This document shows, in pieces, positions 1 to 36,337 of a stretch of 36,337 nucleotides of DNA. Origin of the DNA: a virus. The notes below the pieces were generated by a model, which worked only from the letters and a program-made list of their open reading frames with translations, made no database searches and had not been told where the DNA came from. The stretch is taken from positions 1 to 36,337 of IMG/VR virus record IMGVR_UViG_3300017989_004942. One strand, given 5' to 3'. Numbering within the stretch: the first letter of the stretch is position 1; each line of letters begins with the position of its first letter. Made by a program: the position numbers and the translations under genes.

Positions 1-665
1 ACCAGGTCGCCCGTGCTCGGGTCCACGTACCAGCCGTAGAAGCCGCCGTTGAGCGCGACCAGCAGGCTGATCGCGTCGGCGACGCTCGTGTTGTCCACGC
101 TGAACTCGCCGATGACGCTGTCCAGCGCGAGCCAGTCAGCCGCCGTGTAGCCGGCCACGTCGGCGGCGGTCAGGTAGGTGTCCGTCACGCAGCAGGCGTC
201 GCCGTGGTGGCCGGCGATGTCCGACCCGCCGCCGGGGATGCCGAGGGCGTGCTCGAGGATGTCGATGACGATCTCGCCGGCCTCCCACTTGCCGCCGTCG
301 TTGCCGGGGCTGTCCTCGCCTCCCTGGCCCTCCTCGCAGGTATGGCCCCGCCGGTTCCAGACGTAGAAGCCGCGCCCGTTGACGCGGACCGGCTCGTTCT
401 CCAGCCGGAAGCGCTTGCCGCGGGCGATCCACGTGACGCCCTCGTCGCTGACGCCGCCGGGTGCGACCTCGGTCAGGTTGCCCCGGAAGCGCGTGACGCC
501 GCCGACGTCCACGCGGACGGTGTCCCAGAGGTGGAGCGTGGTGGGCGCGTCGTGCCGGCAGGGGCAGAAGATCACCGCCTCGAAGGGCTGCACGTACGAG
601 GCCGTGATGCTGCGCACCTGGCAGGTGCTGGTCAGCACGTCGTCGATGTAGAGCTCGACAGCCAC
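1..665 (-). CDS. Baseplate hub-like tail protein (partial, C-terminus off the window)
   Basis: The reading frame starts at a GTG whose first base directly follows the upstream gene's TGA (TGAGTG) and stays open to the window edge, giving about 221 residues. The start of the product reads MAVELYIDDVL. It continues with a beta-rich segment containing RGNLTEV and then LENEPVRVNGRGFYVW. This pattern resembles the first domain of phage hub proteins of the late-control-D / gp27 type, which join the tail tube to the baseplate or tip. The gene lies downstream of the tape measure gene, where distal-tail proteins are normally encoded. The family call rests on position and fold-like pattern, not a diagnostic motif. 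Another distal-tail or tail-tip protein is possible. Confidence 0.45.
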   Translation of the reverse strand, partial: MAVELYIDDVLTSTCQVRSITASYVQPFEAVIFCPCRHDAPTTLHLWDTVRVDVGGVTRFRGNLTEVAPGGVSDEGVTWIARGKRFRLENEPVRVNGRGFYVWNRRGHTCEEGQGGEDSPGNDGGKWEAGEIVIDILEHALGIPGGGSDIAGHHGDACCVTDTYLTAADVAGYTAADWLALDSVIGEFSVDNTSVADAISLLVALNGGFYGWYVDPSTGDL

Positions 666-1052
666 TCAGCGCCGCTCCCCAACCCAGTCCAGCGGGCGGA
701 TCTCTGTCGGGGCATCGGTCGTCAACTGTCTGTGGGGCGGGGCCGGCGGTGTTGCCGTTGTCCCTCCCCCGTCGTTGCCGTTTGCCGTTGCCGTCTTTGG
801 CGTCGCCGTTACCTCGGCCCCGCCGTTGCCGTCGCCTTCGTGCCCTTCGTGCCCTTCGTGGTGGGCGCCGTTGTTGCCGTTTGCCGTTGCCGTTCCTTCT
901 GCCTTCTGCCTTCTGACTTCTGCCTTCGGGGCGCGCATGCGCGCTCCGCAGAGCACGCAGCGCGGCTCATGGTCTCCCCGCCGGGCCTCGCGTTCGGCGC
1001 TGCAGCTCTCACACACCAGCGTCCTCGTCCCGTCCCAGACCCTCCGCTTCAT
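666..1052 (-). CDS. Small zinc-ribbon protein carrying inserted low-complexity repeats
   Basis: 128 residues. The ATG at 1052 has a good GGGAGG site 7 bases upstream and overlaps the stop of the preceding gene (ATGA). A longer frame begins at 1091 but has no such site. The N-terminal third has two CxxC pairs (CESC and CVLC), a probable zinc ribbon. The remainder is low complexity: an RRQKAEG segment, a run of HEG triplets, and Thr/Ala/Asn/Gly-rich sequence. These repeats match simple repeats found in many GC-rich bacterial chromosomes and look like captured repeat DNA translated in frame. The function is unknown. The neighbours are distal-tail genes. Confidence 0.5.
   Translation of the reverse strand: MKRRVWDGTRTLVCESCSAEREARRGDHEPRCVLCGARMRAPKAEVRRQKAEGTATANGNNGAHHEGHEGHEGDGNGGAEVTATPKTATANGNDGGGTTATPPAPPHRQLTTDAPTEIRPLDWVGERR
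833..861. repeat. TTCGTG(CCC) triplet-type simple repeat, in frame inside the zinc-ribbon gene
   Basis: Two tandem 9-base units (TTCGTGCCC) and a partial third; the opposite strand encodes HEGHEGHEG in the zinc-ribbon gene. A related copy lies at 1273-1303. From memory, repeats of this type are dispersed in several GC-rich bacterial genomes, so they look chromosomal in origin. The open frame shows that the insertion was tolerated. Confidence 0.7.
895..927. repeat. CTTCTGC/CTTCTGA simple repeat, in frame inside the zinc-ribbon gene
   Basis: Tandem near-identical 7-base units (CCTTCTG / ACTTCTG) are translated from the minus strand as EVRRQKAEG-like sequence. This second repeat class lies only about 35 bp from the HEG repeat in the same gene. 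Confidence 0.65.
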
Positions 1053-1237
1053 CCCGCACCTCCCTTCCACTGTTTGAGCCGTCGTTTGCACTCGGCGCAG
1101 TTGTCCGGGCTGTCATCGTTCCCCTGCTCGGGGTGGGCATTGCCGAGGCAGCCCCACTCGCCACACAACGAGCGCCCGGCGATCATGTAGTGCGCCTTCC
1201 TCGCGTTGGCCGGCCACCACCATCCGTCCTTGCTCAT
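1049..1237 (-). CDS. Small cysteine-rich protein (probable zinc-binding)
   Basis: 62 residues. The ATG at 1237 has an excellent AAAGGAGGT site 6 bases upstream; an alternative GTG at 1240 lies too close to it. The stop overlaps the next gene's ATG (ATGA), so the two are translationally coupled. The pattern SLCGEWGC followed about 20 residues later by CAECKRRLK recalls small phage and actinobacterial proteins of the form HYI-LCG...CKRCLK, which are probably single-zinc folds of unknown role. I cannot assign a function. Confidence 0.6.
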   Translation of the reverse strand: MSKDGWWWPANARKAHYMIAGRSLCGEWGCLGNAHPEQGNDDSPDNCAECKRRLKQWKGGAG

Positions 1238-1272
1238 CACCGCACCTCCTTTCGTTGCCGTCTGCTGTTGTG

Positions 1273-1303
1273 CCTTCGTGATCTTCGTGTCCTTCGTGGT
1301 TCA
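1273..1303. repeat. TTCGTG-type simple repeat abutting a tail gene stop
   Basis: Three units (CCTTCGTGAT, CTTCGTGTC, CTTCGTGGT) sit exactly at the stop of the tail gene ending at 1301. The stop TGA is part of the first repeat triplets (ATGAACCACGAAGG on the minus strand). It fills the only gap between coding genes in this stretch. An open frame of 63 codons over it (minus strand, 1113-1304) overlaps the real cysteine-rich gene and is not credible. Confidence 0.65.
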
Positions 1304-2149
1304 TGCCCCCGTTGTCGTCGCCGTCTCTGTGGTGGTCGTGATTTGCTCGACGCCGCCGAGCTCCACGTCCTGCACGAACTCCGCCTCGAAGTCGGTCGCG
1401 CGGCTGTCCGTGTGTGTCGGCCGCAAGCTCTCCAGCAGGACGCGGTCGAACACGTTCCCGTTCGCCCGGAGCGTCACCCAGCGCGGCCCGATGCTGCGCG
1501 CCAGCGCCTCCAGGTAGTCGGCCAGGTTCTGGCCCGTCACGAGCGCGTGCCCCGTGACGACGAACCGGATCACCGCGCCCGCCGCCGGCCCGCGCGCACG
1601 CGACCCGCGCGCCCTGGGGATCTCGCGCAGCGGGAACCGTCGCGACATCTCGATCCGCATCCCGACCGGGAAGGTCCCGAGCTGCACGCCCCCGGCCCGG
1701 TAGTCCTGCAACGTGTCCGTGCCGGGATAGGTCGCCGGCGCGGCGGGGATGGCGCCCCAGGCCGGCTCGGCGGACTTCGACGGGCTCTGCCAGTCGGTGC
1801 GCATCTCGACGAACCGGAACGCCTGGATCTCCGCGACCGCGCCGATGCAGACCGAGTCGCCGAAGACCGCGCGGTTGCCCAGGTTGTCCTCGACGCCGAG
1901 GTCGCCGGGGTCGCTGGTGGCCAGGGAGTGGAAGTGCTCGTAGGCGTAGCGTTCGGCGTCGCCGAGGTTGGCGCGCAGGCGCTGGCCCGTGACGGTCAGT
2001 TCGAGCACGCCGCCGCCCGAGTCGAGGACGGTCGCCGGCGCGGAGTGCGGCTCCAGGAACACGTTGCGGCGCAGAGCCGTGGGCGTCGCGAAGGCGTGCG
2101 CGCCGAGCTCGACGTGTATCGTCCCGTCGTTGAAATACCCGCCCGCCAC
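1301..2149 (-). CDS. Distal tail protein of unknown family with Thr-rich C-terminal tail
   Basis: 282 residues. The GTG at 2149 is preferred because GGAGG lies 5 bases upstream; the GTG at 2155 overlaps that site. The upstream tape measure gene stops 12 bases away. The body is mixed alpha/beta with no motif I recognise. The protein ends in a short Thr-rich tail (TTTTETATTTGA), a feature shared with the tail tube, decoration and capsid proteins of the same operon. A position just after the tape measure suggests a distal-tail or tail-tip component. A host-type simple repeat begins at its stop codon. Confidence 0.5.
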   Translation of the reverse strand: MAGGYFNDGTIHVELGAHAFATPTALRRNVFLEPHSAPATVLDSGGGVLELTVTGQRLRANLGDAERYAYEHFHSLATSDPGDLGVEDNLGNRAVFGDSVCIGAVAEIQAFRFVEMRTDWQSPSKSAEPAWGAIPAAPATYPGTDTLQDYRAGGVQLGTFPVGMRIEMSRRFPLREIPRARGSRARGPAAGAVIRFVVTGHALVTGQNLADYLEALARSIGPRWVTLRANGNVFDRVLLESLRPTHTDSRATDFEAEFVQDVELGGVEQITTTTETATTTGA

Positions 2150-2161
2150 GTGCACCTCCGG

Positions 2162-4249
2162 TCAGTAGGGCTGCACGGAGAGACGCTTCACGCGCTGTCT
2201 CAGATCCATGACTCCGCGCACATAGTCCTGGTGCTTGCGTTTCAGCGTGTCGGTATCGTCGACAAGCGCATGCACCACGGTCAGGAAGCTGGCGGTGTTC
2301 CTGTCCTGCAGTTCGATGAAGGCGTCGATGTTCTCGCGCACCTTCTCGAGGTCGGCTGTTGCCTCCGCAAGGGCCCGCCCTTCTGGGGTCATGGGCACGG
2401 AATCCCAGGCGCCGCGGGTGGCCGCGGCGCCCTCGCGCATATCTTCGGCGTACCCGGCCAGCCTGCCGCCGCCCTCTTCCATCGCGCGGCGCGTCCGCTC
2501 GTCCACGGCCTCCTTTGCCGCCTCTTTCTCAGCCGGCATTTTGATCCGCTGGGCGCCAGCCACGAGTTCCTGGAGAAACGATAGTACTTGCTGGAGTTGC
2601 TTCTCGACGAGCGGGATGCGTTGTTGCTCAATCCTCCACTCCCGGTCTTTGTGTGGTAGGTCCTCCCACCTGGCGGGAGCCCCCGGGAACCCCCATTTCA
2701 AATAGCGAGATCGCTCCTTCTCGTAGTCTTCTTGCGCCATCCGTTCATGGCGGCCCATCAGCTCCGCGTTGATCGCGTTCGCAACGTTCGCCACAGCACC
2801 AAGCAGCCGGTTCTGCAGGTCCTGCCCCACGTCGATCCACAGCTTCTGGAAGAGCCCGCCCACCTGCGTGATCGCCATGTCGAAGGCGACCACAATCCAG
2901 TTGGTCAGGGGACCCAGCCCCCACTCCCCGCCCTCTTTGACGGCGAAGAGGTCGGTGATGCCTCCCAGGGCGATCTTCGCCCGCTCGACCGCCCCTTCCC
3001 AGGCGACCGACATCCTCTCGCCGAGGCGTCGCTTGAAGTCGGCCCACTTCCCGGCGTCAGTCATGATGTCGATGGCGTCACGAATGGCGGAGTCAGCCGC
3101 CTCGGCCGCCTTGTCACTCCACTCGATGACCTTCTGCCAGGCTGGGGACTCCGCGAGGGCCAGCAGTGACTCGTTGATGTCGATCAGCCCGTCGTTAAAG
3201 CGCTCGTACCAGGGCTGGGTGAGGCTGATGCGCAGGTCCTGGACTGCCCCCACAAACGTGGACCAGGGGCCAGACCCGACGGTGGCCGCCGCCTTCGCCA
3301 TCCCGCCGAATCGCCGTTCGACCGCCCGCATCATGTAGGCCGTCATCTCTTCCGGCGTGCCGGTGAATGCCCCGGCCTTCGTGAACGTCGCGCCCTCGCG
3401 CTGGAGGTCCCGGATGCTGATCAGTAGGCGCTGGATGCCTCTCCGCGCGCCGGGCGCCCCGGTCACGACGCGCTGGAACGTCTCGATCACCTGGTCGAGC
3501 GGCTTCTTCGCCCCGGCCGCCCAGTCCGCCAGCAGGGTGAGGTATTTGCGCGGGTCCCTGCCGACTGCCCCCACCCCGAGCGACGCCTGGATCATCTCGA
3601 ACGGCGTGAACGGCGTGACGAGCGAGAGCTTGCGCGCGAACCGCTCGACCTCCTTCGCCATGCCCTCGCCGAGCAGCTTGCGGAGCACCTGGCGCAGGTC
3701 GGCGAGCTGCATGTTCTCGCGGATGCCCTTGATAAACTGCCAGGCGAACACGGCGCCCGTGCCTGCCGCCACCATGCCGGCGATCTTCGTAATCCGGCCC
3801 AGGCCGCGGGCGACGACACCCACCACGCGCTCGAAAACGGTTGCGATGCCCTGGATCAGCTTGCCGAAGGCGTTGATGATGCCGCCGACGACGTTCGCGG
3901 CGACCCCGACGATGCCCTGCAGCACGTTCGCCGCCGTGCCCACAACGCCCGACAGCACGCCCCCGATGCCGGGGATCAGCCGCGTGAAGGCCCCGATGAT
4001 GCGCACGGGCAGAAGGGTCAGCGCGGTGGCCCCCTGCAACACGTCGGAGAAGATGCCCCCGACGCCGCTCGGCCTGGCCGCCAGCCGCTGCGCCAGGCGC
4101 CCGCCGACGCCGCCGCCGAACATCCGTGCGAAGCCGCCGCCGGCGCCGGCGCTCCAGCCCGAGCGCAACCGGGCCTGGAACCGCCGGATGTCGCGCATGG
4201 CGAGGTCGCGGAACTTCGCGACGACGCTGAACTCGAACTGCTTCGCCAT
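2162..4249 (-). CDS. Tape measure protein
   Basis: 695 residues, the longest structural gene in the window. The tape measure spans the tail tube lumen, sets tail length and helps DNA cross the host membrane. The N-terminal 20-190 region is rich in Gly/Ala/Val/Ile hydrophobic stretches interleaved with Ile/Val-rich helices (for example GIVGVAANVVGGIINAF). The central part contains a RRFGGMAKAAA...GPWSTFVGAVQDLR pattern typical of tape measure proteins just before the region that contacts the distal tail. The C-terminal third is helical and charged. It lies directly downstream of the overlapping G/T chaperone genes, the canonical location. At 695 residues it implies a tail of moderate length, roughly 100 nm by the usual 1.5 angstrom per residue rule. 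Confidence 0.9.
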   Translation of the reverse strand: MAKQFEFSVVAKFRDLAMRDIRRFQARLRSGWSAGAGGGFARMFGGGVGGRLAQRLAARPSGVGGIFSDVLQGATALTLLPVRIIGAFTRLIPGIGGVLSGVVGTAANVLQGIVGVAANVVGGIINAFGKLIQGIATVFERVVGVVARGLGRITKIAGMVAAGTGAVFAWQFIKGIRENMQLADLRQVLRKLLGEGMAKEVERFARKLSLVTPFTPFEMIQASLGVGAVGRDPRKYLTLLADWAAGAKKPLDQVIETFQRVVTGAPGARRGIQRLLISIRDLQREGATFTKAGAFTGTPEEMTAYMMRAVERRFGGMAKAAATVGSGPWSTFVGAVQDLRISLTQPWYERFNDGLIDINESLLALAESPAWQKVIEWSDKAAEAADSAIRDAIDIMTDAGKWADFKRRLGERMSVAWEGAVERAKIALGGITDLFAVKEGGEWGLGPLTNWIVVAFDMAITQVGGLFQKLWIDVGQDLQNRLLGAVANVANAINAELMGRHERMAQEDYEKERSRYLKWGFPGAPARWEDLPHKDREWRIEQQRIPLVEKQLQQVLSFLQELVAGAQRIKMPAEKEAAKEAVDERTRRAMEEGGGRLAGYAEDMREGAAATRGAWDSVPMTPEGRALAEATADLEKVRENIDAFIELQDRNTASFLTVVHALVDDTDTLKRKHQDYVRGVMDLRQRVKRLSVQPY

Positions 4250-4256
4250 CGTCTCG

Positions 4257-4577
4257 TCAGTCCTCCGCGTCGGTCAGGGTGCCGAGGCCCTCGATGATGC
4301 GGGCGAGGGCGTCCGCCCAGGAGTAGGGTTCGCCGATGAACATGCGGGCCAGCATTACCGCCCTCCAGGCGTCGTCCGGGACCGGCTGCCCGTGCGAGGC
4401 CCTCCAGAAGAGGTCGAGCAGGTCGCTGCCGCCGGTCAGGCCCTGCCGGACCTCGTGAGCAATTGGCCCGCCTGGACTCCGATGCCGATCAGCACGCGGC
4501 CAAGCAGGACGACGGGCCAGAAACGCGCCGCCTCGATGCGCCCTGATACGGGGGCGTCGCTCACCGGCACGAAGCAC
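4257..4577 (-). CDS. Tail assembly chaperone, T-frame (probably made as a G-T frameshift product)
   Basis: 106 codons that overlap the 3' end of the G-like gene by 142 bases and stop 7 bases before the tape measure start. Relative to the G frame this frame is offset by -1, the offset used by lambda-type phages to make a G-T fusion by programmed frameshifting. The first part of the frame (before about 4436) is Arg/Pro-rich and looks unselected. The part after the G stop (QGLTGGSDLLDLFWRAS onward) looks like real protein, as expected if translation enters by frameshift. I found no canonical X-XXY-YYZ heptamer in the overlap; the CCCCC run near 4550 and TTTC near 4520 are the nearest homopolymers. 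Independent initiation at a GTG is the alternative. Confidence 0.6.
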   Translation of the reverse strand: MLRAGERRPRIRAHRGGAFLARRPAWPRADRHRSPGGPIAHEVRQGLTGGSDLLDLFWRASHGQPVPDDAWRAVMLARMFIGEPYSWADALARIIEGLGTLTDAED

Positions 4578-4999
4578 TCCCGGCCTGTGGCCTCGGTGTA
4601 CTCGGGCAGGTGGAGCTCCGTCACACAGCAGGCCAGGAGGTCCGCCACGAGCACCCAGGCGCCCTCCAGGGCATCATCGGAGAAGGCGGCGGCCACCACG
4701 TCGGCCGCTGCCTCGACGCCCTCAGCGGCCGCCAGGCGCTTTCTGAGCCCGTCCATGCGGGCCAGGGCGGAGGCGACACGCCCGACCATCTCCGAGCTGA
4801 CGACCGTGATCAGGGCGAAGTCCTGGCCGCCGCACCAGACGCGGGCCTGCCAGAACTTCACGGGCTCGATCCACTCGACCGCCTCGAACTGCTCCCGCAG
4901 AAAGGCCAGGAGCGAGCGGCCGTCCTCCTGCTTGGCGTCGGCGGCCGGGGATTTGTCGGCCGGCTCTGGGGCCGGCTGGTTCGGCCTCTTCTTGCCCAT
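4436..4999 (-). CDS. Tail assembly chaperone, G-like
   Basis: 187 residues. The ATG at 4999 has GGAGGT 7 bases upstream; a GTG at 5008 overlaps that site. The N-terminus is a charged linker, followed by a mainly helical alpha/beta body. It sits between the tail tube and tape measure genes, and its 3' end overlaps a second frame at -1, which together are the hallmark of lambda gpG/gpT-type chaperones. Such proteins coat the tape measure during tail assembly and are not in the mature particle. The family is very divergent in sequence, so the call rests on position and overlap. Confidence 0.65.
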   Translation of the reverse strand: MGKKRPNQPAPEPADKSPAADAKQEDGRSLLAFLREQFEAVEWIEPVKFWQARVWCGGQDFALITVVSSEMVGRVASALARMDGLRKRLAAAEGVEAAADVVAAAFSDDALEGAWVLVADLLACCVTELHLPEYTEATGRECFVPVSDAPVSGRIEAARFWPVVLLGRVLIGIGVQAGQLLTRSGRA

Positions 5000-5040
5000 C
5001 GTCTGCACCTCCTCCGGTCAGGGTTGCTGTTGCCTCCCGG

Positions 5041-6045
5041 TCAGGCTCCCGTTGTTGTCGCGGCGGCCGTCGTTGTCGGGGCGGCCGTCGTGGTGATCGG
5101 CGCCAGGGTCGTTGTCGCCGGGCCGAGGTCCACGCCCCAGATGATGTCGTCCCCGCTCGGGCCGGCCAGGGCCTCGAACCGGGGCGACTGCTTCGCGATC
5201 TGGTCGGGCGTCCCGTCCTCGGCGGACTCCTCGATGACCATGCGCGGGAGCTGGATCTGCGCGTAGTGGCCGTCCGGGTGGTGCAGCCGGACGTCCAGGG
5301 AGAAGTAGCCGCCGTCCCGGATGGCCTCGTTGTGCAGGTCGTCGTTGTTGAGCTCCTCGGACTCGAAGCTGATAGCCCGCTGCTGCGCGAGCAGGTGCGC
5401 GTGCGTGCCGAGCGTTATCCCGGTCGTCCGGCGCTTCGGCCCGGCCAGGACGTTGTTCTCGACGGTGATCGTGCCCGTCTCCAGGTCCGCGATCAGGTGG
5501 CCGTTCCGCCGGAACTCGGCCGAGGCAAACATGAACGGCACCGCGCTCACTGCCGAGTAGTCGAAGTCGCCGGCGACGAGCGCGTCGTTCTCCTCCTCCA
5601 GCTTCGCGCGGAGCGTGTGCGTCAGGCGGATGTCGCCTGCCCCCGTGCCATCGAACGCGAGAGTCATTCGCTCGACGACCGCGCCGAGGTAGCGCCTCGG
5701 GTCGGCGGGCGTGTAGTGGTCGAGGCAGTGGCTGTAGACGTCCTCATCGTCGTCCCGGTCGAGACACATGCGGAGCAGGTGCTCGGTCAGCTCCGGCCAG
5801 AGCAGCGTCAGCATGTCGCCCGTGACTTCGAGCTGGTGATGGACGGCCACGTGCCGGCGGAAGTCCCCGCCGTAGTTTGTGTTGGGCCAGTAGCGCGGCG
5901 AGGTCGCCTTGAGCGTGAACCCGTTCTCGATGATCGGGCACGAAAACCAAGTCGGGACCGCCGGGCACTCGCCGAACGCCGTCTCGCGGCAGAACCTCAC
6001 GTGCCGATGGGCGCCGAGGTGAACGCTTCCTTCTGCTCCGGGCAT
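5041..6045 (-). CDS. Major tail tube protein with Thr-rich C-terminal tail
   Basis: 334 residues; ATG at 6045 with GGAGG 8 bases upstream. The N-terminal region (RETAFGE..., then PIIENGFTLKA and YGGDF) matches the pattern of tail tube proteins in siphophages with Mu-like heads, which begin with a short strand, a conserved RET-FG motif and the beta-sandwich that stacks into hexameric rings. The gene lies between the tail terminator and the chaperones, as expected for the tube gene. No sheath gene precedes it, so the tail should be non-contractile. The last 30 residues are Thr/Ala/Pro only (TTTLAPITTTAAPTTT and onward), an extension that would project from the tube surface in many copies. Confidence 0.75.
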   Translation of the reverse strand: MPGAEGSVHLGAHRHVRFCRETAFGECPAVPTWFSCPIIENGFTLKATSPRYWPNTNYGGDFRRHVAVHHQLEVTGDMLTLLWPELTEHLLRMCLDRDDDEDVYSHCLDHYTPADPRRYLGAVVERMTLAFDGTGAGDIRLTHTLRAKLEEENDALVAGDFDYSAVSAVPFMFASAEFRRNGHLIADLETGTITVENNVLAGPKRRTTGITLGTHAHLLAQQRAISFESEELNNDDLHNEAIRDGGYFSLDVRLHHPDGHYAQIQLPRMVIEESAEDGTPDQIAKQSPRFEALAGPSGDDIIWGVDLGPATTTLAPITTTAAPTTTAAATTTGA

Positions 6046-6068
6046 CGTTCTCTCCTCCAGTCAGAGCG

Positions 6069-6539
6069 TCAGCTTGTCAGCGGGCGCCGCAGCCGCCAGT
6101 GCAGCCGCACCCGCGTGGTCGTCAGCCAGATCAGGCGCGCGCCCTCCTTGCTCGGGCGCGCCACCCACGTGCTGCCGGTCCAGTCGATCTTGTAGAGCCC
6201 GTCCCCGCTGAGGTCGAGCATGTCCCCCCTGGCGGCGATCAGCACGTCGTAGAACGCCGCCAGGAGCGTCTCCATCGTCGAGGCGTCCTGGCCTTCCGTG
6301 GCAAAGTCCACCTCGATGATCTGCGGGATCTCGACGCCGTAGTTCGTGAGCTGGGCGAGTTCCGCCTCGGCGGGCGAGATCCAGCACATCGGGCAGCGCG
6401 CGGGGTCGATCACCACGCGCTCCCAGAGGCCGGACTCGAACGTGCGCCAACCGTCCGGCGTGATCGCTCCGTCGATGGTGACGTCCGCTTTAAGCGCCGC
6501 GATCAGCGCCTCGCGTCCGTCTGTGAGGAAGCCGGCCAT
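6069..6539 (-). CDS. Tail terminator-like protein
   Basis: 156 residues. The ATG at 6539 follows the stop of the gpG-like gene by 3 bases. Small alpha/beta protein with an N-terminal helix (REALIAALKADV) and later strands ending in Arg/Trp-rich sequence. It is in the slot between the virion morphogenesis gene and the tail tube gene. In long-tailed phages that slot normally holds the terminator, a hexameric ring that caps the tube and docks it on the head. There is no specific motif, so the role is inferred from order and size. Confidence 0.55.
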   Translation of the reverse strand: MAGFLTDGREALIAALKADVTIDGAITPDGWRTFESGLWERVVIDPARCPMCWISPAEAELAQLTNYGVEIPQIIEVDFATEGQDASTMETLLAAFYDVLIAARGDMLDLSGDGLYKIDWTGSTWVARPSKEGARLIWLTTTRVRLHWRLRRPLTS

Positions 6540-6542
6540 GCG

Positions 6543-7139
6543 TCAGCGCATCCTCCGGTCCGTCTCCTTGTTGAGGTGCTCGACCATCCGATCACCCAGG
6601 TAGTCGTAGTCCTCCTGCTCGACGACCAGCCAGGGGTGCTCCTCGATCTCCACCTCCGTGAGCAGGGCGAACAGCGGCTTGAAGTCGCCGCCCGCCATCT
6701 CGCCCAGGACGCCGATGCTGTGTCCGCTCGGGCCGCCGCCCTTGCTGGGGCGGAAGTCCAGGTCGCCGAAGTCAAACGCTCCCTTGCCGTAGCTCTCGTC
6801 GGCGATGGGCACCGTCAGGTGAGGGCCCCCCGGCCGCATATGTATTACGCCGCCGAAGTGCTGGATCAGGCCGTACACGAGCGGCGTGCCCATCTCGGCC
6901 GAGTCGCCGCCGTCGCCGACCTCGTAGGTCAGCGAGTTGCGCAGCGCGGCGGACTGGACGGCGGGCGGCTCGCCCGCGGCGGACGCCTCATGCCCGCCCG
7001 TGCGCGGGAAGCGCATGACCCACTTGCGGACCATGTGCGCCCCGAAGTCGCGGGCCACCGGCGTCATGTCCGCGATGGCCTCAGCGAGGCCTTTCAGGCC
7101 CCGCTCCACCTCGCGCATGTCCACGTCCAGTGCGATCAC
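6543..7139 (-). CDS. Virion morphogenesis protein (Mu gpG / tail completion type)
   Basis: 198 residues starting at a GTG that overlaps the upstream TGA (GTGA). The N-terminus is helical (VERGLKGLAEAIADM). The middle has the family pattern of SGAALRNSL-like sequence (AALRNSLTYEV), then GLIQHFGGVI and a PHLTVPI strand, as in PF05069-type and HK97 gp10-type proteins. These join the head connector to the tail. A 30-residue Gly-rich insertion follows (around PSKGGGPSGHS). The position after the gp36-like gene copies the Mu order. Confidence 0.7.
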   Translation of the reverse strand: MIALDVDMREVERGLKGLAEAIADMTPVARDFGAHMVRKWVMRFPRTGGHEASAAGEPPAVQSAALRNSLTYEVGDGGDSAEMGTPLVYGLIQHFGGVIHMRPGGPHLTVPIADESYGKGAFDFGDLDFRPSKGGGPSGHSIGVLGEMAGGDFKPLFALLTEVEIEEHPWLVVEQEDYDYLGDRMVEHLNKETDRRMR

Positions 7140-7558
7140 AGGTCCTTGTCCCTCCCGAACTCGCGGTCGTCCACCTGGTAGCGCACGCCGGGCGCGCTGG
7201 CCGAGGCCGTAGGTTTCGGCACGAGGCCGATCTCGATCTCGCCGGCCGCAACGGCCTTGAGCCAGTCAAGCGCCTCCTTACAGGCGAGGCGCTCCTCCTC
7301 CGTCATCGACTGCCGCCCCCGCAGCAGCCGGCACCAGGCCAGCGTGATGGCGCAGTCCCGCAGGGACGGCGGAATCGGCGCGGGCACAGGCACGACGAAC
7401 TGCTTCTGGAGGTAGCTGTCCATCAGGCCGCAGGCGTCCGTGATGGCGCGCGTAATGACGTCCGCGTCGGCAGTGCCGTCCTTGTTGTGGTCGGCGTAGG
7501 CGACGACGCTCTGCTCGGAGTATCGCTCCTCGATGTTGGCCTGGGTGCAATAGGCCAC
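7136..7558 (-). CDS. Mu gp36-like head-tail connector (DUF1320)
   Basis: 140 residues. The GTG at 7558 is preferred: AGGAGGG lies 7 bases upstream and the product starts VAYCTQANIEERY, the conserved start of the family. A longer frame to 7636 would translate a strong hairpin and has no such site. The following pattern ITRAITDACGLMDSYL, a Pro-rich turn, then a helix with LRDCAITLAWCRLLRGR and AVAAGEIEIG is typical of DUF1320 (Mu gp36), a helical connector that binds below the portal. Translationally coupled to the gpG-like gene. Confidence 0.8.
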   Translation of the reverse strand: MAYCTQANIEERYSEQSVVAYADHNKDGTADADVITRAITDACGLMDSYLQKQFVVPVPAPIPPSLRDCAITLAWCRLLRGRQSMTEEERLACKEALDWLKAVAAGEIEIGLVPKPTASASAPGVRYQVDDREFGRDKDL

Positions 7559-7593
7559 GCCTGAGCCCTCCTGCAACGGTTCGGTTCGCGTGC

Positions 7594-7627
7594 GGGGCCG
7601 GGGCCCGCCGGCGGCGGGCCCGGTCCC
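7594..7627 (-). other. Strong GC hairpin downstream of the capsid gene
   Basis: GGGGCCGGGGCCCGCC pairs with GGCGGGCCCGGTCCC across a 3-base loop, with one bulged base and one wobble. It lies between the capsid and gp36-like genes. No T-tract follows, so it looks like an RNA-stability or processing element more than a classical terminator. Confidence 0.5.
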
Positions 7628-7661
7628 GTCAGTCACGCGCCTTCACTCACTCCCGGTCGTG

Positions 7662-8588
7662 TCACGCAGCGGCGGTGGTCGCCGAAGCGGCCCGGCTCGA
7701 GTCGCTCCACTGGCCCAGCCAGGGCGCCAGGATGGCGATGCCGAAGCGTCGCCGTCCCTTGTAGCGGAGGACCTCCCGGTTGAAGACCGAGTCGTCGGTC
7801 TCGCTGTCCTGGGCGAAGAAGTCGGGGCCGCTGCGGTTGGTGATCGCACACGGCTTGACCTCGTCGCTCAGGTCGAAGACGCCCCACTCCTCGGCGTGGG
7901 TGCCGATGAGCTGGCTCCACTTGACGACCTGCACCTCGTTGTGGTGGATGTTCGAGTCGCCGCCGCCGACCAGCTCGCGGTGGACGATTCGCCGGGCGCG
8001 GTTCAGGTTCGCCGGCCCGACCACGAGGTGCGTCGGACTGAGTTCCAGGACCTGGCCGTCCGGGCCGATCCTCTCCATCAGGTGCTGGCAGGCCGTCTCG
8101 AAGCTCGCCGGCGAGAGCGCCAGATCTTCGAGGTTGTCCCACGCCTGCCCACCCACCCACTGGTGGCTGTTGGACCAGACGTTCGCCCCGTCCACCCAGG
8201 CGGTGCTGATGCCGTTGATGAACGCCTGGGGCACCTGCCGGTAGGGGTAGGTGGCGGCACGCTTGCCCAGCGCCTTCGCCACGAGCGTGTACATCGCGAG
8301 CCGGTCGTCCTCGACGTGAGTGATCGGGATCTCCAGCCCGCGCGCGAACGTCTCGTTCGCGATCTCCTGCATCCACTGGCCGAGGTTCGTGTAGGACAGC
8401 TCGTCCTCGAACTTCTCCAGGTCACCCAGGAGTGCTGCCGTGGGCAGGTACTCCTCGCTGGTGCCGCTCGGGATTTCCGTCACGAACGCCGCCACGTCCT
8501 CGGGTATGGGGGCGTCACGAACGGCCGCCCGGAACTCGCCGCGCAGGTTCTGAAAGAGCGCGGCCATGTTGCCCTGTGTGAGCTCCAT
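7662..8588 (-). CDS. Major capsid protein (Mu gpT type)
   Basis: 308 residues. HK97-fold major head subunit; hundreds of copies form the icosahedral shell. The sequence follows the gpT family pattern: N-terminal helix (MAALFQNLRGEFRAAV), VTEIPSGTSEEYLPTAALLGDLEKFEDEL, then IANETFARGLEIPITHVEDD, and a C-terminal domain with GPANLNRARRIVHREL and AILAPWLGQW. Length is like Mu gpT (about 300). The order protease/scaffold, decoration, capsid fits the Mu block apart from the decoration genes placed between. The tail is a short Ser/Ala/Thr stretch (SSRAASATTAAA), the mildest example of the extensions seen on its neighbours. Confidence 0.9.
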   Translation of the reverse strand: MELTQGNMAALFQNLRGEFRAAVRDAPIPEDVAAFVTEIPSGTSEEYLPTAALLGDLEKFEDELSYTNLGQWMQEIANETFARGLEIPITHVEDDRLAMYTLVAKALGKRAATYPYRQVPQAFINGISTAWVDGANVWSNSHQWVGGQAWDNLEDLALSPASFETACQHLMERIGPDGQVLELSPTHLVVGPANLNRARRIVHRELVGGGDSNIHHNEVQVVKWSQLIGTHAEEWGVFDLSDEVKPCAITNRSGPDFFAQDSETDDSVFNREVLRYKGRRRFGIAILAPWLGQWSDSSRAASATTAAA

Positions 8589-8622
8589 CTCGGTGCTCCT
8601 CGTTTGAGTGCGTTGTGGACGG

Positions 8623-8635
8623 GCCCCGCCGGGGC
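8623..8635 (-). other. Short hairpin between decoration and capsid genes
   Basis: GCCCCG-C-CGGGGC, a perfect 6-bp stem. It is one of three GC hairpins that separate the capsid-region genes. It could tune relative mRNA abundance of highly expressed proteins; no T-tract follows. Confidence 0.35.
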
Positions 8636-8654
8636 AAGGCCCGCCCGCCTATCG

Positions 8655-9206
8655 TCAAGCCTGGCCGGCTGTCGTGGTGGCGGCAACTGTCGTTGCGGCT
8701 ACCGTCGTTGTCGTCGGCGTGTAGTCCCACGGGTCGCCGCTGGCCTGGATCTCGACCTCGTCCGTGGAGAAGTCCGCCTCCGCGTCGTAGGCGAGGGCCG
8801 CCGTGGGCAGCTTCGTCACGTGCCCGCACCGGACGTCGTTCGTGACCGCGCCCGAGTAAACCTCGACCGTCTGGTCGTCCACTACGTAAACCTTGCAGAA
8901 CAGCATGTCCTGGCTGGGCGTTCTGTTCAGGACGTAGCGGAAGCGGCCCTTTGTGCGCACGACGACGTAGACGTCGCCGTCGTCGCCCTCCGAGTTATCG
9001 TAGTTGCCGCCGGGATTCTGCGGGTCCTCGATGGCCACGCCGGCGAAGTGGTAGCCGGCAGTGTCGGCCGCCGGGACGGCGTAGCCGTCCGCGTTCGCAC
9101 AGACCATGCCGCCGACGAAGATCTCCGCTTCGGCCGCCATCGGGATCCGCAACGTGTCCGTCGACTCCTGGTACCACGTGTTGCGGTCCGCGCTGAGTGC
9201 GCTCAT
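8655..9206 (-). CDS. Decoration/cement-like head protein, short-tailed paralog
   Basis: 183 residues starting at ATG 9206. About three quarters of residues match the protein of the next gene upstream (for example DRNTWYQES, AEIFVGGMVC, IEDPQNPGGNYDNS, DVYVVVRTKGR, LPTAxLAYDAEADFSTDEVE), so they are a tandem duplication. The beta-rich form with an AEIFVGGMVCxNADGYAVPA segment resembles DUF2190-type capsid cement proteins, small trimeric proteins that stabilise the shell. The C-terminal tail is short (TPTTTTVAATTVAATTTAGQA). A position between scaffold and capsid genes supports a head role. The main divergence from the paralog is at the tail and in the 110-135 region. Confidence 0.65.
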   Translation of the reverse strand: MSALSADRNTWYQESTDTLRIPMAAEAEIFVGGMVCANADGYAVPAADTAGYHFAGVAIEDPQNPGGNYDNSEGDDGDVYVVVRTKGRFRYVLNRTPSQDMLFCKVYVVDDQTVEVYSGAVTNDVRCGHVTKLPTAALAYDAEADFSTDEVEIQASGDPWDYTPTTTTVAATTVAATTTAGQA

Positions 9207-9228
9207 CTGTTCGCTCCCTCTGGGGTAG

Positions 9229-9259
9229 GGCCGGGGGCCCGCTCAGGCGGGCCCCGGCC
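9229..9259 (-). other. Strong GC hairpin between the two decoration genes
   Basis: GGCCGGGGGCCCGC pairs with GGCGGGCCCCGGCC around a loop of about 4 bases with one bulge. Lies in the 59-bp gap between the paralogous decoration genes. No T-tract. It is similar in style to the hairpins at 7594 and 8623. Confidence 0.5.
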
Positions 9260-9265
9260 GGATCG

Positions 9266-10009
9266 TCAGCCTCCCTGCGTTGTGGTCGTTGTGGCCGCCT
9301 CGGTGGTCGCCGCCTCGGTGGTCGCCGCCTCAGTGGTGGCCGCCTCGGTGGTCGCCGCCGGCGTGGTCGTCGGCGGTGCCGTGGTCGTCCTGGCAGGCGT
9401 TGTCGGCGCAGGAGTTGTCGCCGCTGGCGTTGTCGTCCTGGCAGGCGTTGTCGGCGCAGGAGTTGTCGCCGCCTCAGTGGTCGGCGCCGCCGTTGTCGGC
9501 GCTGCCGTTGTCGTCGTGGGCGCGTAGTCATCCACGCCGCCGGAGAACTCAATCTCGACCTCGTCCGTCGAGAAGTCCGCCTCGGCGTCGTAGGCCAGGG
9601 TCGCCGTGGGCAGCTTCGTCACGAAGCCGCACTGGACGTCGTAGGTCAGCGCGGCGGCGTTGACCTCGACCGTCTGGTCGTCCACGCAGTAGGCCTTCGC
9701 CAGGAGCATGTCCTGCGAGGGCGTCCTGTTCAGGGCGTAGCGGGCCCGGCCCTTCGTGCGCACGACGACGTAGACGTCGCCGTCGTCGCCGCCCGAGTTG
9801 TCGTAGTTCCCGCCGGGATTCTGCGGATCCTCAATGGCCATGCCGGCGAAGATGTAGCCCTCCGCGTCATCTGCAGGGACGGCGTAGCCGGCCGCGTCCC
9901 GACAGACCATGCCACCGACGAAGATCTCCGCGTCAGCCGCCATCGGGGCCCGGAGCGTGTCCACCGACTCCTGGTACCACGTGTTTCTGTCTGTGCTGAG
10001 TGCGGTCAT
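9266..10009 (-). CDS. Decoration/cement-like head protein with long mucin-like Thr/Ala/Pro tail
   Basis: 247 residues; ATG at 10009 with AGGAGGT 5 bases upstream. Residues 1 to about 168 are the globular decoration-like domain shared with the downstream paralog. The last 80 or so residues contain almost only Thr, Ala, Pro, Glu and a few Arg. They include repeated EAATT pentads and a 16-residue repeat (TTPAPTTPARTTT-like) encoded by a 48-bp direct repeat. Such Thr/Pro-rich extensions are flexible and are often O-glycosylated or used for surface adhesion in other systems; here that is inference. If the protein decorates every capsomer, the head would be covered by hundreds of tails. Confidence 0.65.
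   Translation of the reverse strand: MTALSTDRNTWYQESVDTLRAPMAADAEIFVGGMVCRDAAGYAVPADDAEGYIFAGMAIEDPQNPGGNYDNSGGDDGDVYVVVRTKGRARYALNRTPSQDMLLAKAYCVDDQTVEVNAAALTYDVQCGFVTKLPTATLAYDAEADFSTDEVEIEFSGGVDDYAPTTTTAAPTTAAPTTEAATTPAPTTPARTTTPAATTPAPTTPARTTTAPPTTTPAATTEAATTEAATTEAATTEAATTTTTQGG
9292..9520. repeat. Tandem repeats encoding the Thr/Ala/Pro tail
   Basis: Two layers are visible. From about 9292 to 9358 a 15-bp unit (GTGGTCGCCGCCTCG) recurs about four times, encoding EAATT on the minus strand. From 9384 a 42-base segment recurs 48 bp later (9384-9425 and 9432-9473) with one mismatch. All units are multiples of three, so gain or loss of units would change tail length without breaking the frame. 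Confidence 0.75.
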
Positions 10010-10023
10010 GGGGACCTCCTTCC

Positions 10024-10644
10024 TCAGCTCGCATTGCGGCCGGCGAGCATGACCTCATCAGAGATGCCGAGCAGGCGCGCCACGGCGCGTTCCTCGTCCG
10101 TGATCCCCTGCGCTGGCGTCCGCTGGCCGCCGACGTGCTGGGCGTTGGTGACCACGGGCAGGCCCTCGATGGCCTGGCGCGCGGCGTCCATGTCGCCCTC
10201 GGCGATCCGCTTCCACCAGCCCTTCTGAGCCGGCGTGATCTTGCCGGCCTCAATGGCGTTGGCGATGAGCTGATCGACCTCGCCCCCGTGGCGGTCCTCG
10301 TGGAGCTCGCCGATGGCCGAGAGGATGCCCGCCTCAGAGGCATCCTCGGCCAGACCCAGCGCGGACCGGACGGCGTCCAGCCCGGCGCCCGGCGCCTTCA
10401 GCCGGATGATGGCGGCGTTGACCGAGGTCAGCTCCGCGTCCGGCTCGACGCCCAGGGCATTCGCAACCGACTCGGGCAGGGCCGGCACTGCGGCCAGCTC
10501 AGCCTCGAGTTCTGCAACCCGTTGCGCGTTGGCCACCAGGGCCTGCGCGACTTCCTTGTCCTCCGTGCCCGAAAGCCCGAGCATGGAGGCTGCCTGCTCG
10601 GGCTCGACCTCGAGCGCGTTCGCGATCTGCGTCAGGAGATCCAT
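10024..10644 (-). CDS. Scaffolding protein from internal in-frame start (Mu gpZ-like)
   Basis: 206 residues that are the C-terminal half of the protease frame. The internal ATG at 10644 (product start MDLLTQIANALEVE) has a strong GGGAGG site 7 bases upstream, which is not expected by chance inside a coding frame. The preceding residues are a Gly/Glu linker (PEEGGGS). In phage Mu, gpZ is produced from an in-frame start in gene I, and lambda Nu3 arises the same way from gene C. The predicted scaffold is helical and would be degraded by the protease. Confidence 0.65.
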   Translation of the reverse strand: MDLLTQIANALEVEPEQAASMLGLSGTEDKEVAQALVANAQRVAELEAELAAVPALPESVANALGVEPDAELTSVNAAIIRLKAPGAGLDAVRSALGLAEDASEAGILSAIGELHEDRHGGEVDQLIANAIEAGKITPAQKGWWKRIAEGDMDAARQAIEGLPVVTNAQHVGGQRTPAQGITDEERAVARLLGISDEVMLAGRNAS

Positions 10645-11181
10645 GCTCCCGCCTCCCTCTTCTGGTGTGTCGCCGGGATCCGTCCCGGCGTCCTGTTCGT
10701 TCAAGCTCGCCAGCTCCAGCATGCGCGGCGTGTTAGTCAGCGCCACGCTGTGTATCCGCATCGGGATGATCTCGCCCGTCACTGGGTCCGGGTGGTTCCA
10801 GAGGATGACCGGGCTCGGGTAGCGGAACTGCCGCGCAGCCACGCTGTTCATGCCCTCGGTCGTCCACTGCACCAAGCCCCAGAGTTCCGTCCCGTCCGCG
10901 CGCAGGTCCATCTGCCCGATCCAGCCCGCCGCCGGCGCCCGCTCCCCGCGCTGCGCGGCGAATACGCTCGCGTGGTTCCAGTCGAGCGGCACGTCCTTGC
11001 TGTTCGGGACGTAGCGCGCCTCGAAGTAGGCCTTCGCGCCGGCCAGGCGGTCTTGCGTCACTACCTGCCTGCCCCCCTTCGGGCCGCCCGCCCAGACGCC
11101 CGTCCGGGCGAGCATGATCCAGTCAGGCACAGCGGCCGGTATCTCAGCCGGCGCCGCGTTCTGCGTGAGCGTCGGGTCCAT
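10024..11181 (-). CDS. Head maturation protease-scaffold (Mu gpI type)
   Basis: 385 residues. The ATG at 11181 overlaps the portal-fusion stop (TGATG). Mu I-family proteases cut the scaffold and capsid precursor inside the prohead. The N-terminal half fits the family: RYVPNSKDVPLDWNHAS, with the conserved His of the DWNH motif, then GWIGQMDLRADG, then PSPVILWNHPDPVTGEI and the conserved IHSVALTNTPRM. The C-terminal half is helical and charged and acts as scaffold; it also has its own internal start (separate entry). The length and two-part build match Mu gpI. It follows the portal-F gene as in Mu. Confidence 0.88.
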   Translation of the reverse strand: MDPTLTQNAAPAEIPAAVPDWIMLARTGVWAGGPKGGRQVVTQDRLAGAKAYFEARYVPNSKDVPLDWNHASVFAAQRGERAPAAGWIGQMDLRADGTELWGLVQWTTEGMNSVAARQFRYPSPVILWNHPDPVTGEIIPMRIHSVALTNTPRMLELASLNEQDAGTDPGDTPEEGGGSMDLLTQIANALEVEPEQAASMLGLSGTEDKEVAQALVANAQRVAELEAELAAVPALPESVANALGVEPDAELTSVNAAIIRLKAPGAGLDAVRSALGLAEDASEAGILSAIGELHEDRHGGEVDQLIANAIEAGKITPAQKGWWKRIAEGDMDAARQAIEGLPVVTNAQHVGGQRTPAQGITDEERAVARLLGISDEVMLAGRNAS

Positions 11182-13163
11182 CAGACCAGGCCCTCCACCA
11201 GAGGCATGGTGCGCAGCACTTCCAGGTCGGCGCGGCCGGCCTCCGTCGCCGGCTGCCAGCCCTCCGACTCCAGTCCGTAGGCGTCCCGCCGGTCGAACTG
11301 CCACTGGGGGTTCGCAGGCGCTTTAAGCGCGGCGACATTCGCGCTGCGCTCGATCACCGCCCGCATGTCGCGCGCGGCATCGCGGATCTGCGCCGCCTCG
11401 AGGGGCATCCCCTGGAGGACCAGGGCCGCCTGGTAGCGCGCGGCCTCGTCTATCTCGTCCTCGACCTCCAGCCCCTCCGCGTCCATCTCCGTCCGGCTCA
11501 CAGTGACCAGGGTGCATCGGCAGTTATAGTCCCAGGGCGGCATGTAGCTCGCCCAGAACGGGTCGTCGAGAGGCTTGACGATCCCGTCCAGGGCGGCGTG
11601 CTCGGCCCGCACGCGCTCGTCTCCCGCCGTCAGGTACTGGCCGTAGGGCCGCTCGGCGATGCCGCGCTGCCCCTTGATCCAGCGGTCCGCCCCGTAGGCC
11701 GAGAACAGGTTCTGGCGATAGACCAGCCGCGCCTGCGCGGCGGGGATCTGATTGTCGCCGGGCGTCTGCCCGCCCGGCACGGCGATGCCCAGCGCCTCCA
11801 GGTGTGTCAGGGCCGCGTTGGCCGTGGCGCCGGTGCGGTATGCCTCGGTCAGCTCGACGGCGGCCTGTGCGATGCGTTCCTGGTCGAGCCCCGTCACATA
11901 CCAGGCCCGCTGCTTGCCGGCGGGCCCGAGCCGCTCCCACGCCTCGTCCGTGGCGACGCGCCGCTCGCCGAGCCACCTGAGCCCGTCCTCGGGCACCGGC
12001 CCCTCGGTCGTGACGTCGGCCTGGTTCGGCACGAGCGCCGGCTGCGCGACGAAGGCCGGGCGCAGCGCGTTTTCGCTCTGGCCTTCCTGCTCGCCTTCCG
12101 CCGTGCCCTGGCCGGTCAGCGCGCGCACCTGGAATGGCACCACGATGGCCTCGCCCGCGACGGGCGCGCGGTAGCCGAAGCGCTCCCGCACCTCGTCCAT
12201 CGCGATCTCGACGCCGGCGGTGACCAGGTTGCCGAGGATCTCCGACTCCTGGAGCATGTCCGAGGGCCGCTCGACCAGGAAGTCCCATCGGGGGAGCGGC
12301 GCCGACTCGCCCAGGTTCAGCCGCACGATGGGCCGCAGGAGCTGATGAGTCAGCGTCTCTCCGAGCGCTTTCGCGTCGGCCTCCAGCAGGTCCATCCGCA
12401 CGATGTTGTGGACCTGGCCGAGCGCATAGGAGCCGCCGCCCTCGCCGCCACTCGTGAGCGTCTGCCCGAGGATGGAGAGCGTCAGTTCGCGGTCCGCCAG
12501 CTCCAGGATGCGCTCGTAGATCTGGCCTTCACCGTTCGCGACCTGCAGCAGCTCGATTTCGTTCGAGGAGCGGACCACCGCCGCGTAGTCGTGGCCCAGC
12601 GCGCGGACTGCCGCCTTGAGCTGCGTCGCCTCCGCCGAATTCCACGCCACGTCGTCCTGCAGCTTGCCGATCCGCGCCGGCATGCCGTAGACCTCGGCGA
12701 AGCTCATCCAGTCCTTCCACCCGAAGTGCCGCACGATGAACGCCCGCACGCACGCCCTCAACAGCGGCTGCCGCCAGGCGTAGCCGCTCTGCCCCCGCGC
12801 GCGGTGGACGATCCAGTTTGTGGGGTTCAGCTCGACGTCGTCCCCGTAGCCCTCGCCGCGCAGCAGGAGCGTCGTCCCATCCTCGGCCACCGTGAACCAA
12901 CGCTGCGGGACGTATTCGAGCCGCACCGGCTGCCAGTCGTTCTTGCTCGTCTGCCAGTGGATCTGGACTGGCGAGAAGCCCTTCCCGATGGCGTCGAGCA
13001 GGTCGAAGATCGCGTCCTGCACGTCCGGGATCGTCGCCACTATCTCGCGGGCGTACTCGGCCGCCGCCATCGCCAGGCGGCTCTCGTCCGCCGGGTCGAT
13101 CTCCCACTCGGCGTGCGCCACGCCGGCGCTGCACGTCCGCCAGCAGCTTCTCGATCTCTTCAC
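11181..13163 (-). CDS. Fused portal (Mu gp29/DUF935) and minor head protein (Mu F/gp30); N-terminus frameshifted and short
   Basis: 660 codons in the main frame. The portal forms the dodecameric gate for DNA; the F-type part is a minor head component. Residues 20 to about 350 follow DUF935 (AEWEIDP, LLDAIGKGFSPVQIHW, VPQRWF, WKDWMSFAEVYGMPARIG, LGQTLTSG). Residues about 440-600 carry the Mu F pattern (RLVYRQNLFSAY, RAEHAALDGIV, LDDPFWASYMPPW, NCRC). In Mu these are two genes. The main frame can only start at a GTG at 13163, giving an odd Arg/Cys-rich first 14 residues. A well-placed GTG at 13173 (AGGAGG 7 bases upstream) encodes phage-like LTREEIEKLLADVQRR but in another frame, so a 1-base indel near 13120-13125 is likely. 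Even after repair, roughly 50-60 residues of the usual portal N-terminus seem missing. Confidence 0.85.
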   Translation of the reverse strand: MKRSRSCWRTCSAGVAHAEWEIDPADESRLAMAAAEYAREIVATIPDVQDAIFDLLDAIGKGFSPVQIHWQTSKNDWQPVRLEYVPQRWFTVAEDGTTLLLRGEGYGDDVELNPTNWIVHRARGQSGYAWRQPLLRACVRAFIVRHFGWKDWMSFAEVYGMPARIGKLQDDVAWNSAEATQLKAAVRALGHDYAAVVRSSNEIELLQVANGEGQIYERILELADRELTLSILGQTLTSGGEGGGSYALGQVHNIVRMDLLEADAKALGETLTHQLLRPIVRLNLGESAPLPRWDFLVERPSDMLQESEILGNLVTAGVEIAMDEVRERFGYRAPVAGEAIVVPFQVRALTGQGTAEGEQEGQSENALRPAFVAQPALVPNQADVTTEGPVPEDGLRWLGERRVATDEAWERLGPAGKQRAWYVTGLDQERIAQAAVELTEAYRTGATANAALTHLEALGIAVPGGQTPGDNQIPAAQARLVYRQNLFSAYGADRWIKGQRGIAERPYGQYLTAGDERVRAEHAALDGIVKPLDDPFWASYMPPWDYNCRCTLVTVSRTEMDAEGLEVEDEIDEAARYQAALVLQGMPLEAAQIRDAARDMRAVIERSANVAALKAPANPQWQFDRRDAYGLESEGWQPATEAGRADLEVLRTMPLVEGLV

Positions 13164-13459
13164 GCGTCAACACTGCCGTGCCTCCTGTCGCATTCCTCGT
13201 GTGTGACGAAGCTCTGCCTGTCGTGGCGGAGGTCGCCCCGGATGGACCGCAGCTCCTCCAGGATCAGGTCCACGCGGGTGCTCAGGACGGGCACGCTGTC
13301 AACGGCGCGGTCGCCCTTGCTCAGGCGCGCCTCGATGCACTCCAGGTGGTCCTCGACGCGCTGTCGCCAGCGCCCCAGTCGGAACGCCACCACCCAGCCG
13401 CCGATGAACCCGCCGAACAGCGCCGACGCCGCCGATATCGCGGTCTGAAACCAGATCAC
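13160..13459 (-). CDS. Small membrane protein with coiled-coil tail (DUF2730-like)
   Basis: 99 residues from a GTG overlapping the upstream TGA (GTGA). Residues 5-27 form one transmembrane helix rich in small residues (AASALFGGFIGGWVVAF), followed by a positively charged segment and a predicted coiled coil (VEDHLECIEARL, VDLILEELRSIRGDL). Mu-like phages carry a similar DUF2730 protein upstream of the terminase genes; its role is unknown, perhaps in lysis timing or assembly at the membrane. A holin is possible but there is only one helix and no endolysin nearby. Confidence 0.55.
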   Translation of the reverse strand: MIWFQTAISAASALFGGFIGGWVVAFRLGRWRQRVEDHLECIEARLSKGDRAVDSVPVLSTRVDLILEELRSIRGDLRHDRQSFVTHEECDRRHGSVDA

Positions 13460-13938
13460 GAGTGCTCCTCCCGCATCTCATCCAGGAACTGCCGGATGGC
13501 CCTGCGCACGGGCTCCATCTCCTGCTCCGTCATGTTGCGCATGCAGAACGCCGCGAACCGCTTCAGGCCGACGAGCTGCTGCTCCAGGTCGATGTGGTCG
13601 CTCTTGAGGTGCTCCAGCACGCGGCAGACCTTGAGCATCCTGTCCTCGAGCCGGGCGGCGTCCTCTGCGTGCTCCGGGTCGTCGCCGGCCTCGATCAGCC
13701 TGGCCAGGCGCTCCATGAGCTGGCTGCACATCCGGTCGGTGAAATGTTCGGGCGTCGGGATGAAGTCCACGCCCTTGCCCCAGCGCCACGGGCGGCCGGC
13801 GTCCGCGTCGTCCTTCGCCCAGCGGCGCACGGTCCGGTCCGTAACCCCGAGCGCCTCGCCGATGACGGCCATCGAGCTGCCCTGCCTGCGCAGGGCTCGC
13901 GCCTGGTCCCGCATTCGTTCTTTGGTGGTCCGTGCCAC
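13456..13938 (-). CDS. Small terminase-like DNA-binding protein (Mu gp26/gp27 slot)
   Basis: 160 residues. The GTG at 13938 has AGGAGG 6 bases upstream; a TTG at 13974 is less likely. Residues 15-45 form a helix-turn-helix (SSMAVIGEALGVTDRTVRRWAK), and the remainder is helical (ARLEDRMLKVCRVLEHL and a C-terminal helix). First gene of the late operon, in the position where Mu-like phages encode their packaging-start proteins. Surprisingly, no large terminase follows; the next head gene is the portal fusion. It could instead be a late regulator acting on its own promoter. Confidence 0.55.
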   Translation of the reverse strand: MARTTKERMRDQARALRRQGSSMAVIGEALGVTDRTVRRWAKDDADAGRPWRWGKGVDFIPTPEHFTDRMCSQLMERLARLIEAGDDPEHAEDAARLEDRMLKVCRVLEHLKSDHIDLEQQLVGLKRFAAFCMRNMTEQEMEPVRRAIRQFLDEMREEHS

Positions 13939-13982
13939 TTCGCCCCTCCTCTCTGCGTCAGGTGTCTCGTTCAAGGGCGCGG

Positions 13983-14012
13983 ATTATAGGCGTCCTGGAA
14001 AAACGGTGTGTC
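13983..14012 (-). promoter_or_regulatory. Candidate late-operon promoter
   Basis: A perfect TATAAT lies at 13988-13983 on the minus strand, about 45 bases before the GTG of the first late gene. A -35 match is poor (GGACA-like sequence about 20 bases upstream), so it may need an activator, for example the sigma-like protein encoded at 16463-17011. Confidence 0.4.
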
Positions 14013-14079
14013 CGATCTGTCCCTTACTGACCGATAAAATCCGCGGCGGGGCGTTTTTTTCTTCATGGCGGCCCTCCGT

Positions 14080-14361
14080 GTAGCGCCGGCGCCTCGCCTG
14101 CGGACGCTGACAGACGACTGCGGCGCTCTCGTTCCGCGCTCTCAGCGCCCCCCGCACTGAATGCCGTCGTGGCGCTCTGGCCTGGCTGTAGCGCCGGCAT
14201 CTTGCCGGCCTGGGCGTGGGCATCCTGCCCACGCCCTGACGTGCAGCCGCGGGCAGGATGTTTAGCCGCCCCGGCGGCCCAGCGGCTATGCCGCCTGGAA
14301 GGCGGCGCTACGAGCTCGTGACGCACCCCTTTCCTCAGCGACCTCCGCGGTGAATGCCGTC
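14080..14361. repeat. Cluster of chromosomal-type dispersed repeats between late operon and tRNA
   Basis: No credible gene lies between 13,939 and 14,631. The stretch contains GTAGCGCC at 14080-14087 and 14188-14195 and its inverse GGCGCTAC at 14304-14311. It also holds a perfect 10-bp hairpin GGCGTGGGCA-TCC-TGCCCACGCC (14213-14235), and a 28-base direct repeat with 24 matches at 14141-14168 and 14334-14361 (CTCAGCG...TGAATGCCGTC). These resemble intergenic repeats of GC-rich chromosomes more than phage sequence. Short open frames here are compositional. Confidence 0.7.
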
Positions 14362-14381
14362 CTCCTGGCGGGCGCGCGAAC

Positions 14382-14410
14382 TTGACAAATCGGGGCCGGG
14401 GGGATTAGAT
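14382..14410 (+). promoter_or_regulatory. Candidate promoter reading toward the tRNA
   Basis: TTGACA at 14382-14387, 17-base spacer, then TTAGAT at 14405-14410 (3 of 6 matches to the -10). It points at the tRNA-Pro gene 220 bases downstream. The transcribed interval contains an inverted repeat, AGGCGCC at 14521-14527 and GGCGCCT at 14543-14549, and nothing else I recognise. A host tRNA promoter is the simplest reading. Confidence 0.4.
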
Positions 14411-14631
14411 TGGGGTGTTTGGCCGGGGCGTGGCTGCCGGCCCGCCGCAATCGGGCCGGCAGAGCAGGAGAGAGTGGACAGGAGAAAGGAGACAACAACG
14501 GCGGACGGCGTCAGCGACTCAGGCGCCTTGCCGGAGCCAGCCGGCGCCTCTCCTGCGGTCTACTCTCTACTGTCCGCTTCCGCCCGGCCCGAAAACCGCG
14601 GCGTGTGGTGTGCTCGGGTCGTTTGAAAAGT

Positions 14632-14710
14632 CGGGGCGTGGCTCAGTCTGGTTTAGAGCGCTGCGTTCGGGACGCAGAGGTCGGCGGTTCGAATCCGCCC
14701 GCCCCGACCA
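14632..14710 (+). tRNA. tRNA-Pro (anticodon CGG), CCA encoded
   Basis: Full cloverleaf: acceptor CGGGGCG/CGCCCCG, D stem GCTC/GAGC with 11-base loop, anticodon stem CTGCG/CGCAG with loop TTCGGGA (anticodon CGG), 5-base variable loop, T stem GGCGG/CCGCC with loop TTCGAAT, discriminator A and encoded CCA. The 3' 58 bases are also the antisense end of the serine recombinase gene, which suggests the tRNA 3' half was used as an integration target and rebuilt by the element. A phage-borne tRNA is the alternative. Confidence 0.95.
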
Positions 14711-16191
14711 TCCTGCAAAACGAGCTTTTCGGCGAGAGCGTCGAAGGGCTTTCTCTTTTCCGTGCAAAGAGTTACGTTGGTCAGAGTACGGTTCAAACTC
14801 ACTGCTTCCAAGATATCGCGCCTGACCTCATCGTTTGAACGGCGCCAGACGTCTGCCGCCTGCTGGCTCCACTCGAAGACGTTCAGGGCCAGGTCCCCGC
14901 GATCAGGGTCAATGTCCCCCATCCAGCCCGTCACCTTCTGAAGGTCTGCCTGCTGGCCTTTGAGCTCTGCCGACTTCCTGTTGAAGACCTCCTCGTCGAT
15001 GACCCCGTTCAAGTAGGCGTCCAGCAGCTTGTCCTGCATCGCGTTGAGCTCCTTCTGCTTCCTGGCGAGCGACTTCTTCTGCTGCCTCTGCTCTAACGTG
15101 ATATCCTCGACCGCGGCCCTGAGAGCCCCCCGGAACAAGTCGGCCACCTCCTCGGAAGGCATCCGAAGGGCGGTTAGATCTTCGACAATGGCCTCTTCAA
15201 GGTCGGCTTCGCGCCAGCGCACGGTGGGATGGTCCGGCCCGGGGTCGTTGTTGGCGCAGCGATAGTAGACGTGCTCGCGCACGCCGCCGCGCTTGAGCTT
15301 GCGGCGAATCTTCTCCCCCGTAATGGCCCGCCCGCAGTAAGCGCAACGGAACAGCCCACCGGACAGCCCGAGGTTGGGGGAGCCCGTGCGGCGGTTCCTG
15401 CCGTTCAGGACGTCCCGGCATTTCTGGAAGGTGTGACGGTCGATCAGCGGGCGGTGCTGCCCTTGGTAGATTCTCCCGTGCCATTCGATCTCCCCCACGT
15501 AGAACCGGTTGTTCAGGATGTATGACAAGGCGGTGCGGTGGAAACGGGGCTGACTGGTCCTGTAGACGTGCCCCTCGTTCTCCAGCACGTTTGCCAGCGC
15601 CTTGAACGTGACGTCTCCGCGTGAGTACAGCTCGAATATGCGGACCACGGCAGGCGCCTGCTCGGAGTCGGGTTGGACGGGTTCGTCGCGGTCTCCCGGC
15701 ACGTTCACGTAGCCGTAGGGCGCATGCCCGGCGATCCATCCCTGCCGCACCCGCTCGTCCATGCCCTTCAGCACCTCCTGGCGGAGGTTGTCGGAGTAGT
15801 ATTGGGCCACCGCTGCCATCACGTTGAACGAGAGCGCGCCAGCCGGTCCCTTGCCAAACTGGTTGTCCACGAAGCACAGCCGCACCCCGCACTCGTCCTC
15901 GAGTTCCTGAAGCCGAACGGCATCCCGCATGTTGCGGCAGACGCGGTCGAGCTTGTGGCTCAAGATCGCACCGATCGAGTCCTTGCCCGCGTTCTTCTTC
16001 ACCCATCGGAGCATCTGCCTGAAGATCGCCCGGTCCGCCCCGCGCTTGGCCGACTCCGCGACCGCGAACTCCTTGACTACGCGCCATCCTTCCTGCGTCG
16101 CTTTGTCCCTTGTGGCGCGCAGTTGTGCATCGATGGAATACCCCTCCCTTTGCTCACGCGACGACACCCTCGCCCAGATGAGTACGTTCAT
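14653..16191 (-). CDS. Large serine recombinase (integrase), 3' end antisense to tRNA-Pro
   Basis: 512 residues; ATG at 16191 with AGGAGG 9 bases upstream, overlapping the stop of the preceding small gene (ATGA). Catalyses site-specific integration or excision through a covalent serine link. The resolvase domain is residues 1-140 with the catalytic Ser10 in ARVSSREQ. The recombinase domain is about 150-265 (HAPYGY, ALSYILNNRFYVGEI). A zinc ribbon starts at FRCAYCG (282-287) and includes YYRC (309-312). A coiled coil runs about 365-420. The normal end KRKPFDALAEKL (479-490) is followed by about 20 residues (ending RIRTADLCVPNAAL) read from the antisense of the tRNA. That is typical where an att core lies in a tRNA and the integrase frame continues across it. 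By eye this region is less GC-rich than the late genes. Confidence 0.92.
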   Translation of the reverse strand: MNVLIWARVSSREQREGYSIDAQLRATRDKATQEGWRVVKEFAVAESAKRGADRAIFRQMLRWVKKNAGKDSIGAILSHKLDRVCRNMRDAVRLQELEDECGVRLCFVDNQFGKGPAGALSFNVMAAVAQYYSDNLRQEVLKGMDERVRQGWIAGHAPYGYVNVPGDRDEPVQPDSEQAPAVVRIFELYSRGDVTFKALANVLENEGHVYRTSQPRFHRTALSYILNNRFYVGEIEWHGRIYQGQHRPLIDRHTFQKCRDVLNGRNRRTGSPNLGLSGGLFRCAYCGRAITGEKIRRKLKRGGVREHVYYRCANNDPGPDHPTVRWREADLEEAIVEDLTALRMPSEEVADLFRGALRAAVEDITLEQRQQKKSLARKQKELNAMQDKLLDAYLNGVIDEEVFNRKSAELKGQQADLQKVTGWMGDIDPDRGDLALNVFEWSQQAADVWRRSNDEVRRDILEAVSLNRTLTNVTLCTEKRKPFDALAEKLVLQDGRGGRIRTADLCVPNAAL

Positions 16192-16466
16192 CCCTCTTCG
16201 CCTCCTGTCTTCGCCTTGATGAGCGCACAGGCCAGCCTTCTGATGTTCATCAGAATCTCCACGGCCTCCTCGGCCGTCACGACCCGACCATAAGCGTTCG
16301 TGAAGACCTGGCGCGTCTCCCGGAGGAGATCCTCGGTTATCCAACCCGCAGACAGCGGGACCTCCGAGGAGGCGCGTCTTCCCCCTTCATGTTGCTCAAT
16401 CTCGCCGGGAAATCCAGGGGATTCTGGCCGACTTCTCACGCCTCTGCGCTCCTGGGCGAAGGTCAT
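16188..16466 (-). CDS. Small conserved recombinase-partner protein
   Basis: 92 residues from an ATG overlapping the upstream TGA (ATGA); a GTG at 16478 is an alternative. The N-terminal half is charged and flexible. The C-terminal half (WITEDLLRETRQVF, YGRVVTAEEAVEILMNI) resembles a family of roughly 60-100 residue proteins that I recall beside serine recombinases, with a pattern of a RET-VF helix, YGR and an EEA-EIL helix. Their function is unknown; a directionality or targeting factor is a reasonable guess. Coupled on both sides, so it is co-translated with the sigma-like protein and the recombinase. Confidence 0.55.
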   Translation of the reverse strand: MTFAQERRGVRSRPESPGFPGEIEQHEGGRRASSEVPLSAGWITEDLLRETRQVFTNAYGRVVTAEEAVEILMNIRRLACALIKAKTGGEEG

Positions 16467-17011
16467 CCGGTTATCCACGCATGGAGGCCCATGCGTTCAA
16501 AACGGCCACGAATGCGGGCGAGGGTGCGGTTGGCCGTGTGCCAGCCGCAGCGGAGGCGCCGTGCGATCTGCCCGATCGTCTCACCGTGCATGAGACCTTC
16601 GCAGACAGTCCTCTCGGCCGACGGCAGAGAGGCCACCGCCTGCCGGACGTCGAACCGAAGTGCCTTCTTGTCTCCACGGCGAAAGCGAGGTGAATCCTCG
16701 ACACTCTCTCCACTGGCCTCCATGCGTTCTTCCAGGCTCTCAAAGACGATCTGCTGTCTGTACTCGGACCGCACGTAGCCGCGCAGGCGGTTGTCTATGA
16801 GCGAGTAGAGAGCGGTTGATTCCTTCGCGCCGTTCGACTTCTCAGGGTCGTAACGGAAACCCACGATCTCGATAGCCAGGTTCTGAAGCAGTCCGTCCCA
16901 CTCGTGCTCCGGGAAGCCGAACCCGATGATCCGGCTCAGGGCTAGGTTGATCTTCCATCGCGGGATGCCGCTCTCGTAGGACTGAACGAGTTCCTGCGTG
17001 TGTGATGCCAT
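16463..17011 (-). CDS. Sigma-70-like regulator (region 4 helix-turn-helix)
   Basis: 182 residues from ATG 17011 (AAGGGAG just upstream; a longer frame from 17125 runs into the control region). The C-terminal 60 residues (AVASLPSAERTVCEGLMHG, then IGQIARRLRCGWHTANRTLARI) form a region-4-type helix-turn-helix. The central part (LYSLIDNRLRGYVRSEYRQQ) resembles region 2. It may direct RNA polymerase to element promoters, for example late genes whose promoter has a good -10 but poor -35. It lacks a clear full region 2/3, so an activator is also possible. First gene of the recombinase operon. Confidence 0.6.
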   Translation of the reverse strand: MASHTQELVQSYESGIPRWKINLALSRIIGFGFPEHEWDGLLQNLAIEIVGFRYDPEKSNGAKESTALYSLIDNRLRGYVRSEYRQQIVFESLEERMEASGESVEDSPRFRRGDKKALRFDVRQAVASLPSAERTVCEGLMHGETIGQIARRLRCGWHTANRTLARIRGRFERMGLHAWITG

Positions 17012-17095
17012 GTCTCCCTTCTTTCCAGCCAGGTAGTCAGTGTGTTGGGGCAGCGCGCCTTGCCTGATGGATTCATTTCTATCTGCAGAAAGGGG

Positions 17096-17198
17096 GACAT
17101 GTCTGTAGGGCTGTAGACGAGTCATGTCGGCGTGGGATGGGGCACAACCTGACTTGGGTCGGGGTCAACGTGGGGCGAAACATGAGTCATGTTGCCCC
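17096..17198. promoter_or_regulatory. Operator candidates in the divergent control region
   Basis: The 298-bp gap between the minus-strand recombinase operon and the plus-strand replication operon contains repeated CATGT boxes: GACATGTC (17096-17103), GAGTCATGT (17119-17127), and a perfect 7-1-7 palindrome AACATGAGTCATGTT (17179-17193) flanked by GGGGC and GCCCC to give an imperfect 27-base palindrome (17172-17198). This looks like binding sites for a dimeric repressor controlling both directions. No repressor gene is adjacent, unless the sigma-like gene fills that role. Confidence 0.55.
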
Positions 17199-17309
17199 CG
17201 CATCGGGCTCTACCTCAGTCGGCAATCTGACCCCCCTTCCGAGCGAATAACCTTCCGGACGCGGCGAAGTGTCGCCCCACCCTGAGGTTCGAGTTTCGGA
17301 GGGCAGTGC

Positions 17310-18125
17310 ATGCATAGTCTTTCCATCAACGACTTGCGCTTCCTCATCCGGGAGCCGGCCGAGGTCTACCACGCCAGAGGGAAGGACTACCTCGGCAGCC
17401 ATGACCTGATCGAGTTCATGAAGAACCCGCTCCTCTTCCACAAGAAGCGGGCGGGGCTTGTCACCGAGCGGGAGAGCGCGGCCTTCAACCTCGGCCGTGC
17501 GACCCACGTGCTCATCCTGGAGGGGCGCGATCGGTTCGAGACGGCGTACGCCGTCGGCGGGCCGATCAACCCCAGCACCGGCCAGCCCTACGGCGCCAAC
17601 ACGAAGGCCTACGCCCAGTGGGCCGAGAAACAGAACAAGGCCGTGCTGTGCGACTCCGACGCGGCGCTCATCGAAGAGATGAACGCCGCCGTGGGCCGGC
17701 ATGAAGCCGCCAATGACCTGCTCGCCGAAGGAGTGGCCGAGGGCGTCGTCCGCGTGGAGTACTGCGGCCTGCCCTGCCAGGCCCGCCTGGATTGGCTCAA
17801 CCCGAAGCGCGGACTGGTCGACCTCAAGACCTGCTACAACCTGGACGTCTTCGAGATGGACGCCCAGGCCTACCGCTACACCCACCAGATGGCGTTTTAC
17901 ACGGCCCTGCTCCTGGAGGCGTCCGGGCGACGATTCGACGTCCACATCGTGGCCATTGAGAAGCAGGAGCCTTTCCGATGCGGCGTGTGGCACGTCGGCC
18001 CGGACGTGCTGAAGCGCGCCCGCCAGCAGAACGAAGATGCCGTGTGCAGGCTCAGGGACTGCCAGGAGCAGGACGCCTGGCCCACCGGATACGAGGACGT
18101 GAGAGAGTTTCGACCCTACATCTAA
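17310..18125 (+). CDS. RecE-like PD-(D/E)XK exonuclease
   Basis: 271 residues; ATG at 17310 with GGAGG 7 bases upstream. Belongs by pattern to the RecE C-terminal / DUF3799 nuclease group that resects double-strand ends for phage recombination. Motifs: early helix SHDLIEFMKNPLLFHKK, FNLGRATHVLILEG (59-72), then the catalytic core with Asp161 (QARLDWL) and Asp171-x-Lys173 (LVDLKTC), and a following QAYRYTHQMAFY helix. First gene of the replication-recombination operon and directly before a Sak4-like annealase, the usual exonuclease plus annealing-protein pair. Confidence 0.85.
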   Translation: MHSLSINDLRFLIREPAEVYHARGKDYLGSHDLIEFMKNPLLFHKKRAGLVTERESAAFNLGRATHVLILEGRDRFETAYAVGGPINPSTGQPYGANTKAYAQWAEKQNKAVLCDSDAALIEEMNAAVGRHEAANDLLAEGVAEGVVRVEYCGLPCQARLDWLNPKRGLVDLKTCYNLDVFEMDAQAYRYTHQMAFYTALLLEASGRRFDVHIVAIEKQEPFRCGVWHVGPDVLKRARQQNEDAVCRLRDCQEQDAWPTGYEDVREFRPYI

Positions 18126-18143
18126 GCGGAAGGAGGACGGAAC

Positions 18144-18941
18144 GTGACAGCGTTACTCAAGCAGGTCCAGAGCGGGCGCATCCCCGCTCCCCGGCGCACG
18201 ATGCTCTACGGCGTCCACGGCGTCGGCAAGTCGACGTGGGCGTCGCAGAGCGACGGCCCGATCTTCATCCAGACCGAGGACGGCCTTGGGGAAGTCGAGT
18301 GCGACAAGTTCCCCCTGGCCGAGGACTACGCCCAGGTGATTCAGGCCCTGTCGGAGCTGTATTCCGAGGAGCACTCCTACCGGACGGTCGTGGTGGACAG
18401 CCTCGACTGGCTGGAGAGGCTGATCTGGGCGGAGGTCTGCCGCAAGCGCTCCGTCGAGTCCATCGAGGACATCGGCTACGCGAAGGGCTACATCTTCGCG
18501 CTCACCCAGTGGCGCGAGGTCCTGGACGGGCTGACGGCGCTGCGCAACGAGCGCGGCATGGCGGTCATCCTGATCGCCCACTGCCAAATCGAGAAGTTTG
18601 AGAACCCCGAGACGGACAGCTACGACCGCTACGCCCCGCGCCTGCACAAGCATGCCAGCGCGATGGTGCAGGAATGGTGTGATGCGGTGCTGTTCGCCAC
18701 CTACAAGGTCCACACCAAGCAGGTGGACGAGGGGTTCGGGCGCACGAAGGCGAAGGGCATCGGCACGGGCGAGCGGATCGTTCGCACCAGCGAGCGTCCC
18801 GCCCACGTGGCGAAGAACCGCCTGGACCTGCCCGACGAGCTTCCCCTCGACTACCGGGCCTTCGCCCAGCACCTGCCTTCGCCGAAGGGTACGGCAGGCA
18901 AGTCCGCCCAGCACACGGAAGGAGACGAGACCAATGGCTGA
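18144..18941 (+). CDS. Sak4-like RecA-fold single-strand annealing ATPase
   Basis: 265 residues from GTG 18144 (GGAGG 7 bases upstream). Walker A is GVHGVGKST (23-31) and Walker B YRTVVVDSLDWL (79-90). The later IAHCQIEKFENPETDSYDRY and a long LFATYK segment are typical of the phage AAA_24 / Sak4 family, ATPases that promote strand annealing with SSB. The neighbours (RecE-like nuclease upstream, DUF669 SSB-like protein overlapping downstream) fit a complete recombination cassette. Its stop overlaps the next start by 8 bases. Confidence 0.85.
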   Translation: MTALLKQVQSGRIPAPRRTMLYGVHGVGKSTWASQSDGPIFIQTEDGLGEVECDKFPLAEDYAQVIQALSELYSEEHSYRTVVVDSLDWLERLIWAEVCRKRSVESIEDIGYAKGYIFALTQWREVLDGLTALRNERGMAVILIAHCQIEKFENPETDSYDRYAPRLHKHASAMVQEWCDAVLFATYKVHTKQVDEGFGRTKAKGIGTGERIVRTSERPAHVAKNRLDLPDELPLDYRAFAQHLPSPKGTAGKSAQHTEGDETNG

Positions 18942-19383
18942 CCTACGCGGATTCGACGCGCGTGAAGTGGAACCGATGGAGACCTTCGAGCCCATCCCCG
19001 AGGGCAAGTACGTCGCCGCCATCACGGCCTCGGAGATGAAGCCGACCAAGTCCGGGAACGGCACCTACCTGGAACTGACGTTCCAGGTGCTCGAGGGCGA
19101 CTACAAGGGCCGGCTCCTCTGGGCCCGGCTCAACCTCGACAACCCCAACAAGCTCACAGTGAAAATCGCCCGCTCCGAACTGGCGGCCATCTGCAAGGCG
19201 GTCGGCGTCCTGACGCCGAACGACTCGACCGAGCTTCACGACCTGCCGCTGCAGGTGAAGGTCGGCCTGAAGCGCAGGGACGACACGGGCGAGCTCACGA
19301 ACGAGGTCAAGGGCTACGCCAAGAAGCCCTCGCCCGAGCGGGCGCCCCAGGCAAACAGCGACGCGCCCCCCTGGAGGCGCTGA
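18934..19383 (+). CDS. DUF669 single-strand DNA binding-like protein
   Basis: 149 residues; ATG at 18934 overlaps the annealase stop, with GGAG upstream. The pattern IPEGKYVAAITASEMKPTKSG, then YLELTFQVLEGDYKGRLLWARLNL and IARSELAAICKAVGV is diagnostic for DUF669, small OB-fold-like proteins found next to Sak4 ATPases and thought to act as phage SSBs. The C-terminus is basic with a Pro-rich end (APPWRR). A longer upstream extension of the frame overlaps the annealase and is not real. Confidence 0.85.
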   Translation: MADLRGFDAREVEPMETFEPIPEGKYVAAITASEMKPTKSGNGTYLELTFQVLEGDYKGRLLWARLNLDNPNKLTVKIARSELAAICKAVGVLTPNDSTELHDLPLQVKVGLKRRDDTGELTNEVKGYAKKPSPERAPQANSDAPPWRR

Positions 19384-19468
19384 TCTAGGCAGTGGGGATA
19401 CACGGGGGAAGACGCGCTTCGGCCATAGCCCTCCCCTGAGGACTTTGCCTTCACCGATGGCAGATGGC

Positions 19469-19639
19469 TCAGAAGAACCAGCGCAAGAACCCGAACGGCC
19501 ACGGGAAACGGACCTTCCCGAAGGTGCGACCTTCACCGTCCAGGGGTGTGGAGAATCCGAAGTACTTGGACCACCAGCTGAGACGCATCCCTGTCTTACC
19601 AAACGTGAATGGCCCAAATCGGAGTCGAAACCTCCCCAT
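19469..19639 (-). CDS. Small opposite-strand protein, DUF4236-like
   Basis: 56 residues on the minus strand inside the 354-bp gap between DUF669 and RusA genes. The start MGRFRLRFGPFTFGKTGMRLS has the FGPF...FGKTGxRLS pattern of small DUF4236-like proteins seen in phages and chromosomes, and the rest (GRTFGKVRFPWPFG) keeps the aromatic/basic style. The Shine-Dalgarno is weak (AAAGGGGG). If it is not a gene, the gap from 19384 to 19737 has no other content that I recognise. Function unknown. Confidence 0.4.
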   Translation of the reverse strand: MGRFRLRFGPFTFGKTGMRLSWWSKYFGFSTPLDGEGRTFGKVRFPWPFGFLRWFF

Positions 19640-19737
19640 GGTAACCCCCTTTCCAGCATGGACTTTAGCGCACGAGAGGGCATTTGTCAACCCATTACCA
19701 CGACACATGGCCAGCGCCCACCGATAGGAGCCAGAGC

Positions 19738-20088
19738 ATGCAGGAGTACGAACTGCCATACCCGCCGAGCGTCAACCACTACTGGAGGCGTGTCGGGCCG
19801 CGCACGCTGATCAGCCGCGAGGGTCGAGCCTTCCGGGAGAAGGTCTGTTCGATCCTCGCGGCATCCGGCGCGCCGCCCTTCACCGGTCCCATCCAGGTAC
19901 AGGTGGAGCTCTACCCGCCCGACCGACGCCGACGTGACGTGGACAACGCCATGAAGAGCCTGCTCGACGCGCTCGAGAAGGCGGGGGCCTACCAGGACGA
20001 CGGGCAGATCGTGCACCTGGAGGTGACGAGGTGCAGGCCCGTGGACGGCGGCAAGGCCATCGTGCGCATTCAGGAGGCCGGCCCATAG
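19738..20088 (+). CDS. RusA-like Holliday junction resolvase
   Basis: 116 residues; ATG 19738 with AGGAG 8 bases upstream. Cleaves four-way junctions made during replication and recombination. The family signature is present: PYPPSVNHYWRRV at residues 7-19, RRRRDVDNAMKSLLDAL (conserved Asp residues of the metal site in DVDN) at about 60-76, and QDDGQIVHLEVTR near 85-97. Length is typical for RusA. It follows the recombination cassette, so it would finish the intermediates those proteins make. Confidence 0.92.
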   Translation: MQEYELPYPPSVNHYWRRVGPRTLISREGRAFREKVCSILAASGAPPFTGPIQVQVELYPPDRRRRDVDNAMKSLLDALEKAGAYQDDGQIVHLEVTRCRPVDGGKAIVRIQEAGP

Positions 20089-20342
20089 CGACGGCAACCA
20101 GGGAAACACAGCGATGCAACCGCTGCGGGGAGGTGAAGCCGCTCAAGGCCTTCCGGCGGCACGCGAAGCGGACGTGCGGCTACAGCGGCATCTGCAAGGC
20201 GTGCCGGAAGGCGGAGTACGAGTCGTCGAAGGACTACTTCGGGCCGCTGCCGGAGCCGGAGGGATCAGAGGAATGGCTGGAGGAGGTCTGGCGGCGGGCG
20301 GCAGTCATTCGAGCGGAACGGGAAAGCAATGATGCAGCTTAG
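20031..20342 (+). CDS. Small zinc-binding protein overlapping RusA and helicase genes
   Basis: 103 residues from a GTG at 20031 that overlaps the RusA gene by 58 bases (GAGGTGACGAG upstream). The core has RCNRCGEVKPLKAFRR, then CGYSGICKACRKAEYES, a four-cysteine zinc knuckle like those of phage HNH-associated or packaging-associated proteins. There is no HNH triad. The 3' end overlaps the helicase start by 14 bases. The true start may be further in, because only the part after about residue 20 looks selected. Function unknown. Confidence 0.55.
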   Translation: MQARGRRQGHRAHSGGRPIATATRETQRCNRCGEVKPLKAFRRHAKRTCGYSGICKACRKAEYESSKDYFGPLPEPEGSEEWLEEVWRRAAVIRAERESNDAA

Positions 20343-21987
20343 AAGCTACCAGACCGAGTCGGTCGACGCCGTCTACGGGCACCTGCGAACGCGTGACGAC
20401 AACCCCTGCGTGGTGATCCCGACCGGCGGCGGGAAGACGCCGGTCATGGCACACATCTGCAGGGACGCCGCGCAGCGTTGGAGCGGCCGCGTCCTGGTGC
20501 TGGCGCACGTGAAGGAGCTGCTGGAGCAGACGGCCGGCACGCTGTCCGACATGGCCCCGGAATTGGACATCGGCATCTACTGCGCCGGCCTGAACAGCCG
20601 GGACACCGACCACGCCGTCATCGTGGCCAGCGTCCAGTCGGTCTACCAGCGCGCCGACCGGCTCGGCCGCTTCGACCTGGTCATGATCGACGAGGCGCAC
20701 ATGATCCCGCCGGACGGCGAGGGCATGTATCGGACCTTCCTGGGCGACGCAGCGGTCATCAACCCTCACGTCCGGCTCATCGGCCTGACCGCCACTCCGT
20801 ACCGCATGAAGACCGGCATGATCTGCGAGCCGGATCACCTCCTGAACCACGTCTGCTACGAGATCGGCGTCAAGGAGCTGATCGTTCAGGGCTACCTCTG
20901 CCCGCTGAAGACGAAGGCCGGCCGGCAGAAGGTCGACACCTCCGGGCTGCACGTGCGCGCCGGGGAGTTCGTGGCGAGCGAGACCGAAGCCCTGATGGAT
21001 CGGGACGAACTGGTCAGGGCCGCGTGCGCGGAGATCATCGAGCAGACGCAGGGCCGGCACTCGTGCCTCGTCTTCGCCAGCGGAGTGGACCACGGGCGGC
21101 ACGTGCGGGACGTGCTGCGGGCCGAGCACGGCGTCGCCTGTGAGTGCGTCTTCGGCGAGACGCCCTCGAAGGAGCGCGACGCGCTGCTCTCGGCCTTCCG
21201 CGCCGGCGACCTGCCCTACGTCGTCAACGTGAACGTCCTGACCACTGGCTTCGACGCGCCCAACATCGATTGCATCGCCATGCTCCGGCCGACGCTCTCG
21301 CCCGGGCTCTACTACCAGATGGTTGGGAGGGGCTTCAGGACCGATCCCAGCAAGGCCGACTGCCTCATCCTCGACTTCGGCGGCAACGTGCTGCGGCACG
21401 GCCCGGTCGACCAAGTCCGCCTGGCAGAGCGCTTCGGAAACGGCGGCGAAGCGCCGGCGAAGGAATGCCCGAAGTGCCACTCGGTGGTCGCCTGCGGATA
21501 CCGCGTCTGCCCGGAGTGCGGATACGAGTTCCCGCCGCCGGAGCGGTCCAAGCACGACGCGAAGGCCACGACTGCCGGCATCCTGTCCGGCGAGACGACC
21601 GTGACCGAGTACGCCGTAAGCGACGTCTTCTACGGCGTCCACCGCAAGCGCGACGCGCCCGAGGACCATCCCCGCACGATGCGCGTGGAATACCAGGTCG
21701 GGTGGCAGCGCCACCAATGGGAGTTCGTCTGCTTTGAGCACAGCGGCTATGCGCGTGCGAAAGCGGAGTCCTGGTGGCGGCAGCGCTCCGACTGGCCCGT
21801 CCCTGACACGACCGATGAGGCAGTGGAAATCGCCAACGCGGGCGGCCTCTGCGAGACGCTGTCCATCACGGTCAAGAGCGTCGAGGGCGAGAAGTACGAC
21901 CGGATCGTCGGCTACAAGCTGGGGCCGAAGCCCGTTAACGGCTGCGACCGGAAAGGCTACGTGCTGACCGAGGAGATCCCCTTCTGA
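20329..21987 (+). CDS. Superfamily 2 DNA helicase, RadD-like, with zinc ribbon
   Basis: 552 residues (ATG at 20329 or 20332). DEAH-type helicase: Q-motif-like RSYQTESV, Walker A PTGGGKT (31-37), DEAH (121-124), motif III LTATPYR, motif V-like NVLTTGFDAPNIDC and motif VI QMVGRGFR. A four-cysteine ribbon (CPKCHS...CPECGYEF) follows the core, as in E. coli RadD, and a C-terminal domain of about 170 residues has no known match. In phages such helicases help open origins or process recombination intermediates. It lies directly upstream of the primase-helicase. Confidence 0.88.
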   Translation: MMQLRSYQTESVDAVYGHLRTRDDNPCVVIPTGGGKTPVMAHICRDAAQRWSGRVLVLAHVKELLEQTAGTLSDMAPELDIGIYCAGLNSRDTDHAVIVASVQSVYQRADRLGRFDLVMIDEAHMIPPDGEGMYRTFLGDAAVINPHVRLIGLTATPYRMKTGMICEPDHLLNHVCYEIGVKELIVQGYLCPLKTKAGRQKVDTSGLHVRAGEFVASETEALMDRDELVRAACAEIIEQTQGRHSCLVFASGVDHGRHVRDVLRAEHGVACECVFGETPSKERDALLSAFRAGDLPYVVNVNVLTTGFDAPNIDCIAMLRPTLSPGLYYQMVGRGFRTDPSKADCLILDFGGNVLRHGPVDQVRLAERFGNGGEAPAKECPKCHSVVACGYRVCPECGYEFPPPERSKHDAKATTAGILSGETTVTEYAVSDVFYGVHRKRDAPEDHPRTMRVEYQVGWQRHQWEFVCFEHSGYARAKAESWWRQRSDWPVPDTTDEAVEIANAGGLCETLSITVKSVEGEKYDRIVGYKLGPKPVNGCDRKGYVLTEEIPF

Positions 21988-21995
21988 GAGAGACG

Positions 21996-24218
21996 ATGCC
22001 AGAACAAGCCGAATCACTCCTGGACACGGCACTGGCCTATGTGCGGGCAGGCCTATGCGTGCTTCCCGCCGACCTGAAGGGGAAGCGGCCAGTCGTCCCA
22101 AGCTGGAAGCCATACCAGGGGCGTCTGCCCACCGAGGAGGAGCTGCGCGGCTGGTTCGCCGGCGGCGCCAAGGCCCTGTGCGTCATTACGGGCGCCGTGT
22201 CCGGCGACCTGGAGCTGGTCGACTTCGACGCAGGCGGCCAGGCCTACGAGCCCTGGGCCGGGCTCGTGGAGGAGAGATGCCCCGACCTTGTCAGGCGCCT
22301 GGTGCGGGAACAGTCCCAGAGCGGCGGCAGGCATGTCTGCTACCGGTGCGAAGAGCCTGTCCCCGGCAACCAGTGCCTGGCACGGCGGCGCCTCGGAGAT
22401 AAGACGGTCACCCTCATAGAGACGCGCGGCCAGGGTGGCCTGTTCCTCTGTGCGCCATCGCCGGGTTATGTGCTCGAACAGGGCGCCTTCACTGACCCGC
22501 CCGTTCTGACGACGCAGGAGCGCGTCATCCTCATCGAGTTCGCCCGTGCCCTCAACGAGGTGCCCGACCATCCGCAGCCCGCCACCGCGCATGCGAGCGC
22601 CTCCTTCGACGACGCCCGTCCCGGCGACGACTACAACGCGCGGGGCGACGTGCGGGAAGTGCTGAAGACCCACGGCTGGACCCTCGTCCAGACCGGCGAG
22701 AACGAACGCTGGCGCCGGCCCGGCAAGGAGGACGGCTCGAGCGCGACGTTCAACGGCAAGGTCTTCTACTGCTTCAGCTCGAACGCGCCGCCGTTCGAGA
22801 TGAACCGGGGCTACAGCCCGTTCGCCGCCTACGCGCTGCTGGAGCACGGGGGCGACTTCGCCGCGGCCGCCTCGGCTCTGGCGCGGCAAGGCTATGGCGA
22901 CGATGTCGACAATAGCGAGGGCGTGGACCTGTCCCTGATGCTCGGCCCAGCCCCCGAGGACGACAGGCCCGAGCACCCCGATCCCGGCCCGATGCCCGAT
23001 CACCTGCTGCGCGTGCCGGGCTTCATCGAGCAGGTCGTGGATTACACGCTCGGCACGGCGCCGTATCCGAACCCCGTCCTGGCCTTCTCCGGCGCGCTCT
23101 GCCTCCAGGCGTTCCTGTCCGGCCGCAAGGTCCGCGATCCCGGCGACAACCGCACCAACCTCTACCTGCTCGGCCTGGCCAACTCAGGCGCCGGCAAGGA
23201 GCATCCTCGCAAGGTCAACCAGAAGGTGCTGCTCGAGATCGGCCTGGAGGACTGCCTGGGGGACTCGTTCGCCAGCGGCGAAGGCATTGAGGACCGCCTG
23301 TTCGCGCAGCCGTCGATGCTGTTCCAGACCGACGAGATCGATAAGGTCATGGTCGCCATCCGCGAGGGCAAGGAGCAGCGCTTCGAGAGCATCATGCAGA
23401 TGCTCCTGAAGATGTTCACGAGCTCGAACGGCCTCTACCCGATGCGTGTCAAGGCGGGCAAGGAGCACAAGGTCATCGACCAGCCCTCGCTCTGCATCTT
23501 CGGCACGGCGATCCCGAAGCACTACTACGAGGCGCTGTCAGTCCAGATGCTCACCAACGGCTTCTTCGCCCGCATGCTGATCCTCGAGACGGGCAAGCGT
23601 GCCGAAGGACAGGAGCCTGTGGCGGGCGATCCGCCGGCGTCCGTCATCGAAACAGCCAAGTGGTGGTCGGAGTTCATGCCGGGCACGGGCAACCTGGAGC
23701 GCTGGCATCCCGTGCCGCGTGTCGTGGACTACACGCCGGAGGCGAGGGACGTTCTCTCGGAACTCCGCCAGCAGGCGGACCGCGAGTACTCCTCGGCGGA
23801 GGACAACGAGGACCCGGTCGGCATGGCCATCTGGGCGCGGGCGAACGAGAAGGCCCGCCGCCTGGCGCTCATCTACGCCTGCAGCGAGAACCACGAGGAC
23901 CCGCTCATCAACGCCGAGGCCGCCCGTTGGGCCTGGGAGCTCGTCACGCACCAGACCAGGCGGATGCTGTTCATGACGGACGAGCACGTCAGCGAGAACC
24001 GGTTCCACGCCATGTGCCAGAAGCTCGTGGGCGTGCTGCGGAAGTGGAAGGCGAAGAAGGGCGGCGCGTGGATGCCCTTCTGGAAGCTGAACCGCCAGGT
24101 GCCGTGGAGCATGCACGACCACGAGGAGGTGCGCGAGGCCCTCCTCAACCAGCGGATCATCGAGTACGAGGAGAAAAGGACCGGTGGCACGCCACAGAGA
24201 CGATACCGGCTTCGATAA
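21996..24218 (+). CDS. Prim-Pol / DUF3987 primase-helicase
   Basis: 740 residues, ATG 21996. Residues about 8-190 are an AEP-type primase-polymerase: ELVDFDAGG with catalytic Asp76/Asp78, QSQSGGRHVCYR around 106-117, and a later LIETRGQGGLFLCAPSP. A linker follows with a PriCT-like segment. The C-terminal half is a DUF3987-type helicase with Walker A GLANSGAGKEH (393-403), where the usual Ser/Thr after Lys is Glu as in many of these phage proteins, and Walker B-like LFQTDEIDK. It would prime and unwind phage DNA. The iteron-like array starts at its stop codon, so protein and origin are adjacent. Confidence 0.88.
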   Translation: MPEQAESLLDTALAYVRAGLCVLPADLKGKRPVVPSWKPYQGRLPTEEELRGWFAGGAKALCVITGAVSGDLELVDFDAGGQAYEPWAGLVEERCPDLVRRLVREQSQSGGRHVCYRCEEPVPGNQCLARRRLGDKTVTLIETRGQGGLFLCAPSPGYVLEQGAFTDPPVLTTQERVILIEFARALNEVPDHPQPATAHASASFDDARPGDDYNARGDVREVLKTHGWTLVQTGENERWRRPGKEDGSSATFNGKVFYCFSSNAPPFEMNRGYSPFAAYALLEHGGDFAAAASALARQGYGDDVDNSEGVDLSLMLGPAPEDDRPEHPDPGPMPDHLLRVPGFIEQVVDYTLGTAPYPNPVLAFSGALCLQAFLSGRKVRDPGDNRTNLYLLGLANSGAGKEHPRKVNQKVLLEIGLEDCLGDSFASGEGIEDRLFAQPSMLFQTDEIDKVMVAIREGKEQRFESIMQMLLKMFTSSNGLYPMRVKAGKEHKVIDQPSLCIFGTAIPKHYYEALSVQMLTNGFFARMLILETGKRAEGQEPVAGDPPASVIETAKWWSEFMPGTGNLERWHPVPRVVDYTPEARDVLSELRQQADREYSSAEDNEDPVGMAIWARANEKARRLALIYACSENHEDPLINAEAARWAWELVTHQTRRMLFMTDEHVSENRFHAMCQKLVGVLRKWKAKKGGAWMPFWKLNRQVPWSMHDHEEVREALLNQRIIEYEEKRTGGTPQRRYRLR

Positions 24219-24476
24219 CCCATTGCCGAAACCCGTTGCGATCTCAGACCTATTGACGGGGCAACAGCGGCCAGACAACTCGGCGACGGGTCACCCATTG
24301 CGGCAAGAGGTCAATGGGTCTGTCAATAGGTTGGAGGACGTAAGTGATGGAAAAGATAAGAGTTAAACAACCCAACAACAACCTATTGACCTATTGCGTA
24401 CTACCCCTCGCGTGTACTCATATTGCCGCGTTCTGCGTGCATGCGCGCGCGCGTAGGGGCAATAGGTCAATAGGTT
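24217..24476. other. Iteron-like array, probable replication origin
   Basis: The gap of 366 bp after the primase-helicase contains at least eight copies of a degenerate 10-base unit RACCYRTTGM: AACCCATTGC (24217), AACCCGTTGC (24230), ACCTATTGAC (24248), ACCCATTGC (24293), and inverted copies GTCAATGGGT (24310) and GTCAATAGGT (24322). It ends in a perfect 18-base inverted repeat, AACCTATTGACCTATTGC (24380-24397) and its complement (24459-24476). An A-rich stretch (24348-24380) could be an unwinding element. Between the inverted arms lies a 22-base alternating purine/pyrimidine tract (24434-24455). From 24477 to 24584 only the leader of the next gene is visible. Confidence 0.6.
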
Positions 24477-24584
24477 ACGCGGCGATGGTTCCTTCCCGGC
24501 GCCTGGGCAAGGTGACCGCGATGGGAACCGCCGCACTACATGGCACAGTTTGTTTTCGTGAGAAAAACAGGATTGGAGGTCAGC

Positions 24585-25982
24585 ATGGACGTCGAAGTGT
24601 GGAGCATCGAGAAGCTGAAGCCCTACGCACAGAACCCGCGCAAGAACGACGACGCCGTGGCCGCTGTCGCGGCGTCGCTCAAGGAGTTCGGGTTCCGGCA
24701 GCCCATCGTCGTCGACGAGGACGGTGTCATCATCTGCGGCCACACGCGATTCAAGGCGGCCCAGAAGCTCGGCCTGGCGAAGGTGCCGGTCCACGTCGCG
24801 CGCGGACTGACGCCAGAGCAGGTCCGGGCCTACCGCCTGGCTGACAACGCCACGCGCGACCGCTCCGAGTGGGACTTCGAGCTTCTGCCCATCGAACTGG
24901 GCGAGCTGCGGGACGCGGGCTTCGAGCTGGGCCTCCTCGGCTTCGACGAGGAGAAGCTGGCCGGCCTGCTGGACACGGGCGAGCTGAAGGAGGGTCTGAC
25001 CGACCCGGACGCCGTCCCGGAGCCGCCCGACGATGCCACTACGCAGCCGGGCGACCTGTGGATACTCGGCGACCACCGTCTGCTCTGCGGCGACGCCGGG
25101 AAGGCCGAGGACGTCGACAAGCTGCTCGATGGTGTGACCATCCAGCTTGTGAACACGGACCCGCCATACGGAGTGAAGGTTGAGCCGCGATCTGGCAACG
25201 CAATCGTCGCGGGGAGGAGTTCCTTTCTGCCGACCGAGCGCAGCCATTCCGGGCTGATGAAGAGACATCCCGAGCTGAGGAAAAGCCAAGCCCTCACCGA
25301 ATCCGTAGATGGCCAGAGGGCCGAAAAGCGGACTCGGATGCACCACCAGGCATTCGACGAGGCGCGTCAGGGCAAGAAGCACGCCACCACCGAGAAGATG
25401 CGCCCGAAGGATCGTCCTCTCGAGGGGGATTTCCTGAGCGAGGAGGAGTTCGCCGAGAAGCTCCGTGCCTGGTTCGGCCAGATGGCCCGCGTGCTGGAGC
25501 CGGGTCGCTCATTCTACTGCTGGGGCGGCTACGCGAACATCGGCAACTACCCGCCGGCGCTCAAGGAATGCGGGCTCTACTTCTCGCAGGGCATCGTCTG
25601 GGACAAGCAGTGGCCCGTCCTCACCAGGAAGGACTTCATGGGCGCGTTCGAGCTCTGCTTCTACGGCTGGCGCGAGGGAGCCGGCCACAAGTTCTTCGGC
25701 CCGAACAATGCTGAGGACCTGTGGCACGTGAGGAAGATCGCGCCACCCAAGATGGTCCACCTGACCGAGAAGCCGGTCGAACTGGCGGTGCGGCCGATAC
25801 AGTACTCGAGCCGCCCGGGCGAGAACATCCTGGACCTCTTCGGCGGGAGCGGTTCCACGCTCATCGCCTGCGAGCAGACCGGCCGGCGGTGCTACGCGAT
25901 GGAGATCGACGCGCTCTACTGCGACGTCATCGTCCAGAGGTGGGAGCAGTTCACAGGGCGGAAGGCCGAGCGACGGCATTAA
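24585..25982 (+). CDS. ParB-nuclease-like domain fused to adenine/N4-cytosine DNA methyltransferase
   Basis: 465 residues; ATG 24585 with GGAGG 6 bases upstream (a frame from 24540 lacks one). Residues 1-105 are a ParB/Srx-fold domain (LKPYAQNPRKND, QPIVVDEDGVIICGHTR). The methyltransferase follows with motif IV DPPY (192-195) and motif I-containing LDLFGGSGST (417-425) in the beta order, separated by a target-recognition region. It modifies an N6-adenine or N4-cytosine in a specific site, probably protecting phage DNA from restriction or acting in regulation. No restriction endonuclease is visible. Its last 32 bases overlap the convergent RES gene. Confidence 0.9.
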   Translation: MDVEVWSIEKLKPYAQNPRKNDDAVAAVAASLKEFGFRQPIVVDEDGVIICGHTRFKAAQKLGLAKVPVHVARGLTPEQVRAYRLADNATRDRSEWDFELLPIELGELRDAGFELGLLGFDEEKLAGLLDTGELKEGLTDPDAVPEPPDDATTQPGDLWILGDHRLLCGDAGKAEDVDKLLDGVTIQLVNTDPPYGVKVEPRSGNAIVAGRSSFLPTERSHSGLMKRHPELRKSQALTESVDGQRAEKRTRMHHQAFDEARQGKKHATTEKMRPKDRPLEGDFLSEEEFAEKLRAWFGQMARVLEPGRSFYCWGGYANIGNYPPALKECGLYFSQGIVWDKQWPVLTRKDFMGAFELCFYGWREGAGHKFFGPNNAEDLWHVRKIAPPKMVHLTEKPVELAVRPIQYSSRPGENILDLFGGSGSTLIACEQTGRRCYAMEIDALYCDVIVQRWEQFTGRKAERRH

Positions 25983-27033
25983 TGTCATCGAAGTCCGACT
26001 CAGCAAGGTGCGAAAGTTGGTGCTCAAGAGCGAAGAGTTCGGTGGGCTGGCTCAGATGTGCCACTCTGGGTTCACTCATGACGAGCTTCTTCATCAATAC
26101 TCGGCAATACCCGCGGTCTGCAGGAGTCTTGGTCGGAAGGGCAAAGCTCGCGGTGTCATAGACCCAGGTATCCGGCTCGCCATCGTCCAGTCTTGGCTTC
26201 ATCTGCATAGAGAAATACCGGACGCCGTCCAAGTGGTGCCTCTCGTACTCCCTGAGGAGCCATTCCATAAGCATCTGAGGTATGACATACTCGGGTGGGT
26301 GCAGGGCGCCTTGCCCTGGGACCGTCAGCGAGCAGGCAGCCAATATAGGCCAACATACCGCATAGCTCGCGAAAAGCCTGACCAACTCAGGGTCCAAGGG
26401 CCCCAGCAGTTGCCTTTTCCTTACTACTTCAGCCAGCACGGAGGGCCGGTACGCGAAGTTGAGGAACCGCAAGGTCTCGCCGGAGCGGCAGCGGAAGGAG
26501 CAGAAGGCCACCCTCTCTTGGGGGGCCGGAGGGCATCCTCGGAGGAGTTCAGCCCAGCAGACACGGAGGGAGCCTCCCAAGTACAAGCAAGGGGCGCCGG
26601 CGAGGCTATACCGGTAAGGACTCGTCATGTTCCGCTGTTCGAATGGTATGTGGAACAGGTCTGCCCGGACGGGTTGCTTTGGCGCATCAAGCCGCATCCG
26701 GTACATAGGGCCTGTGTTCGCTGGAGCGACGGGCAGCGAAATGAGGTCCTCCAGTTCGCCCTGCACCAGCTGAAGCCCCGCTGCCAATGCCGCGGCCCCG
26801 TCGTCGCACGCTCCTTCGAACCTTGCACAGACTGCAGAAAGAAGGTGGCACTGAAGGGTTTCTACAGTCTTGGCGCGCTTCCTGATGCTCGAAGCCAAGG
26901 GGGACGAGCCGAGTTCGGAGACTGCTTCGAGGTAAGTACTGAAGACGTGCCCCAGGTAACCGTAGAACCCTCGACTCCCTCTGCATTTTGGCAGCGAAAC
27001 GCCATCGCTGCGAAGGAATTCGTCAGCGTCCAT
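25951..27033 (-). CDS. RES-domain protein (NAD+-consuming toxin or defence family), isolated cargo gene
   Basis: 360 residues; ATG 27033 with GAGGGA 5 bases upstream. RES domains resemble ADP-ribosyltransferases; characterised members (ParT, MbcT) degrade or transfer NAD+ or modify host enzymes. Signature residues: YRMR (111-114), YRYSLAGAPCLYLGG (140-154), CWAE (159-162), EYVIPQ (248-253) and DGVRYFSMQ (269-277). The first 105 residues are a helical domain with no match. It is about twice the size of ParT toxins and has no Xre antitoxin gene beside it. It is on the strand opposite to its plus-strand neighbours and by eye is less GC-rich, which suggests a separately acquired cargo gene, perhaps anti-phage. 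Confidence 0.75.
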   Translation of the reverse strand: MDADEFLRSDGVSLPKCRGSRGFYGYLGHVFSTYLEAVSELGSSPLASSIRKRAKTVETLQCHLLSAVCARFEGACDDGAAALAAGLQLVQGELEDLISLPVAPANTGPMYRMRLDAPKQPVRADLFHIPFEQRNMTSPYRYSLAGAPCLYLGGSLRVCWAELLRGCPPAPQERVAFCSFRCRSGETLRFLNFAYRPSVLAEVVRKRQLLGPLDPELVRLFASYAVCWPILAACSLTVPGQGALHPPEYVIPQMLMEWLLREYERHHLDGVRYFSMQMKPRLDDGEPDTWVYDTASFALPTKTPADRGYCRVLMKKLVMSEPRVAHLSQPTELFALEHQLSHLAESDFDDINAVARPSAL

Positions 27034-27112
27034 GTGATTCCCTCTGCACTCGCTTTGCCAAGCGCGATTGTACCCGTAGCCGGCGCCGTTCACAAACCGC
27101 TGGAATCGAGGC

Positions 27113-27154
27113 CCGAAGAAGAAGCCCCGACCCCGCGCAGGCGGGACCGGGGCT
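27113..27154 (-). terminator. Intrinsic terminator of the small-gene operon
   Basis: On the minus strand AGCCCCGGTCCCGC pairs with GCGGGGTCGGGGCT around a 4-base loop (27154-27123), followed by TCTTCTTC. It lies 20 bases downstream of the HARE-HTH gene stop and 80 bases before the RES gene start, so it separates the two minus-strand units and indicates that RES has its own promoter. Confidence 0.75.
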
Positions 27155-27172
27155 CAGGAGGATGAACTGATG

Positions 27173-27694
27173 CTATCCAGCGAAGGCAAACTTGCCACGC
27201 TCAACCTTGCGGAAGCGGGCGTCCTCGCCCTTCTTCTGAATCTCCCGCAGGATAGCGGCGTAGATCGTCGCGGCCGGTGTCTTGCCCTCGGACTGCCAGT
27301 AGCCCGTCTCGAAGGCGCGCTGCACGATGGTCTTGCACGACAGCGGCTCCCCGGCTTCCTCGAGGACCTTCGCCGCGGCGTCGAGGCCGCTCATCCTGGC
27401 CCCGTCGTCGCCCGTGTTCGCGCGTGTGCCGCGCTTCTTCGTCTTGTTGGCCTTGGGCTCGCTCTCGGCCTCTTCTTCGCCCTGCGGGCCTGTGTGGGCC
27501 TCGGGGGCGGCCAGGTCCTGCTGCCAGAGCCCCCGCAGGCGTTGCGCGCTCTTGATGCGCACGGCCTTGCCCGTGTTGATGTTCGTGCCATCCCAGCCGC
27601 CGTGGGGCGATTCCCCGGCAATGTGGACCGGCACTATCTTGCCCGACACTTTCGCGGCATAGACGCCGCCGACCTTCACCTCGTCCTTCTTCAT
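27173..27694 (-). CDS. HARE-HTH domain protein
   Basis: 173 residues; ATG 27694 with GGAGG 8 bases upstream, overlapping the end of the previous gene's leader. Residues 1-55 form a small beta domain (VGGVYAAKVSGKIVPVHI). Residues about 60-95 are a charged linker. Residues about 100-173 are a HARE-HTH winged helix (SGLDAAAKVLEEAGEPLS, TPAATIYAAILREIQ, RKVERGKFAFAG), a fold linked to DNA-modifying systems and chromatin-like regulation in phages and bacteria. Last gene before a terminator. It could sense modified DNA made by the nearby methyltransferase, but that is inference. Confidence 0.75.
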   Translation of the reverse strand: MKKDEVKVGGVYAAKVSGKIVPVHIAGESPHGGWDGTNINTGKAVRIKSAQRLRGLWQQDLAAPEAHTGPQGEEEAESEPKANKTKKRGTRANTGDDGARMSGLDAAAKVLEEAGEPLSCKTIVQRAFETGYWQSEGKTPAATIYAAILREIQKKGEDARFRKVERGKFAFAG

Positions 27695-27697
27695 CGC

Positions 27698-27934
27698 TCA
27701 GTCCTCCACCTTCTTGAGGGAGTCGATGGTCGTCTGGAGCGTCTGCCCCGCGCCACCGACGTAGTCATGGTCCTCGTCCAGGGCCGTGCGGATGTGAGAC
27801 CACCAGTAGGCCTCCGCCCAGTCCCATTCCTCGGGCGCGGCGTCCTCGATGGCGGCGCGCGCCTCTTCGAGCGCCTCGATGATGCGCTCCTTGACGTCGG
27901 CCAGGACGTCCGCTGCTTCCTGCTTCGACATCAT
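27698..27934 (-). CDS. Small acidic protein of unknown function
   Basis: 78 residues starting ATG-ATG with AAAGGAGC upstream. Highly acidic and helical. The segment EEWDWAEAYWWSHIRTAL resembles RDWGFAGDLGHVRDVL in the gene at 28190-28444, so the two may be diverged relatives of a small phage family. No function known. Confidence 0.6.
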   Translation of the reverse strand: MMSKQEAADVLADVKERIIEALEEARAAIEDAAPEEWDWAEAYWWSHIRTALDEDHDYVGGAGQTLQTTIDSLKKVED

Positions 27935-27948
27935 GCCGGCTGCTCCTT

Positions 27949-28185
27949 TCAGTCCTCGATCATGTCGGCCAGATACCGCACCAGCTCGCCGACGCTGGCC
28001 AGCGGCACGTCCGTGCCTCTGTTCGGGTCGACGCCGTCTCCGGCGATGACCCGGGCGACCGCGCGAAGCCCGGCCGCCTCCTCGTCACTCTCCCAGCCCG
28101 GCAGGCGCAGCCAGCCCTCGCAGTCCGCGAGGAGGTCGGCCGCCTTTCGCAGGCTGAAGACCACCATGTCCCGGCTCGATGCCAC
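27949..28185 (-). CDS. Small hypothetical protein
   Basis: 78 residues; GTG 28185 with GGGAGG 7 bases upstream (the ATG 18 bases downstream is an alternative). Two helical segments (VVFSLRKAADLLADCEGWL and VGELVRYLADMIED) around an acidic loop. Longer frames in this area overlap the previous gene and are not supported. Unknown function; one of four similar-sized co-oriented genes. Confidence 0.55.
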   Translation of the reverse strand: MASSRDMVVFSLRKAADLLADCEGWLRLPGWESDEEAAGLRAVARVIAGDGVDPNRGTDVPLASVGELVRYLADMIED

Positions 28186-28189
28186 CGTG

Positions 28190-28444
28190 TCACCTCCCTT
28201 CCTCTGTGGTGGATGCCAGGCGCCGCTCGATGTCGTCCCTGTCCTGCTGGGCCAGGAACGCCAGCGCCTCAACCAGCACGTCGCGCACGTGCCCGAGGTC
28301 GCCGGCGAAGCCCCAGTCGCGGGGCTCCGTGGCGGCGTACTCTGCGTGGTGCGCGACCTCTTCGCGCAACATGTCCAGCAGTTTGTCCACGTCACTGCGC
28401 CGGGCCCGGTAGGTCTCGGCCGCCGTGGTCTTCCGTTCCGCCAT
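28190..28444 (-). CDS. Small helical protein of unknown function
   Basis: 84 residues from ATG 28444. Pattern RSDVDKLLDMLREEV, then RDWGFAGDLGHVRDVLVEALAF, a motif I recall in small phage and mobile-element proteins near replication or terminase genes. Function unknown. It stops 4 bases before the start of the next gene, so they are likely co-translated. Confidence 0.6.
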   Translation of the reverse strand: MAERKTTAAETYRARRSDVDKLLDMLREEVAHHAEYAATEPRDWGFAGDLGHVRDVLVEALAFLAQQDRDDIERRLASTTEEGR

Positions 28445-28456
28445 CTCGTCCTCCCT

Positions 28457-28711
28457 TCAGTAGGTCAGGCTCTCGACGGCCCGCCAGTAGTCCTCTACGT
28501 CGCCATGGGTGCCGACGTAGCCGTCCAGCGCGTGCTGGATGCGGCGGGCCATCTCGTAGAGGTCGTCTCGGTGGCTCGCGCCAACGATCATGGCCGAACC
28601 TGCGCGCTTGCCCTCGATCCACACGTTGGCGATGACGTTCCCGCCGTCCCGCGTGAGCTCGGCGCGGCGGCTCGGGGCCGCGCCTCGCACGTCTATCCGC
28701 GTCACCAGCAT
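28457..28711 (-). CDS. Small protein, first of the minus-strand cluster
   Basis: 84 residues from ATG 28711 with GGGAG upstream. Starts with a beta-rich half (VTRIDVRG, NVIANVWIEGKRAGSAMIVG) followed by a helix (LYEMARRIQHALDGYV). No recognised family. It faces away from the terminase operon; the 145-bp divergent gap (28712-28856) must hold promoters for both directions but I see no strong hexamer pair. Confidence 0.55.
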   Translation of the reverse strand: MLVTRIDVRGAAPSRRAELTRDGGNVIANVWIEGKRAGSAMIVGASHRDDLYEMARRIQHALDGYVGTHGDVEDYWRAVESLTY

Positions 28712-28856
28712 CGTCCTATCTCCCTTCTACGTAAGTGTTTATCGTTCCCATCGCCACACATGAGGGCAGCTCTTGGCGCCAACATCAAGGCCCTTCTGGG
28801 CAGTTTTCCGAGAATCTTGCATACACGTATCTGGCGGGTAGCGAAAGGGTTGTGAC

Positions 28857-29054
28857 ATGGCAGATGAGAAAACGCTCGACCCGACGGCGCTCACGCTCGA
28901 ACAGGCGGCGAGACTGCTCGGCGTCGGGCGCGAGATGCTGGAGGCCGACGTGGCCGAGGGGGCGCCCACGAACGCTGACGGGACCATCAACCTGGTGCAC
29001 TACGCCGCGTGGTTGAACCAGCAGGCACAGGAGGACGACGGTGGCGCAGCTTGA
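28857..29054 (+). CDS. Nu1-like small terminase candidate
   Basis: 65 residues from ATG 28857. Helix-turn-helix-like segment LTLEQAARLLGVGREML followed by a short wing and DGTINLVHYAAWLNQQ. The same arrangement (ARLLNSTPLG, then DGKTIDLVRYVAWLAQ) is the first 60 residues of the overlapping large terminase, so the domain is duplicated. It would recognise the packaging site. The stop overlaps the terminase GTG by 14 bases, so the two are coupled. Confidence 0.6.
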   Translation: MADEKTLDPTALTLEQAARLLGVGREMLEADVAEGAPTNADGTINLVHYAAWLNQQAQEDDGGAA

Positions 29055-31323
29055 CCCCAGGGCGCTCCGGCCGGCCGAACTGGCTCGGCTCCTGAACTCC
29101 ACGCCGCTGGGCGAGGTGGTGCGCCCGCACGTCATCTACCGCCAGCGCAACCGGGCCGGCTACCGCATCGGGGACGGCAAGACCATCGACCTGGTGCGCT
29201 ACGTCGCCTGGCTCGCGCAGGACCGTCACGCGCCGAAGCCGGAGATGGAGCCGGGCGGCTACGAGGCCCTGAAGGAGCGCGCCCGCGACCGCAACGCCCG
29301 ACTCTCGGCCGCCGGGCGCGACATCGCTCCGCTGCCGGAGATCGTGGACCCCGACCGCAAACAGCGGGCGTCCGGGGACTTCCGCACCTTCTGCGAGGTC
29401 TACTTCCCGCAGACCTTCTACCTGCCCTGGTCGCCGGACCACCTGAAGGTCGTGGGCCGGATCGAGGACGCGGTGCTGCGCGGCGGCCTCTTCGCCCTTG
29501 CCATGCCGCGCGGGTCGGGGAAGACCTCCCTCTGCGAGCGTGCCTGCATCTGGGCGATCCTCTACGGGCACCGCCGGTTCGTCTGCCTGATCGGCAGCGA
29601 CGAGGGCCACGCCGCCAACATGCTCGACACCATCAAGACCGAGTTGGAATCGAACGACCTGCTGCTGGAGGACTTTCCCGAGGCCGTCTACCCCGTGCAG
29701 TGCCTTGAGGGCATCGCTAACCGTTGCGCTGGCCAGCTCTGCGAGGGCCGGCGGACATATATCGAGTGGACCGCCAAGGAGATCGTGCTTCCCACCATCC
29801 CCGGCAGCGCGGCTAGCGGCGCGATCCTGAAGGTGGCCGGCATCACGGGCCGGATCCGCGGCATGAAGCACCAGACCGCCGAGGGCGACTCGTTCCGGCC
29901 CGACCTGGTCATCCTCGATGACCCCCAGACGGACGAGTCAGCGCGGAGCCTCTCCCAGTGCCAGGCGCGGGAGAGCATCCTCGCTGGCGCGGTGTTGGGC
30001 CTCGCCGGTCCTTGCCGGAAGATCAGTGGCATCATGCCGTGCACGGTCATCAAGCCCGGTGACATGGCCGACCGCATCCTGGACCGGGGCCAGCACCCCC
30101 AGTGGCAGGGGGAACGCATGAAGATGGTCTACTCGTTCCCCTCCAACCAGCAGATCTGGGATCGCTACGCCGAGATCCGAGCCGAGAGCCTACGCAACGG
30201 CGGCGATGGCAGTGAGGCGACCGAGTTCTACCGCGAGCGCCGGGACGAGATGGACGCCGGCGCGGAGGTCGCCTGGGGAGAACGCTACAACCGGGACGAG
30301 CTGTCAGGCATCCAGCACGCCATCAACCTGAAGCTGCGGGACGAGGCCACGTTCTGGGCCGAGTACCAGAACGAGCCGCTGATCGAGGAGGCGGGCGAGA
30401 CCGAGCCGCTGGACGCGGACGACATCGCCGGCAAGACCAACGGCCGCCGGCGCGGCGAGGTGCCGGTGAAGTGCGAGCACCTGACGGCCTTCATCGACGT
30501 GCAGCAGAAGGTGCTGTTCTACGTGGTGGCCGCGTGGCAGCCCGACTTCAGCGGCTACGTCATCGACTACGGCACTTACCCGCAGCAGAACCGCAGCTAC
30601 TTCACCGTGCGCGAGGTGGAGCGCACGCTCCGGCGGGTCCACCAGGGCATGGGCGTTGAGGGGACGATCTACGCCGGGCTCGAGGCCCTGACGGGTGATC
30701 TGCTCGGCAGGGAATGGCCCCGGGACGACGGCGCGGTGATGCGGATCGGCCGGTGCTTGATCGACCAGGGCTGGCAGACAGACGTCGTGCACCAGTTCTG
30801 CCGGCAGTCGGAGCACGCCGCACTGCTGATGCCGGCGCGGGGGCACGGGATCACGGCAAGCCAGAAGCCGATCAGCGAGTACGACCGCCATCGCGGCGAC
30901 CGGATCGGGCACCACTGGTGGATACCGAGCGTGACGCGCAAGCGCGCCCTGCGCCACGTCGAGATCGACACGAACTACTGGAAGTCCTTCGTGCACGAGC
31001 GGGTAGGCACGGCCATGGGCGACCCGGGGTGCCTTTCCATCTTCGGCCGGAAGGCCGTGCAGCACCGTCTCTTTGCCGAGCACGTCACGGCCGAGTACCG
31101 CGTCCGCACCGAAGGCCGTGGCCGCACCGTGGACGAGTGGAAGCTCCCCGCCCACAAGCCCGACAACCACTGGTTTGACTGCGTCGTGGGGTGCGCAGCG
31201 GCCGCCTCTATGCAGGGCGTCGAACGTATCGGTGCTTCAGGTCAGCTGCAGAGCGAGCGGAAACGGCTTAAGCTGTCCGAAATGCAGGGAACGCAAAGGA
31301 AGGTCCGGGTTGCCAAGACATGA
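29041..31323 (+). CDS. Large terminase subunit (TerL) with N-terminal Nu1-like domain
   Basis: 760 residues from GTG 29041. Packages DNA into the prohead and cuts it. Residues 1-60 form a Nu1-like domain paralogous to the preceding small gene. The ATPase has Walker A PRGSGKTS (156-163) and Walker B LVILDDPQ (289-296, with the DD pair). The nuclease domain starts about residue 480 with LTAFIDVQQ (Asp486) and ends with HKPDNHWFDCVVGCAAAASM, a C-terminal signature of this terminase type. At 760 residues it is longer than typical (400-650) because of the N-terminal domain. It lies about 15 kb from the portal and on the opposite strand, instead of next to it. Confidence 0.92.
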   Translation: MAQLDPRALRPAELARLLNSTPLGEVVRPHVIYRQRNRAGYRIGDGKTIDLVRYVAWLAQDRHAPKPEMEPGGYEALKERARDRNARLSAAGRDIAPLPEIVDPDRKQRASGDFRTFCEVYFPQTFYLPWSPDHLKVVGRIEDAVLRGGLFALAMPRGSGKTSLCERACIWAILYGHRRFVCLIGSDEGHAANMLDTIKTELESNDLLLEDFPEAVYPVQCLEGIANRCAGQLCEGRRTYIEWTAKEIVLPTIPGSAASGAILKVAGITGRIRGMKHQTAEGDSFRPDLVILDDPQTDESARSLSQCQARESILAGAVLGLAGPCRKISGIMPCTVIKPGDMADRILDRGQHPQWQGERMKMVYSFPSNQQIWDRYAEIRAESLRNGGDGSEATEFYRERRDEMDAGAEVAWGERYNRDELSGIQHAINLKLRDEATFWAEYQNEPLIEEAGETEPLDADDIAGKTNGRRRGEVPVKCEHLTAFIDVQQKVLFYVVAAWQPDFSGYVIDYGTYPQQNRSYFTVREVERTLRRVHQGMGVEGTIYAGLEALTGDLLGREWPRDDGAVMRIGRCLIDQGWQTDVVHQFCRQSEHAALLMPARGHGITASQKPISEYDRHRGDRIGHHWWIPSVTRKRALRHVEIDTNYWKSFVHERVGTAMGDPGCLSIFGRKAVQHRLFAEHVTAEYRVRTEGRGRTVDEWKLPAHKPDNHWFDCVVGCAAAASMQGVERIGASGQLQSERKRLKLSEMQGTQRKVRVAKT

Positions 31324-31342
31324 ACGTCGCGGCCGGCGGCTT

Positions 31343-32842
31343 TCATCTTTGCGCAGGCCGGGAAGGACGCGCCTGGGCGAGGTGCCACGCGTCGCGGGCA
31401 ATCTTGCCGATGCTGACGAGGATGATGAAGAACTCCAGCCGGCCAAGGAACATGCCGGCGATCTCGGTCCAGAGCACTCCCTGGGGAGCATCGGCTGCCG
31501 TAATGCCAACCGACAGCCCTACGGTTCCGAGGGCAGAGGCGAACTCGAAGCAGGATTCCTTCAGCCCGTGGCCATGAGTGGCGATGATGAGGGACCCCGC
31601 CGCGAAGGCTGCGAGGTAAAGGAATACGAAGGTCCCTACCCGCCGCACCTGCGCGTCGTTGAGGAAGCCCTTTCGCTCGCCCCGCCAGACGGGCGTCTGG
31701 ATGACTGCGCCTTCTGGCAGGAACGGCCGCCGTAGTTCCTCGACCAGTCCCCGACACAGGACGTAGACCCTGTACTGCTTGATGCCTCCGGCCGTGGAAC
31801 ACGTCCCGCCGCCGATCAGCATGAGGAGGATCAGCACGATCCAGCCTGCGCCCGCCCACTGCCCATAGTTCGTGGTCGAGAACCCCGTGGTCGTTATGGC
31901 CGTGACTGTCTCGAAGATCGCCACGCGCACGGTCTTCCCCGCCCCCGCGTACAGCCCGCCCGCCATCGTCGCCAGCAACAGGGCAAAGCATATCGGTACC
32001 AGGACTGCCGGCACCCGCAGTTCGCCGTTTCGCCAGAGCGCCCCCCAGCGCCCTTTCAGGGCCACGTAGGCCGTTACGAAGTTGAGGCTGCCCAGGAGCA
32101 TGAGGACGAGGGTCACGACCTCTATCGGCAGCGAATCCCAGTGGCCGATGCTGTCCGAACTGGTGGAGAATCCTCCCGTGGAGACCGCGGTGAAGGCGTG
32201 GTTGACCGCCTCGAAGAGCGTCATTCCCGCCAGACAGTAGGCGAGAATGCCCAGGACCGCATAGCCCGAGTAGATGGTGACAACGAGCCTTGCTGACTCG
32301 CGCACGTGGGGCACGAGTTGTTCGCCGCGCCCTTCGGCTTCGTAGAGCCCGGGGCCACTGGGCCCGGCCAGGGCCGCGACCATGATGATTGCCAACCCCG
32401 CGCCACCCCCGAGTTGCATGACGCTGCGCCACAAAAGGATGAGGTGAGGGGCGGACTCCACATCCACTACCGTCAGTCCTGTGGTGGTCCAGCCACTGAC
32501 CGACTCGAAGACCGCCTGCGTGAAGTTCAGGCTCTCAATGCCGAGGAAAGGCACCGCCGATACGAGGAAGACGGTGACCCAGCTCAGCAGGACGATGACG
32601 CCTCCGTCGGCGACATTGAGCGTTACCGGCTGCTTCGGGCGAAGAAGTCTCCACAGTGCCGCGCCCGCTGCCAACAGGATGAGTGAAGGCCCGATGAACC
32701 AGGGCGCAAGAGGCCATTCCGAGGGCCTGCTGAGGAGGGCGAGAAGCGGTGTCAACGTCATCAGCCCGGCCAGGAGCAGCACCAGGCCGGTGTAGGATAG
32801 GATGGCCTCGTATCTGACTGTGAGGGTCGGGTCCCTGCGCAC
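31343..32842 (-). CDS. trkH: TrkH/KtrB-type potassium uptake channel subunit
   Basis: 499 residues from GTG 32842, an inner-membrane protein with about ten membrane helices in four M1-P-M2 repeats. The four selectivity-filter loops are visible: SGWTTTGLT, STGGFST, TTTGFST and GTVGLSVG. The C-terminal GMFLGRLEFF helix is intact. Works with cytoplasmic TrkA/KtrA gating subunits encoded upstream. Last gene of the operon; its stop is 19 bases from the terminase stop, so the phage junction lies at or near the trkH 3' end without visible damage to the protein. Confidence 0.93.
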   Translation of the reverse strand: MRRDPTLTVRYEAILSYTGLVLLLAGLMTLTPLLALLSRPSEWPLAPWFIGPSLILLAAGAALWRLLRPKQPVTLNVADGGVIVLLSWVTVFLVSAVPFLGIESLNFTQAVFESVSGWTTTGLTVVDVESAPHLILLWRSVMQLGGGAGLAIIMVAALAGPSGPGLYEAEGRGEQLVPHVRESARLVVTIYSGYAVLGILAYCLAGMTLFEAVNHAFTAVSTGGFSTSSDSIGHWDSLPIEVVTLVLMLLGSLNFVTAYVALKGRWGALWRNGELRVPAVLVPICFALLLATMAGGLYAGAGKTVRVAIFETVTAITTTGFSTTNYGQWAGAGWIVLILLMLIGGGTCSTAGGIKQYRVYVLCRGLVEELRRPFLPEGAVIQTPVWRGERKGFLNDAQVRRVGTFVFLYLAAFAAGSLIIATHGHGLKESCFEFASALGTVGLSVGITAADAPQGVLWTEIAGMFLGRLEFFIILVSIGKIARDAWHLAQARPSRPAQR

Positions 32843-32852
32843 GGCTGCCTCG

Positions 32853-33524
32853 CTATCCTTGTTCTCCGGTGAGAGCCCGGAGCGCCGCCCCGTGGTGCCG
32901 GGGCAAAGTGATGAGTATCACGCGGTCTCCGGCCTCGAGCACGGTGTCGCCCCGGCAGACGATAGGGTCTCCGTTGCGCAGCAGGTAGGCAAGGAGCGCG
33001 CCCTGCGGCAACTCAAGATTCCGCAGGGGCTCTCCGAGCACCGGAGAGCTCTCGGGGACCACGACTTCGGTGATGTTCACTTTGCCCTGGCCGACGGGGC
33101 TGAGGTGCACGATGTCTTCGAAGCCGGCCGTCTGCTCAATCAGGCTGGTGAGGACCCTCGCCGTGGAGAAGGCGACAGTAACGCCCAGCCTGCGGAAGAC
33201 CTCTTCATTATCCGGGTCGTTCACCAGAGCAAGGATTCTGGGCACGTGGAAGTGGAGGTCAGCGACCTGACAGGCCACCAGGTTGTCCTGGTCGTTCGGT
33301 GTGACGGCCACGAGCACATCGGCCGTGTTGGCTCCCGCGTCCTCGAGCACCGAGGGGAAGGTTCCGTCCCCGTGCACGACCGTTGCTTTCAGTCGCCGTG
33401 CCAGCTCGTCGCACTCCCGGCGGTCGCGGTTGACGATGGTCGTCCTGTAGCCCTTGGCCGCAAACGTGCGGCAGAGGAAATACACCAGCTCCCCGCCGCC
33501 GATGATCAGGATGTCCATCGTCAT
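32853..33524 (-). CDS. TrkA-like potassium channel gating protein with N and C RCK domains
   Basis: 223 residues (start at 33524, or MDILIIGGG two codons in). The N-terminal Rossmann domain has the nucleotide motif IIGGGELVYFL and a GDGT loop (VVHGDGTFPSVL). The TrkA-C domain lies from about 135 to the end (VVVPESSPVLGEPL, RGDTVLEAGDRVILI). It binds NAD(H)/ATP or c-di-AMP-type ligands and gates TrkH. Overlaps the preceding TrkA-N gene by 4 bases (ATGA). Confidence 0.9.
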   Translation of the reverse strand: MTMDILIIGGGELVYFLCRTFAAKGYRTTIVNRDRRECDELARRLKATVVHGDGTFPSVLEDAGANTADVLVAVTPNDQDNLVACQVADLHFHVPRILALVNDPDNEEVFRRLGVTVAFSTARVLTSLIEQTAGFEDIVHLSPVGQGKVNITEVVVPESSPVLGEPLRNLELPQGALLAYLLRNGDPIVCRGDTVLEAGDRVILITLPRHHGAALRALTGEQG

Positions 33525-33964
33525 TCTCCTTCCTGCACTGCTTCCGTGAGCTTGCCGAGCCTGTCGAGGAATACCTCGCCCGCAATCGTGGTGGGACAGA
33601 TCGTCTCCACGCCGAGGGCCTGGTAGATACTGCTGCGCTCGGGCTCGAAGACGCGCGCGATCACGGTTGGGACCTCAAAGACCTTCCGGGCGACCTGGCA
33701 GACCATCAGGTTCACGTTGTCTTCCCGCGTGGTCGCGATCACGACGTCGGCCCTGTCCGTCTTGGCCTCTTTGAGCACGGCGAACTCGGTGCCGTCGCCG
33801 GTGACCCGGAACCCGCTGAATCCGTCCGAGAGAGCCCCCAGAGTCGATTCATCGGAATCGATGACCACGATGCTGTGCCCTTCGTGGCTCAGCCGATTGG
33901 CAAGGAACGAGCCCAACCTCCCGCAACCCACGATCACGATGTAGAGGCTCTTTCCCACGAGCAT
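33521..33964 (-). CDS. TrkA N-domain protein (single RCK domain)
   Basis: 147 residues from ATG 33964, directly after the response regulator stop (TGAATG). Rossmann motif VGCGRLGSFLA (12-22), acidic end of strand 2 in VIDSDES, and RVTGDGTEF. There is no TrkA-C domain, so it probably pairs with the two-domain protein encoded next. Twin TrkA genes beside one trkH occur in several bacterial groups. Confidence 0.88.
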   Translation of the reverse strand: MLVGKSLYIVIVGCGRLGSFLANRLSHEGHSIVVIDSDESTLGALSDGFSGFRVTGDGTEFAVLKEAKTDRADVVIATTREDNVNLMVCQVARKVFEVPTVIARVFEPERSSIYQALGVETICPTTIAGEVFLDRLGKLTEAVQEGE

Positions 33965-34672
33965 TCAATCCTCCTCGGCTTCCTGGCCTTCCTCTTCTCC
34001 CTCTTCTTCTCCGAAGTCCATCTCTTGGTCGGGGTCCCACCCGCTCAGACGGTGCAGGTTGTTGCGGGCGGGCTCGTACGCGGGATCAAGGGAAATGGCC
34101 ACGCGATAGTGGTGAGCCGCAGTCTTCTTGTCCTCCTTCATCTCCAGCAGCAGGCCGAGCAGGTTGTGCGCCTCGGGACGCGAGGAATCAAGGGCTGCCG
34201 CGCTCTTGGCCTGCTCGATGGCCGCATCGTAGTGCTTCTCCTGTATGTTCTTCTTGGCCAGTTCGAGCTTCGATTCGTAGTCCGTGGCATCCGCCTTGGA
34301 CAGCTCCCCGCGGCGAAGGACGGTAGACACGAGCTCTCGGATTTCGTCTGGCGAGAACGGCTTCTGCACGTAGTCTACTGCGCCGAGCTTCATCGCCTCC
34401 ACGGCGGACTCGATGGTCCCGTAGGCGGTGATGATAATCACGCGGATGTCGGGCCTTACCTCGGCGACCTTCCGCAGCATCTCCATGCCGTGCATGCCCG
34501 GCAGGCGAAGGTCCAGCAGGACAAGACCGAAGTCCTTCTTCTCCAGTTTCTCCAGCGCGTCCTCCGCGTTCACCGCCGTATCGGTCTCGACTTCAAGGGG
34601 CCTGAGCGCTTGAGAAAGCGTGAGGCGTATGTTCTTCTCGTCGTCCACAATGAGGATCGGTTTCTTCTCCAT
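33965..34672 (-). CDS. Response regulator with TPR-like output instead of a DNA-binding domain
   Basis: 235 residues from ATG 34672. Receiver domain 1-120: acidic pocket in VDDEKN (8-13), phospho-acceptor Asp in LVLLDLRLPG, conserved IITAYG and Lys in VQKPFSP. After a linker, about 70 residues form two or three TPR-like helical repeats (AIEQAKSAAALDSSRPEAHN, HYRVAISLDPAYEPARNNL), and the end is an acidic tail. No helix-turn-helix is seen, so it likely acts by protein contacts. It lies between its kinase and the trk genes, in one coupled operon, which suggests control of potassium uptake or osmotic response. Confidence 0.9.
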   Translation of the reverse strand: MEKKPILIVDDEKNIRLTLSQALRPLEVETDTAVNAEDALEKLEKKDFGLVLLDLRLPGMHGMEMLRKVAEVRPDIRVIIITAYGTIESAVEAMKLGAVDYVQKPFSPDEIRELVSTVLRRGELSKADATDYESKLELAKKNIQEKHYDAAIEQAKSAAALDSSRPEAHNLLGLLLEMKEDKKTAAHHYRVAISLDPAYEPARNNLHRLSGWDPDQEMDFGEEEGEEEGQEAEED

Positions 34673-34693
34673 CGCTTCTCTCCCTCTCAAATG

Positions 34694-36337
34694 TCACTCG
34701 GCGGCGGGCAGGCTGAAAGTGAAGGTGCTGCCCTTGCCCACCTCGGATTCTACCCAGATGGTCCCGCCGTGGGCTCGCACGATCTCGCGGCATATCGCCA
34801 GACCCAGCCCCGTGCCTTCGCTCTCGGCACCGCCGACCTTCACGAACTTGTCGAATATCTTGGACTGGTGCTCCTCGGGGATGCCGGCCCCGTCGTCGCT
34901 AACGGAGATGTAGACCTGCCCGCGTCCGCTCTCGGCAGAGACCCGGATGTGGCCGCCCGGGTCAGTGTAGCGCAGGGCGTTCGTGATGAGGTTGGTCAGA
35001 ATCCAGCTCACCTTGTTCGCGTCCGCCCGCACCTCGGGCACGTCGTCAGGCACTTCGACAGCGAGTTCAACGGATTTCTCTTCTGCCTGATTCTTCAGAA
35101 CGGAGATGGCCTTGTCCACGACGATGCTCACCGGCACACGGGTGAAATCCATCTCCACCCGCCCGGATTCGATCTTCGAGAGGTTCAGCAGGTCCTTGAG
35201 GAGCGCCTTCAGGCGGTGCACGTCCTCGTGCGCGGCTGAAAGCAGTTCCATCTGCTCGCGGCTCAGCTTGTCCGGCAACTGTTCTCGAAGCAGGTCCACG
35301 CTCATCTCGATGCCGGTCAGGGGCGTTTTCAACTCGTGAGAGGCGGTCATGATGAACTCACTCTTAAGCTTCTCCAGTTCCTTGAGCCTGGTCACGTCCC
35401 GAAGGACGAGCACCACGCCCCGGAGAACCGCCTCGGAGGCCTGCACGGGCACGATGGAGAACAGGAAGTGATGCGTCTCTTCGCCCCGCGTGATGCTGAG
35501 GACGTCCTCGCCTTCCGCGATATCCGAGGCCCGGCCGGACTCCACGGTCTGCCTGACGCGGCCGAACAGCCTCTCGTTGTTAACAACCTCCAGGAAGTGC
35601 CGGCCCTGTGCTTCCGACCGCTCCACGTTCAGCGCCGTGGCGGCGGCGCGGTTCATGTTGCTGATCCTGAGTTCCTCGTCCACTACGACGATCCCGTCGT
35701 CTATGGAACGGATGATGGCGTCGCTCTTCTGCTTCTCGGTGACGATCTGCTGGAGGTTCATGTCCCGGTAGGAGCGCAGCTTGCTCACCATGGCGTTGAA
35801 CTCCCCGGCCACGCGCCCGAGCTCGTCGCTCGACTTCGCCGGGACCGTCGCATCGTAGTTGCCCTCCGCAACCTGGCGGGCCGCCTCGGTCAACTCCCGA
35901 AGCGGGCGCACGAGCAGCCGCGACAGGAAGAGGCTGAAGCCCACGCCGGCGATGATAGCCGTTAGGCCGATGGCCGTGATAGACCACAGAGCGCGCTGTG
36001 CGACCGTCTCGGCTCGGTCGCTGGCCTCGTACATCGTCTGCTGGTTGATCTCGCGCAGACTGGCGCATGCGTCCCGCACGTTAGTGAAGGCAGGCTGCAG
36101 CGTCTCGTGGTAGAAGCGGGCCACCTCGTCCCGGCTGCCGCCGCTGGCCAGGTCCCTGATGTTGGAGAAGCCGACCAGGTAGTCTGAGTAGCCCGCGGCG
36201 ATGCTCTCGACAATCTCCTTCTCGCCGCTTATGGTGATGTTGTCCCGGGCCCGCGTGAGCGACTCGTAGAAAGCGCCTTCGTTCTCCCGGAAGTTCGCCA
36301 GCGCCTCGTCGCCGAATCCCAGGATGAGCAGGAGCGT
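34694..36337 (-). CDS. Membrane sensor histidine kinase (HAMP-PAS-HisKA-HATPase), partial
   Basis: At least 547 codons; the frame is open to the window edge, so the N-terminus with the first membrane helix is missing. In order: extracytoplasmic helical sensor domain, second membrane helix (ITAIGLTAIIAGVGFSLFL), HAMP (RPLRELTEAARQVAEGNYD), PAS (IIRSIDDGIVVVDEEL), HisKA with phospho-His in ASHELKTPLTG, then HATPase N, G1 (DDGAGIPEE) and G2 (GTGLGLAI) boxes. KinB-like organisation. Coupled to the response regulator gene downstream. Confidence 0.93.
   Translation of the reverse strand, partial: TLLLILGFGDEALANFRENEGAFYESLTRARDNITISGEKEIVESIAAGYSDYLVGFSNIRDLASGGSRDEVARFYHETLQPAFTNVRDACASLREINQQTMYEASDRAETVAQRALWSITAIGLTAIIAGVGFSLFLSRLLVRPLRELTEAARQVAEGNYDATVPAKSSDELGRVAGEFNAMVSKLRSYRDMNLQQIVTEKQKSDAIIRSIDDGIVVVDEELRISNMNRAAATALNVERSEAQGRHFLEVVNNERLFGRVRQTVESGRASDIAEGEDVLSITRGEETHHFLFSIVPVQASEAVLRGVVLVLRDVTRLKELEKLKSEFIMTASHELKTPLTGIEMSVDLLREQLPDKLSREQMELLSAAHEDVHRLKALLKDLLNLSKIESGRVEMDFTRVPVSIVVDKAISVLKNQAEEKSVELAVEVPDDVPEVRADANKVSWILTNLITNALRYTDPGGHIRVSAESGRGQVYISVSDDGAGIPEEHQSKIFDKFVKVGGAESEGTGLGLAICREIVRAHGGTIWVESEVGKGSTFTFSLPAAE

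Follow-up and report, generated by a model that had tools for sequence, protein, structure and literature searches.

Virion proteins that are sugar modified by the phage's own enzymes have been described: glycosylation of the capsid protein by phage glycosyltransferases is reported for Che8 and other mycobacteriophages (Freeman 2023, as cited in PMC11256854 and PMC12894461). Phage-encoded glycosyltransferases are shared with the locus treated here, where a glycan shield on the capsid and sugar-modified virion proteins, the other points of likeness, are predicted. A second point of reference is provided by Casadabanvirus and other Mu-like siphoviruses (JBD30, MP29, and D3112-like phages), with which our locus shares the gene order Portal_Mu, protease, phrog_1731 decoration protein, gpT capsid, gp36, tube, and tape measure. 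The proteins of those phages, however, lack the Thr-rich C-terminal tails described below, the glycosyltransferase domain PF00535 is found in none of 30 such outgroup records (JBD30 included), and only our locus was seen to have a large serine recombinase near its structural genes. Third, CAZy family GT27 (human GalNAc-T1, -T2, -T4, and -T12 and Toxoplasma GalNAc-T3) shares with the phage enzyme reported here a GT-A domain, a DxH motif, a WG-E loop, and a distal His, together with nearby Thr/Pro/Ala-rich mucin-like acceptor sequence, the acceptor role in the phage being a predicted one. Finally, the tandem repeats of eukaryotic mucins (MUC2 and MUC5AC) are Thr/Pro/Ala-rich disordered acceptor tracts, to which the phage tails are likened by analogy only, with no claim of homology.

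The window, by which we mean the whole 36,337-base virus record analyzed, carries a structural operon that fills its left third on the minus strand (Table 1). Its genes encode a Portal_Mu-MuF fusion, a Mu-like protease, two phrog_1731 decoration proteins, a gpT capsid, gp36, and the neck, tube, tape measure, and distal proteins, so that Portal_Mu, MuF, protease, gpT, and gp36 of a Mu-like structural module are all present. A Pfam scan of the 30 larger open reading frames gave no match to a MuA-type (DDE) transposase and placed a serine recombinase at 14653 to 16344. The host is probably a planctomycete: the window carries a host-like TrkH (31343 to 32842) whose closest resemblance (62%) is to Phycisphaerales proteins, and the operon has relatives in planctomycete metagenome-assembled genomes (MAGs). 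The phage family is uncultivated, and at least some of its members come from Planctomycetota bacteria; all sequences behind this analysis are metagenomic or MAG fragments.

Table 1. Structural operon of the window, with the C-terminal tails of its products
Feature	Coordinates	Strand	Tail and remarks
Tail-tip protein gene (~859 aa), 5' part	1..665	-	Runs on past the window edge; L248:473-3052 in twin contig
Distal-tail protein	1301..2155	-	ITTTTETATTTGA; tailed too in L250, L263, L264
Tape measure protein	2162..4249	-	No tail
Tail tube protein (Phage_tube_2)	5041..6045	-	ATTTLAPITTTAAPTTTAAATTTGA; position conserved in L172, L174, L179
Neck/tail completion protein	6543..7139	-	No tail
gp36-like head-tail adaptor	7136..7636	-	No tail
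Major capsid protein (Mu gpT family)	7662..8588	-	Weak tail, SSRAASATTAAA
Decoration protein 2	8655..9206	-	PTTTTVAATTVAATTTAGQA; predicted disordered
Decoration protein 1 (phrog_1731), 247 aa	9266..10009	-	~84-aa Thr/Ala/Pro(/Glu) tail
Tail-coding part of decoration protein 1	9266..9521	-	From alignment with tail-less and short-tailed homologs
Mu-like protease/scaffold	10024..11304	-	No tail
Portal-MuF fusion	11181..13163	-	No tail; portal N terminus missing
Tail peptide sequence, example			ATTTLAPITTTAAPTTT

Translation and tail composition bear out the initial annotation in that both decoration proteins, the tube, and the distal protein end in sequence made mostly of Thr, Ala, and Pro: the ~84-residue tail of decoration protein 1 holds 38 Thr, and these three residues make up 80% of the final 20 amino acids of decoration protein 2 and 90% of those of the tube. 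The distal tail exists, although the gene end first given (2149) was slightly off, and the capsid tail is indeed weak, with only two Thr in SSRAASATTAAA. As had also been noted, the globular domains that precede the tails (gpT capsid, phrog_1731 decoration, and Phage_tube_2) are mutually unrelated; the two decoration proteins are paralogs with an overall identity of 77%. A phmmer search returned no PDB matches to the decoration, tube, or distal proteins, and a match of the distal protein to the DUF6716 "glycosyltransferase" was rejected as lying below the cutoff. Where the tails project was addressed by structure prediction for decoration protein 2: residues 166 to 176 and 180 to 183 are of low confidence and probably disordered, and the predicted fold weakly resembles the capsid decoration or stabilizing proteins of T1, FCWL1, TW1, and HFTV1 and the base of the phi29 head fiber, which agrees with outward exposure of the tail. 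One might suspect that the tails are assembly or sequencing artifacts or frameshift products, given that the data are metagenomic assemblies only and that the window contains a deletion near the portal gene. However, a twin contig (3300029258_005854, hereafter L248), which may share its sample or a related one with the window, is 100% identical to it across 17,588 bases, tails included, and homologous tails are present in many contigs and in three planctomycete MAG prophages (L168, L236, and L237); for practical purposes, this explanation is refuted.

Single-protein queries with the capsid, tube, and portal recovered nothing beyond the twin from the viral contigs, nor did the alignment of the two decoration paralogs; when genomes were scanned with the decoration alignment, nothing matched. 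The clade was found with a portal alignment (the window plus prophage L168), which led to ten close viral contigs (L172 to L181) and to two more MAG prophages (L236 and L237); contigs L263 to L265, reached through the enzyme described below, were added. All 18 distinct decoration proteins of the clade end in a Thr run, ranging from PTTTTAGG to ~84 residues; they are only about 45 to 55% identical and yet carry the tail at one place throughout, whereas the wider Mu-like homologs lack it and stop where the final strand of their globular domain does. By comparison, Thr-run windows occupy 0.9% of interior positions in the same protein families. The tube has a clear tail in L172, L174, L179, and L263 as well as in the window, a short one in L176 and L264, and none in the other members (automated flags in L173, from a wrong frame, and L181, from an internal LTTTLE, were dropped as artifacts). 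A TTT-[LF]-A core stands at the equivalent position in four of these tubes (window, L172, L174, and L179), so that among them the tail was inherited. Besides the distal tails (Table 1), true capsid tails occur in L172 (EGDTTTTAA) and L174 (EGETTTTAGG), and the tip protein of L252 ends in GGTTTTTTLVP. Among the clade's C termini, gp36 (0/17), protease (0/17), portal-MuF (0/16), and neck (0/4) are never tailed, which yields the rule that only outward-facing proteins bear tails.

Aligned in this way with those of related prophages, the C termini show the tails to be old and conserved within the Mu-like clade. The idea of an added module spread between genes therefore needs qualification: unrelated phages (L266, L268, and L269; see below) did acquire the same type of tail on different proteins, but the decoration and tube tails share their position among relatives and so, for the most part, were passed down where they stand, with changes in length, rather than copied recently from gene to gene. 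A more skeptical view, in which the tails are functionless low-complexity expansions, generated by replication slippage at the 3' ends of genes in GC-rich DNA and tolerated at free C termini, can point to the great variability in tail length among relatives and between the two paralogs, as well as to the near-repeats, (ATTEA)n, in decoration protein 1. We nevertheless consider it very improbable. The 38 Thr codons of this longest tail are mixed, with all four in use (14 ACG, 11 ACC, 9 ACA, and 4 ACT); it is therefore no simple microsatellite, and the mixture speaks for selection at the amino acid level. Moreover, slippage would have to account for tails at one place in all of these diverged decoration proteins, for the tail-free gp36, protease, and portal C termini of the same genomes, and for tails at 36 to 59% GC (L266, L268, and L269). 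Such selection evidently acts on the clade even if the window prophage itself is defective. Set against L168 and further relatives, the window appears to lack the terminase large subunit (gp28) and ~115 amino acids of the portal N terminus (13115 to 13180), through a deletion of ~1.9 kb that the twin has as well; because of this loss, the window copy may be a defective prophage that makes no particles itself, although a GpA-like terminase (29041 to 31323) possibly replaces gp28.

A search of the neighboring DNA for glycosyltransferases, as the initial annotation had proposed, located an enzyme in the same late operon, beyond the window edge. By coordinate arithmetic, the twin contig runs 10.8 kb beyond window position 1, and on the 3' side of the tail-tip gene it encodes an 883-amino-acid glycosyltransferase (L248:3663-6314). 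A double-GT2 gene follows the tip gene in L248, L249, L250, L251, and L252, and wherever a clade contig extends that far, the enzyme gene comes after the tail genes; a glycosyltransferase gene is thus linked to virion genes. PF00535 (Glycos_transf_2) was matched in 6 of 11 clade records, the twin among them, several of the others being fragments too short to reach this part of the locus; since most contigs are fragments, the absence of a tail or of its enzyme partner is uncertain. The enzymes are 822 to 883 amino acids long, with two GT2 domains flanking a middle domain that we read from its sequence, with no Pfam call, as methyltransferase-like, and no clear transmembrane segments stand out. 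In several contigs, the neighboring genes encode further GT2 proteins and methyltransferases, together with a product that is recognized, from its motif only, as alkaline-phosphatase-superfamily-like.

When a profile of five full-length enzymes was compared with the PDB, polypeptide GalNAc-transferases were the best matches (1e-10), and a profile built from the 14 members of the N-domain family matched GalNAc-T2 over the whole domain (E = 8e-27). The phage motifs DAH, WGFSE, and GHLYR align with DSH, WGGEN, and GHVFR of GalNAc-T2, which we take to be the metal motif (DxH), the catalytic loop (WG..E), and the segment with a metal-ligating distal His, and D98, H100, E224, and H248 are invariant across the 14 phage sequences. 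For the AF2 model of the enzyme (pLDDT, 85.2; pTM, 0.86), all 50 of the best PDB fold matches listed by Foldseek were GalNAc-transferases (top, 4.8e-17), so that the GT-A catalytic domain is nearest to this group in both sequence profile and fold. Unlike GT27 members, however, the phage enzyme, which is ~20% identical to them, has no membrane anchor and no C-terminal ricin-type lectin domain (a Pfam scan of the full-length enzymes found GT2 domains only), is fused to the methyltransferase-like and second GT2 domains, and belongs to a bacterial virus, in the cytosol. This degree of identity and the missing lectin domain leave UDP-GalNAc a putative donor and Thr/Ser a putative acceptor; given this status of the donor and the lack of that domain, we do not name the enzyme a GT27 member.

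Independent evidence for the pairing of enzyme and tails came from contigs reached solely by the enzyme N-domain and then read for tails. One of them, an unrelated siphovirus (L266), has Thr/Ser tails on its head closure protein (phrog_25) and on one of two tube paralogs (phrog_158); L268 has them on a 153-amino-acid protein and on a 501-amino-acid protein whose position suggests that it is the capsid; and in L269 (36% GC), a Ser/Thr-tailed protein is directly followed by another small protein and by genes of chaperone size and tape-measure size. The enzyme gene stands directly after the tail genes in L266 and L269. In a scripted count that includes the probably spurious L267, tails were present in 12 of 15 contigs with the glycosyltransferase family versus 1 of 38 with generic GT2 only; in the non-Mu lineages alone, with the L267 match dropped as a probable artifact, the proportions were 3/6 versus 1/38 (P = 0.006). 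The converse fails: of 50 contigs that contain TTTAAPTTTAA at any place, many of them fragments, only 7 match the enzyme family. General Thr tracts are thus no signature, whereas C-terminal tails on virion proteins near the enzyme are. The Thr tract alone was rejected as a marker, since TTTAAPTTTAA, where other viral proteins have it, is for the most part a linker within the chain.

That Thr-rich tracts are widespread without the enzyme and that the tails are disordered in the model would also fit unmodified disordered bristles or weak adhesive fibers, comparable to the Ig-like domains of other tube and head proteins, with the glycosyltransferase altering a host polysaccharide (as a superinfection block) or a tail fiber instead; Ig-like C-terminal additions on tubes are, after all, known (JBD30 annotation). 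We regard this as unlikely, since the enzyme is nearest to protein O-GalNAc-transferases rather than to lipid-linked or polysaccharide glycosyltransferases, has no clear membrane segments, and co-occurs with Thr/Ser-tailed virion proteins in unrelated phages and since the Thr-specific makeup of the tails, with scant Ser or charge, is unlike that of a generic linker.

Of the functions initially suggested for the tails (O-glycosylation platforms, adhesive fibers, or a shield), the first is strongly supported by the conserved polypeptide-GalNAc-transferase-type enzyme in the same late operon. We therefore favor, with a probability of roughly 0.8, the explanation that Thr tails and a phage-encoded enzyme form an O-glycosylation module that gives both head and tail a coat of sugar; the genetic and structural steps are what the data show, and the reaction, the identity of the sugar, the roles of the middle and second glycosyltransferase domains, and the benefit are what we infer. 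The tails of the decoration, tube, and distal proteins, and in relatives those of the capsid and tip as well, would serve as acceptor tracts. The enzyme, made from the same late operon as the tailed proteins, would attach a first sugar to tail Thr residues through its GalNAc-transferase-like GT-A domain, in the cytosol and before or during assembly, and its second GT2 and methyltransferase-like domains might extend or methylate that sugar. The assembled virion would then carry a dense sugar brush over head and tail, with a density set by the length and number of the tails. The gain is probably a shielded or tuned particle surface (against proteases, host or grazer factors, or nonproductive adsorption), adhesion to a matrix being another candidate. 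Counting against glycosylation are the short tails, such as PTTTTAGG, which offer few acceptor sites, and the Thr-rich linkers that are common in viral proteins without the enzyme.

The initial annotation knew of no described phage system of this kind. Virion glycosylation itself is known, capsid glycosylation having been reported for mycobacteriophages (Freeman 2023, as cited in PMC11256854), but the tail-plus-GalNAc-transferase-like form of it appears to be new. None of the C termini read in Che8 (major capsid, major tail, and other structural proteins) has a Thr-rich tail, and the tail-based layout therefore differs; in our clade, several proteins have what seems to be a disordered tail dedicated to the acceptor role. 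A tblastn search with the enzyme gave no match in 50,697 phage records, Che8 included, and the open-access literature, to which our search extended (subscription papers lying outside it), yielded no phage GalNAc-transferase or Thr-tail system. With less assurance than for the clade itself, we lean toward a recurrent "mucin-type" module of phages, in which Thr tails and a GalNAc-transferase-like initiator coat the virion in several unrelated lineages and which is unknown in cultivated phages. If this is true, there are phages that use a polypeptide glycosyltransferase of their own to make a mucin-like glycoprotein coat, by a chemistry best known from animals, and the tail acts as a modular address. 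A Thr tail with a linked GalNAc-transferase-like enzyme would then be a sequence rule by which metagenomes could be screened for glycosylated virions. The system might also supply compact soluble protein O-glycosyltransferases and would offer a concrete model in which to ask what phages gain from sugar coats.

Several further observations concern these contigs. The gpT capsid of the window matches PDB relatives with its C-terminal segments in swapped order; capsids of the clade end in a ...GRRRCAVAILAPWL segment and many Mu-like capsids in ...VVPPSLE...CPWLA, which suggests that the gpT fold exists in two segment orders. A tRNA-Pro (14632 to 14710) overlaps the 3' end of the large serine recombinase gene on the opposite strand, a possible attachment site inside the element rather than at its edge. 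The tube paralogs of L266 lie in tandem (4033 to 4425 and 4438 to 4869), one Thr/Ser tailed and one bare, possibly a way of mixing tailed and bare subunits. The unrelated L269, a viral contig of 103 kb, has further sugar genes (GT2, oxidoreductase-like, and DegT-like) immediately after its tail genes and GalNAc-transferase-like enzyme (L269:13026-18949). The sugar gene cluster of the twin includes tandem proteins with a WDVLLILDACRxD motif and no Pfam match (L248:7516-8346 and 8354-9100; homologs in L249, L250, and L251) that look like members of the alkaline phosphatase/sulfatase superfamily. Lastly, a type of repeat (RRQKAEG.. and HEGHEGHEG/HEEHEEHEE) is common to an intergenic-like open reading frame of the window (666 to 1091) and the twin's glycosyltransferase gene, where it sits in frame within the linker, and the L250 enzyme has different in-frame repeat insertions (GTGPLSPS).
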